Origin: a virus
Virus record (IMG/VR): IMGVR_UViG_3300008107_000014
Span: 51,208-115,207 of that record
Direction: 5' to 3' (one strand)
DNA: 64,000 nt
Shown: positions 1-64,000 of the stretch, piece by piece
How the letters are laid out: every line of letters starts with the position of its first letter
Numbering within the stretch: the stretch's first letter is position 1
Position numbers and translations under genes: made by a program
The notes under the pieces: model-generated
Seen by the model: the letters and a program-made list of their open reading frames with translations, nothing else
Databases searched by the model: none
What the model was told of the DNA's origin: nothing

Positions 1-716
1 ATACTAATATTTCTTATAGTACAGCCCCAAAGAAAAAACTGTTCCTTTGTTTTAATCGAAGACATACAGAGCATAGAATTTTATTCTATATTATGATGTC
101 AAAATTGCAATTAATTGATAGGTGTTTTTATAGCATGAGCAAAGAACACCCCGGGTCAGAACAGCCATTTATTGAAAATGCAAAAAATTTAAGTTCTAAG
201 TACAAAGAACTTTACATTCTAGATAATGACATTACGGTTGCAGATGCACAACTTCCATTAATACTTGATACTGGTGATTTTAGTAAGTATCCTATGGAAA
301 TTGGAATAGATGATGTAAAGCCGTTCTATGATAATAGCTATATTAATATTGTAATGGAAACATATTTTTTTAATAACATCATCCACATAACTGAAAAAAC
401 ATATAAGCCAATTGCATTCATGCAACCTTTTATTATGTTTGCCGCACCCAATGGTTTACAGCATATTAAGGATATGGGATTTAAAACATTTAATCAATTC
501 TGGGACGAAAGCTACGATAGCGAAACTGACCACATAATTAGATTTTTAAAAATTGCTCAAGAAATTAGAAAAATATCAAACTGGTCGCAAGAAACACTTG
601 ATCAGTTTGCAAAAGATGTCCGACCTATTCTAGAATTCAATAGGGAACATCTTAAAAATATGAAAGACATTGAAGTAGATCAGTTTGTTGAAAAATACGG
701 AGTAGAAGGACAATGA
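1..716 (+). CDS. Glycosyltransferase-like protein, 5' end outside window
   Basis: The reading frame is open to the window edge (first full codon at base 3), so the Met at 93 is internal and the gene is cut by the boundary. About 237 residues are visible. The N-terminal visible part (FNRRHTEHRILFY) matches positions in the two related genes at 1665 and 4086 (arginine/histidine-rich stretch followed by a leucine-rich helix). The C-terminal part carries the shared module ITEKTYKPIA, then PFIMF, then GFKTFNQFWDESYD. This module is common in phage-encoded exostosin or fucosyltransferase-like enzymes. A role in transferring sugars to a virion or cell-surface glycan is inferred. It overlaps the next gene by 4 bases (ATGA). 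Confidence 0.6.
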   Translation, partial: TNISYSTAPKKKLFLCFNRRHTEHRILFYIMMSKLQLIDRCFYSMSKEHPGSEQPFIENAKNLSSKYKELYILDNDITVADAQLPLILDTGDFSKYPMEIGIDDVKPFYDNSYINIVMETYFFNNIIHITEKTYKPIAFMQPFIMFAAPNGLQHIKDMGFKTFNQFWDESYDSETDHIIRFLKIAQEIRKISNWSQETLDQFAKDVRPILEFNREHLKNMKDIEVDQFVEKYGVEGQ

Positions 717-1675
717 AAAAAATATTAGTATGTGGCGCTGGGGGATTTATTGGCAGTCATTTAGTAACAAGTTTAAAACAACAAGGGCATTATGTAATTG
801 GTGCTGATTTAAAATATCCCCAATTTAATGAGATTAATGCAGATGAGTTTTATATTAGAGATCTCCGAGATCCTAATACTGTAGCAAATTTAATTACAGA
901 AGATTTAGATGAAGTATATCAACTTGCGGCCGATATGGGCGGCGCCGGATTTATTTCTACAGGCGATAACGATGCTGACATCATGCACAATTCCGCAATG
1001 ATTAATCTTAACATTGCAAGTGAAATGACAAAAAAAGGTGTAAAGAAAGTATTTTATACAAGCAGTGCATGTGTTTATCCAGAGCATAATCAAGAAGACC
1101 CAGATAATCCGTTATGCAGTGAAGATAGTGTATACCCTGCTGATCCCGATAGTGAATATGGATGGGAAAAGTTATTCAGCGAAAGAATTTATCTTGCATA
1201 TGCTAAAAATCATGGTCTTGATATTCGTATTGCCCGCTTACATAATATATATGGTCCGCAGGGTTCGTGGAATGACGGAAGAGAAAAAGCTCCCGCAGCT
1301 CTGTGCAGAAAAGTTGCAATGTGTGCCACTGGTGGAAATATTGAAGTTTGGGGACCAGGTATACAGACACGTAGTTTCTTATACATTGACGAATGTATCA
1401 AAGGTATCCATAAGTTAATGGACAGTGATGTTAAACAGCCAATTAATCTAGGCAGCGAAAGATTAATTAGTATCAATGAGCTAGTTGAGTTAATTTCTAA
1501 AATTGCAGACAAGGAAATTACTGTAGTAAACATTGAAGGTCCGAGGGGGGTTATGGGAAGAAATAGTCATAATAAATTAATTAAAGAATTATTAAATTGG
1601 ACACCAAATGAGGACCTAGAGTATGGTATGGAACAAACATATATCTGGATTAAGGAACAAGTTGATGCTTTATAG
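713..1675 (+). CDS. NAD-dependent sugar-nucleotide epimerase, GDP-mannose 3,5-epimerase-like
   Basis: A 320-residue short-chain dehydrogenase/reductase of the extended epimerase type. The Rossmann glycine motif GAGGFIG is at residues 8-14. The catalytic triad is visible as Ser117/118, Tyr149 and Lys153 (SEYGWEK). The stretch around residues 180-200 (NIYGP...REKAPAALCRKV) is typical of GDP-D-mannose 3',5'-epimerases, which make GDP-L-galactose or GDP-L-gulose. Length is normal for the family. It starts inside the preceding glycosyltransferase gene (ATGA overlap), so it probably makes the donor sugar for its neighbours. The exact substrate is inferred. Confidence 0.85.
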   Translation: MKKILVCGAGGFIGSHLVTSLKQQGHYVIGADLKYPQFNEINADEFYIRDLRDPNTVANLITEDLDEVYQLAADMGGAGFISTGDNDADIMHNSAMINLNIASEMTKKGVKKVFYTSSACVYPEHNQEDPDNPLCSEDSVYPADPDSEYGWEKLFSERIYLAYAKNHGLDIRIARLHNIYGPQGSWNDGREKAPAALCRKVAMCATGGNIEVWGPGIQTRSFLYIDECIKGIHKLMDSDVKQPINLGSERLISINELVELISKIADKEITVVNIEGPRGVMGRNSHNKLIKELLNWTPNEDLEYGMEQTYIWIKEQVDAL

Positions 1676-2813
1676 TAAAACAGGAAAGTTTCATCACATC
1701 AAATATAACTGTGTTGCTACACTAGATAACTGGTCTCCAAACGACCCTGGAATATTCTATCATCATTTTTATGATGATCAACAACACGGTGTTAGATTTG
1801 CCAATTGTCTCGACGAAGTTCATTGGGAATATTTAAGAAATAATCCGTCTGCAAAACTGTTGCACGAAAATTGTGGCGAAACATTTAATATGCTATTTGT
1901 TGATGAGATATCAGAACTAATAGCTAATCACAACATTAATCCTTCTCAAATTTTTATTATTGTAGCCGATGAGTTACATAAATCTTTTTTAGTAACAAAT
2001 TTGATTAGCCGAGACATTAACGGAGTTAATATTGAAATTTATAATTTTCTAATGAGTAAGGTATCAATGGATTCTTTTGATGTGCCTATTATTAAAAAAT
2101 TTAGCGTATTGAGTCGTAACTATCGATCTTCTCGACTGCAACTGTATTGCAAATTGTTAGAGGCAGATTTATTAGACCAATTTTTATATTCGTTCTACAA
2201 TATTCATCCATATGAAAAAACTATATTCTCTGTAAAAGATATGATATTAGATTTGCAGAATGCAACGGTGCCGGTAACTGATAAAATTATAGAGTGGTTA
2301 TACGGTGTGCCTTATTCTATTAGCACCACTGATAATGTTTACGATAAGTGGGCCGATGTTACATATCAAACAGTAGCATCAGCTGATTTTCATATCATTA
2401 TTGAAACATTCTTTGATCCGTTTTTAAGCCACATTAACGGAAAATATAAAAAAGGATATGCTCCTAATTTTATAACAGAAAAATTATATAAACCTATTGC
2501 TTGTAAAAAACCATTTATTGTATTTGGTCCACAGTATATGCTTGAGGATCTACAATCGATGGGCTATAAAACATTCGATAGATTTATAAACGAATCGTAT
2601 GATATAGAAGAATCTCCCGAAAAACGTCTTGATATGATAGTTGACGAAATTAAGAAAATACTAGCTTTGCCAAAAGACGAATATCAAAATATTGTAAATA
2701 GTATGCAGGATATTTGCAATTATAATTATAATGTGTTAGCCGCTCAGAAAAATTACACTATTACAAATCCAGCATTTACTTTTATAAAAGATAATACAGG
2801 ATGGAAATACTAA
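1665..2813 (+). CDS. Glycosyltransferase-like protein with ITEK/PIA module
   Basis: A 382-residue protein. The start at 1665 is preferred over an upstream in-frame Met at 1623 because it follows an AAGGAA ribosome site and overlaps the epimerase stop by only 11 bases. Residues around 150 (SRNYRSSRLQLY) and the C-terminal segment FITEKLYKPIA, PFIVFG, MGYKTFDRFINESYD align by eye with the first and last genes of this block. These elements resemble exostosin/fucosyltransferase-like C-terminal nucleotide-sugar-binding domains. The N-terminal 200 residues differ among the three proteins, suggesting different acceptors. Confidence 0.55.
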   Translation: MLYSKTGKFHHIKYNCVATLDNWSPNDPGIFYHHFYDDQQHGVRFANCLDEVHWEYLRNNPSAKLLHENCGETFNMLFVDEISELIANHNINPSQIFIIVADELHKSFLVTNLISRDINGVNIEIYNFLMSKVSMDSFDVPIIKKFSVLSRNYRSSRLQLYCKLLEADLLDQFLYSFYNIHPYEKTIFSVKDMILDLQNATVPVTDKIIEWLYGVPYSISTTDNVYDKWADVTYQTVASADFHIIIETFFDPFLSHINGKYKKGYAPNFITEKLYKPIACKKPFIVFGPQYMLEDLQSMGYKTFDRFINESYDIEESPEKRLDMIVDEIKKILALPKDEYQNIVNSMQDICNYNYNVLAAQKNYTITNPAFTFIKDNTGWKY

Positions 2814-3493
2814 ACTTTTTTAAAAATTTATCTAATACTGATAACTTAGCTGCTCAGTATACATCTGCAACTCCGCTGCCTCACGTAATTGTAGATAACT
2901 TCTTGCCGGATGAAATTTTTAAAAATTTATGTACAGACATTCGACAGTATCCTCCTAATAAATGGATTGTTAAACAGTTAAGCGATACTAGCGGAATTCG
3001 AAAAGAAGCAAGAGATTTTAACGATTCATATACTCTGCAAAACATTATGCTTAATCTTACTGGCCATAATTTTGTATCTTGGATGAATAAAATAACCGGC
3101 GCTACTAATATAATTCCCGATCTCCATCATCTTGGCGCAGGATTAACAGCAGCACCTTCTGGTGCAACACTAGGGCTTCATGTTGATTTTAATTGGAACG
3201 ATACTTTAAAATTAAACAGAAAATTTAATTTAATTTTCTACGCAAATGATTCGTGGGAAGATTCGTGGAATGGTGAATTAGAGTTTTGGAATAAAGAAGG
3301 AACAAGTTGCCTTTATACAATTAAGCCAACTCCTAATAGATTGGTATTTTGGGAGTATGAGCAAGAATTAATACACGGATTTACAAAACCGTTAGCTTGT
3401 CCAGCCGGCGTTGAACGATTAAATTTAATGACAATTTACTATACAAGTAATGCATCGCCGACATCGGATCCTCATAAGTCTCGATTTTATTAA
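2801..3493 (+). CDS. 2-oxoglutarate/Fe(II)-dependent oxygenase
   Basis: A 230-residue protein of the prolyl-4-hydroxylase-like 2OG-Fe(II) oxygenase family. The iron ligands can be read as His127-x-Asp129 (LHVDF) and distal His192 (IHGF), with a 2-oxoglutarate-binding Arg206 (ERLNLMTIYY). Such enzymes hydroxylate proteins, sugars or small molecules. They are frequent next to glycosyltransferases in T4-like marine phages. It overlaps the preceding gene by 13 bases. The substrate is unknown; a role in decorating a glycan or virion protein is inferred from position. Confidence 0.85.
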   Translation: MEILNFFKNLSNTDNLAAQYTSATPLPHVIVDNFLPDEIFKNLCTDIRQYPPNKWIVKQLSDTSGIRKEARDFNDSYTLQNIMLNLTGHNFVSWMNKITGATNIIPDLHHLGAGLTAAPSGATLGLHVDFNWNDTLKLNRKFNLIFYANDSWEDSWNGELEFWNKEGTSCLYTIKPTPNRLVFWEYEQELIHGFTKPLACPAGVERLNLMTIYYTSNASPTSDPHKSRFY

Positions 3494-3494
3494 T

Positions 3495-4085
3495 ATGGCA
3501 AATTTTCATAAGTATTCTATTCCTCATTTATTATATGCATCGTACAACAAAAGTGACGATATTATTGTAGAAATAGGTAGTGAGCGCGGAGAAGGTTCTA
3601 CTAAATTTTTTGATACCTATTCTAAAGATTTAGGAATTCCGTTTTACAGTATTGATATAGAAGATAATGCAAAGATCCAACTCAGCGAATTAAAGCACAC
3701 TAATTGGATAATTTCCTCAGGCTCGGTTTGGTCTAAAGAACAATTACCGTTATTAAATAAAAAAATCAAAGTGTTATATCTTGATAACTTTGATTGGAAT
3801 CATAATCCAACAATTCCAACAGAAACTGGGTTTGATAAATTATACGAGAAACATAATACTATCTGGACCAACTTAAATTGTGTTGCCGAGCATCTTCACC
3901 AGATGATTAACTGTTTACCGTATATGGCCGAAAAGTCTATTATCATTTGTGACGACACTCCTTATCAAGATCACAGCGGAATCTATATTGGAAAATGTAG
4001 TGCAGTTATTCCGCTGCTTATAATTCACGGTTATACAATTGTTCACTCAGCAAACAACGGCGTAATATTAATTCGAGATTCCTAA
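3495..4085 (+). CDS. Class I SAM methyltransferase-like protein
   Basis: A 196-residue protein. The Met at 3495 directly follows the stop of the oxygenase gene, and a longer in-frame start at 3450 would overlap it. The N-terminal motif IVEIGSERGEGSTKFF (about residues 23-38) looks like the SAM-binding glycine loop, with an acidic strand end near YSIDIED and a later IICDDTP. This arrangement resembles the methyltransferase-24 type found in glycan biosynthesis clusters. Catalytic residues cannot be assigned. It sits between an oxygenase and a glycosyltransferase, so modification of a sugar or lipid is the simplest inference. Confidence 0.5.
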   Translation: MANFHKYSIPHLLYASYNKSDDIIVEIGSERGEGSTKFFDTYSKDLGIPFYSIDIEDNAKIQLSELKHTNWIISSGSVWSKEQLPLLNKKIKVLYLDNFDWNHNPTIPTETGFDKLYEKHNTIWTNLNCVAEHLHQMINCLPYMAEKSIIICDDTPYQDHSGIYIGKCSAVIPLLIIHGYTIVHSANNGVILIRDS

Positions 4086-5321
4086 GTGAGATGTTATTTT
4101 GATAATCATAGACAACTTAACATTAATTTAGTTAAGCAAATAAACAGCATACGATCGTTTGATGATTTTGAACTTAGGTATTGTCATCCTAATTTAAATT
4201 TTACATATAGCACAAATTATGATTCTCAAGGAATATATCTTGTCGAAGTTAGCACACATGCGCACCTTTGGTGTAGTTCAAACCATCATAGCAATAGTTT
4301 TAATTTAATTGAATCTATTCCTCATCACGTAATAGATGCTGCAAAACTAAAAAAAATACGAATAGTAATTATTGCAGTAGTCGAAGGGGATAGCTACGAA
4401 AACGATGGAGTAGATGCATACGAAGAATTAACTGCATCAATGTGGAAAATTGGACTACCGCAATATAGCGTACTAATTATTAGTGGCAATTTAAATGCAA
4501 ATGCTCAATATTTAGAATGGTGTAATAAAAACGAAGAATTTCCTTGGATTGAATTCTCAGAAGGTATTGATTGGACAGGGCAGCGTAACTGGCCTAAACA
4601 AATAGATCCTATTTTTTCTAAATCTCTAACAACTGCCAAATTTCTTTATAACAGCTTAAATCGTGCTCATCGTAGCCACAGATCTGAGCACTTATATTTT
4701 TTAGCACATAACAATCTATTGACAAACGGATTGGTATCCGGTGGCATATGGTTTAACGACATGCCTGGATACGATAAAAACTTAGACCTAATTTCGTCAC
4801 CAGAATATATTGACGCATATATAGACAACTATCGAACAGTACTAAGAGCAAATTATCCAAAGACAGTCGATTCAAATGTAACTTCTCTACGCAACAATCA
4901 TTTTGCGGGAATAAGCAATTTGAATATTTTTAAGGATTCGTTACTAACAGTATCTACAGAAAGTCATTTTGATGACAATCAAGGTTTGTTTATAACAGAA
5001 AAAACGTTTCGCCCTATAGCAATGGGACATCCGTTTATAGTATTAGGTCAGCCTAATCTTTTAAAAAAATTACAAAGTTTTGGATTTAAGACTGATTTTA
5101 TTGATACTAGTTATGATGAAATTTTAGACAATAAAAAAAGATTCGCAACATTTCACGAATCTTTTTTAAATTGGATCAACGACGATAAAGAAAAATACTT
5201 TGCAAAATGGCAGTTATATGTTGAACATAACTTATACATATATCAACATACAAACTTTAGAAAACTATACATCGGCGATGCAGTAGAACGCACAACTAGA
5301 TATTTTAAAGAATTGTCTTAG
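4086..5321 (+). CDS. Glycosyltransferase-like protein with ITEK/PIA module
   Basis: A 411-residue protein whose GTG start immediately follows the preceding TAA. No good ribosome site is seen, so it is probably translated by coupling. It has the RAHRSHRSEHLY stretch near residue 197 and the C-terminal module FITEKTFRPIA, PFIVLG, FGFKTDFIDTSYDE shared with the two other glycosyltransferase-like genes upstream. It is the last gene of the plus-strand block and overlaps the convergent minus-strand gene by 17 bases. Exact activity is unknown; a family-10/47-like sugar transfer is inferred. Confidence 0.55.
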   Translation: MRCYFDNHRQLNINLVKQINSIRSFDDFELRYCHPNLNFTYSTNYDSQGIYLVEVSTHAHLWCSSNHHSNSFNLIESIPHHVIDAAKLKKIRIVIIAVVEGDSYENDGVDAYEELTASMWKIGLPQYSVLIISGNLNANAQYLEWCNKNEEFPWIEFSEGIDWTGQRNWPKQIDPIFSKSLTTAKFLYNSLNRAHRSHRSEHLYFLAHNNLLTNGLVSGGIWFNDMPGYDKNLDLISSPEYIDAYIDNYRTVLRANYPKTVDSNVTSLRNNHFAGISNLNIFKDSLLTVSTESHFDDNQGLFITEKTFRPIAMGHPFIVLGQPNLLKKLQSFGFKTDFIDTSYDEILDNKKRFATFHESFLNWINDDKEKYFAKWQLYVEHNLYIYQHTNFRKLYIGDAVERTTRYFKELS

Positions 5322-5610
5322 TAGATTTTTTAATATCGGTTTTTAGTTTACTAATATCAATGTCAAAGTCAACGCCTTTAATTTCTTCATGATATTCTTT
5401 AAATGTGTCAAGTAATTTAGTTGATAATGCATCGCTGCCTATTTCCTCAACAAGTTCTGCAACATTAATTTCCCATACCCTTCCATCTTCAAATTTAATT
5501 TGCATTACTTTTGTATAATGCAAAGGCATGGTACTCATATACATATCTTCAAAAATTTCAGGCCACTCTTTAATTATTTTACTAGGTGGTCTAAAGAATT
5601 TTTTAGGCAT
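5305..5610 (-). CDS. Conserved T4-like phage protein, unknown function
   Basis: A 101-residue protein (starts MPKKFFRPPSKIIKEWP, contains GRVWEINV). I recognise the pattern as a small protein conserved in T4-like marine phages, but know no function. It overlaps the gene before it by 8 bases and ends convergently inside the plus-strand glycosyltransferase gene. The C-terminal third is rich in Asp and Lys. No membrane segment or known motif is visible. Confidence 0.6.
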   Translation of the reverse strand: MPKKFFRPPSKIIKEWPEIFEDMYMSTMPLHYTKVMQIKFEDGRVWEINVAELVEEIGSDALSTKLLDTFKEYHEEIKGVDFDIDISKLKTDIKKSTKTIL

Positions 5611-6217
5611 CAGCAGTTTCTTTAGCCTTAGTTGCTTTCTTAACAGGTGGATCTAATTCATCTGCCTGTTTGCGCAACTTTGCAGCTTCCTTATACATGG
5701 CATCTGCTTGGCTACGGAACTGTTTAGCAAGTGCTGAATCGTCAAGTACATCTGGCGCTTTTTCTGTTTCCTGCACTGGCACTTCGTTGACACGAGCAAT
5801 TTCTTTAACTTCGGCGCCCGGTTTAACTCCGATAAATCCTGCTAGCTCATCAATAGCTAGACCTTTTTGCTCGGCAATTAGCGCATTTAGTTCTGACAAC
5901 TGAACTATATTACTAGTATCAGGTGTCATCAATACATCCGATGTACCTACCTTAATAAGTTTACCGTCTGAATGTAATGCTTCCAACATTAAACGCCCGT
6001 CTGGAAAATGTCTAATACCTAGAATATCTCCGAACTCATTTGCATCTTGTGCTTGTGCGCTTTCAACTAATTGAATAATTGCGTTGTGATAGCTATCGGA
6101 CAAACTTGCTGTGCCAACAACTAATCCAAAGTATGGGTCACCGGGTAGTGTACGAAAAACAACAAGCACTTTCGCGTTGTTATTTTTCATTTTCCCAACG
6201 TGTTTAATTTGGGCCAT
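5603..6217 (-). CDS. Conserved T4-like phage protein, unknown function
   Basis: A 204-residue protein. The first 130 residues look folded (VLVVFRTLPGDPYFGLVV, then DGRLMLEALH). The rest is an Ala/Lys/Glu-rich helical tail (QFRSQADAMYKEAAKLRKQADEL) that probably forms a coiled coil. It resembles a conserved small-protein family of cyanophage and pelagiphage genomes. It is two bases downstream of the 73-residue gene at 6220 and overlaps the next gene, consistent with one operon. The function is not known. Confidence 0.6.
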   Translation of the reverse strand: MAQIKHVGKMKNNNAKVLVVFRTLPGDPYFGLVVGTASLSDSYHNAIIQLVESAQAQDANEFGDILGIRHFPDGRLMLEALHSDGKLIKVGTSDVLMTPDTSNIVQLSELNALIAEQKGLAIDELAGFIGVKPGAEVKEIARVNEVPVQETEKAPDVLDDSALAKQFRSQADAMYKEAAKLRKQADELDPPVKKATKAKETADA

Positions 6218-6219
6218 GA

Positions 6220-6441
6220 TTATTGTCCTTTAGTAACTTGTGTTAAAAAGTTGTTTAAACGATTATACGTTTTGCCAACAGCTTCTAGTTCGTTGGCTTT
6301 GAATGCACCGCGTCCGCTTGCGACATCGATGATTGCTTTTAATGCCTGTAGATCGCTGATGTTTAATTCAGTTGATTCTGCAGGTGCTTCCTGACCAGTA
6401 GTTTGTTCTTCTGGGACTGGTTGTGTTACTTGCTCTTCCAT
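6220..6441 (-). CDS. Small acidic conserved phage protein
   Basis: A 73-residue protein with a disordered Glu/Pro/Thr-rich start (about 28 residues) and a helical C-terminal half (LQALKAIIDVASGRGAFKANELEAVGKTYNRL). The second half matches a pattern I recognise from T4-like marine phages (helix, SRGAF, helix). Starts with ATG after an AAGGAGAA ribosome site. It directly abuts the gene at 6442. Function unknown. Confidence 0.6.
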   Translation of the reverse strand: MEEQVTQPVPEEQTTGQEAPAESTELNISDLQALKAIIDVASGRGAFKANELEAVGKTYNRLNNFLTQVTKGQ

Positions 6442-6717
6442 TTAAGTTCTCCTTATGTTTGGATATGCTAACATAAAAAAAGTAAGTTCTTTTGAATCTT
6501 CAAAAGCTACAAACTTCTTTGTTGTTGTCTTGTTACCGTCCGACGAGTGAGGCAAGTTTACAATTGCGTACCTACCATGTAGTTTAGATTCAATCCAATC
6601 TTCCATGGTATTATCAAACAGAAAATCTTGTTCTGCTACCTGTATCTTTGAAAAATGAACAGGCAGAAAACTAACTTTCCTTTTCTTGCAAACACTCAAA
6701 GGGTTTAATTTTAACAT
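6442..6717 (-). CDS. Conserved T4-like phage protein, unknown function
   Basis: A 91-residue basic protein with the pattern FLFDNTMEDWIESKLHGRYAI followed by VAFEDSKELTFFMLAYP. I recognise it as a conserved short protein of marine T4-like phages without an assigned role. Spacing to the next gene is zero bases. No signal peptide, membrane helix or catalytic motif is seen. Confidence 0.55.
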   Translation of the reverse strand: MLKLNPLSVCKKRKVSFLPVHFSKIQVAEQDFLFDNTMEDWIESKLHGRYAIVNLPHSSDGNKTTTKKFVAFEDSKELTFFMLAYPNIRRT

Positions 6718-6738
6718 ACTTTTATTTAAACTACAGAT

Positions 6739-7140
6739 TCAATCGTGGCTTGATTCTTGAGCGAGTAATTTAGCAAGTGCCTTGCTGGCACCCATCTTCT
6801 TTACATCTCCAGAAAATAAGTACAGCTCAAATGCTGTTTTTTCCGACAATACTGTAATACCTTTCTTGTTTATGAAATATGGTGATTTTATAAAGTTGTC
6901 TAACCATATTAACACCTGCGGTGTAACACTTAGACCTTTTGGAAACTCTATAAAGTAAGATTTTATCTCGGCTTTGGTAGTTACAAACTCTAAGCCTTGT
7001 TCGGTTAATCGCAGCCCGCCCTCATTTTTATTTCTAAAATTTAACCACCAAACAGATTTGTAATCCTTAAGGGCAGTTTCGGTTGGTGTAATGTTAACTG
7101 CTTTTAAAAATACAGCAGTATAGCGATCTTTTACATCCAT
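6739..7140 (-). CDS. Conserved T4-like phage protein, unknown function
   Basis: A 133-residue protein containing YKSVWWLNFRNKNEGGLRLTEQGLEF and FELYLFSGDVKKMG. These are features of a conserved cyanophage/pelagiphage family whose function is not known to me. The central GLRLTEQG segment hints at a winged-helix-like fold, but I cannot confirm it. It is separated by one base from the gene at 7142. Confidence 0.55.
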   Translation of the reverse strand: MDVKDRYTAVFLKAVNITPTETALKDYKSVWWLNFRNKNEGGLRLTEQGLEFVTTKAEIKSYFIEFPKGLSVTPQVLIWLDNFIKSPYFINKKGITVLSEKTAFELYLFSGDVKKMGASKALAKLLAQESSHD

Positions 7141-7141
7141 T

Positions 7142-7429
7142 TTAAATTGTTATTTCTTCACCTGATGTAAGTTTATATACTGCGAAGTCTGAAGTTTTAA
7201 ACAAACGATTTAATTTCTTTGCTAGATTGTGTGCATGTCCGGGATTACTAAATGATACTTTTTTATATTTAGGTCCAGGATAACTAGCCACTAGGCTACC
7301 GCTCTTTAGATTAAAAGGTTGCCCTTTAAAAAACACCGCCCAGATAGCTTCCGACTCTAGGATTTGTTCTAGTTTATAATTATCCTTGCTAGCGTGTTCT
7401 AGAAGGACTTTAGGTTTTGGTCGACTCAT
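7142..7429 (-). CDS. Conserved phage protein, unknown function
   Basis: A 95-residue protein (MSRPKPKVLLEH...). The start at 7429 is preferred because a late-type promoter box lies just upstream at 7456-7463, which would exclude the longer frame reaching 7504. It contains WAVFFKGQPFNLK and KVSFSNPGHAHNLAKKLNRLF, suggesting a compact alpha/beta fold. It is probably transcribed separately from the upstream coiled-coil gene late in infection. Function unknown. Confidence 0.55.
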   Translation of the reverse strand: MSRPKPKVLLEHASKDNYKLEQILESEAIWAVFFKGQPFNLKSGSLVASYPGPKYKKVSFSNPGHAHNLAKKLNRLFKTSDFAVYKLTSGEEITI

Positions 7430-7455
7430 ATATGCATATCCGTTATGTACGCATA

Positions 7456-7463
7456 TATTTATC
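7456..7463 (-). promoter_or_regulatory. Late T4-type promoter box GATAAATA
   Basis: The minus strand reads GATAAATA about 27 bases before the start at 7429. It matches the NATAAATA late promoter form of T4-like marine phages, recognised by a phage sigma factor with the gp45 clamp. Confidence 0.6.
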
Positions 7464-7466
7464 TCT

Positions 7467-7715
7467 CTAGAACGATCCGCCGTCCATCTTAACTTCAACA
7501 ACACCTTGATTTGCTTCTAATTTATGTAGACTTTCACGTATATCTTGCACATGATTAGCCATTTTGGAAGTCAATATAGATAAGTCGGTTATAATCTCTC
7601 GAGCTTCTTGTATTGACATCTTGATTTCTCGTTGATTACTTAATTCAGCACTTTTTAAGCGTTGTACTAGTTTTTCAACACTAGTTAATCGTTCTGGTAG
7701 TTTATCGTGAGACAT
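7467..7715 (-). CDS. Coiled-coil conserved phage protein
   Basis: An 82-residue protein, almost entirely heptad-like helix from residue 8 to 70 (LTSVEKLVQRLKSAE...IREIITDLSILTSKM), ending in the conserved tail KMDGGSF. I recognise the family from T4-like cyanophages but know no function. A small structural or regulatory oligomer is possible. It overlaps the gene at 7702 by 14 bases. Confidence 0.55.
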   Translation of the reverse strand: MSHDKLPERLTSVEKLVQRLKSAELSNQREIKMSIQEAREIITDLSILTSKMANHVQDIRESLHKLEANQGVVEVKMDGGSF

Positions 7716-8178
7716 TTGATAGCGCCTGTTTTAAATCGTTTTCTGTTTTATATGGACCACGATATTCGTATCTATCAAGTGTGATAAATTTTGGACAAAA
7801 ACTTTTAACCCAACCTTTATCGAATTTAATGATGTAATGACCTGCACAATATAAACTTTTAGAATCACTGCTTTTGGTAAACAGTGGTAGTCGTCTTTTA
7901 ATGTCAAACATTGCATTATGTGGTTCAACACTTGTAGAGTATCCGTGTACTTCGTTTACTGGTGCGTTGTCTGCTTCTTTAATAATCTTTGCAATAAAAA
8001 AGTCTTTACCAAATTGTTTAGTAACACTTTCTTTATTTTTAAAAATTTTAATTCCAGTTGCATTAGACATTACAAATCTATTTTCTTCGTCTTTTCGTAA
8101 TGTAGCGTATCTACTTCCGTCTTTCTCGACGATCCAGAATTTATTTTCAATTACTGGTTTTGCCTGTAAGTCTGTCAT
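7702..8178 (-). CDS. Conserved T4-like phage protein, unknown function
   Basis: A 158-residue protein with repeated short beta-rich segments (KFWIVEKDGSRYATLRKDEENRFVM) and the conserved stretch YCAGHYIIKFDKGWVKSFCPK near residue 110. The latter segment is recognisable in marine T4-like phages. Two or three Cys residues are present but do not form a clear metal site. It overlaps the RNase H gene by four bases, so it is probably co-translated with it. Confidence 0.55.
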   Translation of the reverse strand: MTDLQAKPVIENKFWIVEKDGSRYATLRKDEENRFVMSNATGIKIFKNKESVTKQFGKDFFIAKIIKEADNAPVNEVHGYSTSVEPHNAMFDIKRRLPLFTKSSDSKSLYCAGHYIIKFDKGWVKSFCPKFITLDRYEYRGPYKTENDLKQALSNVSR

Positions 8179-9161
8179 TGTTTATACCTCGCATTTAATG
8201 GTTCGGCATATGCTTGAGCTTGATCTGCAATTTTCTTTAGGTCATAAAGATTGCAAAACTTTATCAATCTAATACCTACCTGGCTGATATTTTTATCGGC
8301 TGCAATAGCAGTATCGATAGTATCAGTAATTATAGTTCTAATTTCGTCTGGTTGTTTTGTTAGATCAATCAAAGTGCAATTTCGAGTGTAGTCATCTAGT
8401 ACACGATGCTCTACACCTTCATGATCGGTCCAACGTTGCAACATCATGTTGTTCCAGTTGAATCCTTTTGTGTTGCGATCTGCAAATGCTTCTTTTAATC
8501 CAACTTTTTTCTTTGTGCCTTCTTTGCGAACACCTGGATATGCACTAAACACATTATCGCTAGTATCACCTCTCATGCACTTTTCAAATAACAACCATTC
8601 TGGATTTGGAATTTCTTTAGGCAACTGTGTTTTCTTATCGATTACATAATTACCTTTTTCGTCAAAGTATCCTTCGTGTGTAATTGTTGTTTCGCTTACA
8701 CCGTTGTATTGTTTTACATTGGGTGCAATTAATTGAACAAAGTCTGTGTCAGTGCTAATAATTACATGATCATCATTTGGATGACTTTGAATCCATCCAG
8801 CAATTAAATCATCGGCTTCTAACTGCGAATGTTGCAATACTGTGCAATTAGTTTTTTCTGTAATGAAGTCTTTAAATGTATCAAATGCTTCCCAGAACAA
8901 TTTTTCTTCTTCTTGTTCACGTTCGTTATGTGCAGCACGGGCATCACTACGATTTCTTTTATATGGAGCATAATGGTCTTTGCGCCAACTGCGCCCTTCA
9001 AGGCAAAAAATTACATGACTTCCGTTAAAGTCTTTCCATGCTTTCTTGATGGAGTTTAACGTAATGTGAAAAGCCATGCCAAGCTTGATATCAGCGTCAC
9101 CGTTGATAACATGCCTAGCACGGAAAAAAGTATTTGCTGTATCTACTAAAATATATGTCAT
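8175..9161 (-). CDS. rnh: RNase H / 5'-3' exonuclease (T4 Rnh family)
   Basis: A 328-residue FEN/PIN-like nuclease, near the 305 residues of T4 RNase H. It removes RNA primers and flaps from lagging-strand fragments. Metal-binding acidic residues are seen in ILVDTANTFFRARH (N-terminus), EADDLIAGW (about residue 115) and STDTDFVQL (about residue 135), followed by GDTSDNVF. It lies in one tightly overlapping operon with queE, the dCMP deaminase and folE, upstream of the small conserved genes. Confidence 0.9.
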   Translation of the reverse strand: MTYILVDTANTFFRARHVINGDADIKLGMAFHITLNSIKKAWKDFNGSHVIFCLEGRSWRKDHYAPYKRNRSDARAAHNEREQEEEKLFWEAFDTFKDFITEKTNCTVLQHSQLEADDLIAGWIQSHPNDDHVIISTDTDFVQLIAPNVKQYNGVSETTITHEGYFDEKGNYVIDKKTQLPKEIPNPEWLLFEKCMRGDTSDNVFSAYPGVRKEGTKKKVGLKEAFADRNTKGFNWNNMMLQRWTDHEGVEHRVLDDYTRNCTLIDLTKQPDEIRTIITDTIDTAIAADKNISQVGIRLIKFCNLYDLKKIADQAQAYAEPLNARYKQ

Positions 9162-9613
9162 GAAACTTCTGCTTTACCTGGGGCAATTTTCTTAACGTCA
9201 ACATATCCTGCCCCACGGCGATCCATGCTAACACCTTCCTCTTGTCCAATGTCTCCGCACAATGCACGGAACCATCGATCTGCAATTTCTTCATCTGGAT
9301 CACCATCATAGCCATATCCTTGCAACTTCAATTGTACAATAAACTCATCGTTCCAATCAAGCTCAAAGAATCCATTACGTAGATTGTCTTTGTTAACATG
9401 TGTGTCAAGTACAGCTACCCACGGCTCGCCCTTTTGTGTAGCACGTTCTTTAGGAGTTAACTTAGCTTCTGCTGCTTTTGCTTCAGCTGCAATTGCTTCT
9501 TCTAAATGCTGTTTAGCAATACTCTTTGCAGTCTCTGCTTCTGCTAGTGCGTTTTGTGTTGCATCTTCTAATGCTTGTAAGCCTGTAATCTTTTTAAAGA
9601 ATTGTTTAATCAT
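9158..9613 (-). CDS. Conserved phage protein with alanine-rich coiled coil
   Basis: A 151-residue protein. The ATG at 9613 overlaps the queE stop as TAATG, which decides the start over an upstream GTG. Residues about 15-60 form an Ala/Glu-rich helix (AEAETAKSIAKQHLEEAIAAEAKAAEAKL). The C-terminal half (GEPWVAVLDTHVNKDNLRNGFFELDWNDEFI) matches a domain conserved in cyanophages and pelagiphages. Function unknown. Confidence 0.6.
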   Translation of the reverse strand: MIKQFFKKITGLQALEDATQNALAEAETAKSIAKQHLEEAIAAEAKAAEAKLTPKERATQKGEPWVAVLDTHVNKDNLRNGFFELDWNDEFIVQLKLQGYGYDGDPDEEIADRWFRALCGDIGQEEGVSMDRRGAGYVDVKKIAPGKAEVS

Positions 9614-10467
9614 TAAGTTCCCCACTCATTTTTAAATAACGGTACTTGTAGTCTGTCGCTATAACGTAAACCGTTTTTCATTGCTAGTAATGCTACATTC
9701 TTATTGTTTAATGCGTAGACACTTTCAACACCACCTACCGGCATTAGATAAACATGTCCTTTAAAGCCTGCTTTGCGATATGCGGCAATAGCACATTCGG
9801 CATCGGTAAAATCTTGTTCTGTGGCAATAACAAATTTCAAATATGCTGTACCGAAATTTTCGTATTCACAAACTACTTCTGGAAGAATTGCTTCTTCCCA
9901 TTTCTCTCCACTACATGGTAGTTTAGCACTTACGCTAAATGTAACTTCTCTAGCAAAATCCATGTTAGGCATTTGCCATTCTACCAGATATTCTTTAAAC
10001 TCTTCTGTTAGCTTTTGAGTGCCATTTGTTTCAAATGTAATCTCTTTCAAGCCTGACATCTTAGGGTGACTCAACAAGTCTGGATAAGCACGTTGCCAAC
10101 CCAGCAATGGTTCACCGCCTGTGATAACAAGATGCTCGTCCTTCCAATGATCTTGCGGAAGTATTTCCATAATTCGATCTACGATAGCATCACTTGTAAG
10201 CATTGGACTAAGATCCTTAAAACTAGGATGCCAGCTAGCATAGCTATCACACCCCGTAGAAACCAAAGGTAGTTCTTCATATTTGTTATATAGATATGCA
10301 ACTTCTGCAATATCTTCAGCTTCGTTGCTTAATTCACCACGACTCATGCCAAAACCTGCACATTTAAAGTTACAACCAAATGTGCGTAAAAACACAGAAG
10401 GCACACCCATGTAGCGACCTTCACCTTGAATGCTGTAAAACAGCTCTGCGATTTTAATTTTACTCAT
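9613..10467 (-). CDS. queE: 7-carboxy-7-deazaguanine synthase (QueE), radical SAM
   Basis: A 284-residue radical SAM enzyme that converts 6-carboxytetrahydropterin to 7-carboxy-7-deazaguanine in the preQ0 pathway. The family start SIQGEGRYMG and the SAM-binding LVITGGEPLL are clear. The iron-sulfur cysteines are unusual: Cys32-x3-Cys36, but the third is Cys73 in TGCDSYASWH, 36 residues later, whereas most QueE proteins have CX3CX2C or CX14CX2C. The insertion looks like a phage variant rather than a defect, because the CDS-x-x-x-W context is kept. With FolE, QueD and DpdA in this window it points to 7-deazaguanine in phage DNA. Confidence 0.9.
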   Translation of the reverse strand: MSKIKIAELFYSIQGEGRYMGVPSVFLRTFGCNFKCAGFGMSRGELSNEAEDIAEVAYLYNKYEELPLVSTGCDSYASWHPSFKDLSPMLTSDAIVDRIMEILPQDHWKDEHLVITGGEPLLGWQRAYPDLLSHPKMSGLKEITFETNGTQKLTEEFKEYLVEWQMPNMDFAREVTFSVSAKLPCSGEKWEEAILPEVVCEYENFGTAYLKFVIATEQDFTDAECAIAAYRKAGFKGHVYLMPVGGVESVYALNNKNVALLAMKNGLRYSDRLQVPLFKNEWGT

Positions 10468-10472
10468 ACGTT

Positions 10473-10501
10473 ATTATACACTCTTTTTTGTTAAAGTCCA
10501 A
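10473..10501 (-). promoter_or_regulatory. Sigma70-type promoter TTGGAC-17-TATAAT before queE
   Basis: The minus strand has TTGGAC (10496-10501), a 17-base spacer and TATAAT (10473-10478). The -10 ends only five bases before the queE ATG, so a transcript would be nearly leaderless. It lies in the end of the AbrB-like gene. Moderate match. Confidence 0.4.
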
Positions 10502-10647
10502 GAGCCATCCTTGTTATCTGTCCAAACAAGTGTATCTCCTTCTTTCCAACCTGCTTGTTCTAATAGCTCAGGCGGAAATGTTATTATTGCATCGCCGGTA
10601 TCTGGATCTTCCTCAACCGGTACAGTCCATTTAGATAAGTTGTTCAA
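10474..10647 (-). CDS. AbrB/MazE-like (SpoVT fold) small DNA-binding protein
   Basis: A 57-residue protein starting with TTG at 10647. It is preceded by AGGAG six bases upstream and by an in-frame stop, so the TTG is the only reasonable start. The sequence SKWTVPVEEDPDTGDAIITF, PPELLEQAGWKEGDTLVW and a final GSWTLTKK is the swapped-hairpin AbrB pattern, as in MazE antitoxins and transition-state regulators. I recognise similar proteins in cyanophages. It overlaps the deaminase gene end by 17 bases and ends 7 bases before queE. No toxin partner is visible, so a DNA-binding regulator is the better inference. Confidence 0.75.
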   Translation of the reverse strand: MNNLSKWTVPVEEDPDTGDAIITFPPELLEQAGWKEGDTLVWTDNKDGSWTLTKKSV

Positions 10648-11092
10648 CAGTTACTCCTGATTTTTCCAGAAACGTGATACCACTGGTATCCCTATAAGTG
10701 TTCCGATATAAAACACTGCTAATACCACTTTGGTAGATAAGTTTGGCACAGTCCAAACATGGAGCATGGGTAATAAACATAGTAGCACCCAAACCAGATT
10801 CGTTAGATTTAGCCAGTTTGGCAATCGCATTTGTTTCAGCATGTAATACCTCGGGTCTAGTTTTTAACTCACCGGTGTTGACTAACTTACTGCCAACACC
10901 GTATTCGGTTTGAAATTCTGTTACTTCATATTCACAGTTATTATCCCAACCTGCTGGCATACCATTGTAGCCAATAGAGATAATCCTATCATCTTTGGCT
11001 ACGATTGCACCTACATGCAATCGCCGAGCATGACTAAGCTCTGCAAATGTCTCCGCAGTTTTCATGTATGCTTGTTTTAATTTTTGTTTCAT
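10631..11092 (-). CDS. cd: dCMP/cytidine deaminase
   Basis: A 153-residue zinc-dependent deaminase. The signature is HAE at residues 84-86 and PCLDC (Cys112 and Cys115), giving the His/Cys/Cys zinc site with catalytic Glu86. dCMP deaminase makes dUMP, the substrate of thymidylate synthase, as in T4 (gene cd). Length and N-terminal motif (HVGAIVAKD, GYNGMPAG) fit the deoxycytidylate deaminase group. It overlaps its neighbours on both sides. Confidence 0.9.
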   Translation of the reverse strand: MKQKLKQAYMKTAETFAELSHARRLHVGAIVAKDDRIISIGYNGMPAGWDNNCEYEVTEFQTEYGVGSKLVNTGELKTRPEVLHAETNAIAKLAKSNESGLGATMFITHAPCLDCAKLIYQSGISSVLYRNTYRDTSGITFLEKSGVTVEQLI

Positions 11093-11277
11093 TCGGGTAG
11101 GCTTGTAAAGCGTTGTTCAAAACTTTCTATATAGCAACTATATTCTCTAGGCTCAAGAACTTTGTCATCTCGATAATGAACCCATGTATGTCCATCAACT
11201 TCAACTACATGGATTACAATAAATTTTTTATCAGTGCCTGAACCCCAACGACTTCCTGGTAAAATTTCTTTCTTCAT
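11089..11277 (-). CDS. Small conserved phage protein, unknown function
   Basis: A 62-residue protein starting at the ATG that overlaps the upstream stop as ATGA (11277). A GTG four codons earlier is less likely. The pattern ILPGSRWGSG...FIVIHVVEVDGHTWVHYR looks like a small beta-barrel protein of the DUF1653/DUF4222 kind found in phages. No activity can be assigned. Confidence 0.55.
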   Translation of the reverse strand: MKKEILPGSRWGSGTDKKFIVIHVVEVDGHTWVHYRDDKVLEPREYSCYIESFEQRFTSLPE

Positions 11278-11807
11278 TTTGTCCACCACTCCTCATAAGG
11301 AAATTCAATCCAAACATCTTCTTCGGCTTTGTTTACTTCCATGCCCCAATAATTCATTGGAGCTTTACATTTACTAGATAGATTATCTACAATAACTGCA
11401 AATCGAACATTGTTATTCCAAATTTCTTCCCATCGTTCGTCATTTGGAAAACAACCACTCGGCCAGTCTTCCATAATCCAGTTTAGTGTACTACCTTGAT
11501 CATTGATATCGTCTACAATAAGGATATTTTTTCTACCATCACCTGATGACATTGGGTCGTGATTGATATACCCAAACGCATCTTCTGCCATACCTAGATT
11601 ACTAACGCATTCGCCTCCGTCACGCAGACTAACGTCTAATGATTGCATGGGTACATTTAAGTAATGACTAATCATAACAGCAGGTAGTAGCCCGCCTCTA
11701 GTTAATCCCACAACATAATCAGGTTTCCAGTTGCTTAATGCAATATCTCTACAAATCTTATTGACTAGACCTTTAAAGTCGTCATTGTTAATTACTAACT
11801 TTTTCAT
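11274..11807 (-). CDS. Type I phosphoribosyltransferase
   Basis: A 177-residue protein. The PRPP-binding motif ILIVDDINDQGST (about residue 95-107) and an N-terminal VVGLTRGGLLPAV loop are clear. This places it in the purine phosphoribosyltransferase superfamily. Family members move a phosphoribosyl group from PRPP to a base. The substrate cannot be read from sequence. In this position, among deazaguanine and nucleotide genes, base salvage is possible but unproven. Confidence 0.8.
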   Translation of the reverse strand: MKKLVINNDDFKGLVNKICRDIALSNWKPDYVVGLTRGGLLPAVMISHYLNVPMQSLDVSLRDGGECVSNLGMAEDAFGYINHDPMSSGDGRKNILIVDDINDQGSTLNWIMEDWPSGCFPNDERWEEIWNNNVRFAVIVDNLSSKCKAPMNYWGMEVNKAEEDVWIEFPYEEWWTK

Positions 11808-12252
11808 ATCTTTCCTTAAGGTACTGCTCGTGTTGCACCCACTTATTATTAACTAAAAATCCCCATTCTCTTTTTTGAGGACCCGGCATAAACAAAGTCC
11901 AAGCAGTTATTCCAGGAACCAATTCGATACGATGATAGCTGTGAGAACTGCATAAGCGGAAGTGACCAGGACCACGCCAATGCTTTGTTTCTCCAACCAT
12001 TTTGCCATATTCGAAATTAGGAGTGTATTCATAGTAACCACCTTTGAGTATTAGTGTAGCATACGGCCACGGATGATCATGAACATCATCTGGGTCGCCC
12101 TTTAAAAACTTATGTAGGAATATATTAAATGGAAATGTTTTCCTATCTTTTAGAAACAAGTAATAGCGTTCAAGATACGGCTCGTCGCATTGACGATCCA
12201 TAACAATACGCTTACGACCTAGCCGATCTAAAAGATTAAGAAACCATTTCAT
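11788..12252 (-). CDS. Cupin-like protein
   Basis: A 154-residue protein with a probable cupin metal site: VHDHPWPYATLILKGGYYEY (about residues 55-75) and a later SSHSYHRIEL. Such small cupins occur in marine T4-like phages beside folE and the phosphoribosyltransferase. The reaction is unknown. Cupins range from sugar isomerases to dioxygenases, and no choice can be made. It overlaps the preceding gene by four bases. Confidence 0.6.
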   Translation of the reverse strand: MKWFLNLLDRLGRKRIVMDRQCDEPYLERYYLFLKDRKTFPFNIFLHKFLKGDPDDVHDHPWPYATLILKGGYYEYTPNFEYGKMVGETKHWRGPGHFRLCSSHSYHRIELVPGITAWTLFMPGPQKREWGFLVNNKWVQHEQYLKERYEKVSN

Positions 12253-12467
12253 TCTACATCCTCACTAAACCACTCGTCTACCATATCCTCGGCTTCGTCT
12301 TGTGTTAATGCAGGAACAAATAACCTTGCTGGTTGTCCTACAGTATGTTGAATATTAAAACGAACAATGCCAGTTGGAATTTGATCAAAGTCTCTTTCTA
12401 CAATAAATTCTTGAAGATTCTTTGCACGATAGATTAAATGATCTGTTAGGTCTTTAGCTGTTGTCAT
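12249..12467 (-). CDS. Small acidic conserved phage protein
   Basis: A 72-residue protein. It begins with a helix (TAKDLTDHLIYRAKNLQEFI), followed by a beta-rich middle (GIVRFNIQHTVGQPARLFV) and an acidic tail. It overlaps folE upstream and the cupin gene downstream as ATGA, so it is translated as part of this operon. I do not recognise a function. Confidence 0.55.
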   Translation of the reverse strand: MTTAKDLTDHLIYRAKNLQEFIVERDFDQIPTGIVRFNIQHTVGQPARLFVPALTQDEAEDMVDEWFSEDVE

Positions 12468-13162
12468 CTTGGGGCAAACTCCTGTTGTAGTTTAATGTTG
12501 TCAAAGAATTCCTTCTTTGTATGAGGATCATTTTTAAATGTTCCTTTTAATACTGTAGTCTGTGTTAGACTGCTATGTGCCATGATGCCGCGATTTTCAC
12601 AGCAACCGTGTGTTGCTTGAATGTAAACTGCTACGTTCTCTGAGTCAGTAGCTCGGCTAATCTCGCGGGCGATGTCGTTACAAAGTTCCTCCTGGAGAGT
12701 ACCCCGTCTTGCACACCACTGTGCGATTCTTGTGTACTTGCTAAGTCCGATAAGTTTTTCGGCAGCAATAATACCAATATAAGCAACGCCAGCCACAGGT
12801 TGGTGATGATGACTGCACATACTACGCAGCTCACTACGAACAACCAACATGCCTTCATAACGGTCTTGCGAGTCATTTGGAAACGCTGTTGCATCTGGGG
12901 CTGCTTCATATCTACCTGCCATTATTTCGTTAAAGTACATTTTAGCAAGTCTACGTGCTGTGCCCTTGCTGTTGGGATCGTTTTCACGATCAATAAGGAG
13001 TGCGTCGAGAACGCCTTCGAATGCTACTGTTGCTTCTTCAATAAGATAGTTTTTATCAAACTCATCTTTAACGTATTCGCTGATATTGTCACCAGCCCAA
13101 AAACGTTTGTTATCTCTTTTCATGTTTTCGCGGATAACTTGCGATAGATTTTTTTCTGACAT
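12464..13162 (-). CDS. folE: GTP cyclohydrolase I (FolE)
   Basis: A 232-residue GTP cyclohydrolase I, converting GTP to dihydroneopterin triphosphate, the first step to folate and to 7-deazaguanines. The zinc ligands are Cys116 and His119 (MCSHHHQP) and a Cys in THGCCENRG (187/188). The segment GLSKYTRIAQWCARRGTLQEEL is typical. It starts after a GGAGAA ribosome site. The best explanation for its presence is supply of the preQ0 pathway with QueD and QueE. Confidence 0.92.
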   Translation of the reverse strand: MSEKNLSQVIRENMKRDNKRFWAGDNISEYVKDEFDKNYLIEEATVAFEGVLDALLIDRENDPNSKGTARRLAKMYFNEIMAGRYEAAPDATAFPNDSQDRYEGMLVVRSELRSMCSHHHQPVAGVAYIGIIAAEKLIGLSKYTRIAQWCARRGTLQEELCNDIAREISRATDSENVAVYIQATHGCCENRGIMAHSSLTQTTVLKGTFKNDPHTKKEFFDNIKLQQEFAPR

Positions 13163-13198
13163 ATTTTCTCCGAGTTAATGTCGAGGATGACTTAGTAG

Positions 13199-14293
13199 TT
13201 ATTTTAAGTTGTCTAGTAGTCGACTACAACTGAAAAAGTTCTCTCTTAAAACATCTACCTGTTTATTTAGGCTAGGTAGACGAGATTTATAATTTTCCAT
13301 GTGTGTGACAATTTCTCTACACACGTCCGGACGATACTTGTTATATGAGTTCCAGCTTTCTGTCCACTCACTAGGATACTTAAACACATCCATGGCCATT
13401 TCGCTGTAGCTTAATCTATCCGGAACCATTGGGATTGCATCTACGATTGCACCTTCATACCAGCTAATACCTAAGGTCTCTTGTAAGTTTGCGCTGAACA
13501 CTAACTTAGCTTCGCCTAATAAATTGTGATATTCACGTTTAGTTAATTGCTGTTCTTGACAGATGACAAATTCGTATTGCGGTAAATGTTCTTTTAGGTC
13601 ACGGAAAATTTCAACTTGTTTTTCTGGGGCAATGCGATGTGGAAATAAAATAAGATCACGTTTTTCCATGCCTTTATACATAGACAACGTATCTTCCATG
13701 TATTCCATAGGCCATCCTGTGCGTACTACTTTATTATTGAACACAGTATCTTCTATCACAGTCTTATACATTGTTTGTCTACGATCTGGATCTGCTTGGA
13801 TCAAGTTTTTGTAAAACATATGAATGTGAAAGTCAGTGGCAAAGTAGTTGTGATCAAACGCATAATAGAAACTCTTCTCAGCATGTCTAACCCAAGGTTT
13901 ATCTCCTACAAGCCGTCCTAGGAAGTCTTGAGGATCATAACTGCCCGCATGCCATAGACCGTGAGTAGTTACTGGAATACTCAATAACTCACTCATGTAC
14001 TTTAAGTTTATAATACCTGGATGCCAAGCATCAGTAAAAATAAAGTGATCGCCGGGATGAACGGCTCCGCTACAAAATAAACGGCCCATCTGCTCAACTT
14101 GACTAGCCTTGTATATATTAGTGCCGCCAAAGTTAAGAAACGCTCCCGGAGTGGTAGCACTAGGAATGTCCGTAGGACCTGATATAACGTTGACATTGTG
14201 TCCCGCCTTTCGTAAGAGTGCAGGCAAGTGGGTTTTCCACTCGCCTGTGTACCTTGTTTCAACTGCTTCTAAATCAACAAGGTATATCGACAT
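13199..14293 (-). CDS. Glycosyltransferase, GT-B fold (family 4-like)
   Basis: A 364-residue protein starting at the ATG of the TAATG overlap with the preceding gene (14293), where MSIYLVDLEAVETRYTGEWK begins the fold. The C-terminal half shows typical GT4 features: RDLILFPHRIAPEKQ (about 210-225), then LGEAKLVFSANLQETLGISWYEGAIV, where the ETLG and EG residues contact the nucleotide sugar. Cyanophages carry similar proteins. Its target may be phage DNA, a virion protein or a surface glycan; sequence alone does not decide. Confidence 0.75.
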   Translation of the reverse strand: MSIYLVDLEAVETRYTGEWKTHLPALLRKAGHNVNVISGPTDIPSATTPGAFLNFGGTNIYKASQVEQMGRLFCSGAVHPGDHFIFTDAWHPGIINLKYMSELLSIPVTTHGLWHAGSYDPQDFLGRLVGDKPWVRHAEKSFYYAFDHNYFATDFHIHMFYKNLIQADPDRRQTMYKTVIEDTVFNNKVVRTGWPMEYMEDTLSMYKGMEKRDLILFPHRIAPEKQVEIFRDLKEHLPQYEFVICQEQQLTKREYHNLLGEAKLVFSANLQETLGISWYEGAIVDAIPMVPDRLSYSEMAMDVFKYPSEWTESWNSYNKYRPDVCREIVTHMENYKSRLPSLNKQVDVLRENFFSCSRLLDNLK

Positions 14294-14523
14294 TATGAAC
14301 GTGTCCGATAGTGTTGCTGTCCTCGAGGTTTCCACTCCTTTCGTTCGCCATTACGATCATTACGATCGAAGTGTCGACGAGGGCGTTTAGATGCCTCGTA
14401 AGATTGCCAAACTTTACTCTGGCGGTTATACAAATCTGCCGGATTATAAGGCAGAAGTTCTAATCTGCAAAAATCCAACAGGGCGTCGAGATCGTTAAAA
14501 ATCTTCTCAACTTCAGTTTTCAT
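14293..14523 (-). CDS. Small basic protein with Arg-rich tail
   Basis: A 76-residue protein. An acidic helix at the N-terminus (MKTEVEKIFNDLDALLDFCRLEL) is followed by a strongly basic end (SKRPRRHFDRNDRNGERKEW). The basic tail suggests nucleic-acid binding. It overlaps the glycosyltransferase start as TAATG. I do not know the family function. Confidence 0.5.
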   Translation of the reverse strand: MKTEVEKIFNDLDALLDFCRLELLPYNPADLYNRQSKVWQSYEASKRPRRHFDRNDRNGERKEWKPRGQQHYRTRS

Positions 14524-14538
14524 CGGTAGTTCCTTTAA

Positions 14539-14928
14539 TTAGTATTTGATGAATGAACCATTTTCTCCGTCTTCGGAGACCTCAATCCAAATCTCTCGAC
14601 CTGGATACTTATTGGAAATGCTGTCATATAAATCACCTGACATCATTTCACAACTCTTGTAATCTAGTTGTAGTGTACCTTCTTTGTAAAGGTTTTCCAA
14701 CCAGCGTTTAAATTGAATAAATTCAATATCGCGATCATCGTGTGTAACACTAATCCATACTTTGAAATGGAATGTGTGACGATGCGGATAACCTAGAAAA
14801 CTTACATCATATTCGTCGCCTGTAGCAAGATTAGGATCTGTAAGTGCTGCTGGATATTTGTGAATACCTTCTTTTTGCAAGGTAACCCAAATCATTTTGT
14901 TAGGACGAGTGTCTTGTCTAATAATCAT
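14539..14928 (-). CDS. T-fold protein resembling 6-pyruvoyl-tetrahydropterin synthase
   Basis: A 129-residue protein; the ATGA overlap at 14928 decides the start. The segment LGYPHRHTFHFKVWISVTH (residues 45-63; His49, His51, His54) resembles the His-rich zinc site and beta strand of QueD/PTPS. EFIQFKRWL fits the following helix. KSCEMMSGDLYDSISNKYPGREIWIEVSEDG fits the end, with the pterin-binding Glu. Residues are not fully conserved, so it may be a divergent or non-catalytic paralogue. Its neighbours are FolE, QueE and DpdA. The assignment is by eye and needs profile confirmation. Confidence 0.45.
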   Translation of the reverse strand: MIIRQDTRPNKMIWVTLQKEGIHKYPAALTDPNLATGDEYDVSFLGYPHRHTFHFKVWISVTHDDRDIEFIQFKRWLENLYKEGTLQLDYKSCEMMSGDLYDSISNKYPGREIWIEVSEDGENGSFIKY

Positions 14929-15152
14929 GATGCCAACAAACCCTTGCAAAGTTCTCCAATTTCTTCTTTAGTCATAAAGAAGTTATATGTACTTGCATGT
15001 TCTACGTTTCCGTCTTTATCAAGACATTCTTGAATAAAGTCGAGATTGTATAATCCTTTGGGACTAATTACTTCCCAAGTTTCTACACGCACTCTAAATG
15101 CACCATTATCTTTAATGGTAAAATTGTTAATTTTTAAACTTTCATGTAACAT
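14925..15152 (-). CDS. Small conserved phage protein, unknown function
   Basis: A 75-residue protein with beta-rich N-terminal half (FRVRVETWEVISPKGLYNLDFIQECLDKDGN) and a C-terminal helix (MTKEEIGELCKGLL). It overlaps the T-fold gene by four bases. Similar short proteins occur in cyanophages; no function is known to me. Confidence 0.5.
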   Translation of the reverse strand: MLHESLKINNFTIKDNGAFRVRVETWEVISPKGLYNLDFIQECLDKDGNVEHASTYNFFMTKEEIGELCKGLLAS

Positions 15153-15454
15153 TATCGTAATCCTTCCACTGTAATAATTTTGCTTAGTTCTTCGCCTAAG
15201 TCTTTATCATCCATTATAACATAAATTGCATTCTTATGTCTATCGTTTACGTTATCGTATTTGTTCAATTCAATAATAGTTCCACCAGTTGCCTTGTGTA
15301 CTTTAAAATTAAATCCGTGATTGTCTATAGTACGTTCACTGCTCATAGAGATGCCTTTGCTAAGTCTAGGTCGATTTACATGGATATCTTCTTCACGAAT
15401 TTTATCCCAGTCTTCGCGAACCCAGCGGACAATGATTTTTTTAAACCAGTTCAT
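15152..15454 (-). CDS. Small conserved phage protein, unknown function
   Basis: A 100-residue protein. The ATG at 15454 is chosen over a TTG three codons upstream. The first 35 residues are basic (WFKKIIVRWVREDWDKIRE). The rest contains FNFKVHKATGGTIIELNKYD and a DDKDLGEEL helix. I recognise the central GGTIIEL segment from cyanophage conserved proteins, but not its role. Confidence 0.5.
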   Translation of the reverse strand: MNWFKKIIVRWVREDWDKIREEDIHVNRPRLSKGISMSSERTIDNHGFNFKVHKATGGTIIELNKYDNVNDRHKNAIYVIMDDKDLGEELSKIITVEGLR

Positions 15455-15989
15455 TTTCTTCAATACTCCATAGTTTTCCTTCAGATGATTCTTCTACATC
15501 AAACAGGCTGTTAAATTCATTGATCTGCATAGTTCGAATATCTAATCCCCACTTATGAAAAACTTTGTCTGCTAAAAACGAGTGTGAATATTGTTCAGAC
15601 GGTATTCCAAAAGGACAGTTTCCACTATTTGCGGCAGAATATGGTTGTTCTAATTCACATTTAGTAATCAATAAATTTGATGATGTTATTATGTTGTTAA
15701 TTGTGGTTAGTAATTCTTCTTCGGGAATTTTAAACATTTCGGTCTGTGATGAAATGTTATTGAGGTATTTGCCAGATTTATATATCAGGGCTTGTTTAAT
15801 CTTTGATTCCAATCTGCCTATATCTCTAGGTGCTCCGAAATAAACATGATTAAGACTAAACTCCTTAGAACAAAACTTTTGTCTAGCTCTAACAGCAGAA
15901 TACGGCGTCATAGCTACTCCAATCTTTTTCCAATTAGAGTCTCCGTTTAAATCGTCGTGTATGTAAAAGAAAAAACTTTTTTCGTTCAT
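15441..15989 (-). CDS. Protein with GIY-YIG/T5orf172-like domain (tentative)
   Basis: A 182-residue protein. The pattern WKKIGVAMTPYSAVRARQ, then VYFGAPRDIGRLESKIKQAL (E at about 65), then TEMFKIPEEELLTTINNII resembles the T5orf172/MUG113 branch of the GIY-YIG nuclease fold (K-I-G, Arg, Glu, TE-x-F). If correct it could be a nuclease or a degenerate relative. The N-terminal YIHDD segment would be the weak first motif. It overlaps the next gene by 14 bases. The reading is tentative. Confidence 0.4.
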   Translation of the reverse strand: MNEKSFFFYIHDDLNGDSNWKKIGVAMTPYSAVRARQKFCSKEFSLNHVYFGAPRDIGRLESKIKQALIYKSGKYLNNISSQTEMFKIPEEELLTTINNIITSSNLLITKCELEQPYSAANSGNCPFGIPSEQYSHSFLADKVFHKWGLDIRTMQINEFNSLFDVEESSEGKLWSIEENELV

Positions 15990-16537
15990 TTTAAAATCTC
16001 GTCCTTTCTATATTTGTCCCAGCTTGTAAACTTATCTCGTCCGAGCAAGTCGTGTAGGTTGTGACACCATACACCGGGATTAGTTGCATTAAAATCTTTG
16101 TCGTCTAACTTAATTGTAGCATTATACCCTAGCTGTTGCAAATAGGGTAGCTTTACTGAAATTTGCGGAATGAACTGTTGCTTCTCTACAAGTCCGCTTT
16201 CTAACAATCCTTCAACATCTCTCACGTCAAGATCTAATGTACACCAGTATCCTGCTTCAAGACAAACGTATATCATATCTTCCCACGGACGCCATGTGTC
16301 TACATCGTTAGTTCCATTAGGTTTAAAACTTTGATTAGCGCCAAAGTAGATATGTTTAATTTTTTTAGATTCGTCTACATATGACTTTGTATCATCAGCA
16401 ATATGCAATATTGTATACGGATCGTGAACGCCTACAACAAACAGTGTTTCCATTCCGTATGCAGGCGTAGTTTCAATTTCCTTACCTGTGAAGAAGGTAA
16501 TAGATTCGGCTTTGCCGGTATTATAATCTCGTTTCAT
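15986..16537 (-). CDS. Conserved phage protein, unknown function
   Basis: A 183-residue protein with ETLFVVGVHDPYTILHIADD, IYFGANQSFKP and YWCTLDLDVRDVEGLLESGL. I recognise it as a conserved protein in T4-like cyanophages, near the queuosine-like genes, without a known role. It overlaps the small Cys-rich gene as ATGA. The beta-rich pattern suggests a globular cytoplasmic protein. Confidence 0.55.
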   Translation of the reverse strand: MKRDYNTGKAESITFFTGKEIETTPAYGMETLFVVGVHDPYTILHIADDTKSYVDESKKIKHIYFGANQSFKPNGTNDVDTWRPWEDMIYVCLEAGYWCTLDLDVRDVEGLLESGLVEKQQFIPQISVKLPYLQQLGYNATIKLDDKDFNATNPGVWCHNLHDLLGRDKFTSWDKYRKDEILK

Positions 16538-16704
16538 TTTGTCTTTCTAAAAAGATTTTTAATTGATTGAACTAGATTGTAATATCTAGCTTTATACGGA
16601 TCGCCAATAATTAAATCAATCATTGGCGGGTGGAGTGGACAGCGACCTTGTTTAAAGTCGCAGTCCGGAGTGTACTGCTTATTACAAACGGTACAATGTT
16701 TCAT
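16534..16704 (-). CDS. Small Cys-rich putative zinc-binding protein
   Basis: A 56-residue protein that begins MKHCTVCNKQYTPDCDF and continues RCPLHPPM. Cys4, Cys7, Cys15 and Cys22 (with a nearby His) could bind zinc, followed by a basic helix ending NLFRKTK. It fills the gap between dpdA and the 16537 gene, with two bases to the former and an ATGA overlap with the latter. This supports it as a real gene. A role with DpdA is possible but only from adjacency. Confidence 0.65.
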   Translation of the reverse strand: MKHCTVCNKQYTPDCDFKQGRCPLHPPMIDLIIGDPYKARYYNLVQSIKNLFRKTK

Positions 16705-16706
16705 AG

Positions 16707-18263
16707 TTAGTCACTGTTAAGTTGTTGTTCTAGTTTACGAAGGTCGTCGTCATCTTGTTGATCAAAAATCGGTTGTCCGTCTTTATCGTATTGCAATTGT
16801 TTGTGTCCATCAACTATAAACAAACTATTAAATTCGTTATCAGCAGGACCGCCTTGTAGTCTAGCACCTTCTAATGCTTTTAAGAAACCTTTGGCATTAA
16901 AAATAAGTTGAAACGCTTCGTCTTTGGTTTTAGTATTAAACAATTCTTCAATGAATGTTGCAAAGTAAAGAATCTTACGAGGTACCCAATCACTGTATTC
17001 AGTTTCTTTCTTACCTTCTAGACTCCACATGCGCCAATCTGGTTTGTACTTAGCACACTCAATGTCCATGTATTGCTGGGCACGTTGTACTGCCTTAATA
17101 TGACACTCAACATTATGACCCATCATTAATGCATAAGCAAAACTATCCCAACTAGTTTTACCTTCTTTTTTAATTTTGTTTAACATGCCTGGTGCATAGT
17201 AACATACATCGCCCATTGCTAATCTACTGCCAACTTCACTTTCGAATGGGAACGGTATATCGGAGCCTGAAAGAGCCTTGGTATCTGGCGCTTTGTCCAT
17301 GATAACTGACCATCGTTTGTTTGTGTGTTGAGCGTTTGTGTAGACAAGTCCATGTGCCGTTGCAATGAACGGTGAGGCGCAATCAAAAGAGATGGTAAGT
17401 TCTTCATTAATGTGCTTTCGTATTTGACGTTGAATTAAAGTTAAGTAGCAAGACCAATCTAATTGAGCAGTGCCCAAGAAGTGGATCCAATTTTTGCCTT
17501 TCAGCAAACCGTCTTCACGCATCGTCATTAGACGTCTAAGCGTAATATCCATTTTACACATGTTAGCACCACCAAAGGCCCAACCTTCTGCGGCTTTATC
17601 ACCCCAGACTTTTTCATCGCTAAATTCTTTAACACCGTTGTACCACGTCTCCGCAGTTTCCCAGTTACTACCTTGTAGCACGTTTAAGAACTTAGTAGTT
17701 TTACCGTCTCGGTTCTCTAAAAAGAACTTATTGTTAAATTTAGTTTTATTCAAACAATCGTCAAAATCTTTTAATCCTGTCTTAGGCGCATGGATGTGAT
17801 CGCAGGCCCAAGTAGGAACGTCTAACATCATTGACCAGTCTGCGGTAAGTTCAAGCCAACGAAGAATGTCTAAGCGTGTTTTGTTTGCACTAGGACCATC
17901 AAAGTTCAGCCAGTCAAACTTAAGAACACCTTTACCAATCTGATACCCACCTGAATCTCCAACAATAACAGTATTGTCTCTGTCACGTTGTTGAATCATT
18001 GCCTCTTGAATAACACTTTTTTCAAGATTAAGTTGTGCATGACCTGCTGAGTACAGACCGTATTTGTATGTAAAGTATCCTTGTTCGGGATTTAAAAAGT
18101 TCATGCCTTCAATGCCTCTATCAAATCCGTCGGGGATTCGATCCGCAGCAATAAATTCTTCTACACGTTGCTTTGCAATGTATGTGCTATAAAAAGAACT
18201 GATAGCTGGCAAGTATACTGCGTAGTCTTTCTGTAATGGTGATAAGTTAACTGGTGGTTTCAT
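16707..18263 (-). CDS. dpdA: DpdA-like DNA 7-deazaguanine transglycosylase
   Basis: A 518-residue protein with the tRNA-guanine transglycosylase (TGT) superfamily pattern. GDSGGYQIGKG contains the general acid/base Asp103. MLDVPTWACD lies at 146-155. LNVLQGSNW and WAFGGANM match the substrate-binding loops. SFDCASPF contains the probable nucleophile Asp294. The CxCx2C zinc site of bacterial TGT is not evident. DpdA enzymes swap guanine in DNA for preQ0 or a derivative, protecting phage DNA from restriction. With queE, folE and queD in the same window, this assignment is much more likely than tRNA modification. Confidence 0.82.
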   Translation of the reverse strand: MKPPVNLSPLQKDYAVYLPAISSFYSTYIAKQRVEEFIAADRIPDGFDRGIEGMNFLNPEQGYFTYKYGLYSAGHAQLNLEKSVIQEAMIQQRDRDNTVIVGDSGGYQIGKGVLKFDWLNFDGPSANKTRLDILRWLELTADWSMMLDVPTWACDHIHAPKTGLKDFDDCLNKTKFNNKFFLENRDGKTTKFLNVLQGSNWETAETWYNGVKEFSDEKVWGDKAAEGWAFGGANMCKMDITLRRLMTMREDGLLKGKNWIHFLGTAQLDWSCYLTLIQRQIRKHINEELTISFDCASPFIATAHGLVYTNAQHTNKRWSVIMDKAPDTKALSGSDIPFPFESEVGSRLAMGDVCYYAPGMLNKIKKEGKTSWDSFAYALMMGHNVECHIKAVQRAQQYMDIECAKYKPDWRMWSLEGKKETEYSDWVPRKILYFATFIEELFNTKTKDEAFQLIFNAKGFLKALEGARLQGGPADNEFNSLFIVDGHKQLQYDKDGQPIFDQQDDDDLRKLEQQLNSD

Positions 18264-18612
18264 ATTCTCTCGATAATTTTATTGTTACGTCTAATTGACG
18301 TTTTGCCTGTTCTAGATTGTCTAGTGCTATTTTAACAGCTTTGTTCTCAGAAGCCAAGCTTTCCCAAGCCCGTTCTTCGTCACGTTTTTTACGTGCCCAT
18401 TGTATGCTATCTAAAACATCTTGATCCATAGTAACTGTGGCATAACTGCTTGATAGCTGTTGCCAACTACTTCCGTTGAACACTTCAAGTTCTGTCATAT
18501 TAATACGTACCATACCTGTCATTGGATTACTGCTGTTAGGTGGCACATAAGGCAGAGTTGTATTTCCGCCTGATACTGTAATACCGCATGTGCCCATTAG
18601 ACCTTTAATCAT
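18247..18612 (-). CDS. Conserved phage protein, possible small structural protein
   Basis: A 121-residue protein; the ATG at 18612 follows an AAAGGA ribosome site. The start IKGLMGTCGITVSGGNTTLPYVPPNSSNPMTGMVRIN and VFNGSSWQQL resembles a short virion or tail-fibre-like domain common in marine phages. The second half is a coiled coil (ARKKRDEERAWESLASENKAV...). It overlaps the dpdA start by 17 bases. Its function is unknown. Confidence 0.5.
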   Translation of the reverse strand: MIKGLMGTCGITVSGGNTTLPYVPPNSSNPMTGMVRINMTELEVFNGSSWQQLSSSYATVTMDQDVLDSIQWARKKRDEERAWESLASENKAVKIALDNLEQAKRQLDVTIKLSREYETTS

Positions 18613-18628
18613 AGTTAAATCCTTTACA

Positions 18629-18657
18629 AGTAGTGTACAGCCACAGCAAGGTTTTTG
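18629..18657 (-). promoter_or_regulatory. Weak sigma70-like element TTGCAA-17-TACACT
   Basis: Between the SGNH gene and the 18612 gene, the minus strand has TTGCAA followed by 17 bases and TACACT. This could drive the 18612 gene and dpdA. The match is four of six in each box, so it may be chance. Confidence 0.25.
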
Positions 18658-18664
18658 CAACCGT

Positions 18665-19432
18665 TTAGAGCAAACATACTTTATTGACTATTTCAGTAGC
18701 CCATGCAGCTATAGTTTTTGGACCCGCATGTAACCCATCGGCGGCTCGATCAGTATACTTGGGTAAACAGTCTGCATCTATCCACCGTGTACTATTAGAG
18801 TTTTCAACAACGGTAAATGTATAAAACGGTACGTGTTGCCAGATATGCGTAATACTAGCCCATTGCAATGCTCCATGTACTTCAGCATTGGGTTCGTGGT
18901 GTATCCAACCTTTATAACAATCATCGATGCCCTCGGGCAATTGTTCTTGATGAGATGTTAACATGCTGGCTAGCCATTGAGAACGCTGTATGGCCTGAGA
19001 CATGTGTACTGTGTTAGTTGGCACCATATGCACAGGTGATGACCATGTAAAATATGCCAATCGTGTAAGCTCTGGTGCAACCAATATAACAGCACGTGGT
19101 CGAATACCTTGTTTTACTAGAGCTAGGCTATTGTACAGTTGCACAGTCATACTACTAGCACAATAGCCTAGATTGATTACAGGACAATTGAGCATATGCT
19201 TTAACTGCCCTGGCAAACTATGCTCTACATTTACACCTACACCTAACACATGGCTACAACCTAAGACTATCACACTGTCGGACCATGTAATACTGTCCCA
19301 TTCATCGGTGCGATAGCCATTGCTGTTAAATTGATAGTTAATCTTGCCTGAGATATCTGTAGTACACTGATTACCTGACTGATAAGGAGAGGGTAATAGT
19401 AAGTGAGACTCGTCCCAGGGCAAGTTTTTCAT
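18665..19432 (-). CDS. SGNH/GDSL-like hydrolase
   Basis: A 255-residue protein with the SGNH blocks in order. Block I is VIVLGCSHVLGVGV (nucleophile Ser60), block II INLGY (about residue 86-90) with a following CASS, and block V DGLHAGPKT (Asp-x-x-His) near residue 231. SGNH enzymes are esterases or deacylases acting on lipids or sugar acetyl groups. The phage version could remove acetyl groups from glycans or act on host metabolites. It sits 3 bases after the clamp gene. Confidence 0.7.
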   Translation of the reverse strand: MKNLPWDESHLLLPSPYQSGNQCTTDISGKINYQFNSNGYRTDEWDSITWSDSVIVLGCSHVLGVGVNVEHSLPGQLKHMLNCPVINLGYCASSMTVQLYNSLALVKQGIRPRAVILVAPELTRLAYFTWSSPVHMVPTNTVHMSQAIQRSQWLASMLTSHQEQLPEGIDDCYKGWIHHEPNAEVHGALQWASITHIWQHVPFYTFTVVENSNSTRWIDADCLPKYTDRAADGLHAGPKTIAAWATEIVNKVCLL

Positions 19433-19435
19433 ATT

Positions 19436-20176
19436 TTAGACAGCTTGTGCTGGAATAATATATTTGTAAGTTGCTAAACCGCTATCTAATGTAATTTGAA
19501 TAGCACCTTCATTTGACAAACTCATCTTTGTATTATTAGCATCGGCATTGCTTAGGATGCTCATGATCGGAGCAACCGGCCATGTCCAGCCGCGATCTAA
19601 TTTACCTGCAACATTTGATGCAAATACAAACTCACCACCGTGTGTGCTAGCATCACCAAAGATAAACTTTAAATTGCCGCTGTCGGTCTTAGCCAAGAAT
19701 GTTGGCTGTTCATTATTAGCACCAGCTTGGAATTTAAAACGCTTGACTGCTTCAACAGTTGGCTCAACTTCAACATCCCACTTGACGCCACGGAACTTAA
19801 CAGTCTTCATCTTTTCGTTGATGATTTCTGTGTTCATAAAGCGATAATCATTTTTAAAATCGCTGTCTTTGTTTTCAAAGTGCAATCCTGTTGGAACAGT
19901 TGCTCCGTTGCGTTCTGCTGTAGTAACAGCAATTTTAGCATCGTCTTTGTAGACATCGCCGTCTAACAAATATTTCAATTTGTTAAGCTGTGGCATACCA
20001 AATACACCTAGCATCTGTGGATATGGATTAGCAGTCTCTGCTTCCATAATAACAGAACGATTGTCTGCCATTGCATTTAATACAGTCTTTTCGTCTGTAC
20101 CAGTTACTTTAACTGTAGTAAGCAATCCGCCAATATCATGTGTGTGGCGAACGATGTCTTGTAAAATATCTTTCAT
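19436..20176 (-). CDS. 45: Sliding clamp, DNA polymerase accessory protein gp45
   Basis: A 246-residue clamp. T4 gp45 is a homotrimeric ring (228 residues) that tethers the polymerase to DNA and also activates late transcription. The N-terminus (DILQDIVRHTHDIGGLLTTVKVTGTDEKTVLNAM), a central PQLNKLKYLLDGDVY and the C-terminal IQITLDSGLATYKYIIPA are characteristic of cyanophage/pelagiphage gp45. It starts after GGAGAATTCTC and lies 60 bases downstream of gp43-type sequence, with its own promoter region. Confidence 0.93.
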   Translation of the reverse strand: MKDILQDIVRHTHDIGGLLTTVKVTGTDEKTVLNAMADNRSVIMEAETANPYPQMLGVFGMPQLNKLKYLLDGDVYKDDAKIAVTTAERNGATVPTGLHFENKDSDFKNDYRFMNTEIINEKMKTVKFRGVKWDVEVEPTVEAVKRFKFQAGANNEQPTFLAKTDSGNLKFIFGDASTHGGEFVFASNVAGKLDRGWTWPVAPIMSILSNADANNTKMSLSNEGAIQITLDSGLATYKYIIPAQAV

Positions 20177-20200
20177 TGAGAATTCTCCGTTAGTGTTAAG

Positions 20201-20211
20201 ATTATATTTAG
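20201..20211 (-). promoter_or_regulatory. Overlapping TATAAT and CTAAATA boxes before gene 45
   Basis: The minus strand reads CTAAATA (20205-20211) overlapping TATAAT (20201-20206), about 25 bases before the gp45 ATG. CTAAATA is the late box of T4-like cyanophages. A -35 element 17 bases upstream is weak (TTGCTC). This suggests late transcription or dual use. Confidence 0.5.
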
Positions 20212-20236
20212 ATCGTTGACAAAGAGCAAATTAATT

Positions 20237-22903
20237 TTACTCAAAATCAAACAATTTTCCGAATGTGTTGTCACTGCGAGTTGAGCTGATGTCCCATTCC
20301 AAGACACCGATCAAGTTTTCTAGCTTTTCGTCGATAACTGCATTTTCCATATCAGCATCGTTAAAAGGCATGTCCTTAAACCACTGAGGTAATCTAAGTT
20401 CATCTACAGGATACGCTACACTAGTATACCCCATTGGATTGTCTTTAATTTTACAAACAATTACTTTTGCACCGTCTGTAATATTCATTGAATACTTGTC
20501 ATCCATCATACGCTTTAAAGTATTCCAATTCAAACTAGCACGGACATGTCCGGGCATATTTGTTTTTCCTGCTTTCTTTTCTTTGTTAGCGTATTCTGTA
20601 ATGTTGTTAGCACGTTTAGGACTACCTTTCTCCCAACCAGGTCTTGTTTTAAACTCAGTTCGAAAATTAGTAATGTATTCAAGCACATCTTCTTGGGTAC
20701 CATTATTTAGGACCATAGTTAGTACTTCACTTAAAAAGTCTTGAATAACAACAGGCGTATCACTACGCTTAAGGTCTAAGCCCATGGCCTTAATCTTACC
20801 AGGCTTGCCGTCTACGTCTGCTCGTTTGCCTTCCTTGTCATAGTAAAGTACTGCATATCGTTTCTTCGTGATGAACAGTCCGCGACTTGCAACAATTTCA
20901 CGACCAGCTTTAATAACTTCGCCACGTGACTTTGGACAATGAAATGCGTCTTGCATAAATTTAGGAAACGTATCGTTGACTTCTTCACCAATTTGATCAT
21001 AGAGTTGAACAACACTTTCTTTGGTCCACGGCAATCGTCCAGCATCGATTTCTTTTCTTAATGTTGGATATGCTGTAAAGTAACATGAGTCAGTGTCACC
21101 GTAGATAATTGCTTTACCAATATGATTATTTTCACCAGTAACAATTTCGTTGACTTTTCCTGCCATATGTTGTGCAATTGCACGACCTGTTAGTGTAGTT
21201 GATTGTCCGATTCGGTTATCAAAAAATCTACAACCAGGGTTAAGAATAGCACCATACAAACTGTTAAGCAAAATCTTTTTAACTAGCTGACGTTTATCCC
21301 AGTATTCTTCTTCAATCTTATTGCCTGCTTTAATACAGTCTTTAAGTTTAGCCTGCATCTCTTTACGTTCGGCATACCAACGCTTTAGTAATCCAGGAAT
21401 AATGCCTTCAATTTCGTAGGTAAAGATTGTGCCGTTGGCACTTAGCATCCAAGGTTGATTGCTGTCAAAGATTAAATCATATACCTGTGCCGCAGACAAC
21501 GTATCGCTGCCTCCGTTTGCCCAATCAATGGTTAACTCACGTCCTACCTCTTTGGCCATGACACTTGTGTATTCTACTGCACCAAACATTCCTTCCCATG
21601 CAGCCGCAAAACTTTTACCTTTTGCAATCTCTGCATCGATATATGCCTTGGTTCCGTCTTGACGTAACTGTCCAATAATAGTTTCTGGACCCATGTTCAA
21701 TGCACGAATTGCTGAGGGATACAGTGAGTTAATGTCAAGTGACCCAATCCATTCGTGAATGCCCTTCTTTGGATATGCAACATACGCACCTGCCGCAGGT
21801 TCACTACCTGGCTCACGTTGTATACGGTTAGGAACAATCATTCCTCGGCGATGTGCCTCGTTAATAATAGCCTGTTCGGTTACAGCTACAGCACCCATTG
21901 TCGTTGCCAACAGCACTGTGTTTTCATGAGCAATGGTATTTGCAAGGTCTAAGAATTTTAATTTTTTATCTAGCTTGTCTAACAGCAATGTATCTTGCCT
22001 GTTGTATTCAATAAACTTACGGAAGTCTTCGTTATACAACTGATCTAGTGTACCTTCGTAGACTGTCTTTGTATCGCCAATTTCCATTTCTGCAATAGCA
22101 TCAAGTCGATAAGTGTGACGTTCTTCATAGGTATACTTACGGTACAGTTCTAAGCTATCTAAGTGTACACGCCCAATAAAGTCATAGGTAACAGCAGCTT
22201 TACCATATTTTTCATATTCTCGTTTCTTTGGAAATTGATTCCATAGACAAAATCTGCGTGTGTCGTCTTTGCTTAGTACTTTAATGACACGATTAACAGT
22301 GTAGGGAATATCAAAGCCTTCACTGTTCCAGCCACTTAATACATCCGCATCGTCAATTAAGTTTAAAAATGTATCGAGCATTTCTGCTTCGTTGTCAAAC
22401 AAAAATGTATTAGGAAAGTCTTTAACTGATTCTTTGGCCTGCACCATTGAAATAGTCTTTGGCGGTATTGCCAAGGTGATTAAACTATCAAGCCATTGTA
22501 AGTATACTGTGATAGCTGTAATTGGCATGAATGCATCGTCTGGTGCCGCATAGCCGCGTTCTGGATCAAAGTCTACTTCGATGTCAAAGAAACAAACGTT
22601 TAGTTTTGGAGCATCAACATTTAAATAGTTTTCTTCAAAACAACGGAATACAGGTTTAATGTCTGATTCGTATAGTTTCTTACCGCTATAAGCTCTTAGT
22701 TCTTTGTGGAGGTCTTTAAGGTTTCTGCAATTAACTCGTGTTAACGGTTCGCCGAAAATTGATTTGTGTTTTCCTCTTGAATCTTGATAATAAAAGAGGT
22801 GTTTTGCGGGGTATTCTTTATAGTGACGTTGCCCTTTTTCGTCACGCTCAACAACGTTGATAATATCATTATCGCGGTCGTAGAAAGCATCTACGTAGCT
22901 CAT
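20237..22903 (-). CDS. 43: DNA polymerase, family B (T4 gp43)
   Basis: An 888-residue replicative polymerase with exonuclease, close to T4 gp43 (898). Exo I is FFDIEVDF (Asp107, Glu109), Exo II SGWNSEGFDIPY and Exo III YNRQDTLLLDKL. Polymerase motif A is DINSLYPSAIR (about 388), motif B KILLNSLYGA (about 546), and motif C YGDTDS (about 600). The C-terminal end FGKLFDFE fits the clamp-binding peptide, matching gp45 next door. It starts after AGGAGAATACA. Confidence 0.97.
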   Translation of the reverse strand: MSYVDAFYDRDNDIINVVERDEKGQRHYKEYPAKHLFYYQDSRGKHKSIFGEPLTRVNCRNLKDLHKELRAYSGKKLYESDIKPVFRCFEENYLNVDAPKLNVCFFDIEVDFDPERGYAAPDDAFMPITAITVYLQWLDSLITLAIPPKTISMVQAKESVKDFPNTFLFDNEAEMLDTFLNLIDDADVLSGWNSEGFDIPYTVNRVIKVLSKDDTRRFCLWNQFPKKREYEKYGKAAVTYDFIGRVHLDSLELYRKYTYEERHTYRLDAIAEMEIGDTKTVYEGTLDQLYNEDFRKFIEYNRQDTLLLDKLDKKLKFLDLANTIAHENTVLLATTMGAVAVTEQAIINEAHRRGMIVPNRIQREPGSEPAAGAYVAYPKKGIHEWIGSLDINSLYPSAIRALNMGPETIIGQLRQDGTKAYIDAEIAKGKSFAAAWEGMFGAVEYTSVMAKEVGRELTIDWANGGSDTLSAAQVYDLIFDSNQPWMLSANGTIFTYEIEGIIPGLLKRWYAERKEMQAKLKDCIKAGNKIEEEYWDKRQLVKKILLNSLYGAILNPGCRFFDNRIGQSTTLTGRAIAQHMAGKVNEIVTGENNHIGKAIIYGDTDSCYFTAYPTLRKEIDAGRLPWTKESVVQLYDQIGEEVNDTFPKFMQDAFHCPKSRGEVIKAGREIVASRGLFITKKRYAVLYYDKEGKRADVDGKPGKIKAMGLDLKRSDTPVVIQDFLSEVLTMVLNNGTQEDVLEYITNFRTEFKTRPGWEKGSPKRANNITEYANKEKKAGKTNMPGHVRASLNWNTLKRMMDDKYSMNITDGAKVIVCKIKDNPMGYTSVAYPVDELRLPQWFKDMPFNDADMENAVIDEKLENLIGVLEWDISSTRSDNTFGKLFDFE

Positions 22904-22943
22904 TGTATTCTCCTATGTCATTTACGGCTGACAAACACCAAAC

Positions 22944-22963
22944 ATGCGGTTTATGGCCCGCAT
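22944..22963 (-). promoter_or_regulatory. Hairpin in the gene 43 leader
   Basis: The minus strand contains ATGCGG, an 8-base loop and CCGCAT about 40 bases before the gp43 ATG. T4 gp43 represses its own translation by binding a leader hairpin overlapping the ribosome site. This hairpin is further away, so such a role is speculative. No U-run follows, so it is not an intrinsic terminator. Confidence 0.35.
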
Positions 22964-22970
22964 ACCTTGC

Positions 22971-23264
22971 TTAAAAATTATTTATCATCCTTATATAGGC
23001 AATTAAGTCTATACTGGCAATTAGTGCATAGTTAGCAATCATACCGGTGCTGCCTCTAGTCCAAGCAGCCCATGCAAATATTGTACACTGGAACACGAAT
23101 AACGGATATAGGTATATAAACGGCGGATTGGGCAATGTATATCCCATCCAGATTGTGCAACCTATACTCATTGTCCATGCCAATAGCTCTAATGTGAATC
23201 TTAGAGGATAGCTAGCGTAATCCTCTTTGATCCAAATAATTGTCGGCTTAAGCGAATCTATCAT
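22971..23264 (-). CDS. Small membrane protein, three helices
   Basis: A 97-residue protein with about three hydrophobic segments: LRFTLELLAWTMSIGCTIWMGY, FIYLYPLFVFQCTIFAWAAW, and a third near MIANYALIASIDLIAYI. It overlaps the DsbA-like gene as ATGA. I recognise this as a small inner-membrane protein found downstream of dsbA in T4-like marine phages. Function unknown. Confidence 0.6.
   Translation of the reverse strand: MIDSLKPTIIWIKEDYASYPLRFTLELLAWTMSIGCTIWMGYTLPNPPFIYLYPLFVFQCTIFAWAAWTRGSTGMIANYALIASIDLIAYIRMINNF
22979..22986 (-). promoter_or_regulatory. Late T4-type promoter box GATAAATA before gene 43
   Basis: GATAAATA on the minus strand, inside the end of the small membrane-protein gene and about 76 bases before the gp43 start. 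It may allow gp43 transcription to continue late. Confidence 0.45.
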
Positions 23265-23521
23265 TCAGGCAAATGCTTTGTTACACCTAGAATCATTTCA
23301 ATTTCATCCCACTCTTCTTCGTGCGCTTTCCAGTTATCCTTGTGGGCGATTCTAATTGCTTTGTTGATGATGCTTGGTTTGATTTGCAGTTCTTCTGCTA
23401 CTGCTTTGACGGTTTCTTTGAGACCTTCTTGTAAATCTTCTAGTTCACGTAATACATTAGAACCCTCGTTGATTAAACGTTCTAATTTTGCTTTTTCTTC
23501 GGGACCGTACATTTTAGCCAT
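23261..23521 (-). CDS. dsbA: DsbA-like late-transcription DNA-binding protein
   Basis: An 86-residue helical protein. T4 DsbA (89 residues) is a double-stranded DNA-binding protein that stimulates late transcription. Shared features are the N-terminal helix pair and the motif AIRIAHKDNWKAHEEEWDEIE near the end, matching the LYHKDNRE region of T4. It starts after AAGGAGAA and is preceded by a strong host-type promoter. The assignment relies on pattern rather than a full alignment. Confidence 0.7.
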   Translation of the reverse strand: MAKMYGPEEKAKLERLINEGSNVLRELEDLQEGLKETVKAVAEELQIKPSIINKAIRIAHKDNWKAHEEEWDEIEMILGVTKHLPE

Positions 23522-23541
23522 ATAATTCTCCTTATAAAACT

Positions 23542-23570
23542 ATTATACAGCCAACAAAAAAGCCGGTCAA
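23542..23570 (-). promoter_or_regulatory. Sigma70-type promoter TTGACC-17-TATAAT before dsbA
   Basis: The minus strand has TTGACC (23565-23570), 17 bases, and TATAAT (23542-23547). The -35 lies in the loop of the terminator immediately upstream. The transcript would start about 14 bases before the dsbA ATG and include its AAGGAGAA ribosome site. Confidence 0.75.
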
Positions 23571-23590
23571 CTAATTGCCGGCTTTTTGTT
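23556..23590 (-). terminator. Intrinsic terminator after the Lys-rich late gene
   Basis: The minus strand reads AAAAAGCCGG, an 11-base loop, then CCGGCTTTTTT. It is a perfect 10-pair stem ending in a T run, 15 bases after the stop of the 23605 gene. The TTGACC of the next promoter starts in the loop. Confidence 0.9.
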
Positions 23591-23604
23591 ACCAAAGTAT
23601 TAAC

Positions 23605-24525
23605 TTACTTTGTTTCTGATAGTACGTCGAATAGTTGGAATTCGCCACCCATGCGTTCGTAAACAAATGCTGCCATTGCGTCTGCTGACACACCTTCTTG
23701 CACTTTGCTAACTGCAACACGTTGAGCCCACTTCCATAAAGCGCCATCAACTGGATCGATCTGTTGTTGACCACCGCTTTCTTTAACTAACTGTAGGCAT
23801 TGTTTGAATGAATACTTTTGTTGTACGCTTTCTTTAACTGGACGCTTCTTGCCTTTTGGCATCATTGCACTTTCGGTCTTCTTACCAAAATACTTGGCTT
23901 GCTTATCGCTCATGCCTTTCTTTCCGTCTTTCTCTTCACCTGACTCTTCGCTATCATCAGCTTCTGTATCTTTGCCTTTACCGAGATCATTCTTACCCTT
24001 ACCATCGGCTGCAAATGCTGGAACTTTCTTTCCGTTTACTGTGGTCATTGGCAAACCGCCTTCTGCCATTTTCTTTTTCTTAGCGTCTTTCTTCTTGTCA
24101 GCTTCTTCTTTCTTAGCTTCAACCATTGATTGGAACTTAGAACGTGCAGCTTTTTGAGCTGCTGTAGACTCTTCAACACCTTTCTTAGCGGCTTTCTTAG
24201 CAGCTTTTTCGTCTGCTTCGTCGCTGTCTTCTTCTTTATCTTCGTCTGAGCTACCACCGTAGGCCTTGCCTTTTACAGCAGTTCCTGTGTGTGACTTACC
24301 GGACTTGTCTGTCCATGATTTGTCAGCTTTAGTAGCTTCTTTAACTGTTTCATCTTTAGCTTTACGTCCTTCTTCAAGGATTGAGCTAACACCTGCTAAA
24401 ACTCTCATTTGAGCGTCTTCTGCAAGTACAACCTTTGGTTGTTGTGTTGATTGGCTGCTCGCTACCGCTGTCTTTTCGACTGGGTTAATAGAGTCCAATT
24501 TCTGTAGCATTTTGTGAAAGTCCAT
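23605..24525 (-). CDS. Lys/Glu/Asp-rich late protein, candidate internal or core protein
   Basis: A 306-residue, highly charged protein. Residues about 55-230 are low complexity (AKKAAKKGVEE, KKKDAKKKKM, DDSEESGEEKDGKKG). The C-terminal 80 residues look folded (YSFKQCLQLVKESGGQQQIDPVDGALWKWAQRVAV). The start MDFHKMLQKLDSI is a short helix. It has possible L/I-x-E cleavage sites (SILEEG). Late promoter upstream and terminator downstream make it a single-gene late unit. Composition suits a DNA-associated head protein or scaffold; this is inference. A similar arrangement occurs in marine T4-like phages. Confidence 0.5.
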   Translation of the reverse strand: MDFHKMLQKLDSINPVEKTAVASSQSTQQPKVVLAEDAQMRVLAGVSSILEEGRKAKDETVKEATKADKSWTDKSGKSHTGTAVKGKAYGGSSDEDKEEDSDEADEKAAKKAAKKGVEESTAAQKAARSKFQSMVEAKKEEADKKKDAKKKKMAEGGLPMTTVNGKKVPAFAADGKGKNDLGKGKDTEADDSEESGEEKDGKKGMSDKQAKYFGKKTESAMMPKGKKRPVKESVQQKYSFKQCLQLVKESGGQQQIDPVDGALWKWAQRVAVSKVQEGVSADAMAAFVYERMGGEFQLFDVLSETK

Positions 24526-24560
24526 GTATTTCTCCGATTGTTCTTTACAGGCGTATATGT

Positions 24561-24568
24561 TATTTATC
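24561..24568 (-). promoter_or_regulatory. Late T4-type promoter box GATAAATA
   Basis: Overlaps the stop of the 24564 gene and lies 36 bases before the ATG of the Lys-rich gene at 24525. Full NATAAATA match. Confidence 0.6.
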
Positions 24569-24818
24569 TTTTGATAGCGTTACTGCCACCAAATAAACTT
24601 GTATTTTGATCTAGGGCACTAACAGCAGTACCGTCTTTGTTCTTTTTTTGCTTGACTTTTGGCTGCGGAGGCGCTTTTGTGCCGGATTTACCCGGACTAC
24701 CTATGTAACTGGTCTTGCCTCTTGCAGTGCCAGGGCTAATGTGCGGATTTTCAACCGTACCAATATTAGCAGTGGATGTTGTACTGGCATCTGTTTCCAA
24801 AAGTTCTCTTATTTTCAT
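24564..24818 (-). CDS. Small protein with capsid-targeting-like N-terminus
   Basis: An 84-residue protein. The Met at 24818 is chosen because a late promoter lies just upstream; a longer frame to 24926 would run through it. It begins MKIRELLETDAS, resembling the T4 capsid-targeting sequence with an L-x-E cleavage site after Glu8. The rest is low complexity, rich in Ser/Thr/Gly/Lys (SPGTARGKTSYIGSPGKSG, KVKQKKNKDG), suggesting a disordered internal head peptide. Placement next to other tagged genes supports this. Confidence 0.55.
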   Translation of the reverse strand: MKIRELLETDASTTSTANIGTVENPHISPGTARGKTSYIGSPGKSGTKAPPQPKVKQKKNKDGTAVSALDQNTSLFGGSNAIKR

Positions 24819-24822
24819 ACTA

Positions 24823-25611
24823 TTATTTATTATAATTTGAAAGGTATCTGTATAACTCTTTCTTAATCTTATTCCAAGACCCTTCCTTGCTAGTTTTAAG
24901 AAATCGCCCATAATATTCAAGAGCATTCCAAAGAACGTTTAAGTTAGGAACTTGTATGATTTTACTACCAACAACCGCATAATCTTGTCTTTGCGCCTGT
25001 TTAAGAATATTGTCAATTAATCCAATGCCCTTATCCCCCACAGCATTGTGTATGTCGTTGGCTATCTGCGCTACCCAAGCATCTCTTTCCATGTTATTCA
25101 GCATATAGATGTAATACTTGTCGCGTTCGTTGTGTGCCACAGGTGGCTGCTTTTTCCAAACATCTGTTTCGATGTCGTAAACACTATCATCGTCTGTTGC
25201 TTTTTTAATTTGACTTGTTCGCTGACTAGCGTGTGCAAATTCATGCACCATAATAGAACTTAATCTATCAATAAAATTCTTAGCAGTCTTTTCGTCTGTT
25301 GGTGCATGTGCTACATTTACTTCAACTGTAACAGTATGCTCTATTGGAATGCCGCTGATTTCGTGTTCTGCGTTAATAACAGAGTAGGCAACATCCGGAC
25401 GATCAAGCATCTTATGTTTAATTGACAGCTTGCGATCGATGTGTTGTTCTTTCCATGCTGCTAGTTCTCTACTGGCATTTAAATTCTTAAAGAACTTGGT
25501 ATACCATTCGAGGTCGTTTTTATAGTTGCCAATTTTAGCAACCGCAGTGGCAATCCATGGGCGTATCCATGATGTTTCTGTGCGTTCTTTTAGTATTTCG
25601 TATGATCTCAT
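24823..25611 (-). CDS. Zinc metallopeptidase-like protein with capsid-targeting-like N-terminus
   Basis: A 262-residue protein that begins MRSYEILKER, a candidate capsid-targeting sequence with an L-x-E site after Glu9. A zincin motif HEFAH is at residues 123-127 (IMVHEFAHASQ), and the third ligand may be Glu176 in MERDAWV. No signal peptide is visible. If tagged, it would be packed in the head and could be delivered with the DNA. The substrate is unknown. It overlaps the hydrolase gene upstream by four bases. Confidence 0.6.
   Translation of the reverse strand: MRSYEILKERTETSWIRPWIATAVAKIGNYKNDLEWYTKFFKNLNASRELAAWKEQHIDRKLSIKHKMLDRPDVAYSVINAEHEISGIPIEHTVTVEVNVAHAPTDEKTAKNFIDRLSSIMVHEFAHASQRTSQIKKATDDDSVYDIETDVWKKQPPVAHNERDKYYIYMLNNMERDAWVAQIANDIHNAVGDKGIGLIDNILKQAQRQDYAVVGSKIIQVPNLNVLWNALEYYGRFLKTSKEGSWNKIKKELYRYLSNYNK
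24824..24831 (-). promoter_or_regulatory. Late T4-type promoter box AATAAATA
   Basis: AATAAATA on the minus strand, only six bases before the ATG at 24818, so the start would be near the transcript end. It overlaps a TATAAT without a -35. Confidence 0.4.
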
Positions 25612-26768
25612 TTCATTGCTACCTGGAACGCTCGTTGTTTTTCTTGTCGTTTGTCTAGATGTTTCATTCCCGGATTAATCGATTTGGTAACATCTTTGGT
25701 GTCTTTAAAGTTATCAACCCTGGGCGCAACTCGATTTTTCCAATACCATATTGCGGTTTGGGCAGCTATTTCTGGTTTCTCAACAAGTTCGGGATGTTTA
25801 GCCAACGGTAGCCCTAACGCTTGCCCGGCCCTTTCATAATTGTCTTTTCCAGTTAATTGAATGTAACCTCGACCTTTATATTTTTCGCCGTCGCCTACTT
25901 TGTCGTTGCCTAATTTTTTAGCTTTTTTAGGAGCATACTTAATATCGTACTTGCGAAAGTCTAGACTACCACCTAGTTCTTTAAGACTTTTAAAATCCAT
26001 AGTTTCATGAGCACACTGACTTAAAAATGCCACAAGCTCATTACCAGTGATGCCTGCTCTTATTGCGGCCTTTTTAAGAAACTCTTCATGCGGACTTCCA
26101 GTTACTGTATTAGCAGTATTGTCTTTGGGGGATTGATTAGAATTAACTTTTTGTTGAGGTTCTGTTTTTTGTTTAACATCTTGTTTCTTGGCAACGGGCA
26201 TTTCTTTAGCATTGTCTGGAACTTTAACCATCTGCCCCGGTTTTAGTTTGGTGTCTTTATTAAACTGATTTAACTGCATGACAAATTGCGGAGTTACATT
26301 ATTCTGTCTAGCAATAGAATAAACAGTATCACCGGGTTCAACTAGTTGTCGAACAATATTAGCATTTGCACCTAAAGAAGCAGCTCCTAATGCAGCTCCT
26401 GCAACCCAGTCTTTCCAATCTTCTTCTATATTTTCATTTTTTGCACGACCAGCTTTCATGTTGGCCAGCCAGTGTGCCATGCGAGCTTTTTCGCCTGTGC
26501 TGTTTTTAGCAGTTTTTCTTAGATCACTAACACTGGCTTTGGTATTGACACCGCTACGTTTAGCAAGTCCTTTACGTCCGGGCTTCTTTCCATCCGCAAA
26601 GTTTTCATGCTCGATGCTTTCGCCACTACCACCTTCACCACTATTACTAGAGTCTCCGCTATATCCAGCATAATATCCATATCCGCCGTAGGGACCTGGC
26701 CCGTAAGCAGCCCATCGAGATTTACGTTTGCGTTTTTTTGTTTCGCTAATAAACTCGTAGGCTCTCAT
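25608..26768 (-). CDS. LysM + GH19 cell-wall hydrolase with capsid-targeting-like N-terminus
   Basis: A 386-residue protein. It begins MRAYEFISETKKRKRK, close to T4 internal-protein tags (MKTYQEFIAE), with an I-x-E site after Glu9. A Gly/Tyr/Ser-rich linker follows. A LysM domain lies at about 141-185 (VEPGDTVYSIARQNNVTP...LKPGQMVKVP). A GH19 chitinase/lysozyme domain spans 225-386, with catalytic Glu255 in CAHET and GRGYIQLTGKDNY at 299-311. It is distinct from the lysis endolysin at 37196, so entry or head-packaged hydrolysis of peptidoglycan is plausible. The last point is inference. Confidence 0.75.
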   Translation of the reverse strand: MRAYEFISETKKRKRKSRWAAYGPGPYGGYGYYAGYSGDSSNSGEGGSGESIEHENFADGKKPGRKGLAKRSGVNTKASVSDLRKTAKNSTGEKARMAHWLANMKAGRAKNENIEEDWKDWVAGAALGAASLGANANIVRQLVEPGDTVYSIARQNNVTPQFVMQLNQFNKDTKLKPGQMVKVPDNAKEMPVAKKQDVKQKTEPQQKVNSNQSPKDNTANTVTGSPHEEFLKKAAIRAGITGNELVAFLSQCAHETMDFKSLKELGGSLDFRKYDIKYAPKKAKKLGNDKVGDGEKYKGRGYIQLTGKDNYERAGQALGLPLAKHPELVEKPEIAAQTAIWYWKNRVAPRVDNFKDTKDVTKSINPGMKHLDKRQEKQRAFQVAMK

Positions 26769-26769
26769 A

Positions 26770-27555
26770 TTAGCAATTCCAGCGACGTCTTGCTTTGCAA
26801 ATTGCCTTGTCTGGAGTTTTACTACAACTAATATTGTGCATTTTCTGTTGTCCAGCGGATCTAGAACAATAGCTACTACGGCGTTTGCTGGCCTTACTAC
26901 CTTTCTTTAGTTTACTAGGTTTAGTAGTAACCGCAGTTTTTAGTTTGCTACCTGGATTTTCTCTACGATAGGCATTGACAGCTTTCTTGCTCATGCCGTC
27001 AGTTTTATCTCGCTTATTGGCTTTTTGCCAATCTTCGTTAATGGGTTCTGATGTTACAGCAAACACATATAGTTCGTCGTCTGTGAGACTTGACAAATCT
27101 TCCCATACAAGATCAACATCAATATCATGATGATCTGCAATTTGTTCGATGATGCTTTCAATCATGTCAAACTCTTGCTGTAAGTCTTCCGCCGTACCTT
27201 GCTGACCCATGGCCGCTTTAACTCGCTGCACAACTTCATCTCTATACTCTTGGCGATTAGGAACACTTGTCCAACCATATTCAGCAAAATTAACGATAGT
27301 CTGTGCATCTTTAGGACTTAAATTTGGAAACTCCCCTATTAAGTCTTGGGCGTTATAGTGTCCATATCTATTCCAAATGGCACTGTCATCCATTGAGCCT
27401 TCTACCGCTACATCTTCTTTTTTAATTTTTTCGCAGTCGTTAACACGCTTGCCTTTGTTTTTACCCGTGCCAGGCTGAGTACCGGTTTTTCTATAACCTG
27501 GCCAGCAGTTTTTAGGTCCTGCTACACCTTCTGTTAAAATTTCATAAATTTTCAT
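26770..27555 (-). CDS. Protein with capsid-targeting-like N-terminus and Cys-rich C-terminus
   Basis: A 261-residue protein. It begins [25 protein letters not shown], with the tag-like MKIYEILTE and an L-x-E site after Glu9. The middle (60-170) is an acidic helical domain ([20 protein letters not shown]). The C-terminus is basic with paired cysteines ([10 protein letters not shown]...ISCS...[10 protein letters not shown]), a module seen at the ends of several phage proteins. No enzyme motif is visible. It could be a DNA-binding head protein. Confidence 0.55.
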
Positions 27556-27878
27556 ACTGAAAAACTACTCCCACAACCACAGCTGGTCTTAGCATTTGGA
27601 TTACTAATTACAAATTGACTGCCCATTGTTTCCTCTTTGTAATCAATAGTAGCACCTTGTAGATACTGCATACTCATTGCATCTACTAGTACATTAAAGT
27701 TTGTGTCTATTGGAAATTCAAAATCATCCTCATTCTTTTCTTCGTCAAATGTAAATCCATAGCTAAAGCCACTGCATCCACCACCTTGAACAAAGGTACG
27801 TAATGCTAGATTAGGATTATTTTCTTCCAATAATAAATCTAATATTTTAATTTTTGCTGATTCTGAAATTTCAATCAT
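27552..27878 (-). CDS. A-type iron-sulfur carrier (IscA/ErpA/HesB family)
   Basis: A 108-residue protein. The conserved cysteines are Cys35 (GGGCSGF) and Cys100/Cys102 (SCGCGSS), at the positions that bind Fe-S clusters in IscA/ErpA. Length is normal. It delivers clusters to apo-enzymes, in this phage possibly QueE (radical SAM). It lies inside the late internal-protein array, overlapping neighbours on both sides. It is the only one there without a tag-like N-terminus and with a clear host-metabolism function. Confidence 0.9.
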
Positions 27879-28134
27879 CTAGTTCCATCCCTCCATCTTC
27901 GATATTCTTAAGTGAGTCAATTACATAATCCCAATAATAACTACCATAAAATTCTTCGTGATCGTTGATAAAGTTTTCTAGTCCCGGATAGTGATCTGTT
28001 AGCCTATTATAATCTTCACCGTCTTGAATGTAAGAAATAATTTCTTCTGCATCCCTTTCGGATAACCCCCAATTATTACCTTTGTTATATTCACTAAGGT
28101 CGGGAGATTCTTTTATAATTTCAAAGATTTTCAT
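27871..28134 (-). CDS. Acidic small protein with capsid-targeting-like N-terminus
   Basis: An 87-residue protein beginning [16 protein letters not shown], a tag-like sequence with I-x-E site after Glu9. The remainder is strongly acidic with aromatic residues ([35 protein letters not shown]). It overlaps both neighbours. Could be an internal head protein or an inhibitor cargo; nothing more can be read. Confidence 0.5.
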
Positions 28135-28208
28135 ACTGGACTATATGGATTTCTAGGACGATCATAACCGTCGTCTTCCGGATATACTGGGTAATCATTT
28201 GGATTCAT
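28131..28208 (-). CDS. 25-residue Pro/Tyr/Asp-rich peptide
   Basis: A 25-codon frame (MNPNDYPVYPEDDGYDRP...) filling the gap between two genes. Its ATG overlaps the upstream stop and its TGA overlaps the downstream ATG, both as ATGA. This double coupling is the main evidence that it is translated. No ribosome site of its own is needed. The function is unknown. Confidence 0.5.
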   Translation of the reverse strand: MNPNDYPVYPEDDGYDRPRNPYSPV

Positions 28209-28483
28209 TTTTTCTTTTCTCCAGTCATGTACGGTAAACTAAACCACAATTTAAACCATTCTGGTGTTCCTGGTTTAATATTTAATTCTCGTTGTATACG
28301 ACCGTTTTCGCTGCCGGTAACACTTATATTGCTGCCTTTTAATTCCTGTAATCTTTGTTGACTACCTAGTCCTGCTAATTCCTGTAATGCTTTAATTTCA
28401 TGCACAGGATCGTCCGGAGACAGATAACAATCATCATTGCTGTCTTGATTTAAATTTGCCGTAGTGACCCGATATTGTTTCAT
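28205..28483 (-). CDS. Conserved small phage protein, unknown function
   Basis: A 92-residue protein with ALQELAGLGSQQRLQELKG and a C-terminal PGTPEWFKLWFSLPYMTGEKK, the latter typical of a short motif in marine phage head-region proteins. It lacks the N-terminal tag but has two internal L-Q-E sites suitable for the prohead protease. It overlaps the next gene by four bases. Confidence 0.5.
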   Translation of the reverse strand: MKQYRVTTANLNQDSNDDCYLSPDDPVHEIKALQELAGLGSQQRLQELKGSNISVTGSENGRIQRELNIKPGTPEWFKLWFSLPYMTGEKKK

Positions 28484-29142
28484 TTTTTATTGTGTGCTTT
28501 CCAAGCAGCGCCATAGGCCTTGCTTTTTTCAACTGCTGTTAATTTTCCGTCTTTGGCATATCCTGCTTTAATATGCTTTACCATACGTTCTGCTTTAGCA
28601 CCTGGTGGCGCAACTTCTTCAACGCTAACTGGCTGCTTGTGTTTTTGACCACGTACCTGCTGCACAGATTTTTTTGAATCTTTGTGTTGACCTGAACCAC
28701 TAGTCTTTGCATTCTTTGCAACAAAATTTCTAGGTGTAGTAGCTGGCACAGTATTTGACTTAGTTGCCTCTCCGATACTTTCTTCTGGATAACTACGCTC
28801 TTCAATTTCGTACTCGACGTCTCTGATTGCACTTGCAACTTCTTCTTCGATATAAAAAATTGCAGAGGTTGCTTCCCTTAGTTTCTCAGTGATGTTTCTA
28901 ACATCGTATTCCGATACACCTGCAATTTTAGCAATTTCATCTAGTCCCGATGCTTCGCTTTCGATTTCTTCAATTTGGGCATATAGTTCTCGAGTCTTAG
29001 CTTTGGTCGCAGCATATGCGGTCTCTAATTCACTTAGACGTTTTTGTAATTGTTCATCACTGAATTTCGCCCAACGACTTTCATATTTTTGTTCTTCGTT
29101 GATGGCTTTTTTTCTATTTGTAAATAACTCATTCAGTCTCAT
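28480..29142 (-). CDS. Coiled-coil late protein with marine-phage C-terminal motif
   Basis: A 220-residue protein. The start at 29142 (MRLNELFTNRKK) is preferred over an upstream in-frame start within the previous gene. The N-terminus resembles the tag family but lacks the final Glu. Residues 20-130 form coiled coil (LQKRLSELETAYAATKAKTRELYAQIEEIESEA). The basic C-terminus APPGAKAERMVKHIKAGY...AAWKAHNKK is a recurring module of marine phage virion-region proteins. A structural role is inferred. Confidence 0.5.
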   Translation of the reverse strand: MRLNELFTNRKKAINEEQKYESRWAKFSDEQLQKRLSELETAYAATKAKTRELYAQIEEIESEASGLDEIAKIAGVSEYDVRNITEKLREATSAIFYIEEEVASAIRDVEYEIEERSYPEESIGEATKSNTVPATTPRNFVAKNAKTSGSGQHKDSKKSVQQVRGQKHKQPVSVEEVAPPGAKAERMVKHIKAGYAKDGKLTAVEKSKAYGAAWKAHNKK

Positions 29143-29482
29143 GATGATAATCGCCTTTTTTAATAAACTCCGCCTGCTCTTTAGCAACAGTGTGGGCCAA
29201 CTCTAATAATGCTTCGTCTGTAAAGATCTCATCTTTACTGTGAAGTAGATCGTATTCTTCGCAATATGCTTCACTGCATTTTTTTAACGGTTCGATATAG
29301 ACTTTGTATACATCTTCGTCGTCAAATTGCTGTTTATGTTTTTTAACAGCCGGAAAGAATATCTTAGACAACATTTCGTCATTGTTGCTAATCCAAAATT
29401 TTAAATCATCCAAGTAGTCAACATCCGAATCAAATTTTTGATCCGCATCCTTAACTGGATAAAACAATTCCATTAGTTTCAT
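29129..29482 (-). CDS. Acidic small late protein
   Basis: A 117-residue, helical, acidic protein (DADQKFDSDVDYLDDLKFWISNNDE). It begins MKLMELFYPV, similar to its tagged neighbours up to the sixth residue but without the L/I-x-E site. It overlaps the following gene by 14 bases and the preceding one by four. No function can be assigned. Confidence 0.5.
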   Translation of the reverse strand: MKLMELFYPVKDADQKFDSDVDYLDDLKFWISNNDEMLSKIFFPAVKKHKQQFDDEDVYKVYIEPLKKCSEAYCEEYDLLHSKDEIFTDEALLELAHTVAKEQAEFIKKGDYHHETE

Positions 29483-29904
29483 AATGAGTCCTGGTTATCT
29501 TTTGATTTCATGTAATCACGGGCGGTGTCTAGATAATCAACAGCCATGGTAATCTTTGATTGAACCCATTCTGGAAGATTTTCGTCAGCATCTAAAATAC
29601 TACGTAATTCTGCTGCGGCAGCTTCTGCGGTGGTAAGTTGACCCTTGGCCATTCCTGCTTCATCATCATATTCTGATGAGTCATCAAACGCTTCTTTTAC
29701 AGATAGGCCGTTTTCTTTGGCTTCTTTGTTAAGATCAGCAAGACGCTGCATAATAGCTTGTTTAATGGTAGGATCGTCGGACGCTGGGTCCGTTTGGAGG
29801 TCTTGTAATGCCTTGCGTTTAGCGGCATAGTCCTCGGCTGGGTTATTAGGATTCAATGCTGTTTCGAACATTGTAACCTGTAATTTTATAATAATATCGC
29901 GCAT
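29479..29904 (-). CDS. Conserved late protein with EYDDEAGMA motif
   Basis: A 141-residue protein. The ATG at 29904 is preferred; an upstream TTG would be the alternative. The centre SVKEAFDDSSEYDDEAGMAKGQL, then LPEWVQSKITMAVDYLDTARDYM, is a motif I recognise from many marine T4-like phages in head-associated proteins. It is the first gene of the late array behind a GATAAATA box 25 bases upstream. A head or core role is inferred. Confidence 0.55.
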   Translation of the reverse strand: MRDIIIKLQVTMFETALNPNNPAEDYAAKRKALQDLQTDPASDDPTIKQAIMQRLADLNKEAKENGLSVKEAFDDSSEYDDEAGMAKGQLTTAEAAAAELRSILDADENLPEWVQSKITMAVDYLDTARDYMKSKDNQDSL

Positions 29905-29928
29905 AGTATGTTCCAAAAGGATATACTA

Positions 29929-29936
29929 TATTTATC
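29929..29936 (-). promoter_or_regulatory. Late T4-type promoter box GATAAATA for the internal-protein array
   Basis: Full NATAAATA match 25 bases before the ATG at 29904 and just after the stop of the proteostasis operon. It can drive the whole overlapping set down to 24823. Confidence 0.65.
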
Positions 29937-29944
29937 GCGATTGT

Positions 29945-30610
29945 TTATATGGTTACATATTCGTAGACGGCACCTATAGCGTCACTATTCTTTAATTTAA
30001 GCATTAAAAGCGACTTTTCGTTGTCTACAAACACGTATCTGCGATCCCAATTCCATCTAGTGTTCATAAACCATTCTTCTACTGCGCTAGAAATTCGAAT
30101 AGTGTCTCCGCTGTTTTTAACAAACTCTACAAATTCTGATCGTTTGCTATCGCCAGTTGGCAATTTATGAGGTGTTAGGAATACCTTAAATTGATATTTT
30201 TTATGCGGAAGATGCTTGCATAATACCCGCTTCTGATCACTTAGTAAATGTTCTGTCTGCGGAGTTGGTGCAAATCTACGCCAGGTAAACAATGCAAATT
30301 CTCTGCTAGCTTCTTCAAAGAATAGTTTGTCGTTTGTGTAAATGTCAATTGCATCGCTTTCAATTCGTGTTCCGTATACTTCTTTTGGCCACTTAGACAG
30401 AATGTCTGCTAGTGCATACATATTGCGATTATTGTTGTATGCTTTATCGTAAGTGGCATACATGTTTTGTTTGTCATGTGGCTGCGACAAAAATTCTTTA
30501 ATCTCGTCACAGCTTTTATAGCGAAGAAGCGAAGCCCCCGGGCACCGGAGGCTAAGCTTGTAATGCCATTTATTGTAAAATTTACGTTTAACGGGCCTGG
30601 TCGAAATCAT
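29945..30610 (-). CDS. Conserved protein of unknown function, last in the clpA operon
   Basis: A 221-residue basic protein (pattern KFYNKWHYKLSLRCPGASLLR at the N-terminus, then EWFMNTRWNWDRRYVFVDNEKSLLMLKL near the end). I do not recognise its family with confidence. No membrane segment or catalytic motif is visible. It overlaps the clpA gene by four bases, so it is probably co-translated and may act with it, for example as an adaptor; that is only inference from position. Confidence 0.45.
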   Translation of the reverse strand: MISTRPVKRKFYNKWHYKLSLRCPGASLLRYKSCDEIKEFLSQPHDKQNMYATYDKAYNNNRNMYALADILSKWPKEVYGTRIESDAIDIYTNDKLFFEEASREFALFTWRRFAPTPQTEHLLSDQKRVLCKHLPHKKYQFKVFLTPHKLPTGDSKRSEFVEFVKNSGDTIRISSAVEEWFMNTRWNWDRRYVFVDNEKSLLMLKLKNSDAIGAVYEYVTI

Positions 30611-32907
30611 GTAGTGATATTAGTAAAACCAATCTCTGCAACTTCGACGTCTGGCTTAACTAGTTTCTTTTTGTTATCAGCAATATCAAAATCTAGTTTT
30701 CCATCAACAACTGTTATAGTGATCTTGCCACCGCCTTGCAATTCTCCAAATAGAATTTTGCGACTCAGCGGACTTTTAATCTCTGTATCAATAACACGTT
30801 GCAGCGGACGAGCACCCATTTTACTATCAAAGCCCTTTTCTGCTAGATACCTAATAGCATCTTTATTAGCATTAATAGTGATGTTTTTATCTTTTAGTAG
30901 ACCAGACAACTCAGAAACAAACTTTTCAACAATACTATAAACAATATCCTGACCTAGTTTATTGAACTTAATAGTGGCATCTAATCGATTGCGAAACTCT
31001 GGTTTAAAGAATTTCTTAACTGCTTTATCGTCCTCGCCTGTGCGTTCAGCACTGCCAAAACCAATTACACTCTTTTCGCTGTCAGCAGCACCTAGATTAC
31101 TTGTCATAATCAAAATTGTATTGCGACCGTCTGCTACTTTACCGTTGGAACCTGTTACAAATCCATTATCCATAAATTGCAACATAATGTTAGAAACATC
31201 CGGATGTGCTTTTTCAATTTCATCTAGCAATAAAACGCAGTTGGGATTTTCCTGCAATTTAGTAATCAATTGACCTGCATTATCATCAAATCCAACATAG
31301 CCCGGAGGAGCGCCGATCAATTTAGCAACTGAATGCTTTTCCTGGAATTCGCTCATATCGAAACGAATCAAAGGCATTGACATCTTTTCTGCAAGTTGTT
31401 TAGCAGTTTCTGTTTTACCGCAGCCAGTTGGACCAAGGAATAGAAAACTACCGATCGGTTTGTTAGGGCTTTTCATTCCGGCTTGTGCCACAAAAATTTT
31501 ATCTAGCAAATTATCGACCGCACTATCTTGACCAAACACAGCAGCTTTAATATTCTTTTCTAGGTTGCCAAGATTTTTACTTTCTTTTTGTGCAATATTT
31601 TCAACAGGCATATTAATCATCTTACTGACTTCAAACATAATTTGTTCAACATCAACAATATTAATAACATCTGTGGTATCGTCATCACGCAATTTGTAAC
31701 GTGCTGATGCACAGTCGATAACATCGATTGCTTTATCTGGCAACTTTTTATCGGCCATATACTTAATTGATAACTTAACAGCTTGTTCAATAGCAGCATC
31801 AGTAATTTTAACGTTATGGTGTTTTTCGTAATACTTTTTAACACCTTTAACAATTTTAACTGCAAGTTCTGGAGTAGGTTCATCGATTGTGATACGTTGG
31901 AAACGGCGCATTAATGCACGATCACTTTCAAAGTGCTTGCGATATTCTTCCCAAGTAGTTGATGCAATTAGTTTAATAATACCTTTTGTAAGTATTGGTT
32001 TGAGAATATTTGCTAGGTCGTTGGCGCTTTGATTAGCAGCCCCTGCACCCTGCATCATATGTGCTTCGTCGATGAAAAGAATAATATTGCCTTTCTTTTC
32101 CAATGCAGCTAATACAGCCTTAATCCGTTCTTCAAAGTCTCCACGATACTTACTGCCGGCAAGTAGAGCACTGATGTCTAATGTGTATACTTGATGATCC
32201 TGGATAAACTTAGGAACTTTCTTTTCGTGAATTTTACGTGCTAGTCCTTCGGCAATAGCAGTCTTGCCTACACCAGGATCACCAACCATTAGCACGTTAC
32301 ATTTATTACGTCGAGCAAGTACCAATTGAACTTTTTCAAGTTCTTCGTCCCGCCCAATTACAGGATCGATCTTTTTCTGTTTAGCTTGTAGTGACAGATT
32401 GGAACAAAATGAATTAATAATTTTCTCTACCTGATTTGAATTTGTTATTTGATTAGGTTCTTCATTTTCTTCACCGCCAAAGTTTTCTTGGCAATATTTA
32501 ATAAATTTTTCTTTGCTAATCCCACCCTTGGACAAATAGTAATATGCAAACGAATTCTTTTCACTGAGCATACTTACTAATACATCGATTGGTTCAATGG
32601 TTTGCCTTCCACTAAACAGTACTTGTGTAAAGCAGCGATTTAATACACGCTCTACACTGTTTGTTTTTTTAGGTTTATCGCCGTCGGAATTTTTAAGCTC
32701 ATCAAGATTATTTTTAACAAATAATGCTAATTGCTCTTTAATGTATTTTGAATTAGCACCGAATTCTTCTAGAATTTTAAAAGAGTCGTTGTCTAACATA
32801 ATACTGTATAGAACATGTTCTAGAGTTATATACTCATGCGTATTATCTTGAGCGATTTTAATAGCTTTCTCAAAGATTATCTGCAAGGAGTCGCTGGGCT
32901 GAATCAT
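30607..32907 (-). CDS. clpA: ClpA-like AAA+ unfoldase with ClpP-type loop
   Basis: A 766-residue protein; ATG at 32907 overlaps the def stop as TAATG. Clp N-domain repeats lie at 1-145. AAA1 has Walker A GDPGVGKT (209-216) and Walker B ILFIDEAH. AAA2 has GPTGCGKT (493-500) and LLLDEIEKAH. There is no ClpB-type middle domain. A VIGFG loop at 615-619 sits where ClpA has its ClpP-docking IGL loop, so docking with host ClpP is likely. Partner proteins in the operon (DnaJ, def) support a proteostasis role. Confidence 0.88.
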   Translation of the reverse strand: MIQPSDSLQIIFEKAIKIAQDNTHEYITLEHVLYSIMLDNDSFKILEEFGANSKYIKEQLALFVKNNLDELKNSDGDKPKKTNSVERVLNRCFTQVLFSGRQTIEPIDVLVSMLSEKNSFAYYYLSKGGISKEKFIKYCQENFGGEENEEPNQITNSNQVEKIINSFCSNLSLQAKQKKIDPVIGRDEELEKVQLVLARRNKCNVLMVGDPGVGKTAIAEGLARKIHEKKVPKFIQDHQVYTLDISALLAGSKYRGDFEERIKAVLAALEKKGNIILFIDEAHMMQGAGAANQSANDLANILKPILTKGIIKLIASTTWEEYRKHFESDRALMRRFQRITIDEPTPELAVKIVKGVKKYYEKHHNVKITDAAIEQAVKLSIKYMADKKLPDKAIDVIDCASARYKLRDDDTTDVINIVDVEQIMFEVSKMINMPVENIAQKESKNLGNLEKNIKAAVFGQDSAVDNLLDKIFVAQAGMKSPNKPIGSFLFLGPTGCGKTETAKQLAEKMSMPLIRFDMSEFQEKHSVAKLIGAPPGYVGFDDNAGQLITKLQENPNCVLLLDEIEKAHPDVSNIMLQFMDNGFVTGSNGKVADGRNTILIMTSNLGAADSEKSVIGFGSAERTGEDDKAVKKFFKPEFRNRLDATIKFNKLGQDIVYSIVEKFVSELSGLLKDKNITINANKDAIRYLAEKGFDSKMGARPLQRVIDTEIKSPLSRKILFGELQGGGKITITVVDGKLDFDIADNKKKLVKPDVEVAEIGFTNITT

Positions 32908-33401
32908 TATTTGGTCTTCCTTAATTTTTTCATAGCTAATTGTAACTTCATCTGCGACACTTTGTCTACAAAACAAATGCCATCTAAATGATCGTACTCG
33001 TGTTGGAAGCATCTAGCAAGATAGCCGTCTATCTTTACCTCGTGCAAATTACCTTTTGAATCTTGATATTGTGCAACAATCCAGTCCGGACGTTTGATAG
33101 TTAACCATAAGTCTGGATAACTTAAACACCCTTCTTTGAATAATGCTTGCTCAGTACTGTATTCTAAGATGTGTGGATTGAATACTGCAAACGGCTGCGG
33201 GAATCCCGGAACATTATCACTGCCGATTACAAATACTCGCTTGTTCAAGCCAAATTGATTAGCAGCAAGACCAACTCCATGATTTGCAACCATGAACTCG
33301 ATCATTTCTTTTTCAAGTAATTCTGCATCACCGTCTGTTTTAAAATCCCACGCTATACTCGGTGTAGTAAGCGTATCATGAACACCTAATTTAATTTCCA
33401 T
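32907..33401 (-). CDS. def: Peptide deformylase
   Basis: A 164-residue metallo-hydrolase that removes the formyl group from nascent proteins. The three family motifs are intact: GVGLAANQ (42-49), EGCLS (90-94, metal Cys) and HEYDH (134-138, catalytic Glu). Phage deformylases are known in T4-like cyanophages, where they may help maturation of highly expressed proteins. The ATG at 33401 overlaps the dnaJ end by 11 bases. Confidence 0.95.
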   Translation of the reverse strand: MEIKLGVHDTLTTPSIAWDFKTDGDAELLEKEMIEFMVANHGVGLAANQFGLNKRVFVIGSDNVPGFPQPFAVFNPHILEYSTEQALFKEGCLSYPDLWLTIKRPDWIVAQYQDSKGNLHEVKIDGYLARCFQHEYDHLDGICFVDKVSQMKLQLAMKKLRKTK

Positions 33402-34233
33402 GTTTAAGTCTGGTGACAAGTTCTCGTTGCTCTTCTGTTAAATTTTTAGGAATGCCAACTTTAACTTTAACCATTAGTTTACCTTTAATTTTATTATGCA
33501 CATCTGGTAATCCTTCGTTAGAACAACTAAACACTGTGTCAGGCTGTGTTCCTGGTGGAATAGTGATGCTAATTACTCTGTTGTCTAGGGTATGAAGTTC
33601 GATGGCAGTACCTAGCATTGCATCCCATACTGACATTTTCCACTCGCAGGTTAAATTGTTATGCTCTCGTTGAAAGACATCGTGTGGTCGAACTTTAATA
33701 TTTACAATTAAATCACCAGGTGGCGTATTGGGTATACCTGTGTCGCCCATGCCGCCGTATTTAATTTGTTGACCGTGATGTACACCTGCTGGTATATTAA
33801 TAGTTATTAATTTACGTTGCCCGGCAGGCATTCCGATCTCAGCTTCTATGTTTTTTCCGTGGAGCACATCGGCCAATGTAACTTCTACTGTGACTTGAAT
33901 GCTGGAATTTCTACGCTGGCGTTGCTGATGAAATCCACCAAAGGGATTAAACCCAAAGTGATTAAACACATCTTCAAATCCAGGATGCCCGCCAAATCCA
34001 AATCCACCTTGCTGTGGCCCACCGCCTTGTTGTTTAAGCGGATCTACTCCCATATCAACCATTTGTTTTTTCTGCGGATCACTGAGTACATCATATGCTT
34101 CACTGACCTGTTTAAACATCGCTTCGTTGCCTCCGCGATCTGGATGATGTTTCATTGCTGCTTTTTTATAAGCTTTTTTAATTTCGTCTGGAGAAGCTCC
34201 AGGTGTAAGTCCAAGTGTTGAATAATATTCCAT
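33391..34233 (-). CDS. dnaJ: DnaJ/CbpA-type co-chaperone
   Basis: A 280-residue J-domain protein. The J domain begins at MEYYSTLGLTPGAS, with HPD at 30-32. A Gly/Phe/Gln-rich segment follows at 75-110, then two C-terminal beta domains (GQQIKYGGMGDTGIPNTPPGDLIV). It has no zinc-finger CxxCxGxG repeats, so it is CbpA-like. It stimulates host DnaK. The start at 34233 is chosen because the TATAAT box ends 7 bases upstream, which would give a leaderless message; a Met at 34242 lies inside that box. Confidence 0.93.
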   Translation of the reverse strand: MEYYSTLGLTPGASPDEIKKAYKKAAMKHHPDRGGNEAMFKQVSEAYDVLSDPQKKQMVDMGVDPLKQQGGGPQQGGFGFGGHPGFEDVFNHFGFNPFGGFHQQRQRRNSSIQVTVEVTLADVLHGKNIEAEIGMPAGQRKLITINIPAGVHHGQQIKYGGMGDTGIPNTPPGDLIVNIKVRPHDVFQREHNNLTCEWKMSVWDAMLGTAIELHTLDNRVISITIPPGTQPDTVFSCSNEGLPDVHNKIKGKLMVKVKVGIPKNLTEEQRELVTRLKHGN

Positions 34234-34240
34234 AGTCTTC

Positions 34241-34269
34241 ATTATACATGTGAAAAAGGACTGTGTCAA
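34241..34269 (-). promoter_or_regulatory. Perfect sigma70 promoter TTGACA-17-TATAAT before dnaJ
   Basis: The minus strand has exact TTGACA (34264-34269), a 17-base spacer and exact TATAAT (34241-34246). The -35 lies in the loop of the upstream terminator. The predicted start is about 34233-34234, at the dnaJ ATG. Confidence 0.85.
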
Positions 34270-34281
34270 ACAGTCCTTTTA
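34254..34281 (-). terminator. Intrinsic terminator between the secreted-protein gene and dnaJ
   Basis: AAAAGGACTG, a 7-base loop, and CAGTCCTTTTT on the minus strand. The stem is a perfect 10 pairs with T-run, 26 bases after the stop of the 34307 gene. TTGACA of the dnaJ promoter lies in the loop. Confidence 0.88.
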
Positions 34282-34306
34282 TTTACTTCAGTATAAGCTG
34301 GATAAA

Positions 34307-34549
34307 TTATTTTTTATCTTTTGTAGCACCTTCTACTTTAGTGCCTTCGTGTTTTTTGTGTACTTTAACTTCTTTACAGCTTTGTTTTACTTTACCGGTC
34401 TTTTTATCCATTTCTGGTTTGCCGTCTTTGCCTTGTACATCAATACATATTTTTTTAGTTTTTGGAGCTTCTTCAGCCATTGCTGGATTATTCCATGACA
34501 AGAAAGAAACGCTTGCTACTACACATAATGCCCAAAATAAATTTTTCAT
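34307..34549 (-). CDS. Small secreted or periplasmic protein
   Basis: An 80-residue protein with a signal peptide (MKNLFWALCVVASVSFL...), a likely cleavage site at PAMA/EEAP (about residue 25), and a basic Lys-rich mature part containing two Cys residues (ICIDV, QSCKEV). A periplasmic disulphide-containing peptide is predicted. It is next to the holin gene, so it could assist lysis. Family unknown. Confidence 0.6.
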   Translation of the reverse strand: MKNLFWALCVVASVSFLSWNNPAMAEEAPKTKKICIDVQGKDGKPEMDKKTGKVKQSCKEVKVHKKHEGTKVEGATKDKK

Positions 34550-34558
34550 ATTTTTTCC

Positions 34559-35035
34559 TTATAGTTCTGGTTCTGCTGGTTGTACAGGCATTGCTTTTCC
34601 TGTACTAGATATTGCCGGCGCTGCTGGAGCAACAGCAGCTGGTGCTATTGGAGTTGTACCCCAACTTGGTGCTGGTGTAAAACTTGTGCTTGGTGCAGCA
34701 ACTGGCATTGGTGCAGGTGCGCTAAAATTGCTTGATGGTACTTGTGCTCCACCATTGTTTGCTCCACCTAATTTTTCTTGTGTGCGACCAAATGCCGCAA
34801 TACCAAGTACCGCACCCATTGCAATGTGGAATAATCCAGCACCTTGCAAGGTCAGTGGATTCCATTGTGTAATTTGTGTATGGGTAAATGTCTGTAATAG
34901 ACTCCATAGAATTGGGAATATAACCATGTCCATGGTACAGACTAGCATGTACATCCAACCCATCATTGGACGCCACTTACTGTTCATCCAATCTTCTTTT
35001 TTACTTTCGCTCGCACTTTTTACTTCTTCTGACAT
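34559..35035 (-). CDS. Holin, 3-TM holin family-like
   Basis: A 158-residue protein. The segment SKWRPMMGWMYMLVCTMDMVIFPILWSLL, then PLTLQGAGLFHIAMGAVLGIAAFGRTQEK, resembles the Holin_3TMs family that appears in marine phages and gene-transfer agents. The last 75 residues are an Ala/Pro-rich tail, unusual for this family. It lies near the spanins and the endolysin on the same strand. Confidence 0.7.
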   Translation of the reverse strand: MSEEVKSASESKKEDWMNSKWRPMMGWMYMLVCTMDMVIFPILWSLLQTFTHTQITQWNPLTLQGAGLFHIAMGAVLGIAAFGRTQEKLGGANNGGAQVPSSNFSAPAPMPVAAPSTSFTPAPSWGTTPIAPAAVAPAAPAISSTGKAMPVQPAEPEL

Positions 35036-35050
35036 AGTTCGCTCCTATTT
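35036..35050 (-). promoter_or_regulatory. Repeated leader AAATAGGAGCGAACT before holin gene
   Basis: The minus strand reads AAATAGGAGCGAACT then ATG. Nearly the same sequence precedes the 35172 gene and, as GCAGGAGCGAAC, the 36549 gene. A strong shared ribosome-binding leader. Confidence 0.6.
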
Positions 35051-35055
35051 GTCTG

Positions 35056-35172
35056 TTACTTCTTGGCAATCATAGTTTGAATTTTTTCTTGTATTGCTTT
35101 AGCCCAAAACGGTTGAGGAAAATTCCATCCTATAAATGCGCCAACTGCTACCCATAATAAAATATCTAACAT
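35056..35172 (-). CDS. Small single-span membrane protein (38 residues)
   Basis: A 38-residue protein (MLDILLWVAVGAFIGWNFP...) with a hydrophobic helix over residues 2-18 and a basic C-terminus. It follows the repeated AGGAGCGAACT leader and a late promoter box. The pattern is familiar from cyanophages, where it lies near the holin. It may be a holin partner or antiholin, but this is not shown. Confidence 0.6.
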   Translation of the reverse strand: MLDILLWVAVGAFIGWNFPQPFWAKAIQEKIQTMIAKK

Positions 35173-35186
35173 AGTTCGCTCCTATT
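35173..35186 (-). promoter_or_regulatory. Repeated leader AATAGGAGCGAACT
   Basis: Second copy of the AGGAGCGAAC leader, immediately before the ATG at 35172. Confidence 0.55.
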
Positions 35187-35193
35187 GTATACG

Positions 35194-35201
35194 TATTTAT
35201 T
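35194..35201 (-). promoter_or_regulatory. Late T4-type promoter box AATAAATA
   Basis: AATAAATA on the minus strand about 22 bases before the ATG at 35172. It could drive the small membrane protein, holin and secreted-protein genes late in infection. Confidence 0.55.
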
Positions 35202-35973
35202 ATCTTCCGATATATATTTTAGGTTCTGCTTCAGAACGACGTCGTTCTTCATTTTTAGGAAACAGATCATCGCCATATTGCGGATATTTTCTCGAACGAT
35301 CGTAGGCTACCCACATAAACAATGCACCCATAGCAAGGATTATTATCATAATAGCAATCCCTACAATAAATTCACTCTGTAATTGCTTTAATCTAGCATT
35401 CCTGCGTCGATCCTCAATTGCCTGCCTCTTCATCTGTTGGGTTATAAGAACCTTCTGTTCCAACCCCATCTTTTTCATCATAGCATTTACATCAGTCCAT
35501 AATGCGCCTAGTTCTGGTGGACTTTGGTAAATCATGATTTCTTGTAATTCTGTACCCATTTGTTCCAATTGTTTTTTCATTAGAACACGCTGTAAGGCAC
35601 GTTTTGCTAGACTGTCGTCGCCTGTGTAAACCTGAGTCTTGCTACGCTTTTCTTCTTCTTCAAACACTGCCATGCACTTGTAGAAATTATCATAGTATAC
35701 GCCTAGATGATTGCCTATTTCTGTGTAAATGGATGTGGTTTCTTCGCTGCGCTTGTTTAGATCTTTAACACGAGCTTTTTCTTCTTGTAACTGTTTCTTT
35801 GCTTCTGGTGGAACTGGTTTACCATCATACATTTTGTGGAACTGGGAATCAAGGTCTTTTAATACATCCTTGACTTCTCCTGCTGCACCCTTTATGTCCT
35901 TGTATAGTTTACATCCTGCTTTGACAGCAGAAACTGCACCATTAGCAAGGGCAAATAGGGTTAGTGGATCCAC
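35200..35973 (-). CDS. Coiled-coil membrane-anchored protein
   Basis: A 257-residue protein with a GTG start after AAGGAG overlapping the previous stop. The bulk is helical and charged (AGEVKDVLKDLDSQFHKMYDGKPVPPEAKKQLQEEKAR). A single transmembrane segment lies near residues 203-223 (FIVGIAIMIIILAMGALFMWVAY). I recognise the general arrangement from pelagiphage/cyanophage genomes, but not its function. It may be a membrane or structural accessory. Confidence 0.5.
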   Translation of the reverse strand: MDPLTLFALANGAVSAVKAGCKLYKDIKGAAGEVKDVLKDLDSQFHKMYDGKPVPPEAKKQLQEEKARVKDLNKRSEETTSIYTEIGNHLGVYYDNFYKCMAVFEEEEKRSKTQVYTGDDSLAKRALQRVLMKKQLEQMGTELQEIMIYQSPPELGALWTDVNAMMKKMGLEQKVLITQQMKRQAIEDRRRNARLKQLQSEFIVGIAIMIIILAMGALFMWVAYDRSRKYPQYGDDLFPKNEERRRSEAEPKIYIGR

Positions 35974-35985
35974 ACCCTTGGCTCC

Positions 35986-36549
35986 TTAGAACCAAAGGAA
36001 CAGACCATTTAGACTCAATAGTATACCAAACCCTGCTACTGCAAAACTACCCCAGAACATGGCCATGCTTACTGCTAAAATACTTGCAGATAACACAACA
36101 ATGGCTAACTGGTAAGCTGTACTTGCGTATCCAATCCATGGACTAGACTTTTTAGCTTCTTCACGTAGGGCTTCCATTTCTCTTGCTTTGACAGCAATTT
36201 CTTTCTTGTCAGCATCCATGCGTTCTTTTTCAGCTAGAAATTCTGCTTTAATTTTTGGATCAGCAGTTGTTTTAGCAGCAATTTCGTAGCTAACGCCACG
36301 ACCTGCTTTGGCTTGATACTGTGCCCATGTGTTATTAGCACCCAGTGTATTGTTTAATACTGTACTAGATAACTTGCCACCGTACCATGCGTTAACTGCT
36401 AGTAACAATGCAAATATGGAAATAACCATACCCGCTTTGTCTTTTAGTTTTGCTTCACGCTCTGAACGTGATCCAATCGGAGGCTTTGGTGCGTCCGGAT
36501 CTTTTGGTTGTTTGTTGATTAGATTTAATACGCTGTCTATTAATGCCAT
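35986..36549 (-). CDS. DUF4337-like membrane protein
   Basis: A 187-residue protein with an N-terminal helix (GMVISIFALLLAVNAWYGG, about 40-58), the motif LNNTLGANNTWAQYQAKA, a charged helical linker, and two C-terminal membrane segments (about 135-160 and 163-187). This matches the DUF4337 pattern found in bacteria and phages. Function unknown. The leader GCAGGAGCGAAC matches those of the holin genes. Confidence 0.65.
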   Translation of the reverse strand: MALIDSVLNLINKQPKDPDAPKPPIGSRSEREAKLKDKAGMVISIFALLLAVNAWYGGKLSSTVLNNTLGANNTWAQYQAKAGRGVSYEIAAKTTADPKIKAEFLAEKERMDADKKEIAVKAREMEALREEAKKSSPWIGYASTAYQLAIVVLSASILAVSMAMFWGSFAVAGFGILLSLNGLFLWF

Positions 36550-36561
36550 GTTCGCTCCTGC
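36550..36561 (-). promoter_or_regulatory. Repeated leader GCAGGAGCGAAC
   Basis: Third copy of the AGGAGCGAAC leader, here directly before the ATG at 36549. Confidence 0.55.
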
Positions 36562-36572
36562 TTAATATACTA

Positions 36573-37193
36573 CTATTTAACTGATTCGAAGATTTTCTTC
36601 TGCTCTCTATACCATTCTTGCCATGCACTTAGCTTTTCTCTTACTTCGTTACAGGTTCCGTAGTTTTGGACGACTGTGTCGAGGAGTTCAGAGGCTTTAA
36701 CGGTGCTGGGGGTTCCATCAGTTGACTCGGCACGTCCGGCCACTTCATTACGACTGGCGCTGTCGTGCAAGCTGACAGTAGACTTAGGCAAAGTACACTG
36801 ATTATCAAGCTGCTTGCCTGCAACTTCTTTAATAACTTCTCTGTTGATATAAACATTTTCTTTAATCACCTTAACTTTAGTTACAACTTTGGTTTCGATA
36901 ACAGTGTTAACCTGTTGGCTCTTTTCTTCTGCTATTTTAACTTTTGCTTCTAATTCTTCAACTCTAGCCCGCCACGCCATTTCAGTACCGTAGCTGCCAA
37001 ACAAATATGTACCAACAACTAACACAGCTACGCCAATTAATTCTGCAGGCAACTTATACTGCCCCATTAACGGAATCCATGCAACTAATTTACTGGCAAT
37101 ATACAATCCGACACCCAATGTCATCAGTGCATATGTTATCCAAATAAAAATACTATCCGGAATAAGACTTATCATCCATCCGAGTTGATGCAT
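36573..37193 (-). CDS. Rz: Rz-like inner-membrane spanin
   Basis: A 206-residue protein. N-terminal hydrophobic segments (about 13-33 and 49-68) are followed by a long charged coiled coil (WRARVEELEAKVKIAEEKSQQV). This is the layout of an i-spanin, which links inner and outer membranes for the last step of lysis. The Rz1-like lipoprotein gene is nested in it in another frame, which strongly supports the call. It precedes the endolysin on the same strand. Confidence 0.75.
   Translation of the reverse strand: MHQLGWMISLIPDSIFIWITYALMTLGVGLYIASKLVAWIPLMGQYKLPAELIGVAVLVVGTYLFGSYGTEMAWRARVEELEAKVKIAEEKSQQVNTVIETKVVTKVKVIKENVYINREVIKEVAGKQLDNQCTLPKSTVSLHDSASRNEVAGRAESTDGTPSTVKASELLDTVVQNYGTCNEVREKLSAWQEWYREQKKIFESVK
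36574..36581 (-). promoter_or_regulatory. Late-type promoter box GTTAAATA
   Basis: Minor variant of the NTAAATA late box about 25 bases before the DUF4337-like start at 36549. Weaker match than GATAAATA. Confidence 0.35.
36641..36856 (-). CDS. Rz1: Rz1-like outer-membrane spanin lipoprotein, nested in Rz
   Basis: A 71-residue protein encoded entirely inside the Rz-like gene in a different frame. A basic start and hydrophobic segment (SLIISVLCLSLLSAC) end in the lipobox L-S-A-C, so Cys30 should be lipidated. The mature part is short and Pro-rich (PSQLMEPPAPLKP), typical of o-spanins. The nested arrangement is like lambda Rz/Rz1. Its strand and position next to the endolysin agree. Confidence 0.85.
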   Translation of the reverse strand: MFISTEKLLKKLQASSLIISVLCLSLLSACTTAPVVMKWPDVPSQLMEPPAPLKPLNSSTQSSKTTEPVTK

Positions 37194-37195
37194 AA

Positions 37196-37825
37196 TTAAT
37201 GAGCTCCAAATATATGCAATGCATGTTCATAATGTTTAATACGATCTTCTAGGCCAATGTAACCGCCATTGATTTTTCTTGTCATTGTTTTAATGTCGCC
37301 TGCATCTGCTTCTTTATTCAAACCAGTGCTTTCCCAGAAATAGCAAGCAGACTGGACTGCGCCTTCAAATGTTTGTAGATATTCTGAACATTCTTCAACA
37401 GAAATATCTAAGCTACCGGCAAACAACGTATAGTTGTTTTTACCAGTCAGTTGAATTAACCCCCGCCCACAATAGCGATATCCGTCTCCGCTTTCTTCTG
37501 GACCGTTGCCCATGCGGTTAGCATAGACTCTATTGGCAATCATTTCGCCTTTGTTTGCATAACGTGCCGCAGTTGCATCGTCAGTGAAGTACTTGGGAAA
37601 TACCTTACGTAGACTTGCAGCTTTATAATTTAGATTTTCTTTTAAAAATTTAAAACCGCCAGATTCGTGAGCGCATTGAGCTAAGAATGCTGCTACACGG
37701 TGCGGTGTATTAATTTCATACTCTGGTAAAATATCGCATAGTGCTTCGTACCAGTGATCAACATATTGATTGCCTGGAATTACCTGTGCTAGTTGTTGTT
37801 TTTTAAATTCAAATGTAAAACTCAT
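37196..37825 (-). CDS. GH19 endolysin
   Basis: A 209-residue glycoside hydrolase 19 (chitinase/lysozyme class). The catalytic Glu54 lies in CAHESGGF, and GRGLIQLTGKNNY is at 120-132. No LysM, signal peptide or capsid-targeting sequence is visible, so export should need the holin. It is close to the spanin genes and overlaps the following structural gene as ATGA, forming a lysis group with the holin. Confidence 0.9.
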   Translation of the reverse strand: MSFTFEFKKQQLAQVIPGNQYVDHWYEALCDILPEYEINTPHRVAAFLAQCAHESGGFKFLKENLNYKAASLRKVFPKYFTDDATAARYANKGEMIANRVYANRMGNGPEESGDGYRYCGRGLIQLTGKNNYTLFAGSLDISVEECSEYLQTFEGAVQSACYFWESTGLNKEADAGDIKTMTRKINGGYIGLEDRIKHYEHALHIFGAH

Positions 37826-38580
37826 GTTAGTTTCTCCAATACTAAAGACTCGTTCTTATTCTTTAATAAGAACTGTTCACCAATTTTAGTAATACCATAG
37901 TCGCCTAGAACCTTGGTTAACCAAAATACTTCTCCCATGCTTGCTGAATCGAGTTGAATGTTTACTGCTGTGTTTTCTAAAATGTTTTTTGCTGTATCTT
38001 CTGGAACTAGTTTAAATTTAAGTTGCTGATTAAATGGCTTGTGAATAGTAATAACATTTCCATCTAATGTTAAATCATCCATTAATGTTTTGCTAAAGAA
38101 TTTTTTAATGCCTTCGGTTTTAACTTTGGTCATAAGTCCGTCATATTCTTGAGGATTATTAGGAACAAAGTTTTCTAAGGCTTGCTCGTCAATCTTGTGA
38201 GTGGTAAAGTTTTTGTGATATCTAAAACCCCACTCACTTGTATCTGTTAATCGTTTTAGTCCTTCGATAATTTCTTTAATTTGATCGTGCAATTTATCTT
38301 TACGCTCTAGTTCGACGAATACAGTGTATCCGCCGTCCATGTCTTCTCCGCTGCTAACGTCTGCGTCTAAAACAAAACTGTAGCCTCTCTCAATAAATTC
38401 CATCATGTCTTTTGCTGGCAATCTATCTTTAACAGAGAAGCTTAGTACACAGACATCACGGTCTTCTCCCATCTTACTACGATGGCGATCGATTTCGAAC
38501 ATTGGTTCGATGAGATTGTTTAAATCTCCCGGACGAAGTCCTTCGTTAAGCTGCTGGTGCTGCTGCTTCTGGTTGTGCAT
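37822..38580 (-). CDS. Conserved T4-like phage protein (head or tail region)
   Basis: A 252-residue protein. A short N-terminal QLNEGLRPGDLNNLIEPMFEIDRHRSKMGEDRDVCVLSF is well conserved in T4-like marine phages, followed by WGFRYHKNFTTH. The role is unknown; similar proteins lie near structural genes. It overlaps the gene at 38546 by 35 bases and the endolysin by four. Confidence 0.6.
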   Translation of the reverse strand: MHNQKQQHQQLNEGLRPGDLNNLIEPMFEIDRHRSKMGEDRDVCVLSFSVKDRLPAKDMMEFIERGYSFVLDADVSSGEDMDGGYTVFVELERKDKLHDQIKEIIEGLKRLTDTSEWGFRYHKNFTTHKIDEQALENFVPNNPQEYDGLMTKVKTEGIKKFFSKTLMDDLTLDGNVITIHKPFNQQLKFKLVPEDTAKNILENTAVNIQLDSASMGEVFWLTKVLGDYGITKIGEQFLLKNKNESLVLEKLT

Positions 38581-39091
38581 TTTGAATATCCTGTACTTGT
38601 TGTTCTACGTTATCTTGTTCTAATTGCATACCTGCACGTTGGTCTAGTGCATCGTCGATTTTATTCTGATCTAATTCTTTGTAGCCTTGATCAATATCGT
38701 GCATTAATTTTTTCGGCATTGCAATTTCAACAATCCATACCGGCACCTGATCAATTTTTCCCTTGCGTGTACCTGGACGAATATCACCGGGAGTACGAAT
38801 TTTTCGTACTTTAGAAATTGATTCTTCGGAATAGTTAATTCTGCAGCCGTAATCAGTTAGGCGTTTTGCAGCAATAGGGTTTGGCATCTTTTTATGAGGC
38901 CACATAAACTTGCAAGATACCCAATATCTTGACTCTTTAGGACCCTCAACAAGCTCGCCGTCGATCCAGTTTTCATAAACGTAGCAATCCAGTTCGTCAA
39001 CAACACGCTCAAAGTCTTTTAGCATCTTTAAACTGCTATTAGAACCGTATATTGTTTCAATGTTACGGATTACGTCTTTAATATCTAGCAT
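38546..39091 (-). CDS. Conserved T4-like phage protein (head or tail region)
   Basis: A 181-residue protein: N-terminal helix MLDIKDVIRNIETIYGSNSSLKMLKDFERVVDELDCYVYENW, then WVSCKFMWPHKKMPNP, and a Gln/Ala-rich C-terminal tail (NVEQQVQDIQNAQPEAAAPAA). It follows a GATAAATA late box 17 bases upstream. A structural or assembly function is likely but unproven. Confidence 0.6.
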   Translation of the reverse strand: MLDIKDVIRNIETIYGSNSSLKMLKDFERVVDELDCYVYENWIDGELVEGPKESRYWVSCKFMWPHKKMPNPIAAKRLTDYGCRINYSEESISKVRKIRTPGDIRPGTRKGKIDQVPVWIVEIAMPKKLMHDIDQGYKELDQNKIDDALDQRAGMQLEQDNVEQQVQDIQNAQPEAAAPAA

Positions 39092-39107
39092 AGAAATTCT
39101 CCCATTG

Positions 39108-39115
39108 TATTTATC
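39108..39115 (-). promoter_or_regulatory. Late T4-type promoter box GATAAATA
   Basis: On the minus strand, 17 bases before the ATG at 39091. Probably drives the structural gene and the lysis genes. Confidence 0.65.
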
Positions 39116-39157
39116 GACGCAAAAAATTAACGTAACTTATAACTTTCTGTCCAAAAC

Positions 39158-39165
39158 GTTAAATA
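39158..39165 (+). promoter_or_regulatory. Possible late-type box GTTAAATA upstream of phoH
   Basis: On the plus strand, reading GTTAAATA, about 70 bases before the phoH start. Its transcript would start close to 39171, at the base of the phoH leader hairpin. Weak variant. Confidence 0.3.
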
Positions 39166-39171
39166 ACTTTG

Positions 39172-39214
39172 TGTTCGGTCCCGGGCACTACGGTCAGAAG
39201 GTCCGTGCCGAACG
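39172..39214 (+). promoter_or_regulatory. Structured leader of phoH
   Basis: The plus strand contains GTTC...GGGCAC and GTGCC-GAAC that pair around an inner ACGG/CCGT stem, giving a branched or bulged hairpin that ends 10 bases before the AGGAGG site. No known riboswitch class is recognised. It may control translation or stabilise the transcript. Confidence 0.5.
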
Positions 39215-39223
39215 CATAAAATA

Positions 39224-39228
39224 GGAGG
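39224..39228 (+). promoter_or_regulatory. Strong ribosome-binding site supporting a TTG start of phoH
   Basis: TAGGAGG, seven bases before a TTG at 39236, near-perfect anti-16S match. It sets the start even though TTG is rare. Confidence 0.8.
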
Positions 39229-39235
39229 CTAACCT

Positions 39236-39973
39236 TTGAGAAAACAGAGAAAAACAGCTAGAAAGCTGGATGTAATGCACGAAGACGACAACAACGTTGT
39301 TCAGTTCAACAAGTATCTTCCAAGAAAGAAGAATCGCGTTTTAATTTCACCCAAGAACCTCAATCAAGAAAACTACCTACTTAAATTACAGGACGAGCAA
39401 AAAAATATTATTTTTGCAGTAGGTCCTGCCGGTACGGGCAAAACCATGATTGCGTGTCAATGGGCAGTAAAAATGCTGCATGAACAACAAATTGAAAGAA
39501 TCATTATAACCAGACCTGCTGTGAGTGTAGATGAGCAGCACGGGTTTTTACCAGGCGACCTAAATGAAAAAATGGCCCCTTGGACAAGACCCCTAATGGA
39601 TGTGTTCGAGGAATACTTCAATGCTAAAGAAATCGAAACTTTTATTCGTGAGGGGGTGATCGAGATTAGCCCTTTAGCATATATGAGGGGAAGGACTTTT
39701 AAGAATGCACTAGTAATTGCAGATGAAATGCAAAATGCCACACCTAGTCAAATGAAGATGCTGCTAACTAGGCTGGGCCAAGACTCTAGGATGATAATTA
39801 CGGGAGATTTGAATCAAGCAGACAGACCAACAACTAACGGCCTGCTAGAGTTTTTGAAATTATACGACAATTTTGATAATCATAGGTATGTTGACTTATG
39901 TCGATTTACAGCTAAAGACGTAGAACGCCACCAGGCGGTTAAGGAGATTTTAGCAATTTACGGCGACTCTTGA
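39236..39973 (+). CDS. phoH: PhoH-like ATPase
   Basis: A 245-residue P-loop ATPase. Walker A GPAGTGKT is at 63-70, Walker B ALVIADEMQN at 158-167, and the PhoH signatures ITRPAVSVDEQHGFLPG and ITGDLNQAD are clear. PhoH is common in marine phages; RNA metabolism or phosphate stress roles are proposed in bacteria. It is the only plus-strand gene between 5.3 and 58 kb, in an otherwise minus-strand region, and has a TTG start with an AGGAGG site. Confidence 0.92.
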   Translation: MRKQRKTARKLDVMHEDDNNVVQFNKYLPRKKNRVLISPKNLNQENYLLKLQDEQKNIIFAVGPAGTGKTMIACQWAVKMLHEQQIERIIITRPAVSVDEQHGFLPGDLNEKMAPWTRPLMDVFEEYFNAKEIETFIREGVIEISPLAYMRGRTFKNALVIADEMQNATPSQMKMLLTRLGQDSRMIITGDLNQADRPTTNGLLEFLKLYDNFDNHRYVDLCRFTAKDVERHQAVKEILAIYGDS

Positions 39974-40206
39974 GGTAAGTGGGGGGTCAATTGATCCCCC
40001 AACTGCCGTTTATAAAAATCAAGCATGTCCTCAAACCCTGCTTCAGGGTTTAGTCCATTCTTAACACATGTCTTATTTTTGAAGTCAAGTATAACCTTTG
40101 CTGTTTGTACATGACTGGTCTTAAGACTATTTTTGAACTCCGTTAGTTCATCCCACTTACCATTGGGTTTTTTAATATAGGTTACAATCATATACCGTGC
40201 TGTCAT
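39958..40206 (-). CDS. Conserved T4-like phage protein, unknown function
   Basis: An 82-residue protein (MTARYMIVTYIKKPNGKWDELTEF, then AKVILDFKNKTCVK). I recognise it as a small protein linked to gene 44 in marine T4-like phages; function unknown. It overlaps phoH convergently by 16 bases, and its last codons contain a GGGGG...CCCCC inverted repeat. Confidence 0.6.
   Translation of the reverse strand: MTARYMIVTYIKKPNGKWDELTEFKNSLKTSHVQTAKVILDFKNKTCVKNGLNPEAGFEDMLDFYKRQLGDQLTPHLPQESP
39980..40001. repeat. GC-rich inverted repeat at convergent gene ends
   Basis: GGGGGGTCAATTGATCCCCC reads nearly identically on both strands. It lies where phoH and the 39958 gene end. No T-run follows on either strand, so it is not a standard terminator, although it could slow convergent transcription. 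Confidence 0.5.
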
Positions 40207-40207
40207 A

Positions 40208-41122
40208 TTAAATCCTTGACAGCCGAATTAATGTAGCGGCTAGATTAATTTCCGGGTCACTTACTAGTCCGTGATCTGCAAGTCCTGCTTTAATAACCAA
40301 CAATGCAGAATCTTGTTTAGCATCATCACCAAATACTTGAATGTTATCGTACATCCATCGATACATGTCTTCCATTTCTTCTGCACGAAGTTTTCCGCAT
40401 AGCAATTTACGTGCTTCTGCAATACGCCCTGTTTTAAACAGGTCAATCATAGTAAACTTCCAGTCCATGTCAGCAGCATCTGCCTTGTTTGGAGGTACTA
40501 GTTTATCTTCATGAACACTTTGTTGAACTAAATTGATGCATTTACGCAGGTCTGGGTATGTAGAACTTATGTAGATGTCCAGTGTGTCTAAATCAAACTC
40601 AACATTTTCTTCAACAAGGATAGTTGCAACACGAGCAGTGAACTCTGTTTGATCAATTTTCTCAAAGTGAAATTGTTGGCACCGACTCTTAAGTGCATCC
40701 ATGATCATATGCGGCTTGTTGCAGGTTAAAATAAACCTTGCTGTGCTATGAAATTCTTCCATAACACCACGCATACTTGCCTGCGCTTCTTGTGTAAGAT
40801 AATCTGCTTCGTCTAGCAATACAACCTTAAACGGACCAAACGGAATCATTGATACAAAGTTTGTAATTGTATCACGAATAGTATCAATACCACGTTGACG
40901 GCTTGCGTTAATTTCTAATACATCGTAATCTTCAATGCCAATTTCGTGAATTAGCATTTTTGCCATGGTAGTTTTTCCAATGCCAGGCGGTCCACTTAGC
41001 AATAAGTGAGGAATACTTTTATCTTTGACCCAGGACTCAACAGTTTTACGTTGATTGTCATCACGCCATACATATCCGCCTAGTTTATTAGGACGGTATT
41101 TTTCTACCCATAGTTCTTTCAT
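40208..41122 (-). CDS. 44: Clamp loader large subunit gp44
   Basis: A 304-residue AAA+ ATPase loading the gp45 clamp. Walker A GPPGIGKT is at 44-51, Walker B VLLDEADYL at 101-109, and the SRC motif with Arg finger at 146-148. Length fits T4 gp44 (319). The small subunit gp62 is not visible next to it. It overlaps the following gene by four bases and belongs to a polycistronic unit beginning near 43.8 kb. Confidence 0.95.
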   Translation of the reverse strand: MKELWVEKYRPNKLGGYVWRDDNQRKTVESWVKDKSIPHLLLSGPPGIGKTTMAKMLIHEIGIEDYDVLEINASRQRGIDTIRDTITNFVSMIPFGPFKVVLLDEADYLTQEAQASMRGVMEEFHSTARFILTCNKPHMIMDALKSRCQQFHFEKIDQTEFTARVATILVEENVEFDLDTLDIYISSTYPDLRKCINLVQQSVHEDKLVPPNKADAADMDWKFTMIDLFKTGRIAEARKLLCGKLRAEEMEDMYRWMYDNIQVFGDDAKQDSALLVIKAGLADHGLVSDPEINLAATLIRLSRI

Positions 41123-41310
41123 TCTTTTGCCTTATTAATAATGTCTTGTGTTATTGTACTATTTCTACTGTCAAAGAGCGAGCATTCATGTAATCTATCA
41201 GCACAGTTTCGGATATCGTCATGTAATTGACCTACGCCAATTTCTTCCGCCACTGTGCGAGCAATTTCGTGTAATGCAATTACTGCATCTACTAATTTAA
41301 GATTTCTCAT
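41119..41310 (-). CDS. Small conserved phage protein, unknown function
   Basis: A 63-residue helical protein (VDAVIALHEIARTVAEEIGVGQLHDDIRNCADRLHECS). It overlaps gene 44 as ATGA and abuts the dehydrogenase gene. I recognise a small cyanophage family but know no function. Confidence 0.5.
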   Translation of the reverse strand: MRNLKLVDAVIALHEIARTVAEEIGVGQLHDDIRNCADRLHECSLFDSRNSTITQDIINKAKE

Positions 41311-42105
41311 TTATTTTCTGTGTTTTTTATTAATCGACTCGACTCGTTGCATTAATTCAAAGTCAAGACCTAGTTCTATGCTTTCCTCTATTATAGCAGC
41401 TATATCTTTAGGAAAGCAAGCACCGCCCCAACCAAATTGCCCATCGGGGCCAGGAACATCCATGTGACTCTTACCAATACGATCTTCATATGTAATCAGA
41501 GTTTTAACATCGTTCCAATCAATTCCCTCGGCATCTGCAAGCAATTTAAAATCATTCATGAACGTTACTTTTGTTGCCAGGTAACTGTTCATCATGTATT
41601 TGTATAGTGCGGCAGTTTTTATATCAGTAATAATAAATCTATCATGTGTAACTGATACACCAAGATGAATAACCTCTCGGGCCCTTACACACCAATCGTA
41701 TTGACCGCCTAGCACAAAATATTCTGTGTTCATGTAGTCGGTGAGGTTATTTGCAGCAGTTAAAAACTCTGGACAATGCACAATGTTAGGATATTCTTTT
41801 TGTAAACGTGCATATACACTAGGTGGAGCAGTTGTTTTACAGATGATTGGAATTTGTTTATTAATTAAAACAAACAATAATTTTTTGAGTGTTTGTTCTA
41901 GTATTGACGTGTCGCACTTACCGTTCTCTAGAGTAGAGTCTACACAGGGACTAGGAACACAGACAAATACTGCATCACAGTCTACAAATTTGTCTAAGTC
42001 AGCGGATGCTTTTAATTTTGGATCTCGAATAATAATATCCTGATCTCTGTGGGCCCAGGCAATTGCACCGCCCACATAACCAAATCCTATAATACCAATT
42101 CGCAT
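41311..42105 (-). CDS. UDP-glucose/GDP-mannose dehydrogenase family protein, short form
   Basis: A 264-residue NAD-dependent sugar-nucleotide dehydrogenase. Rossmann motif GFGYVGG is at 7-13. The central region has NSYLATKVTFMND. The catalytic Cys is Cys230 in WGGACFPKD. The C-terminal nucleotide-sugar-binding domain present in typical enzymes (about 400 residues) is missing, so this is a phage short form. It oxidises a sugar nucleotide to a uronic acid. It may feed the glycan genes at 1-5321, though far away. Confidence 0.8.
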   Translation of the reverse strand: MRIGIIGFGYVGGAIAWAHRDQDIIIRDPKLKASADLDKFVDCDAVFVCVPSPCVDSTLENGKCDTSILEQTLKKLLFVLINKQIPIICKTTAPPSVYARLQKEYPNIVHCPEFLTAANNLTDYMNTEYFVLGGQYDWCVRAREVIHLGVSVTHDRFIITDIKTAALYKYMMNSYLATKVTFMNDFKLLADAEGIDWNDVKTLITYEDRIGKSHMDVPGPDGQFGWGGACFPKDIAAIIEESIELGLDFELMQRVESINKKHRK

Positions 42106-42107
42106 AG

Positions 42108-42344
42108 TTAAGACTTTAAAATCTTAATTATACGCTTTTGTTCTTGTTCAGTCAACCATTGTTCTTCGTCTGCAAAGGTGGGGCATTGTTTTAATGCTTC
42201 GTCTAACACAAATTTTAGTTGATACAGATCTTGTTTAGCATACCATTGCGTGTATCCGTCATTATACGGACTAATACAGGTAGCTGCTATTGCTCGGATT
42301 TGGGAGCTAACATCGCTAGCATCCCAGTTCTTTTTAAACCCCAT
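42108..42344 (-). CDS. Small conserved phage protein, unknown function
   Basis: A 78-residue protein containing DVSSQIRAIAATCISPYNDGYTQWYAKQDLYQLKFVLDEALK. The stretch is conserved in marine T4-like phages. It overlaps the MazG-like gene as TAATG. No function is known to me. Confidence 0.55.
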   Translation of the reverse strand: MGFKKNWDASDVSSQIRAIAATCISPYNDGYTQWYAKQDLYQLKFVLDEALKQCPTFADEEQWLTEQEQKRIIKILKS

Positions 42345-42703
42345 TACTTTTTAAGGAATGGTACCAGATTAGGTGCAACCCACCCAAGTGGTTTAAGAAC
42401 TTTACCGTCTTCACGCTTACGAACTTTGCCAGTATCTTTATCAATCTTAGCAAAATTAGTCTGCATAACTTCTTTCCATGCACCTTCGGCATCGAATCCT
42501 GCACTATGAATAGCACCTATAGTTACAACTAAGATATCAATTAGTGCATCTAGTTCAGCCTCCATGTCAAAGGCTTCTTGAAGTTCTTTAAATTCTTCAT
42601 CGATTAAACTCTTGTACATGTTGTACTGTGCTTCATCGAATGCGTCCACGCTTTGATCACACGCCCGCATGAACTTTTCTTGATCTCTAAAAGGGTTTGT
42701 CAT
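42344..42703 (-). CDS. MazG/HisE-like nucleotide pyrophosphohydrolase
   Basis: A 119-residue all-alpha NTP pyrophosphohydrolase-like protein. The metal-binding residues are in EEFKELQEAF and ELDALIDILVV (ExxE...ExxxD). Members hydrolyse (d)NTPs or PRA to monophosphates. In cyanophages such proteins are proposed to modulate host (p)ppGpp or dNTP pools. It overlaps neighbours by one and four bases. Confidence 0.75.
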   Translation of the reverse strand: MTNPFRDQEKFMRACDQSVDAFDEAQYNMYKSLIDEEFKELQEAFDMEAELDALIDILVVTIGAIHSAGFDAEGAWKEVMQTNFAKIDKDTGKVRKREDGKVLKPLGWVAPNLVPFLKK

Positions 42704-43092
42704 TTGTTTTCCAATCTATAAGCATCCACAGCCTGCGGAACGTCAAACGTTTTAGCAATATGAACACCGTCTGGTTTTTCTTTAGACCACATTAAAATAC
42801 ATTTAAGGTCCACCATTCGAATTGTTGTTGGTTCTAGATCTTCGTCTTCGGCATAATCAATGCCTCGAGTCCATCGACCGTGTTCAATAAGAATCCAGTC
42901 ACCAACTTCAAAGTCCTCTGTACTAGATGGACCCTTGGCATAAACTTGACCCCAACGAGGATATATACCGCGATCTTTTCCGTCATCGCCCATAATGACG
43001 ATCCCTCCGCTAGAATGCTGTTCGCCAAAGTGCATATTATGCACAATGACCTTGTCATTGATAGCGCGAAGCTTACCTCTAACTTTACCCAT
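42700..43092 (-). CDS. GroES-like co-chaperonin (T4 gp31-like)
   Basis: A 130-residue protein. The start GKVRGKLRAINDKVIVHNMHFGEQHSSGGIVI and the following VYAKGP...EVGDWILIEHGRW match the GroES fold, with the flexible mobile loop at about residues 20-35. Phage co-chaperonins such as T4 gp31 replace host GroES to fold the capsid protein. Slightly larger than GroES (97) and close to gp31 (111). It overlaps the MazG-like gene. Confidence 0.8.
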   Translation of the reverse strand: MGKVRGKLRAINDKVIVHNMHFGEQHSSGGIVIMGDDGKDRGIYPRWGQVYAKGPSSTEDFEVGDWILIEHGRWTRGIDYAEDEDLEPTTIRMVDLKCILMWSKEKPDGVHIAKTFDVPQAVDAYRLENK

Positions 43093-43094
43093 TA

Positions 43095-43322
43095 TTAGCC
43101 TTTCGTGCGTTTGCTGGTTTCTTCTTCGATTGCTCGAGCATTATCTTTATAATAATCTTTGAGAATATCTTCTCTTGTTCTGATAATTTTACCATTATCG
43201 CCAATCTCGTCTCCGCGAGCATTGACTTTCATATTTCCAATTGCAGGAGTTAATTCGTTCTTAATTGAAAGCTTCTCCATGTCAATTACCTTACCTTGCA
43301 TACTTGTATAAACATTACCCAT
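43095..43322 (-). CDS. Small conserved phage protein, unknown function
   Basis: A 75-residue basic protein (GKVIDMEKLSIKNELTPAIGNMKVNARGDEIGDNGKIIRTREDILKDYY). I recognise the NARGDELG-type segment from cyanophage proteins without known role. Gap of two bases to the GroES-like gene; one base after the DnaE-like gene. Confidence 0.55.
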   Translation of the reverse strand: MGNVYTSMQGKVIDMEKLSIKNELTPAIGNMKVNARGDEIGDNGKIIRTREDILKDYYKDNARAIEEETSKRTKG

Positions 43323-43323
43323 T

Positions 43324-43803
43324 CTATTCTCCTTTGAAGAACTCGCCTATTGGCAGATTGTATTTAACACTATCTATCTTGTGTACCCCTATCAAATAGA
43401 GTACATAACTTGCTACACTACTTCCCCGCCCAACTCCCCAAACTATATTATTTTCTCTAAGAGTATCTACGATATATTTCATAACGTGTAATACATCGTA
43501 CATTCCGTGTTTTATGAATAACGTTAATTCCATGCTCACGCGATCAGTTTGTTCCGGAGTTGTGCAACACCCGTACAAATATTCTGTTAAGTTTGGATAA
43601 TAGTCATTGGGAATAAACCATTTAGAAATATCTATTTCTGTTACTGGTTTTGGATAATTTAAAAATTTTTCTGTTAGATTTTCAAAATACTGTGAAACAT
43701 CAACATTGTTTGAATCGTAGACGCAGTCATTAAGGACTTCTGGTCCAAAATTTAATACGCCTTCGATTAAGTCTTCGGTTGTGTTTACTGTATTAGTCGA
43801 CAT
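43324..43803 (-). CDS. DnaE-like fragment (C-family polymerase active-site region)
   Basis: A 159-residue protein. The C-terminal WGVGRGSSVASYVLYLIGVHKIDSVKYNLPIGEFF matches the GRGSxxGSxVxYLLGITxIDPxKYxLxFERFL stretch of bacterial DNA polymerase III alpha. The polymerase catalytic aspartates, PHP domain and beta-binding parts are missing. It is therefore a stand-alone palm-like fragment, not a full polymerase. I know similar small proteins in cyanophages, with no proven function. The early promoter at 43881 precedes it. Confidence 0.6.
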   Translation of the reverse strand: MSTNTVNTTEDLIEGVLNFGPEVLNDCVYDSNNVDVSQYFENLTEKFLNYPKPVTEIDISKWFIPNDYYPNLTEYLYGCCTTPEQTDRVSMELTLFIKHGMYDVLHVMKYIVDTLRENNIVWGVGRGSSVASYVLYLIGVHKIDSVKYNLPIGEFFKGE

Positions 43804-44029
43804 TAATTAATTGATCCAGGTCTCTATCTTGGCCACTTTGTAATTTGCTTCTAAAGCGATTACTTAGTTCACTTTTGTATATTGTAACAAAAGTAGAGAG
43901 CTGTGTCAACAATTCTTGGTTGCCCGTGCGGGCCGCTATGAAATATTTCTTTGTAAGATCTTGAAGGCGATCTTCAACTTCGTTGTCTTTTAATTGACTA
44001 AGATCGCCTTCAAATGGATGAAAAAACAT
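43793..44029 (-). CDS. Conserved small helical phage protein
   Basis: A 78-residue protein beginning MFFHPFEGDLSQLKDNEVEDRLQDLTKKYF, a start recognisable in T4-like marine phages. The TAATG overlap with the upstream gene fixes the start at 44029. It is helical with no known motif. An early host-type promoter lies inside it and would serve the next gene. Confidence 0.6.
   Translation of the reverse strand: MFFHPFEGDLSQLKDNEVEDRLQDLTKKYFIAARTGNQELLTQLSTFVTIYKSELSNRFRSKLQSGQDRDLDQLINVD
43881..43909 (-). promoter_or_regulatory. Sigma70-type promoter TTGACA-17-TACAAT within the 43793 gene
   Basis: The minus strand has TTGACA (43904-43909), 17 bases and TACAAT (43881-43886), about 78 bases before the DnaE-like gene start. 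It can drive the DnaE-like, GroES-like, MazG-like and clamp-loader genes early. Confidence 0.7.
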
Positions 44030-44625
44030 TAGACAAACGTTCCCACGTAGTTCAAAAAGATAGTGTTTGCATTGTTTGACCAAACTTCTATGATTACCGG
44101 ATTGGTTGCTGATGTTACCTTAACTGGATTTGGAAAACTAACAGTTGAATTTGTAGAAGTAGTTACAACACTGCGTTTAAAAGTTGTACCACCTTGAGCA
44201 ATCAGTGTAAGAGTTCTTTCGGTGCCGTCACCGTAGAGTTCTAAAGTAACTTTTCCGCAACCTACAGATGGAAAATTTAAGAATGCAACGTTAACACTAG
44301 CATCAAATCTATAAATTTGGTAATGCCCATTTAAGAAGTCAACGTTAGCAATGCCATCGACGGTAAATTCACTGCCAACAGTGCCGGCATTGTGAGCATA
44401 TTCTAGATTATTCTGTAAAACAGCATTTCTAATTTTAACGCCTGCAAAATCGTTGTCCGTATTTGTTCTAGCGGTATTAGCCTGTAAACTTGTAATTTCG
44501 TCATACGCATCGAGAAAGTTTTGTTTGATGGTATTAAAATTATCTCTAAAAGTTTGAGTATCGTTGTCCTGTCCTGCAATAGGGAAATTTTCGTTTATCC
44601 CTGCATAATTTATGTTACTAGTCAT
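44029..44625 (-). CDS. Fibre or baseplate-associated protein with shared N-terminal module
   Basis: A 198-residue protein. The start INYAGINENFPIAGQDNDTQTFRDNFNTIKQNFLDAYDEI resembles the attachment module of the fibres at 48251, 49244 and 50713. The remainder is a beta-rich domain (KVTLELYGDGTERTLTLIAQGG...). It follows a GATAAATA box. A virion role in the fibre complex is inferred. Confidence 0.6.
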   Translation of the reverse strand: MTSNINYAGINENFPIAGQDNDTQTFRDNFNTIKQNFLDAYDEITSLQANTARTNTDNDFAGVKIRNAVLQNNLEYAHNAGTVGSEFTVDGIANVDFLNGHYQIYRFDASVNVAFLNFPSVGCGKVTLELYGDGTERTLTLIAQGGTTFKRSVVTTSTNSTVSFPNPVKVTSATNPVIIEVWSNNANTIFLNYVGTFV

Positions 44626-47114
44626 TTAAGTTTTTCTCCACGCTGCGGAAATGCAATGTATTTATCCCCTACATTTTTGTTGAGATAATCTATGACAATT
44701 CTGTCTGCTTCAAAGTTAATTAGCTTGAAGTCAAATCCGCTGGCTTTAATTTTGGTTACAATTTCTGCTGCTTTGCCAGGTTTAGCATAGCAGAGTACTA
44801 GTGCTCGAGTATATCCTAATTCAACTTGCGCATCTGGCTGTATGCTACGCATCCAAAGTGGCATAAAATCTCTATTGCGTGTTGCAATGGGTTTTAATCT
44901 ATTTCTCATATTTTTAAAACTATTTGGATACACTGTTTGATTATCTGAATCACTGGTTAATAGTATATTACTGTCAACATTAATTTCGTCTTGACTTACT
45001 AGAACTTTACTGGAAATAGTATCTTGTAAATTAACTACATTGCTTATGCTAACTCCCTTAGATTCTAATTCATCTACAATATTAACATACACAACTTCAT
45101 ATTTTACTTCTTGTGTTATTATATCTTTGGCTTGAGCAGTAGCAACAGTGCCAAATCTTATTTTTTTATTGTAAAAGTTTCTACTCATTGCCTGTACAAT
45201 ATTGATAGATTCGGTTTTTTCTAGGCCTGCAAATAATAATACCTGCAAATTAGCCTGTGTAGAAAAACTTGGATCGCCTACCCTGTATAGACTTTTTGGA
45301 TCAAAAATGGCCCCATTGGTAATAAAATTATACCATTCATTTCTTTTATCTTGTGTTTGTAGTGCTCTTAGATATAAGTCGGTATATTGTAAATTGTCTT
45401 CGTTGGTCACTCTAATAAAAAATGTCTTTTCAAATTCAGAAATACTAGCTGGATCTCTAGCCTTGACTGTAAACTTAAAGACCTTGTCAAATGTAGAGGT
45501 ACCATTATCGAATGTAATTCCAAAAGCATTAGAGCTAGGACCACCGTCATAGAATCTTGTTAATCCTGGTAGATTAGCAGTTCCTACTTGATTAACCCTT
45601 CCAATAATTAATCCGTTGTTTAGTAATTCAAGCCCAGGCGGTAGTGTTCCTCCTGTTAACACATAATTTACACTGCCGCCGTAGGTTAGGCTTTCTGCCT
45701 GCACAAACAAATCCGAAGTTTCGTTGGGCTTAACAGATCCGAGATATGCAGTTGACATCCACGAGATACCACTTTCGATATCACCAACAATATCAATAGT
45801 AAATGTTCTTAGTGTGCTAGTTGCACCTTCGTTCCAGAATTCTGTGTTTGACGGGATCCTATTTAAATTGTCTGCTAGACAAACATACAGCGATTCGCCT
45901 ATTCCACTTAATATACTACTGTCATTATAAATTTCAGGATCTATCCATTTAACAACGTCACCAATTTTATAAACTATATCTGGATCCCATGATCCCACAG
46001 ACGTATACTTGCTGGCAAAAGTAGTTGCAGTAAATGATACTGCTCTGACTGTAAATTTGTGTATAACTGAAATTCTAGGCTGGTATGGAATTTTTCCTAC
46101 AAGCTCGCCACGAATACTATCTAATTGAAGACCATTAGGTAGTTGACTAACAGTACCGTCGGGATTGGTAGGATCTAAGAAAAATACAATATTTTGATCT
46201 AGGGTAATTGGATTGTATACATCTAGATAGATAGTTGCATAATTATTTGCTCTTCTCTTACCTAGATTAGGCGGAGTTATCCACAGAGGATTTCTTAGAT
46301 AATTATTATCTGCTCTAAATACATTGTCAGAAGAACGAATAATTGCGTTATCTGCTCTTAAGAATTGTTCGTCAACTACGTAAATTCTAAAATTTCGTTG
46401 TGCTTCTGTAACTCCGTCGGTTACTGCTACAGTAAATGAGTAGTATCTACTAACTTGTCTAAGTGGACTAACGGGTTCCGAATAATCAAAGATTGTGTTA
46501 TCGTAGGTAAATGTATCAAAGCCTGTGGTTGATACCTGTCCGAGATCAAATGGGATAAAATCGTAGGCGCCAGTATCGTAATTACCAGTGCTTTGATTAA
46601 ATTCTAATTTTTCTACAGCAGCAACAAATCCACTAATACGTCCATTTTCAGAAAGTGTCAGTCCCGGCGGAAGTTCTCCACTATTATTTGGAATATAGTA
46701 GTATAATATATCGCCGGCAATTTTGTCATTATCGATGGCTTCTAATTGAAAGTCAACATATGAATCGTCAAGAACAAAATAGGAGTTATTAAATCCAACT
46801 GGTAGGAATCCTTCGGCGGTTCTCCATACAGGAGCATCTGGTCCATTGACTGTAATAAAAAATGTTCTATCACTGACTTCACTGGCAGTTTTTGCTCTTA
46901 CAACAAATTTACTCTGTGTTGTATTTTTTATTTCAACTGGAGTCCCTGTTAGTACTCCTGTGGCGGAATTTAAGATTACACCAACAGGTAACGATCCAGA
47001 AATAACGGAATAGGCTATTGTTGTTGTTGAAGTCGCCGATAAAGGCAAGTTTAAAGGTGCTCTTTCGTTAAACGTGCCTAGAGTACCAGGGGGAGTATTC
47101 CAGGTTATTGCCAT
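44622..47114 (-). CDS. Large structural protein with repeated Ig-like (He_PIG) domains
   Basis: An 830-residue protein with repeated putative Ig domains. The pattern G-x-LP-x-G-(V/L)-x-L...G-x-(I/L)-x-G is seen at SGSLPVGVILNSATGVLTGTP (about 38-58), GELPPGLTLSENGRISG, PNGLQLDSIRGELVG and TLPPGLELLNNGLIIG. Between them are FTV-containing strands. Such domains are common in phage tail and fibre proteins that bind carbohydrates. The C-terminal 150 residues are different (VSNVVNLQDTIS, MRSIQPDAQVELGYTRALVLCYAKPGKA). It overlaps the 44029 gene by four bases. Confidence 0.65.
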   Translation of the reverse strand: MAITWNTPPGTLGTFNERAPLNLPLSATSTTTIAYSVISGSLPVGVILNSATGVLTGTPVEIKNTTQSKFVVRAKTASEVSDRTFFITVNGPDAPVWRTAEGFLPVGFNNSYFVLDDSYVDFQLEAIDNDKIAGDILYYYIPNNSGELPPGLTLSENGRISGFVAAVEKLEFNQSTGNYDTGAYDFIPFDLGQVSTTGFDTFTYDNTIFDYSEPVSPLRQVSRYYSFTVAVTDGVTEAQRNFRIYVVDEQFLRADNAIIRSSDNVFRADNNYLRNPLWITPPNLGKRRANNYATIYLDVYNPITLDQNIVFFLDPTNPDGTVSQLPNGLQLDSIRGELVGKIPYQPRISVIHKFTVRAVSFTATTFASKYTSVGSWDPDIVYKIGDVVKWIDPEIYNDSSILSGIGESLYVCLADNLNRIPSNTEFWNEGATSTLRTFTIDIVGDIESGISWMSTAYLGSVKPNETSDLFVQAESLTYGGSVNYVLTGGTLPPGLELLNNGLIIGRVNQVGTANLPGLTRFYDGGPSSNAFGITFDNGTSTFDKVFKFTVKARDPASISEFEKTFFIRVTNEDNLQYTDLYLRALQTQDKRNEWYNFITNGAIFDPKSLYRVGDPSFSTQANLQVLLFAGLEKTESINIVQAMSRNFYNKKIRFGTVATAQAKDIITQEVKYEVVYVNIVDELESKGVSISNVVNLQDTISSKVLVSQDEINVDSNILLTSDSDNQTVYPNSFKNMRNRLKPIATRNRDFMPLWMRSIQPDAQVELGYTRALVLCYAKPGKAAEIVTKIKASGFDFKLINFEADRIVIDYLNKNVGDKYIAFPQRGEKLK
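44659..44666 (-). promoter_or_regulatory. Late T4-type promoter box GATAAATA
   Basis: Lies inside the end of the Ig-domain gene and 34 bases before the 44625 ATG. Full NATAAATA match. Confidence 0.5.
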
Positions 47115-47116
47115 AA

Positions 47117-48238
47117 TTAATTACTTCTAAATAATGTTTGTTTAAGTTTTATTTTATAAACTATTCCAGCCGTTGCAGTAGTATTTGTAACAAACTGAAT
47201 AATAGATTGACTACCGCCCTGCAATCCCACAGTGTTAATAGGTTTAGTTCCTACCCATGTATTTGAAAGCGTGGTAACTTGTCCTGTTCCCGATGAATAC
47301 AAATATAAAAATTCTATTATCTGTGATCCTGCATTAGTTAAAATACTGGCTGTAATTTTAGCGGCATTAATTACGGTGCCGTCAATTGGCGCAAAAGAAA
47401 TAGCTTCAGCAGCATTGTTTACTAGTTGGGTATAATTTCGTTGTTCGGCTCGTTCGGTAATCTGGCCTAGTCCTGCGCCATTATCATAAAAATAGTGAAT
47501 AGACTGAGCAGTACCACCTACATCTTCAATGTGAACTGGATTAACACCACCGATGTTTACATGAGAAGTTGCGTTGATTCGAGCAGTTGCAACTGATCCT
47601 GTTCCTGATGGAGTTAGTGTAATGTCAGCATTTGATTCAGTTGCAGAAACGTTGTTACCAGAAATCATTAATCCTGACGACTTAAACTGATCAGAATACA
47701 CTCCGCTCCATGCTAGATTTGAACTACCTAAATTGCGTTGACCATTTGCATTTGGAATTACATTTGCAGCAACGGTTGTGTTTTGATTTAAAACTAATGT
47801 TGAATTAACGTTGATTGCTGTTGATGCATTAGTATTTGCAATGTTCTGTATATAAACAGTATTCCAGACTTTGTCAGTGGCACCTAAAGTTAATGATGTA
47901 GTATTTGGAAGAATATTTGAATTGATATCAGCACCGAATTGAACATTATCAGTTGCAGCGTTACCTAATACTAAGTCGCCGTTGCCGGTAATTGTTCCGC
48001 TAGCAGTAATTGTTCCGGTAATATTGATATTACCTGTACCGGTAATGTCTCTGCCGTTTAGATCAATGTTTGATCCAACAAGACCACCAATAACACCCGA
48101 TACAACAGGAACACCACCGGCTGTATTGTTTTTACCTACATAGAGTTTATTTTCTGTGGTATCGAATACTAGCTCACCGTCAACTGGTGTAGTTGCTAAA
48201 CGTTGGGTAGTATTTCCTCTCTTAAGTCTTAAAGCCAT
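47117..48238 (-). CDS. Tail-fibre protein with tropism-determinant-like N-terminus
   Basis: A 373-residue protein. RLKRGNTTQRLATTPVDGELVFDTTENKLYVGKNN (residues 4-38) is the short N-terminal domain found in many phage fibres and in the Mtd-type tropism proteins. The middle is a repetitive beta region (DITGTGNINITGTITASGTITGNGDLVLGN). The C-terminal 150 residues form a separate domain that may bind the receptor. Three bases separate it from the Ig-domain gene. Confidence 0.7.
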   Translation of the reverse strand: MALRLKRGNTTQRLATTPVDGELVFDTTENKLYVGKNNTAGGVPVVSGVIGGLVGSNIDLNGRDITGTGNINITGTITASGTITGNGDLVLGNAATDNVQFGADINSNILPNTTSLTLGATDKVWNTVYIQNIANTNASTAINVNSTLVLNQNTTVAANVIPNANGQRNLGSSNLAWSGVYSDQFKSSGLMISGNNVSATESNADITLTPSGTGSVATARINATSHVNIGGVNPVHIEDVGGTAQSIHYFYDNGAGLGQITERAEQRNYTQLVNNAAEAISFAPIDGTVINAAKITASILTNAGSQIIEFLYLYSSGTGQVTTLSNTWVGTKPINTVGLQGGSQSIIQFVTNTTATAGIVYKIKLKQTLFRSN

Positions 48239-48250
48239 TTTTGTTCTCCG

Positions 48251-48808
48251 TTATAGTGTTCCAGCATCGTATTCGAATGCGGTAGGGCTTTCAAAAGTCC
48301 CAAAATCAATATCTGTAGCCTGCATTAAAAATGTCAGCAAGTTACCTGGGACAGCACCTAGTTGTCCAAAATCTGCATCACTAAAGATTGTTGCTAAATC
48401 TTGTTTGGTTTCTACAGTGATTGTTCTAGCGGTAGCAGTTACGTTTACGTTAGCACCACCTTGAATTGTAATTTGATCGTAGTTTGTTGTTACATTAGCA
48501 GTAATGCTACCGCTGTTTGTGGCAATTGAACTAAAAGAATCTTTCTGTGTTGTACCTACGATAATGGTATCAGCACCGGGAGTCAGTGTTATTTTACCGT
48601 CACTGACCAAGGATTTAAATTGCAGATTGGCACCAACTTTCTGCTTAAAAACGCCAACACCAGTTCCTGCACCTAGATTTGTGCCAGTTACTGTCTGCTG
48701 TACTGCTAATTCAGCAAAGTTTAAATTAACTTTTCGGAAAGCACTACGTAAGTCGTCGCCTAGCCCGTCATTTACTGCATTGCCAATATTAATTGTTTGT
48801 ATAGCCAT
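48251..48808 (-). CDS. Fibre-associated protein with shared N-terminal module
   Basis: A 185-residue protein. The start INIGNAVNDGLGDDLRSAFRKVNLNFAELA is the same module as in the large fibre, here followed by a Gly/Thr-rich beta region and a C-terminal DFGQLGAVPGNLLTFLMQ. It may be a short adaptor or accessory fibre attached through the common module. It starts after GAGAGCGG and lies 12 bases upstream of the 47117 fibre gene. Confidence 0.6.
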   Translation of the reverse strand: MAIQTINIGNAVNDGLGDDLRSAFRKVNLNFAELAVQQTVTGTNLGAGTGVGVFKQKVGANLQFKSLVSDGKITLTPGADTIIVGTTQKDSFSSIATNSGSITANVTTNYDQITIQGGANVNVTATARTITVETKQDLATIFSDADFGQLGAVPGNLLTFLMQATDIDFGTFESPTAFEYDAGTL

Positions 48809-48825
48809 ATCCGCTCTCTTTTATA

Positions 48826-48833
48826 TATTTACC
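48826..48833 (-). promoter_or_regulatory. Late-type promoter box GGTAAATA
   Basis: On the minus strand about 18 bases before the ATG at 48808. Variant of the NTAAATA late box. Confidence 0.4.
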
Positions 48834-48849
48834 GTTTATTGATATCTAA

Positions 48850-49242
48850 TTATGCAGGAGTTTTGCAAACTAAAAAATTGAATTGATTACTATTTGCAGT
48901 TCCAACATTAGCTCCTGTGAAGAAATTAACCACACGCCCAGATTCTGAAGTCCAAATATTGTAAGCATGACTTGAAAATACCCACCCGTAAACACTTTGA
49001 GCATCAGCATAACTCAGCACTGCTGCAAGACTTTGAATTTCTGCAACAGTGGCCGTTCGCCATGTGCCTGCCGAAAAGCCTAGACCTGTGAAGCCTGCGG
49101 CGTGGGTTTGAGCTGCTGCATAGGTCCCACCAGTGGTCATAGGAGCCCATGTCAACCCAGCTAGAGTAACATATCCCGCTGGCAGTAGTGAGAGGCGTCG
49201 TCGACGACCAAACTTAAATGAACCTGTGAATGAACCCAGCAT
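48850..49242 (-). CDS. Possible lectin-fold receptor-binding protein
   Basis: A 130-residue protein. The second half (GTWRTATVAEIQSLAAVLSYADAQSVYGWVFSS...YNIWTSESGRVVNFFTGAN...FLVCKTPA) resembles the C-type-lectin-like DUF1566 pattern (WR-x-P/A-T-x-x-E, W-S-S, final V-x-C). These domains form receptor-binding tips in some fibres. The N-terminal part is Arg-rich (FGRRRRLSLL). Codon choice seems to use more G and C than its neighbours. It may be a separate tip subunit. Confidence 0.5.
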   Translation of the reverse strand: MLGSFTGSFKFGRRRRLSLLPAGYVTLAGLTWAPMTTGGTYAAAQTHAAGFTGLGFSAGTWRTATVAEIQSLAAVLSYADAQSVYGWVFSSHAYNIWTSESGRVVNFFTGANVGTANSNQFNFLVCKTPA

Positions 49243-49243
49243 A

Positions 49244-50713
49244 TTAGAATCCTGTTAGTTGTCCCAGCACGATGTAAGTGCCAGAATTGTTTATGATACT
49301 AAATGTCACCACATCAGTTCTGTTGGTGCTGGGTGTTGGTGTAGCATTGCCCTGCCACTTTATAGTCTGTGCCACACCTGCAATCTGAACTGCACTAGGA
49401 TAGTAACCTGTAGCGCCTTGCGATATGATTAGGGTCACTGAGGTAGCTCTATTCCATGTATCAATTAAATTAGTTAAATTTACAGTCCAGTTGGCATCTG
49501 GGCTTGTATGATAAAATAGATGTCCGTTGGCGCAGTTGTGTGTTACTACACCAGTAGCATCTGCTAAACTACTGAAGAATTCATAGACGCCATTTGCGAC
49601 CTGTAAATCATCAACTACCACATTAGTGCCTCTGGATTTACTACCTAGTACCACTGCCCCTACACCACTGCTGGTGCCTATATTAATCTGTCCATTACTG
49701 GCAGAATCAATAAACACATAATTTTGACCTTCAATGGTCAAGTTTCCAGATATAGTTTTTACCACAGCACCTTCAGGCAATGAGAGTTCACCATCTTCAC
49801 CAAACTGCCAAATGCGTTTGGTTGAATCATCTAAATTGATCTCAATGTTGATATTGCCTTCGCTGCGGATATCGCCGGGTATGGTTAAGCTACCTTCTGT
49901 GCCAAATGTCCAATTTTTTGATCCGCCAGGTGCAAGACCGGAACCGTTTGATATTATGTTAAGGTTGTCCTGTGAAGTAAGTGCAAGACTGCCTGACACT
50001 GTGCTAACTTCAGAACCTTGTATCTGTAATTGATCCCCACCAGTTATAGCAGGAAAAGTAACAAAAGGATTGGCACCACCAATTAAAATAACTTCATCAC
50101 CACTGCTGGTCAGCCTATCAAAACCAGTAGGTATAGTTGGCTTACCTGTGATGTTGGCCCAGGCTGGTGTGCTGCCAACCACTGTGCCGCCTGTGGTTAA
50201 CGCACCATTAGCATCTATTCCTACGGCTGTGCCACCAATGTAGATAGTGTTGTTGCTGACATACAGACTACGCCAAGGTCTAGCCGAACTGCCTAGATCG
50301 CCACCATTAGCCACGCTGGGTAAAACATCGCCGCCCACTGTCAAGTTGCTGCTAACAGTGACCGCTTGATCTATAATAATTGTGCTACTATCAGTTGTTG
50401 ATATTGTACTACCGGTAATTTCAATAGCACCAGCAGTTACCTTGGCTGCATTTACATTGCTGTTAGAGGCATTGACAATAACACCTGAGTCGTTGCCAAC
50501 TACACTACCTTGGATGTCAATCTCAAGTGTTCCGTTGAGCGTTCCACCTGTTGCCAGTGCATATACTTCTGTAAAGTTTGCATCAATGTTATCAATGGCA
50601 TCGTTTAATCTCGCAAAAGAACTACGAAGACTATCGCCGTCTCGAGCATTAGGTGCCGAACCCGTGTTGATAAAGTCATTTGGTTTATTTACATTTATTA
50701 TTTTTTTAGCCAT
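49244..50713 (-). CDS. Tail-fibre protein with shared N-terminal module
   Basis: A 489-residue protein. The N-terminus (residues 1-50: ARDGDSLRSSFARLNDAIDNIDANFTEVY) is the attachment module shared with the large fibre. A long repetitive beta region follows (EGSLTIPGDIRSEGNINIE, GELSLPEGAVVKTISGNLTIEG). The C-terminal third (VVTHNCANGHLFYHTSPDANWTVNLTNL...) is typical of fibre C-terminal knobs. It directly adjoins the lectin-like gene, which may form the tip. Confidence 0.7.
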   Translation of the reverse strand: MAKKIINVNKPNDFINTGSAPNARDGDSLRSSFARLNDAIDNIDANFTEVYALATGGTLNGTLEIDIQGSVVGNDSGVIVNASNSNVNAAKVTAGAIEITGSTISTTDSSTIIIDQAVTVSSNLTVGGDVLPSVANGGDLGSSARPWRSLYVSNNTIYIGGTAVGIDANGALTTGGTVVGSTPAWANITGKPTIPTGFDRLTSSGDEVILIGGANPFVTFPAITGGDQLQIQGSEVSTVSGSLALTSQDNLNIISNGSGLAPGGSKNWTFGTEGSLTIPGDIRSEGNINIEINLDDSTKRIWQFGEDGELSLPEGAVVKTISGNLTIEGQNYVFIDSASNGQINIGTSSGVGAVVLGSKSRGTNVVVDDLQVANGVYEFFSSLADATGVVTHNCANGHLFYHTSPDANWTVNLTNLIDTWNRATSVTLIISQGATGYYPSAVQIAGVAQTIKWQGNATPTPSTNRTDVVTFSIINNSGTYIVLGQLTGF

Positions 50714-53700
50714 TATGTTCTTCCTATTGATACTTCAACAACTCCGATATGATCTGAATCGTATGAGCTAATTGCTTTTCCAATCACAGTTCCTACCTTG
50801 ACATCTGCACCTGCAACAACTGCAACACCTGGAATGCTTGATGTTACTAACATGTCGCCTTTCTTAACTTTGCCTACTACCTTAACTGGTACACGACCCT
50901 GTAAGGCAATACAAACTTTAATACCCGGACATTCGAAGTTCATTGAGTATGCTGCTGTATTAGAAACAACACCTGCTACTCTTGTGTCGCCGGCTGTCTT
51001 GGTTGTAGTAACTTCTTTGTCACCACCAAACACCAGCACAGTACCTACTTCGTATTCCTGATCACCTTCGTAATATTCTGCCAAGTCAGCATAGGTTGCT
51101 TCAAACTTAGAAGTGCCTTCTAATGTCCATGCACCATAAATTTTACCAGCCGCACCCTGGTCTAAGTTTTCAGCAGATGCTAGGTTCGGTGTACAAACAT
51201 ATGTTGTTGTTCCGCCGGAAGTGTCAGAGAATACATGTTTGTTGTTAAAATGTCGAGTAATGTCTACTGCTGTACCCGAGTCCGACGTCTGTACTACAAT
51301 CCTTCCCTTTTGAAGAGAACCTGCACCATACATTACTGTGGATTTACCACCAGTAATTGCCAAAATGTCCATGACTGTGTAATCTGCACCGCTGCCTAGA
51401 TTACCAGCACCTCTGCTCATCTTCAACACACCGTCGAGTACAAGTTCGTTTACTCCAACGTTGCCGTTGTTGTCTCGACTTACTATGCTCTTAACAAGGT
51501 CTGCTGTTACTCCGGTTGTATAGGTAGTTGATGTTACTGGTAATACAGTAAGGTCTGCATTGGCAGTTGATCCGCCTACTTTTTGGTATAATACACCAAC
51601 GGAGCTGTACAATGATTTTAATACCGCGCCACCATTAGATACAATGTCGGATAACGATACTTCTTCAACATTATTAGTTGTATTACCACCTACATAACCT
51701 AAAACCTTGTTCTGACTAACCTTGACTAATTTATTAAGTGCTAGACCGTTGTCTTTGACTGCTATATGGCCATTAGTTGAATCAAACTGTCCAATGTTAA
51801 ATGTAGACAACCCACGTTGTGGGGTTATCACGCCACCTGTTACTGCAGGAGTAATAACACCTGGATTTGTAGTTGGAGTATAGGCAAACGATGTACTAGT
51901 AGGTGCAGGGCTGGCATTTACAGCAAATACCCCGTTAAGAGCCGCATTTGCAAAACCGCTGATAACAACTCTCTGACCGGCTGTAACTGGTGCTGTGGCT
52001 GCGCCTGTAACTGAATTACTTTGATTAGTATATGTTAGCGTAGCAATGCCACCAGTTGCAGTAGCACTAACACCTGTTATAGATGCACTAGTAGTTGTGA
52101 TAGAATTAGCAATGGTAAGTTTACTTTGCTCAATTGCCGCTGCTGCGTTTACTTCAGCGTTAGCAATTGCTCCCGAAGCAATCTGAAAGTTAATTGTTCT
52201 AGCACCGGAATCAAGTGTTACACTTAGATCTCCAGTTACCGCAGCATTGGTAAATCCTTCTGTTGCAACAATAGTTTCGTTGAGATCAGCAGTATTAGTT
52301 CCAGTATAAACAAACAAATTACCAGCTGATGGAGCAGAGCCTGCATACCCGCCTAGGTGCGGCACTGACAACCAGCGTTTAGTCGCTGCATCGTCGTTGG
52401 CCGAAGGATTTAACATGTTAATGATTCTACCAGCATTATTCATGTTAAGATTAGCAGTCATCCAGTTCTTGCCAGAAGTATCAATAAATCCAGGACCAAT
52501 TCTATCAGTGTTTAGTCTATCACTGGCGTCATGGCCTAATCTTCTATCGATATATAATTTGGTTGCTAGTTCAGTGGCAACAGCTCTTGAACTTGGACTT
52601 GAAAAATTAGGATCTGCTGAGAACTCACCAATTGGCACACCCTGTGATAATTGCAGAGAAGCAATATTAGATAAAGAAATTCTAGCACTTAATGTTGCTT
52701 CACCAGTGGATTGATTAACACCAAACAACTTACCAACTTTGAAGTTACCTTCTTGGTCAATGGTTGTATAGAAAACACGACCTTTCCCAACCTCGGCAGC
52801 TTCATTGGCTGGTTGATTAGGGTTAACTGGTGATCCAAAGATATTGTTTGGATAGTTTGTATCTGCATAGCTACCAGAACCAATATCTAATAAGTCGAAT
52901 GCAGTGGCCCTAAGTGTAGATATTGCAACAGTAATAGAAGCCTGCTCGCCAACTTTCGGACCAACAAACAATGTAAGCTCACTTTGTAACCCGTCAATTG
53001 CCCTTACCAAAGCCTTGTTGATAGTTATATATGCTGCAACTCCGCTAACTCCTGCGGTGTATGCAGTAACAACATATTCAACACCGTACCATAAAAACGC
53101 ATATCGTCCGCTGTTCAACTTAGCAATATCAAATAAGTCTGTAAGCTCATTGATTGATATACGAGTTGCACCAACAGCACCATAGTACGCAGTTCCTACT
53201 AGTCGTTGTACCGATTTGGCCGTTATCTCTATATATCGATACCCTTCGCGTAGACTTGCTAACGCTTCTTTGTTACCACCGGTTGTTCTATTAACAAGTT
53301 CGTCAGTTGCATAGGTAATAACATCGTTGACATCAAGATCCGGATCGTCTGCATTAAACAACAGTGCAGTTGATGATTTAGCAGCAGAAAAATCTGATAC
53401 ACCATTTAGCCATAGTCTCTTAGATTGTCTAATTGTAATAGGTGTGCCTGTCGGAAGTGCAGCGTATAATCCTGTTTCGCCAGGTTGAGTAGAAAGTGGT
53501 TCTAAGAATAATCTAGCGGTGTTGTTTGGAATACCACCAAAACTCGAACCGTCACCGTAGTTTAGACTGTTAAGTGAATATGTACGTTTAACACCGGTTA
53601 ACACTGCCATGACTGCTAGTGTACCAGCACTGCCGTAAACACCTGGATTTGATACCACAGGGTACGAAATAGAAGTTGGCGTAACAGCAGTAATGTTATA

Positions 53701-56700
53701 TGTGCCGTTATAACCTGTTGATGTTAATATTCCAGAAACTATAACTCGTTGTCCAACAACATACGGGTTAACAGTCTGGTTAGCAAAGGTTACAGTAGCT
53801 ATCCCCCCTGTCCAGCTTGCGCCAGTTACTGCAATATTAAGTGTACCGGAACTAGTCGATACAAAGTCTAAAACAATGGTGTTAGTTGTTACGGAGTCAA
53901 TTCTAAAAGTTGAAATAGTTCTTTGATAGTTAAACAGCGGACTAAAACTACTTCCACTATTAATACCGGTAATTTGAATGTAGTCTCTAGCTGCAAACAA
54001 TGTTTCAGCACTAGCAACGGTTAAATTAGTCTTTGAACCACTTGGAGTAATTGCTGTAATTTGTAGACCAGCAGCAGCGGTTGCATCTCTGTAATGCATG
54101 ACGTCAATAACACTGTCTGGCAGTGGTTCGTAGGTATAGCCTGTTACATACAACTCGTTGTCGCCTCTGGCATTACTATATTGTCCACTTGACAATACAT
54201 TAACAGTCTGTGAAAAATCTCTACCAACGGTAACAGCATTTGGTACTTCTTTAGGATCTGCACCTTCTGCTCTTAGCGCATAGACTCCGTGTGCTGATGA
54301 ACCACCAACTGCACGTATCTCGCCACCGTTGGACGCATAGTACGCATTGTAACAATAGTAAGTAAACATACCAACAGCTTCTGAGATACCACTATTTGTA
54401 ACAAATAGTCCGTAGCCCATGTCGTTGATCTGTGTCCAGTCGTTGCTCAACATACTGCGATAACCAGCAGTGATTAGTTCAAAAGATTCCGCAACTGTAC
54501 CGCCTGTGCCAGCATCTGTTTCCCCACTGGCAAATTCTACATACGTAGTTGTACATGCAGTAACGGTTTGAATACCGTTGTAACCACTGGCATCTCCACC
54601 AAATCCACTAACGTCAATTCTATTTCCAACAACAAAAGGAGCACTAGCTCTAGGCGTTGGAAATGTAATTCTTGCAGTTGATCCAGATCCACTACCGGTG
54701 CATCCGGTAATAATGCCGGCAATTGTGTTAGTATATGGTGTTGAACTATCTAAAACTAATGTAGCACTAGACCCATTTGCTCCTGTACTGAATACATAAT
54801 TTCTTAGATAATTAACTTTATAGGTAATGCCTTCAACTACAAAAGTGCAGGGCAGTTGCGGTCTACGAACTAATTTGTCAACTTCAAAGACATAGTTTGC
54901 TTCGCTGCCAACGGTTGTTTTACTTCTAACTCTATACAGTTGGTTACCGGTATAACCGTCAATGAACATGCCACCGGCAAATCTTTGTTTGTTATTACTT
55001 GCAGAGAAAATAGAACCCTGCTGCGAGTAAGGAGACTTATTAAGGATCTGTCCTTCTGGATCAAGTACCTGCGCAAAGCCTCCGTGGCCTTGTACTGAAA
55101 TTTGTCTAAGGATGTTAGCATCGTTCATCAAGAACACATCCATTTCTCTGTTATCTTTTGGAAAGTTAACATTGGTTGGATTATCTAACATGTTATAGAT
55201 TGTATTAATCAATGCGCTGATTGTACCAACCGCTGTTGATTCTCTAGTCAACGAGAAGTTGATAATTTGAACAGCTTCGACATTAGTATTAGTTCTAGTA
55301 ATTGGTTCGTTTTTAACAACTTTTTCTGCTAGAGTATTGATATAAGCAATAGCAGCCAGCGTACTGGCCTTTTGACTGCCAGTAATAATATTAGTAAATC
55401 CAGCTTCTTGGCTACCAGTTAACCCTAGTGCAATTAGTCCACTGGCACTTTGATAATACTTTAATGCAGCTTCAACTGATCTAGAATACCCACCGTAGAT
55501 TAGGTCGTAGATGATAGCATCTATCATTAGACCAACGTCACGTTTGCAGAGAGCTTCGTTGTAGCCGGTAAAGGTAAGATTAACGTTTGTGATTACTTCT
55601 TCTTGGATGAATAATTTGTTTAATCCGAGAAGAGTTGCAGCATTAATATTGTTACCGCTGTTCTCAATTAATGGATAAATTGGTCTACTTGGATCTGTAA
55701 GATAATGATAACCATACTCATTGACAGTATAGATTTGCCATTGTGATCCGAACATCGATGTTGATGATAAGATATTGCTACCGCGATTTAAACGATATGT
55801 ACCTTGTCCACCGGTAGTTCCAGTAAGTTGAGATATAATGTAGGTACCAATTGCAACAGTAGTTGCTCCCACAGCATTAATTTCCATGCCGTCTACAATG
55901 GTGCCGTTACTAACTCCAGACACAGTTAATGTAGTTCCGGAGATAGTTGCTGTAAATGTTGCACCACTACCAATAGTGGATATACTAGACAATTGGTCGT
56001 GAATTTTAACTCTAAGCTGCGTACTGTTAATAATCTGTGTAATAATACCTTCGCCACGTAGAGCACTGGTCTTCCAGACTTTTCCAAGCCAATTGGTACT
56101 TGTATTACCGCTGCCAAGGGTAACAATAATTATACCACTTCTTGCACTCGGAGTCGCAGTGGTGTTTAACGCTTGATTAATACCAAACAACCCAGTGACT
56201 CTTAGATTGTCAATTACTGGATCACGTCTAAAATAAATTTGTGTATATGGACTTGTACTTACACCTGGCTTTGGACGAATACTTGTTCTACGAAATTCTT
56301 CACCAACGATCGAAATATTTGCCGGAACTCTTAACGGTAAGTTTTCTTCAAACGTGCCAGTTTCAATTTGAACTGTTATGTTTTTATTTTTAATTAATTC
56401 ACCGTAGGCTAATTCTTCCCCTTCAATAAATTGTCCGCTGATAACACCAATATCGAATAATTCGTTCTTACCTGTGCCTAATGGATACCCGCTTGACGAA
56501 TCATCTAATTTTGCATCATGTGCTAGTATTTCGGCAATGGCGCCAGATGTCAATCCTTTGATACCTAGCCCCTCGCGAATATCTCTAGCCAGTGTATCCA
56601 GCGATGACGAAAAATCTGTTCTAGCACCATTTGTGAATACAAATAGTCTAGGTAGATAAACAGAAATGGTCGGTAATGATGTATATCCGTTACCGGTAGA

Positions 56701-57993
56701 TATCAATGTAGTGCCGGTAATTGTACCACTTGATACAATTGCATTGGCCGCTGCACCACTACCACCACCGCCTGTGATGATAATACTAATTGGACCATAT
56801 CCACTACCTGCTTGTGTAATACTAAGTTCTGATACTTTATATGTTAGATTAAATGTTGCACCAGCACCAACAGAGCCAGTAACAGCCACTGATAAAGTTG
56901 TACCAACATCAACAACACCCGGTAATGCTGTATAGTTTCCGCGACCAATAACTTCGTATGAAAGTATTGATCCATTAACGTTACTAACTCTTAAAATTTG
57001 TATGCTAGCTCGGCTACTACCTGTACCTGGGCTAGATGGTAATCCCATTTGCAATACATCACCTGCTTTATAGCCAGTGCCAGGATTTCTCAATGAAAAT
57101 GTGTCAACCGACATTCTTGGAATAATAACACCGCCGGAACCAGAATCTAGTGCTGGTTCAATTTTGGTCAATGTACACGGAATGCCGTCATTGTATACTA
57201 ATCTCTTTTGATATACACTTAACTCATATAAACTATCTGCAATTATTTTCTCGGCTTCTTTTAATGCACGTTCTAGTGTTCTAAACGCATAAGCTGGAGA
57301 TCTACCTTTTTTATCTTCTGGTATATCGTCTCTGTTATCGGCACCTCCAAGATTTACATAAATTGAGGCAGTACTCTTAAAGGTTGATAGATCAACATAA
57401 TTTTTAGTGGCTGCAATTAGCCCTTCGTAGTCAGCATCGTCTGAAGTTCGTGGATTTCTTGAAAGTACCAACGCACCAGACATTGTACCAAATGCGGTAT
57501 TATTAAGTCCAGTCTCTGGATCAATGGCATCAACGCCCGCCAAAGATATTTTTGTATCTGCATAAGTTTTATTAACAGCTTCAGTTGGACCTGCTGGACT
57601 AGGCAAATTAAAAATCTTGTGATTAATACCGTTGAATCTAGCATCTAGGTCACCACCTAATTGAGGTGTTGTATCGCTGGCCACGTCTTGATTTAACGGT
57701 CTTAGAGTAATTGTACCAGCATTTTCGTCAACGTCAATGGCCATTGACGCACCTGATGTTAGGGTTTTAAACGATAGACCGTTTTGTGCTTGATTTACTA
57801 CTAGGAGTTTTCCCTGTTGCCCAAGATAAGAACCCGGTGAGTCGTCAAGATTAATAAACCTTAATCTTTCGCCGAGTCCTAAAGAGCCGTACAGTTCTTG
57901 AAAGTTGTCGTTTACTTTCTTAAACGAATCGCGAATACTATCGCCTGTGCCGTCGTTGTTGGATAGGCCAACGTCAATTACTTTTCTAGTCAT
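50713..57993 (-). CDS. Giant tail-fibre protein (about 2,426 residues)
   Basis: The largest gene; the ATG at 57993 follows GGAACGAAAC, while an upstream TTG is unlikely. The N-terminal attachment module is IDVGLSNNDGTGDSIRDSFKKVNDNFQELYGSLG. It contains GGGGSGAAA-type repeats (about 360-430), at least three copies of a module with VVGQRV[IV][IV]SG...GYNGTYN (near 54.6, 53.7 and 52.0 kb), and a central pectate/fibre-like helix region. The final 150 residues (YADLAEYYEGDQEYEVGTVLVFGG...GRVPVKVVGKVKKGDMLV) are a conserved fibre C-terminal domain. It probably forms the long tail fibre that recognises the host. Confidence 0.8.
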   Translation of the reverse strand: MTRKVIDVGLSNNDGTGDSIRDSFKKVNDNFQELYGSLGLGERLRFINLDDSPGSYLGQQGKLLVVNQAQNGLSFKTLTSGASMAIDVDENAGTITLRPLNQDVASDTTPQLGGDLDARFNGINHKIFNLPSPAGPTEAVNKTYADTKISLAGVDAIDPETGLNNTAFGTMSGALVLSRNPRTSDDADYEGLIAATKNYVDLSTFKSTASIYVNLGGADNRDDIPEDKKGRSPAYAFRTLERALKEAEKIIADSLYELSVYQKRLVYNDGIPCTLTKIEPALDSGSGGVIIPRMSVDTFSLRNPGTGYKAGDVLQMGLPSSPGTGSSRASIQILRVSNVNGSILSYEVIGRGNYTALPGVVDVGTTLSVAVTGSVGAGATFNLTYKVSELSITQAGSGYGPISIIITGGGGSGAAANAIVSSGTITGTTLISTGNGYTSLPTISVYLPRLFVFTNGARTDFSSSLDTLARDIREGLGIKGLTSGAIAEILAHDAKLDDSSSGYPLGTGKNELFDIGVISGQFIEGEELAYGELIKNKNITVQIETGTFEENLPLRVPANISIVGEEFRRTSIRPKPGVSTSPYTQIYFRRDPVIDNLRVTGLFGINQALNTTATPSARSGIIIVTLGSGNTSTNWLGKVWKTSALRGEGIITQIINSTQLRVKIHDQLSSISTIGSGATFTATISGTTLTVSGVSNGTIVDGMEINAVGATTVAIGTYIISQLTGTTGGQGTYRLNRGSNILSSTSMFGSQWQIYTVNEYGYHYLTDPSRPIYPLIENSGNNINAATLLGLNKLFIQEEVITNVNLTFTGYNEALCKRDVGLMIDAIIYDLIYGGYSRSVEAALKYYQSASGLIALGLTGSQEAGFTNIITGSQKASTLAAIAYINTLAEKVVKNEPITRTNTNVEAVQIINFSLTRESTAVGTISALINTIYNMLDNPTNVNFPKDNREMDVFLMNDANILRQISVQGHGGFAQVLDPEGQILNKSPYSQQGSIFSASNNKQRFAGGMFIDGYTGNQLYRVRSKTTVGSEANYVFEVDKLVRRPQLPCTFVVEGITYKVNYLRNYVFSTGANGSSATLVLDSSTPYTNTIAGIITGCTGSGSGSTARITFPTPRASAPFVVGNRIDVSGFGGDASGYNGIQTVTACTTTYVEFASGETDAGTGGTVAESFELITAGYRSMLSNDWTQINDMGYGLFVTNSGISEAVGMFTYYCYNAYYASNGGEIRAVGGSSAHGVYALRAEGADPKEVPNAVTVGRDFSQTVNVLSSGQYSNARGDNELYVTGYTYEPLPDSVIDVMHYRDATAAAGLQITAITPSGSKTNLTVASAETLFAARDYIQITGINSGSSFSPLFNYQRTISTFRIDSVTTNTIVLDFVSTSSGTLNIAVTGASWTGGIATVTFANQTVNPYVVGQRVIVSGILTSTGYNGTYNITAVTPTSISYPVVSNPGVYGSAGTLAVMAVLTGVKRTYSLNSLNYGDGSSFGGIPNNTARLFLEPLSTQPGETGLYAALPTGTPITIRQSKRLWLNGVSDFSAAKSSTALLFNADDPDLDVNDVITYATDELVNRTTGGNKEALASLREGYRYIEITAKSVQRLVGTAYYGAVGATRISINELTDLFDIAKLNSGRYAFLWYGVEYVVTAYTAGVSGVAAYITINKALVRAIDGLQSELTLFVGPKVGEQASITVAISTLRATAFDLLDIGSGSYADTNYPNNIFGSPVNPNQPANEAAEVGKGRVFYTTIDQEGNFKVGKLFGVNQSTGEATLSARISLSNIASLQLSQGVPIGEFSADPNFSSPSSRAVATELATKLYIDRRLGHDASDRLNTDRIGPGFIDTSGKNWMTANLNMNNAGRIINMLNPSANDDAATKRWLSVPHLGGYAGSAPSAGNLFVYTGTNTADLNETIVATEGFTNAAVTGDLSVTLDSGARTINFQIASGAIANAEVNAAAAIEQSKLTIANSITTTSASITGVSATATGGIATLTYTNQSNSVTGAATAPVTAGQRVVISGFANAALNGVFAVNASPAPTSTSFAYTPTTNPGVITPAVTGGVITPQRGLSTFNIGQFDSTNGHIAVKDNGLALNKLVKVSQNKVLGYVGGNTTNNVEEVSLSDIVSNGGAVLKSLYSSVGVLYQKVGGSTANADLTVLPVTSTTYTTGVTADLVKSIVSRDNNGNVGVNELVLDGVLKMSRGAGNLGSGADYTVMDILAITGGKSTVMYGAGSLQKGRIVVQTSDSGTAVDITRHFNNKHVFSDTSGGTTTYVCTPNLASAENLDQGAAGKIYGAWTLEGTSKFEATYADLAEYYEGDQEYEVGTVLVFGGDKEVTTTKTAGDTRVAGVVSNTAAYSMNFECPGIKVCIALQGRVPVKVVGKVKKGDMLVTSSIPGVAVVAGADVKVGTVIGKAISSYDSDHIGVVEVSIGRT

Positions 57994-58023
57994 GTTTCGT
58001 TCCAATAAATGTGGTTACTCTAA

Positions 58024-58031
58024 TATTTATT
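58024..58031 (-). promoter_or_regulatory. Late T4-type promoter box AATAAATA for the giant fibre
   Basis: AATAAATA on the minus strand, about 31 bases before the ATG at 57993. Located in the divergent gap between the fibre and the plus-strand zinc-ribbon gene. Confidence 0.6.
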
Positions 58032-58063
58032 CAAATTTTTTATAAGCCTAATGTAAATACATA

Positions 58064-58351
58064 ATGTATATTAAGTGCGAAACTAAAATGGTTGTCTACG
58101 AAAGACCTAGTAAATTGGGCACTATTCACGAATATACTAGGACTAAAACCCTAGCATTGTTTATTTGTGACAATTGTGGTACAGAGTTTCAACGAGAGCT
58201 TAAAAAGATCAGCAGTAAGAGATTAAGCAATCATTATTTTCATTGCTGTAGTAACTGTGATAGTAAACAATTTGCTCAACGAAAGAGTGTTGAGCGAAAG
58301 AGTATTTGGGATATGCCAGCCAGTACCGAGTTGCCGGTGGGCAAGTACTAA
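58064..58351 (+). CDS. Zinc-ribbon protein, HNH-like CxxC pairs
   Basis: A 95-residue protein with CDNCGTEFQRELKK (about residue 35) and HCCSNCDSKQFAQRK (about residue 60), two CxxC pairs that probably bind one zinc. Similar zinc ribbons occur at the start of HNH proteins and in conserved cyanophage proteins; no HNH catalytic His is clear. It has no ribosome site. Probably a nucleic-acid binding accessory. Confidence 0.55.
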   Translation: MYIKCETKMVVYERPSKLGTIHEYTRTKTLALFICDNCGTEFQRELKKISSKRLSNHYFHCCSNCDSKQFAQRKSVERKSIWDMPASTELPVGKY

Positions 58352-58357
58352 TAAATA
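58350..58357 (+). promoter_or_regulatory. Late-type box AATAAATA on the plus strand
   Basis: Overlaps the stop of the zinc-ribbon gene, 22 bases before the 58379 ATG. Could give late expression of the basic protein. Confidence 0.45.
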
Positions 58358-58378
58358 AAAATCTAAGGAGGAACTTAA

Positions 58379-58615
58379 ATGTTCAAAGCAATTAAAGAGT
58401 TTATGTTTGGAAAGCCAGTAGCACCCGCAGCTGAAGTACCATACAAAGTAGAAGCAGTAAATGCAGCACCAGTTGTAGTAGAAGAGGTCAAGCCAGTAGT
58501 GGCAGCAACTCCTGCACCTAAGAAAGCTGCCCCTAAAAAGCAGCAATTTGCAAAAAAACCAGCACCGGCCAAAAAGCCAGCTGGTAAAAAGCCTGCACCT
58601 AAAAAGGCAGTTTAA
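58379..58615 (+). CDS. Lys/Ala/Pro-rich basic protein, histone-H1-like tail
   Basis: A 78-residue protein. The N-terminal MFKAIKEFMFGKP is an amphipathic helix; the C-terminal 35 residues are Lys-Pro-Ala repeats (KKAAPKKQ, KKPAPAKKPAGKKPAPKK), as in H1-like DNA-binding tails. It follows AAGGAGGAACTTAA and a late box. A DNA-condensing or head-packaged role is plausible. A bidirectional terminator follows. Confidence 0.6.
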   Translation: MFKAIKEFMFGKPVAPAAEVPYKVEAVNAAPVVVEEVKPVVAATPAPKKAAPKKQQFAKKPAPAKKPAGKKPAPKKAV

Positions 58616-58628
58616 TTTTTTTGCATAT

Positions 58629-58655
58629 AAGAAAGCGGGATTAAACCCGCTTTTC
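58629..58655. terminator. Bidirectional intrinsic terminator
   Basis: AAAGCGGG, a 6-base loop, and CCCGCTTTT, with T-runs on both strands. It separates the plus-strand basic-protein gene from the convergent uvdE. Confidence 0.88.
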
Positions 58656-58661
58656 TTTTGA

Positions 58662-59675
58662 TTATTTTAAGCAATCAGCAAAGGCAAAACTAGCTAGATT
58701 TTTGGCCTTGCTTTCACACATAATGTCAAAGTGTTCATTAAACTGAATTGCCCAGTCGTTGACTTCTTTATTCCAATAGAAGTTCGAATGTGCTCTAAGT
58801 TTGCCTTTTTTGTAGCCGGCGTCTAAGAGGGTCTGAAGATCGGGACGGATGATACTGGAATGACCAACGAGTACATCTTCGCGAGAAACACTGTAATGAC
58901 AAGTAGGGCGCACACCGCGCCAACTATCAATAACACGTTGAACACGTTGATCGCTAGGATCAATATATTCGCCCGAGTTAATCCAGTGGTGATGTATGTC
59001 AAGTACGATCGGAACAACGTCAGCAAGTTCCAAACAGGTATTAAGATTGTGTGTGATTTCTTCATTTTCGATTGTTATACAGTTACGTGCTTCGGTGCTC
59101 AAACGAGATAAAACAGCACGTATTCCATCGGGGCCTCGTCGACCCGAGATATGAACGTTGATTTTAAAGTCTTGAAACGTTTGACCAAATCCCATCCAGC
59201 GAACCATGTCTGCATGATATTCAAACTCCTCAATTGATCGTTCTACAATATTGTCAGACTCAGATGCAAGCACAGTAAACTGGCCGGGATGAAAACTAAG
59301 GCGAACGTTATTCTGGCGAGCCAAATCTCCCACCCTTCTAAATTCTCTTTCGCAATAGGCTCGTACATCGGGAAGCCTCCAAAACCAGCTCCAATCTTGC
59401 TGAGTATATACAGGAAGTATATCGCTACTGAGTCGTACCATTCTAAGATTTTCATCAAACGTGCCTACCTTTTCAACAAGCAGGCGACATGCTTCGATAT
59501 TGTGTTTCATCAACTCCCACAATTTTTCTTCAGCAACAGCCCGCGATTGTCTATTTAACCAAGCAACAGTAGTGGTACTGGTATTATATTGTTTGCAGTT
59601 ATCGGTTTGTTTAATGCCATCAATTTGGCTAGGACCGTCGATGAGTTTGCAGGCAAAGCCTATACGCTTAATCAT
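58662..59675 (-). CDS. uvdE: UV damage endonuclease (UvdE/UvsE)
   Basis: A 337-residue TIM-barrel nuclease. The N-terminal RIGFACKL, the metal-site LSFHPGQFTVLAS (about residues 126-138), the ENEEITHNLNTCLEL motif and VLDIHHHW match UvdE, which nicks DNA 5' of UV photoproducts. Size is normal. Marine T4-like phages in sunlit water commonly have such repair genes. The start is the TAATG overlap with the small gene upstream. Confidence 0.93.
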   Translation of the reverse strand: MIKRIGFACKLIDGPSQIDGIKQTDNCKQYNTSTTTVAWLNRQSRAVAEEKLWELMKHNIEACRLLVEKVGTFDENLRMVRLSSDILPVYTQQDWSWFWRLPDVRAYCEREFRRVGDLARQNNVRLSFHPGQFTVLASESDNIVERSIEEFEYHADMVRWMGFGQTFQDFKINVHISGRRGPDGIRAVLSRLSTEARNCITIENEEITHNLNTCLELADVVPIVLDIHHHWINSGEYIDPSDQRVQRVIDSWRGVRPTCHYSVSREDVLVGHSSIIRPDLQTLLDAGYKKGKLRAHSNFYWNKEVNDWAIQFNEHFDIMCESKAKNLASFAFADCLK

Positions 59676-59842
59676 TAATGCACCGCCGCTTTCTCATTTA
59701 CAGTACATTCAACTATCCAATTATTAAACTCAGTGAATTTGTTGACTTCTATACCTAGTCCAACTGCTTCGTTTACAAAATGCTTTAACAGTGCATTATA
59801 CAACTCGTCGGGCATTGTATCTTTATTAAACTGGATTTTCAT
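59675..59842 (-). CDS. Small protein upstream of uvdE (55 residues)
   Basis: A 55-residue protein (MKIQFNKDTMPDELYNALLKHF...). The stop overlaps the uvdE ATG as TAATG, supporting translation. It is predicted to be alpha/beta, with no known motif. It lies directly behind the promoter at 59879. Confidence 0.55.
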   Translation of the reverse strand: MKIQFNKDTMPDELYNALLKHFVNEAVGLGIEVNKFTEFNNWIVECTVNEKAAVH

Positions 59843-59878
59843 TAGCTAGCCTTAACGGGTGGATTAATATTAAAAGCT

Positions 59879-59907
59879 AGTATAGCATTGTTATTTCCAG
59901 TTGTCAA
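59879..59907 (-). promoter_or_regulatory. Sigma70-type promoter TTGACA-17-TATACT for the uvdE operon
   Basis: Exact TTGACA (59902-59907), 17 bases and TATACT (59879-59884) on the minus strand. Its -35 lies at the end of the GT8-like gene. The transcript leader before the 55-residue gene would be about 30 bases. Confidence 0.75.
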
Positions 59908-60586
59908 CAATGATGGGATCTTTTACTTCGTGTGGGTTTGGTGTGCCGTGGAACGCTAGTACCGCTGTTGATTTTGGAACCTTTGGATCTGCAACGTCTC
60001 TAAACACATATCCGCTATGCTGTCTAACTAGCTCGTCTTGTTTACGAATTTCCCACTTATAACTTCTAATCCAATCTGCAGGAAAGAACTGTATGTCTTG
60101 TCGACACACATTCCAAATATAGTCTTGATCGCCCTGGAATCTTCTAGTTATTGTTGGATCTGCTTCAATGGTTGCCCAAAGTTTGTCGTAGTCGTCACCT
60201 TGCCAGCGAAGAACAGCACTGCCTAACTTAGGAGGACGATGACCCCATACTCGGCCTACATCTTCCAGTCCTACAAATTGTCCGGGCAAATAATCAACAA
60301 AGTGATTGATGTTACGAACAATGACCATGTCTAGGTCAAAGAACAGATTAACATCTGTTGGACTAAAATGACCACGTTTAAAAATAAAAGGCTTCCACCA
60401 CCATCCTTGAATGTTCATAGGTGGCAGCATTCTTACATTAACGTTTTCATTTAATCCTGCTGAGTCATCAGTAAAACAGATAAAATTATGTGGCACAGTT
60501 AAGTGCCGCTGAATCATGTTATACAGATTGTTTACATATTCCGGTCCATACTTTTGACCGTGTTTTAAGCATATTACATTTAACAT
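59891..60586 (-). CDS. Glycosyltransferase family 8-like protein
   Basis: A 231-residue protein. NVICLKHGQKYGPEYVNNLYNMIQRHL at the start and the metal-binding DLDMVIVRNI (D-x-D at about 94-96) fit a GT-A fold like family 8. Further features are GDQDYIWN and a closing VLAFHGTPNPHEV. I know similar cyanophage proteins. It probably transfers a hexose; substrate is unknown. It overlaps the small membrane-protein gene as TAATG. Confidence 0.75.
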   Translation of the reverse strand: MLNVICLKHGQKYGPEYVNNLYNMIQRHLTVPHNFICFTDDSAGLNENVNVRMLPPMNIQGWWWKPFIFKRGHFSPTDVNLFFDLDMVIVRNINHFVDYLPGQFVGLEDVGRVWGHRPPKLGSAVLRWQGDDYDKLWATIEADPTITRRFQGDQDYIWNVCRQDIQFFPADWIRSYKWEIRKQDELVRQHSGYVFRDVADPKVPKSTAVLAFHGTPNPHEVKDPIIVDNWK

Positions 60587-60744
60587 TACCAGTGCCTTAT
60601 AACGCCTGCTATAATAAACAGGTTAGTAATTATATAGCACAATACTATAAGAGTTCGAACAAGTGCTACCATATCAGCTTCCTGATCGGTAGCACCTGCT
60701 TTTTCTCCTAGGGCCTTTGCCCAAATGTGCCACAGTCTACGCAA
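60586..60744 (-). CDS. Small membrane protein (52 residues), TTG start
   Basis: A 52-residue protein starting with TTG at 60744, preceded by GAGG at six bases, and directly following the queD stop. The C-terminal half is a hydrophobic helix (LVRTLIVLCYIITNLFIIAG...). The pattern RRLWHIWAKALGEKAGATDQEADM is recognisable in cyanophages as a small conserved membrane protein. Function unknown. Confidence 0.65.
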   Translation of the reverse strand: MRRLWHIWAKALGEKAGATDQEADMVALVRTLIVLCYIITNLFIIAGVIRHW

Positions 60745-61311
60745 TTATGCCTCATAACTTGCGGAGTTAGCTTGGTGTTCAAATACTTCCACTGAACGAA
60801 GTTTAACACCCTTGCCTACAGGATAACGGCACTCAAACATTTTACCATTTTCTAAAGTGTAAGATTCTCCGCGTTGGAATGTTTCTAGAATATCTTTCAT
60901 TTTCATAAAAGCAGTTTCACTAAACTTTTCGCAACCAACCGCTTCTACAATACGTAGATCACATATTGCTCCACGTTCATGAGGGGCACCTTCAGGTCCT
61001 GTTCCAGTGCCGCTAGTAGGAGGATCTCCTAAATTGGCCATCTGTTTAAAGAAATTCAAATGTGGGTCATCTTCAGCAATTACCAAAGTATGATCGAACA
61101 TGTATTCGCTCCACTCTTTAAATGCTTTGAGTCCGCCAAAGTCCATGACCCAGTTACGATCGTCTAATGTTTCAGATTCAAATATTAATTTAATTCCGAT
61201 TGAATAGCCGTGTAGTGTTGAACAATGGCTGTGGCGACTACGCCATTGTCTAAAACAACAAGATAAACCCCTGTCGTTGCCGTACGTTTTTGTTGAAAGA
61301 TATTTTGCCAT
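60745..61311 (-). CDS. queD: 6-carboxytetrahydropterin synthase-like (QueD)
   Basis: A 188-residue T-fold protein. SRHSHCSTLHGYSIGIKL (about 25-42), WVMDFGGLKAFKEW (54-67) and FDHTLVIAEDDP (72-83) follow the QueD layout. The normal HGH is HGY here (His34, Tyr36), and the usual Cys-x-x-x-HGH start is shifted. The gene has an insertion with Gly/Pro residues around 95-110. QueD makes the substrate of QueE. It is separated from queE by 50 kb. The start follows AAGGAGACTAGAG. Confidence 0.8.
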   Translation of the reverse strand: MAKYLSTKTYGNDRGLSCCFRQWRSRHSHCSTLHGYSIGIKLIFESETLDDRNWVMDFGGLKAFKEWSEYMFDHTLVIAEDDPHLNFFKQMANLGDPPTSGTGTGPEGAPHERGAICDLRIVEAVGCEKFSETAFMKMKDILETFQRGESYTLENGKMFECRYPVGKGVKLRSVEVFEHQANSASYEA

Positions 61312-61401
61312 CTCTAGTCTCCTTTAATGAATGAGCAAGTTTGACGACATGCAGAGTTTATATAGCGGGATGAATGACGTTAAAAGTCCGCTGTGTGTGT
61401 A

Positions 61402-61430
61402 TTATAAAGAATATTTATTAAGTTTGCAAA
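61402..61430 (-). promoter_or_regulatory. Combined early/late promoter before queD
   Basis: TTGCAA (61425-61430), 17 bases and TATAAT (61402-61407) on the minus strand, with a late-type AATAAATA (61413-61420) inside the spacer. About 90 bases of leader precede queD. The 61312-61400 stretch holds no gene. Confidence 0.55.
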
Positions 61431-62029
61431 TCTGCCACAGCCATTGTGAAGTCTGCTATGCTCAATAGATTAACATTTGACAATGTCCATTCTCTCGGCA
61501 TCTGCCATCCGTGAACATTATAAATTGTAAATTGAGTATTAGGAAAGCATTCAAAAACCTTGCCTATTTGATAGACCCAATAGCTAGGATCTACTTTTGG
61601 TTTGTCTGGAGTCAAATAATTAGCAGTGCCTTTGTAGACATTATTGACTAGATGGTCATTGCCATGTAAATCAAATCCTATCATATGCACATCAGTATTT
61701 TCCAGTGCCGCTATTAATACAGCATACGGCCCACTACCCCAATGCCACGGATCGTCTGACCGTCCTTCGCCTGTATACGGAAGACTGGGAACAATGCAAA
61801 CATTTGAACATTTATTGTATTCCTGTATCCAGTTAGTACGTGTGTATATTTTTGAATTGAGTGTTGTTGGATTCTTAAGAGCTTCGTCTACCATACGTGT
61901 GTCAACGCATACAAGATGTTCTACAAAGTAGTCACGGTGAATAGCATTACATCCATACTTGATGCATGATGCTTTTGAAATGTTGACAGAGCCACGGCTT
62001 TCGCCGTTGCCCAAAACTAATGATTGCAT
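61418..62029 (-). CDS. Conserved phage protein, DUF115/MptE-like
   Basis: A 203-residue protein. LVLGNGESRGSVN at the N-terminus and the central WGSGPYAVLIAALENTDVHMIGFDLHGND resemble the DUF115/MptE-like fold, found with glycosyltransferases and as pterin pyrophosphokinases. No catalytic residues can be assigned. It lies between the fibre gene and queD, so a link with glycans or pterin metabolism is only a possibility. Confidence 0.5.
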   Translation of the reverse strand: MQSLVLGNGESRGSVNISKASCIKYGCNAIHRDYFVEHLVCVDTRMVDEALKNPTTLNSKIYTRTNWIQEYNKCSNVCIVPSLPYTGEGRSDDPWHWGSGPYAVLIAALENTDVHMIGFDLHGNDHLVNNVYKGTANYLTPDKPKVDPSYWVYQIGKVFECFPNTQFTIYNVHGWQMPREWTLSNVNLLSIADFTMAVADLQT

Positions 62030-62896
62030 TTATCTTGGCTGTATTTGACCGAATGGTAACCACTGACCAGGAGCGCCTGCTTGAACACATACCCAACCAA
62101 TAAAGCTATTAGTTGATGGTGCAGAGTTCCAAACAATATCGCCTACAGTGTGTGATCCACCACTCGGGGGTTCTGTTCCACTTAGGTGTAACTTATCGTT
62201 AAATTTTACAGCCCCTGCAACATGTAAGTCAACTCTTGTGTCTGGTTGTGATACATTAATACCTAATTTGCCATTAACTGTTACTTTACTAGGACCAGAA
62301 TTTCTATTCCCTAGTTCGATATCACCGCCACCGCTAACAGATATACGTGCAGTATTATCGGTGACAATATCAAAATCGTTTGATGCATATGTTCCAACTG
62401 CACCTCGACTATGCTCTGTTGTTCCTAACATAACCTCAACACCGTTTTCTAAAATGCTAAACATTGCATTTGGTGTATCGGTTCCTAGTCCTAGTCTGTC
62501 TGTTGCAGAATCATAGAACATGTACTGATTAATTTGTAGATCACCGTCTACAATTAAACCACGTAGTCGACCTAGTTCTTTTAGATTACTCTTAGTAACA
62601 CTTGGACCTAATTCTCGTTCGCTGATAACAGGAACATTATTAATTGAGATATTTTTATCTTTGGCAAGATCAATAGTTTCTGAACTATAAATTCTGTCTG
62701 GATTTGTAGTTGTGATAAACTGTTTGGTTGCACCTGCACCTGTCCAGATTAACCCTTTACCTACTAGATTACCATTGCCACTTACTTTAAATTCAATGTG
62801 TGGAATGTTGGCAATGCTTACTTCTTGAAACTGTTCGTCTAGTAAAATTTTTAACGCATCAGTTACCGCTGTGATTTTTTGTTCTACGTTGCTCAT
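62030..62896 (-). CDS. Virion/fibre-like protein, paralogue of the next gene
   Basis: A 288-residue protein. It contains NPDRIYSSETIDLAKDKNISINNVPVISERELGPSVTKSNLKELGRLRGL, then FYDSATDRLGLGTDTPNAMFSI and GTYASNDFDIVTD, which correspond closely to the neighbouring 62893 gene. The arrangement (LGLGTxxP, WNSAPSTNSFIGWVCVQAGAPGQWLPFG at the end) is typical of phage fibre or virion decoration proteins. It overlaps the next gene by four bases. Confidence 0.65.
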   Translation of the reverse strand: MSNVEQKITAVTDALKILLDEQFQEVSIANIPHIEFKVSGNGNLVGKGLIWTGAGATKQFITTTNPDRIYSSETIDLAKDKNISINNVPVISERELGPSVTKSNLKELGRLRGLIVDGDLQINQYMFYDSATDRLGLGTDTPNAMFSILENGVEVMLGTTEHSRGAVGTYASNDFDIVTDNTARISVSGGGDIELGNRNSGPSKVTVNGKLGINVSQPDTRVDLHVAGAVKFNDKLHLSGTEPPSGGSHTVGDIVWNSAPSTNSFIGWVCVQAGAPGQWLPFGQIQPR

Positions 62897-64000
62897 ATAT
62901 TAACTAATGCTCCAAATGCAGCCCAACGACCTGGGTTTCCGCTAATTGTACATATCCAGCCTGCATAAGAACCGACCTGCGGATTTGTATTCCATACTAC
63001 ATCGCCCTTGATAAATTCGCCCGTACTTGGATGAGTGTCGGCATATTGATGTATATGACCGTGATAACGAATAGGACCGTTAACGTGTAGATCAACTTCT
63101 GGATCTGGATTGTTAACTCTAATTGCTAGCTTTCCGTGAATTGAAACTTGAATAGGTGCTTGGGCAATGTTACCTAGTTTAATATTTCCGTTTGACTCTA
63201 CGGAAATTCTAGGACGACTATCTGTGACTATGTCAAAAGGTATACTTGCATATGTGCCAACCATGCCTCTTGTGCTTTCTCTAGTACCTAACACTACTTC
63301 TATAGCATCTTCGGCAACGCTTAGAGCAGCATGTGGTTGATCTGTGCCTAGGCCTAGTCTATCCGATTCTGCACTATAAAACATGTACTGATTAATTTGT
63401 ACGTCACCGTCCACTGTAAGACCGCGTAATCTACCTAGCTCTCTGATATTACTTTTTATAACACTCGGGCCTAGTTCTTTTTCAGATAACACCGAAACAT
63501 TACCTATTGAAAATACTTTATCTTTGGCAATGTCTAGATGCTCAGTTGAAAACAATCTGTCTGGATTTGCTGCTATAACAAGTTGTTTGGTAATGCCAGT
63601 ACCTGTCCATAACAATCCTTTGCCGTAGATTGATTCTTCGCCGGTAGACTTAAATTCCAAAGGACTGTATTTTTCTAACTTTACATCAGCTCTAATTTCG
63701 CTGACTTCTAAAACATTGGCTTTAAGTAGACCTGCAACTTCCATGCTGTCTGCAATGACTTTGCCCTCGACTTTTAAGTTGTCTTTGACAGTTTCTACCT
63801 TTAAATTTGTTATAGATGCTGCATCGTCAGTTAATGTAATTTGAGTTTTACTGGCTTTATCGTCGATGCCTGCGCTTGAAAAGTTTACAATCTTGCCACC
63901 GGAGACATGATCTCCTGATAACGAACGTTTTGGTAAATTTTGTAGGAAATGTGTTACGTCAATGGTAGCTGCTGCCTGCACTTTTATTGCGGCACCCAGC
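62893..64000 (-). CDS. Virion/fibre-like protein, 5' end outside window
   Basis: A protein of at least 368 residues; the frame is open beyond the apparent GTG at 63981 to the window edge, so the true start is outside. It resembles the 62030 product over most of its length (NPDRLFSTEHLDIAKDKVFSIGNVSVLSEKELGPSVIKSNIRELGRLRGL; FYSAESDRLGLGTDQPHAALSV; GRWAAFGALVNI at the end), with about 100 extra residues at the N-terminus. The pair is a tandem duplication. Confidence 0.65.
   Translation of the reverse strand, partial: LGAAIKVQAAATIDVTHFLQNLPKRSLSGDHVSGGKIVNFSSAGIDDKASKTQITLTDDAASITNLKVETVKDNLKVEGKVIADSMEVAGLLKANVLEVSEIRADVKLEKYSPLEFKSTGEESIYGKGLLWTGTGITKQLVIAANPDRLFSTEHLDIAKDKVFSIGNVSVLSEKELGPSVIKSNIRELGRLRGLTVDGDVQINQYMFYSAESDRLGLGTDQPHAALSVAEDAIEVVLGTRESTRGMVGTYASIPFDIVTDSRPRISVESNGNIKLGNIAQAPIQVSIHGKLAIRVNNPDPEVDLHVNGPIRYHGHIHQYADTHPSTGEFIKGDVVWNTNPQVGSYAGWICTISGNPGRWAAFGALVNI

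Follow-up and report, generated by a model that had tools for sequence, protein, structure and literature searches.

Gene content of the locus

The stretch of DNA analysed here (the window, 64,000 nucleotides) forms the final 64 kb of a linear IMG/VR virus record of 115,207 bp, which is probably partial; it belongs to a large bacterial virus and encodes enzymes by which guanine in the viral DNA is probably swapped for a modified base. The features considered are the following:

9613..10467, minus strand: QueE, 7-carboxy-7-deazaguanine synthase, a radical SAM enzyme (phrog_2076, 5.3e-50; C32/C36/C73)
11274..11807, minus strand: purine-type phosphoribosyltransferase (PF00156, 2.7e-11; weak xanthine PRTase match; in 67% of eligible relatives)
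11788..12252, minus strand: cupin / cysteine dioxygenase-like protein (phrog_4786, 1.6e-37; in 60% of eligible relatives)
12464..13162, minus strand: FolE, GTP cyclohydrolase I (PF01227, 2.2e-40)
13199..14335, minus strand: GT4-like glycosyltransferase (GT; E-x7-E motif E286/E294; homologs match Glycos_transf_1)
14539..14949, minus strand: QueD-like small T-fold enzyme of PHROG 17812, 136 aa (fold model; Foldseek to E. coli QueD)
15986..16537, minus strand: conserved 183-aa protein beside dpdA (in 91/100 eligible relatives; homolog beside DpdA2 in ACP17)
16707..18263, minus strand: predicted DpdA-type guanine transglycosylase, divergent and DpdA2-related, 518 aa (AlphaFold2 model, Foldseek, D103/D294, hhalign to DpdA2)
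19436..20176, minus strand: probable sliding clamp, a syntenic replication neighbour outside the pathway (Phosso homolog annotated as DNA polymerase III sliding clamp beta; in 98% of eligible relatives)
20237..22903, minus strand: DNA polymerase, a syntenic neighbour (phrog_262, 2e-199)
60745..61311, minus strand: QueD, 6-carboxytetrahydropterin synthase (PF01242, 1.1e-12; catalytic Cys present in the alignment)

The first-pass annotation had placed FolE, QueE, a T-fold protein, and a TGT-like protein together within positions 10474–18263; this holds for FolE, the TGT-like protein, and the T-fold protein, most likely the product of 14539–14949 on the minus strand, while QueE lies just outside that interval. 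QueD is indeed found at 60.7 kb, as had been indicated, and is the HGY variant common in phages. Gene content was evaluated in 22 records that carry a transglycosylase of the window-type clade, namely 19 IMG/VR records (the window's own included), two complete genomes (the 287-kb one of Paride and the circular 469-kb one of Phosso), and Vibrio 2.275.O. All 22 encode QueE, 20 encode FolE, and 15 encode QueD, the lack of QueD in the other seven being probably due to the fragmentary nature of the records; Paride and Phosso both encode FolE, QueD, and QueE in addition to the transglycosylase. As regards the neighbouring genes, the X1 homolog of the glycosyltransferase matches Glycos_transf_1 above the cut-off and the window protein is linked to this family via its homologs only; the phosphoribosyltransferase located near FolE might, as a speculation, salvage the guanine released by DpdA, and an XGPRT is present in the cluster of BUCT-ZZ01.

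The transglycosylase clade

The protein encoded at 16707–18263 gave no sequence match in Pfam, PHROGs, NCBIfam, or the PDB; in particular, it is matched neither by the tRNA-guanine transglycosylase profile PF01702 nor by the DpdA2 profile PHROG 10773, to which the nt-1 and ACP17 proteins do respond. Its description as TGT-like was borne out at the structural level: the AlphaFold2 model, built on 49 sequences, has a pLDDT of 88.9 and a pTM of 0.88, and its nine best PDB Foldseek matches are all TGT, QTRT, or DpdA (the last being 7ui4), with moderate TM-scores of 0.3–0.5 that place the homology at fold level. In the viral library the model matched nt-1 DpdA2, Motura TGT, and a 259-aa protein of phiST. 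Asp103 and Asp294, the two residues highlighted in the annotation, are invariant in 153/153 unique relatives, as is the DSGG motif save for one residue in one sequence; in the hhalign alignment D294 corresponds to the nucleophile D264 of E. coli TGT. Profile–profile comparison of the family with DpdA2 by hhalign gave E=3e-7 over 189 columns, and no match to DpdA1 was obtained with the same program. The zinc motif CxCxxC, present in E. coli TGT, occurs in 0/49 members. Profile comparison and the predicted structure assign the window transglycosylase to a divergent DpdA2-related clade, whose target would be DNA rather than tRNA.

The first IMG/VR scan retrieved 480 contig stretches, each of which encodes a relative, and with wider scans the number rose to at least 599; scans of IMG/VR with the Paride or the 2.275.O protein as lone query returned no relatives. 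Among named phages, the clade comprises 11 records from Pseudomonas phages (Paride, PA5oct, Callisto, MIJ3, and their kin) as well as Phosso of Sinorhizobium and 2.275.O of Vibrio; in every one of them the transglycosylase is annotated as hypothetical, well-studied carriers such as Paride and PA5oct included. A clade missed by Pfam, PHROGs, and NCBIfam is encoded on at least several hundred viral contigs, and modified DNA is predicted for Paride, PA5oct, and similar carriers; no statement on the modified DNA of these carriers was found in the literature consulted on the point.

QueC absence and the genes that accompany it

No match to PF06508 was found in the window, in agreement with the annotation, and the search for queC in the rest of the genome that it had proposed extends this result to the whole 115,207-bp record, control genomes being matched by the same profile. 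Taken alone, this absence is weak, the linear record being probably incomplete. However, a full QueC is encoded in only 1/22 clade records, that of Vibrio 2.275.O, and the complete Paride and Phosso genomes lack it. Three further clade records (G005, G007, and G017) show partial matches to the QueC superfamily, which correspond to divergent PP-loop ATPases encoded outside the cluster, and an ATPase of the same kind, likewise outside the cluster, is encoded in D479; QueC activity may be present in these four. The loss of QueC looks systematic in the clade and not local.

What had escaped the first-pass annotation is that this gap recurs group-wide and that the QueD-like T-fold and GT4 genes beside dpdA track with it. 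In fact, 21/21 tested clade records without a full QueC carry both the T-fold protein and the glycosyltransferase, while 2.275.O, the only member with a full QueC, has neither and is the sole exception in the genome-wide search (21/22 for each gene, in the same records). The 2.275.O cluster keeps the order polymerase-clamp-DpdA-...-FolE-...-QueE, and QueF, YhhQ, QueC, and an amidotransferase-like gene stand where the T-fold and GT genes sit elsewhere, which amounts to a single natural swap; the 21 records bearing both genes share common ancestry and their counts do not represent independent events. Loci from IMG/VR were counted as eligible if they were non-redundant and extended 5.5 kb or more downstream; of the 85 that qualify, 83 carry the T-fold gene and the same 83 the glycosyltransferase. 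QueA is absent (0/31 records examined), and the T-fold genomes lack QueF, a lone sub-threshold match in Bakedbeans coinciding with its FolE gene.

The T-fold protein has a predicted beta-beta-alpha-alpha-beta-beta fold (pLDDT 91.1), and its best PDB Foldseek match is E. coli QueD. The zinc-type His triad H30/H56/H58 is invariant and acidic residues are conserved in the alignment; the position of the QueD catalytic Cys, set by motif spacing and not by superposition, is occupied by an invariant Leu (L52). An identity as QueF or QueF-L was discarded, the QueD/PTPS Foldseek matches ranking far higher, and so was a split QueD in which the zinc-poor HGY-type QueD and the T-fold protein would form one enzyme: kin of this QueD are also common in QueC-bearing phages without the T-fold protein.

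The T-fold gene was found in 26 phage records, where it is associated with different transglycosylases: DpdA2-type enzymes in ACP17, X1, and BUCT-ZZ01, a small TGT-like protein in D479, Ahp1, Bakedbeans, and RHph_I1_18, and the 259-aa TGT-fold protein in phiST. In nine T-fold genomes of this kind no full QueC is encoded, with weak partial matches in D479 and X1; the pairing of the T-fold protein with two other transglycosylase types and no clear QueC gives independent support from other lineages. By comparison, QueC was matched in 319 phage records, and in the DpdA2 phages inspected (nt-1, pf16, and Moby) it lies inside the cluster. The T-fold protein is a candidate QueC substitute, perhaps a decarboxylase of 7-carboxy-7-deazaguanine (CDG) like the reported DpdL, which PHROG 17812 may resemble. 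In Paride, Phosso, ACP17, X1, and the window, the glycosyltransferase gene adjoins either dpdA or the gene of the T-fold protein, with reading frames that often overlap or abut, and it suggests the addition of a sugar to a putative acceptor; phiST and RHph_I1_18 have the T-fold gene and no glycosyltransferase of the window's family.

Putative pathway, alternatives, and known systems

The annotation had read the genes as a pathway for 7-deazaguanine modification of DNA that includes a DpdA-type enzyme and lacks QueC, and the gene set, the predicted folds, and the conserved residues are consistent with it. None of the three options it had offered (QueC elsewhere, QueC of the host, or the carboxy base as end product) explains the T-fold and GT genes, although each keeps some probability. 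We favour, with somewhat more confidence than doubt, a scheme in which GTP would be converted to CDG by the phage FolE, QueD, and QueE; the QueD-like T-fold enzyme would act on CDG instead of QueC, most likely by decarboxylation to 7-deazaguanine, as proposed for DpdL; and the DpdA2-related transglycosylase would exchange guanine for the product base once the phage DNA is complete, Asp294 being the putative nucleophile and Asp103 the general acid/base. The adjacent GT4 enzyme may then attach a sugar to the base, and the modification probably serves to evade restriction and other host defences directed at DNA. Hutinet et al. 2019 (PMC6884629) established that insertion depends on DpdA and that it protects from restriction.

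A weak joint of this scheme concerns the sugar: decarboxylated CDG, i.e., plain 7-deazaguanine, has no obvious handle for it, so that a decarboxylase and a glycosyltransferase fit poorly together, while a carboxylate would offer one. The glycosyltransferase could then be a mere neighbour from a separate pathway (modification of another DNA base, or capsule or tail decoration), with the rest of the favoured scheme left standing; phiST-type clusters devoid of the gene agree with this idea, its position directly beside dpdA or the T-fold gene in five genomic contexts and the occurrence in PhiXhv-12 of a distant homolog close to genes for Gat-QueC and a PIG-L deacetylase speak against it, and we regard it as a tenable minority view. 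The handle would be supplied if CDG itself were inserted by DpdA to give dCDG, with the T-fold protein in an accessory role (carrying CDG, for instance) and the carboxylate possibly esterified by the glycosyltransferase; the gene content ends the pathway at CDG, and dCDG is reportedly a natural phage modification. This appears unlikely, since a near-invariant T-fold protein with a His triad and conserved acidic residues looks enzymatic and would be left with no reaction.

Less probable still is that QueC is outsourced, the host enzyme turning phage CDG into preQ0 and the phage inserting dPreQ0: QueC is carried by many bacterial hosts, and in E. coli the DpdA of phage 9g suffices to form dPreQ0 from the pool of the host (PMC6884629), but hosts with QueC usually have QueD and QueE too, yet the phages encode both, and the presence of the T-fold protein coincides with the absence of QueC across unrelated phages and three transglycosylase types. 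An increase in queuosine of host tRNA, the TGT-like protein working on tRNA, would agree with the TGT fold and was proposed for phages with pathway genes but without DpdA (PMC6884629); it is very improbable here, given that the genomes lack QueC, QueF, and QueA, save for QueC and QueF of 2.275.O, that the TGT zinc motif is missing, and that the protein has a profile nearer DpdA2 and a gene beside those for DNA polymerase and clamp. Returning to the favoured scheme, its widest form, in which the DNA of a large, mostly jumbo-type phage group contains glycosylated 7-deazaguanine that arises without QueC, by way of the T-fold and GT4 enzymes in combination with any of several transglycosylase types, is tentative and doubted more than believed. 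The proposal outlines a QueC-independent branch with a candidate enzyme, leading to a sugar-bearing deazaguanine should the base be what the glycosyltransferase modifies; a common phage group may have an unusual, possibly sugar-bearing DNA base.

Among known systems, Cui et al. in 2023 (NAR) reportedly described dCDG and dDG in phage DNA together with a predicted CDG decarboxylase, DpdL; these phages resemble the window in a pathway that stops at CDG and in the CDG-processing enzyme expected, and differ in that their scheme is not known to include a glycosyltransferase. The DpdA2 phages Vibrio nt-1, Stenotrophomonas Moby, and Pseudomonas pf16 share FolE, QueD, QueE, and a TGT-fold transglycosylase of the named subfamily closest to that of the window; in contrast, they possess QueC and are not among the T-fold or GT records. 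The Cellulophaga phiST-type cluster (QueD-QueE-FolE-MazG-T-fold) has the same T-fold family, no QueC, and a neighbour with a TGT fold, whereas it has a 259-aa transglycosylase from a different family in addition to MazG and a gene resembling kinases, and lacks the window-family glycosyltransferase. The Xanthomonas PhiXhv-12 cluster of Gat-QueC, PIG-L, and GT also brings a distant glycosyltransferase homolog near a deazaguanine gene, although it uses Gat-QueC and is not among the T-fold records. E. coli QueD shares the T-fold and the zinc-type His triad with the T-fold protein; unlike the latter, it retains the catalytic Cys, and most phages with the T-fold protein encode a separate QueD as well. 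For phage Bipper, short of QueC alone, it was suggested that the DNA might carry the QueC substrate (PMC6884629). The system described here is judged genuine and, as a variant of the 7-deazaguanine modification known from phages, systematic.

The dCMP deaminase and genes outside the cluster

The window's cluster of probable 7-deazaguanine DNA modification genes also encloses a dCMP deaminase (10631-11092), which only 9% of eligible relatives possess, these being the IMG/VR loci that encode relatives of the window transglycosylase with enough flanking sequence to score neighbouring genes. Other window genes are:

25608-26768, protein with LysM and chitinase class I domains, probably an endolysin
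30607-33012, AAA+ protein of 801 aa matching an ATP-dependent protease PHROG
50713-58005, protein of 2430 aa with matches to tail fibre and baseplate
58662-59675, UvdE-type UV endonuclease (PF03851, 1e-39)

T-fold fusions and glycosyltransferases in other phages

Chryseobacterium phage MA9V-3 (7464-8345 of its sequence stretch, L238) and Vibrio phage Bakedbeans (L234, 7212-8363) encode fusion proteins in which the T-fold domain of the small QueD-like window protein (PHROG 17812) is joined to unrelated N-terminal sequence.

In the deazaguanine cluster of Synechococcus phage BUCT-ZZ01 (L237, 5388-9545), a DpdA2-like gene and the T-fold gene are flanked by two glycosyltransferases. In Xanthomonas phage PhiXhv-12 (L239, 4911-8145), three consecutive genes encode Gat-QueC, a deacetylase of the PIG-L type and a protein distantly homologous to the glycosyltransferase of the window; the run is reminiscent of GlcNAc transfer and deacetylation of the MshA/MshB type.
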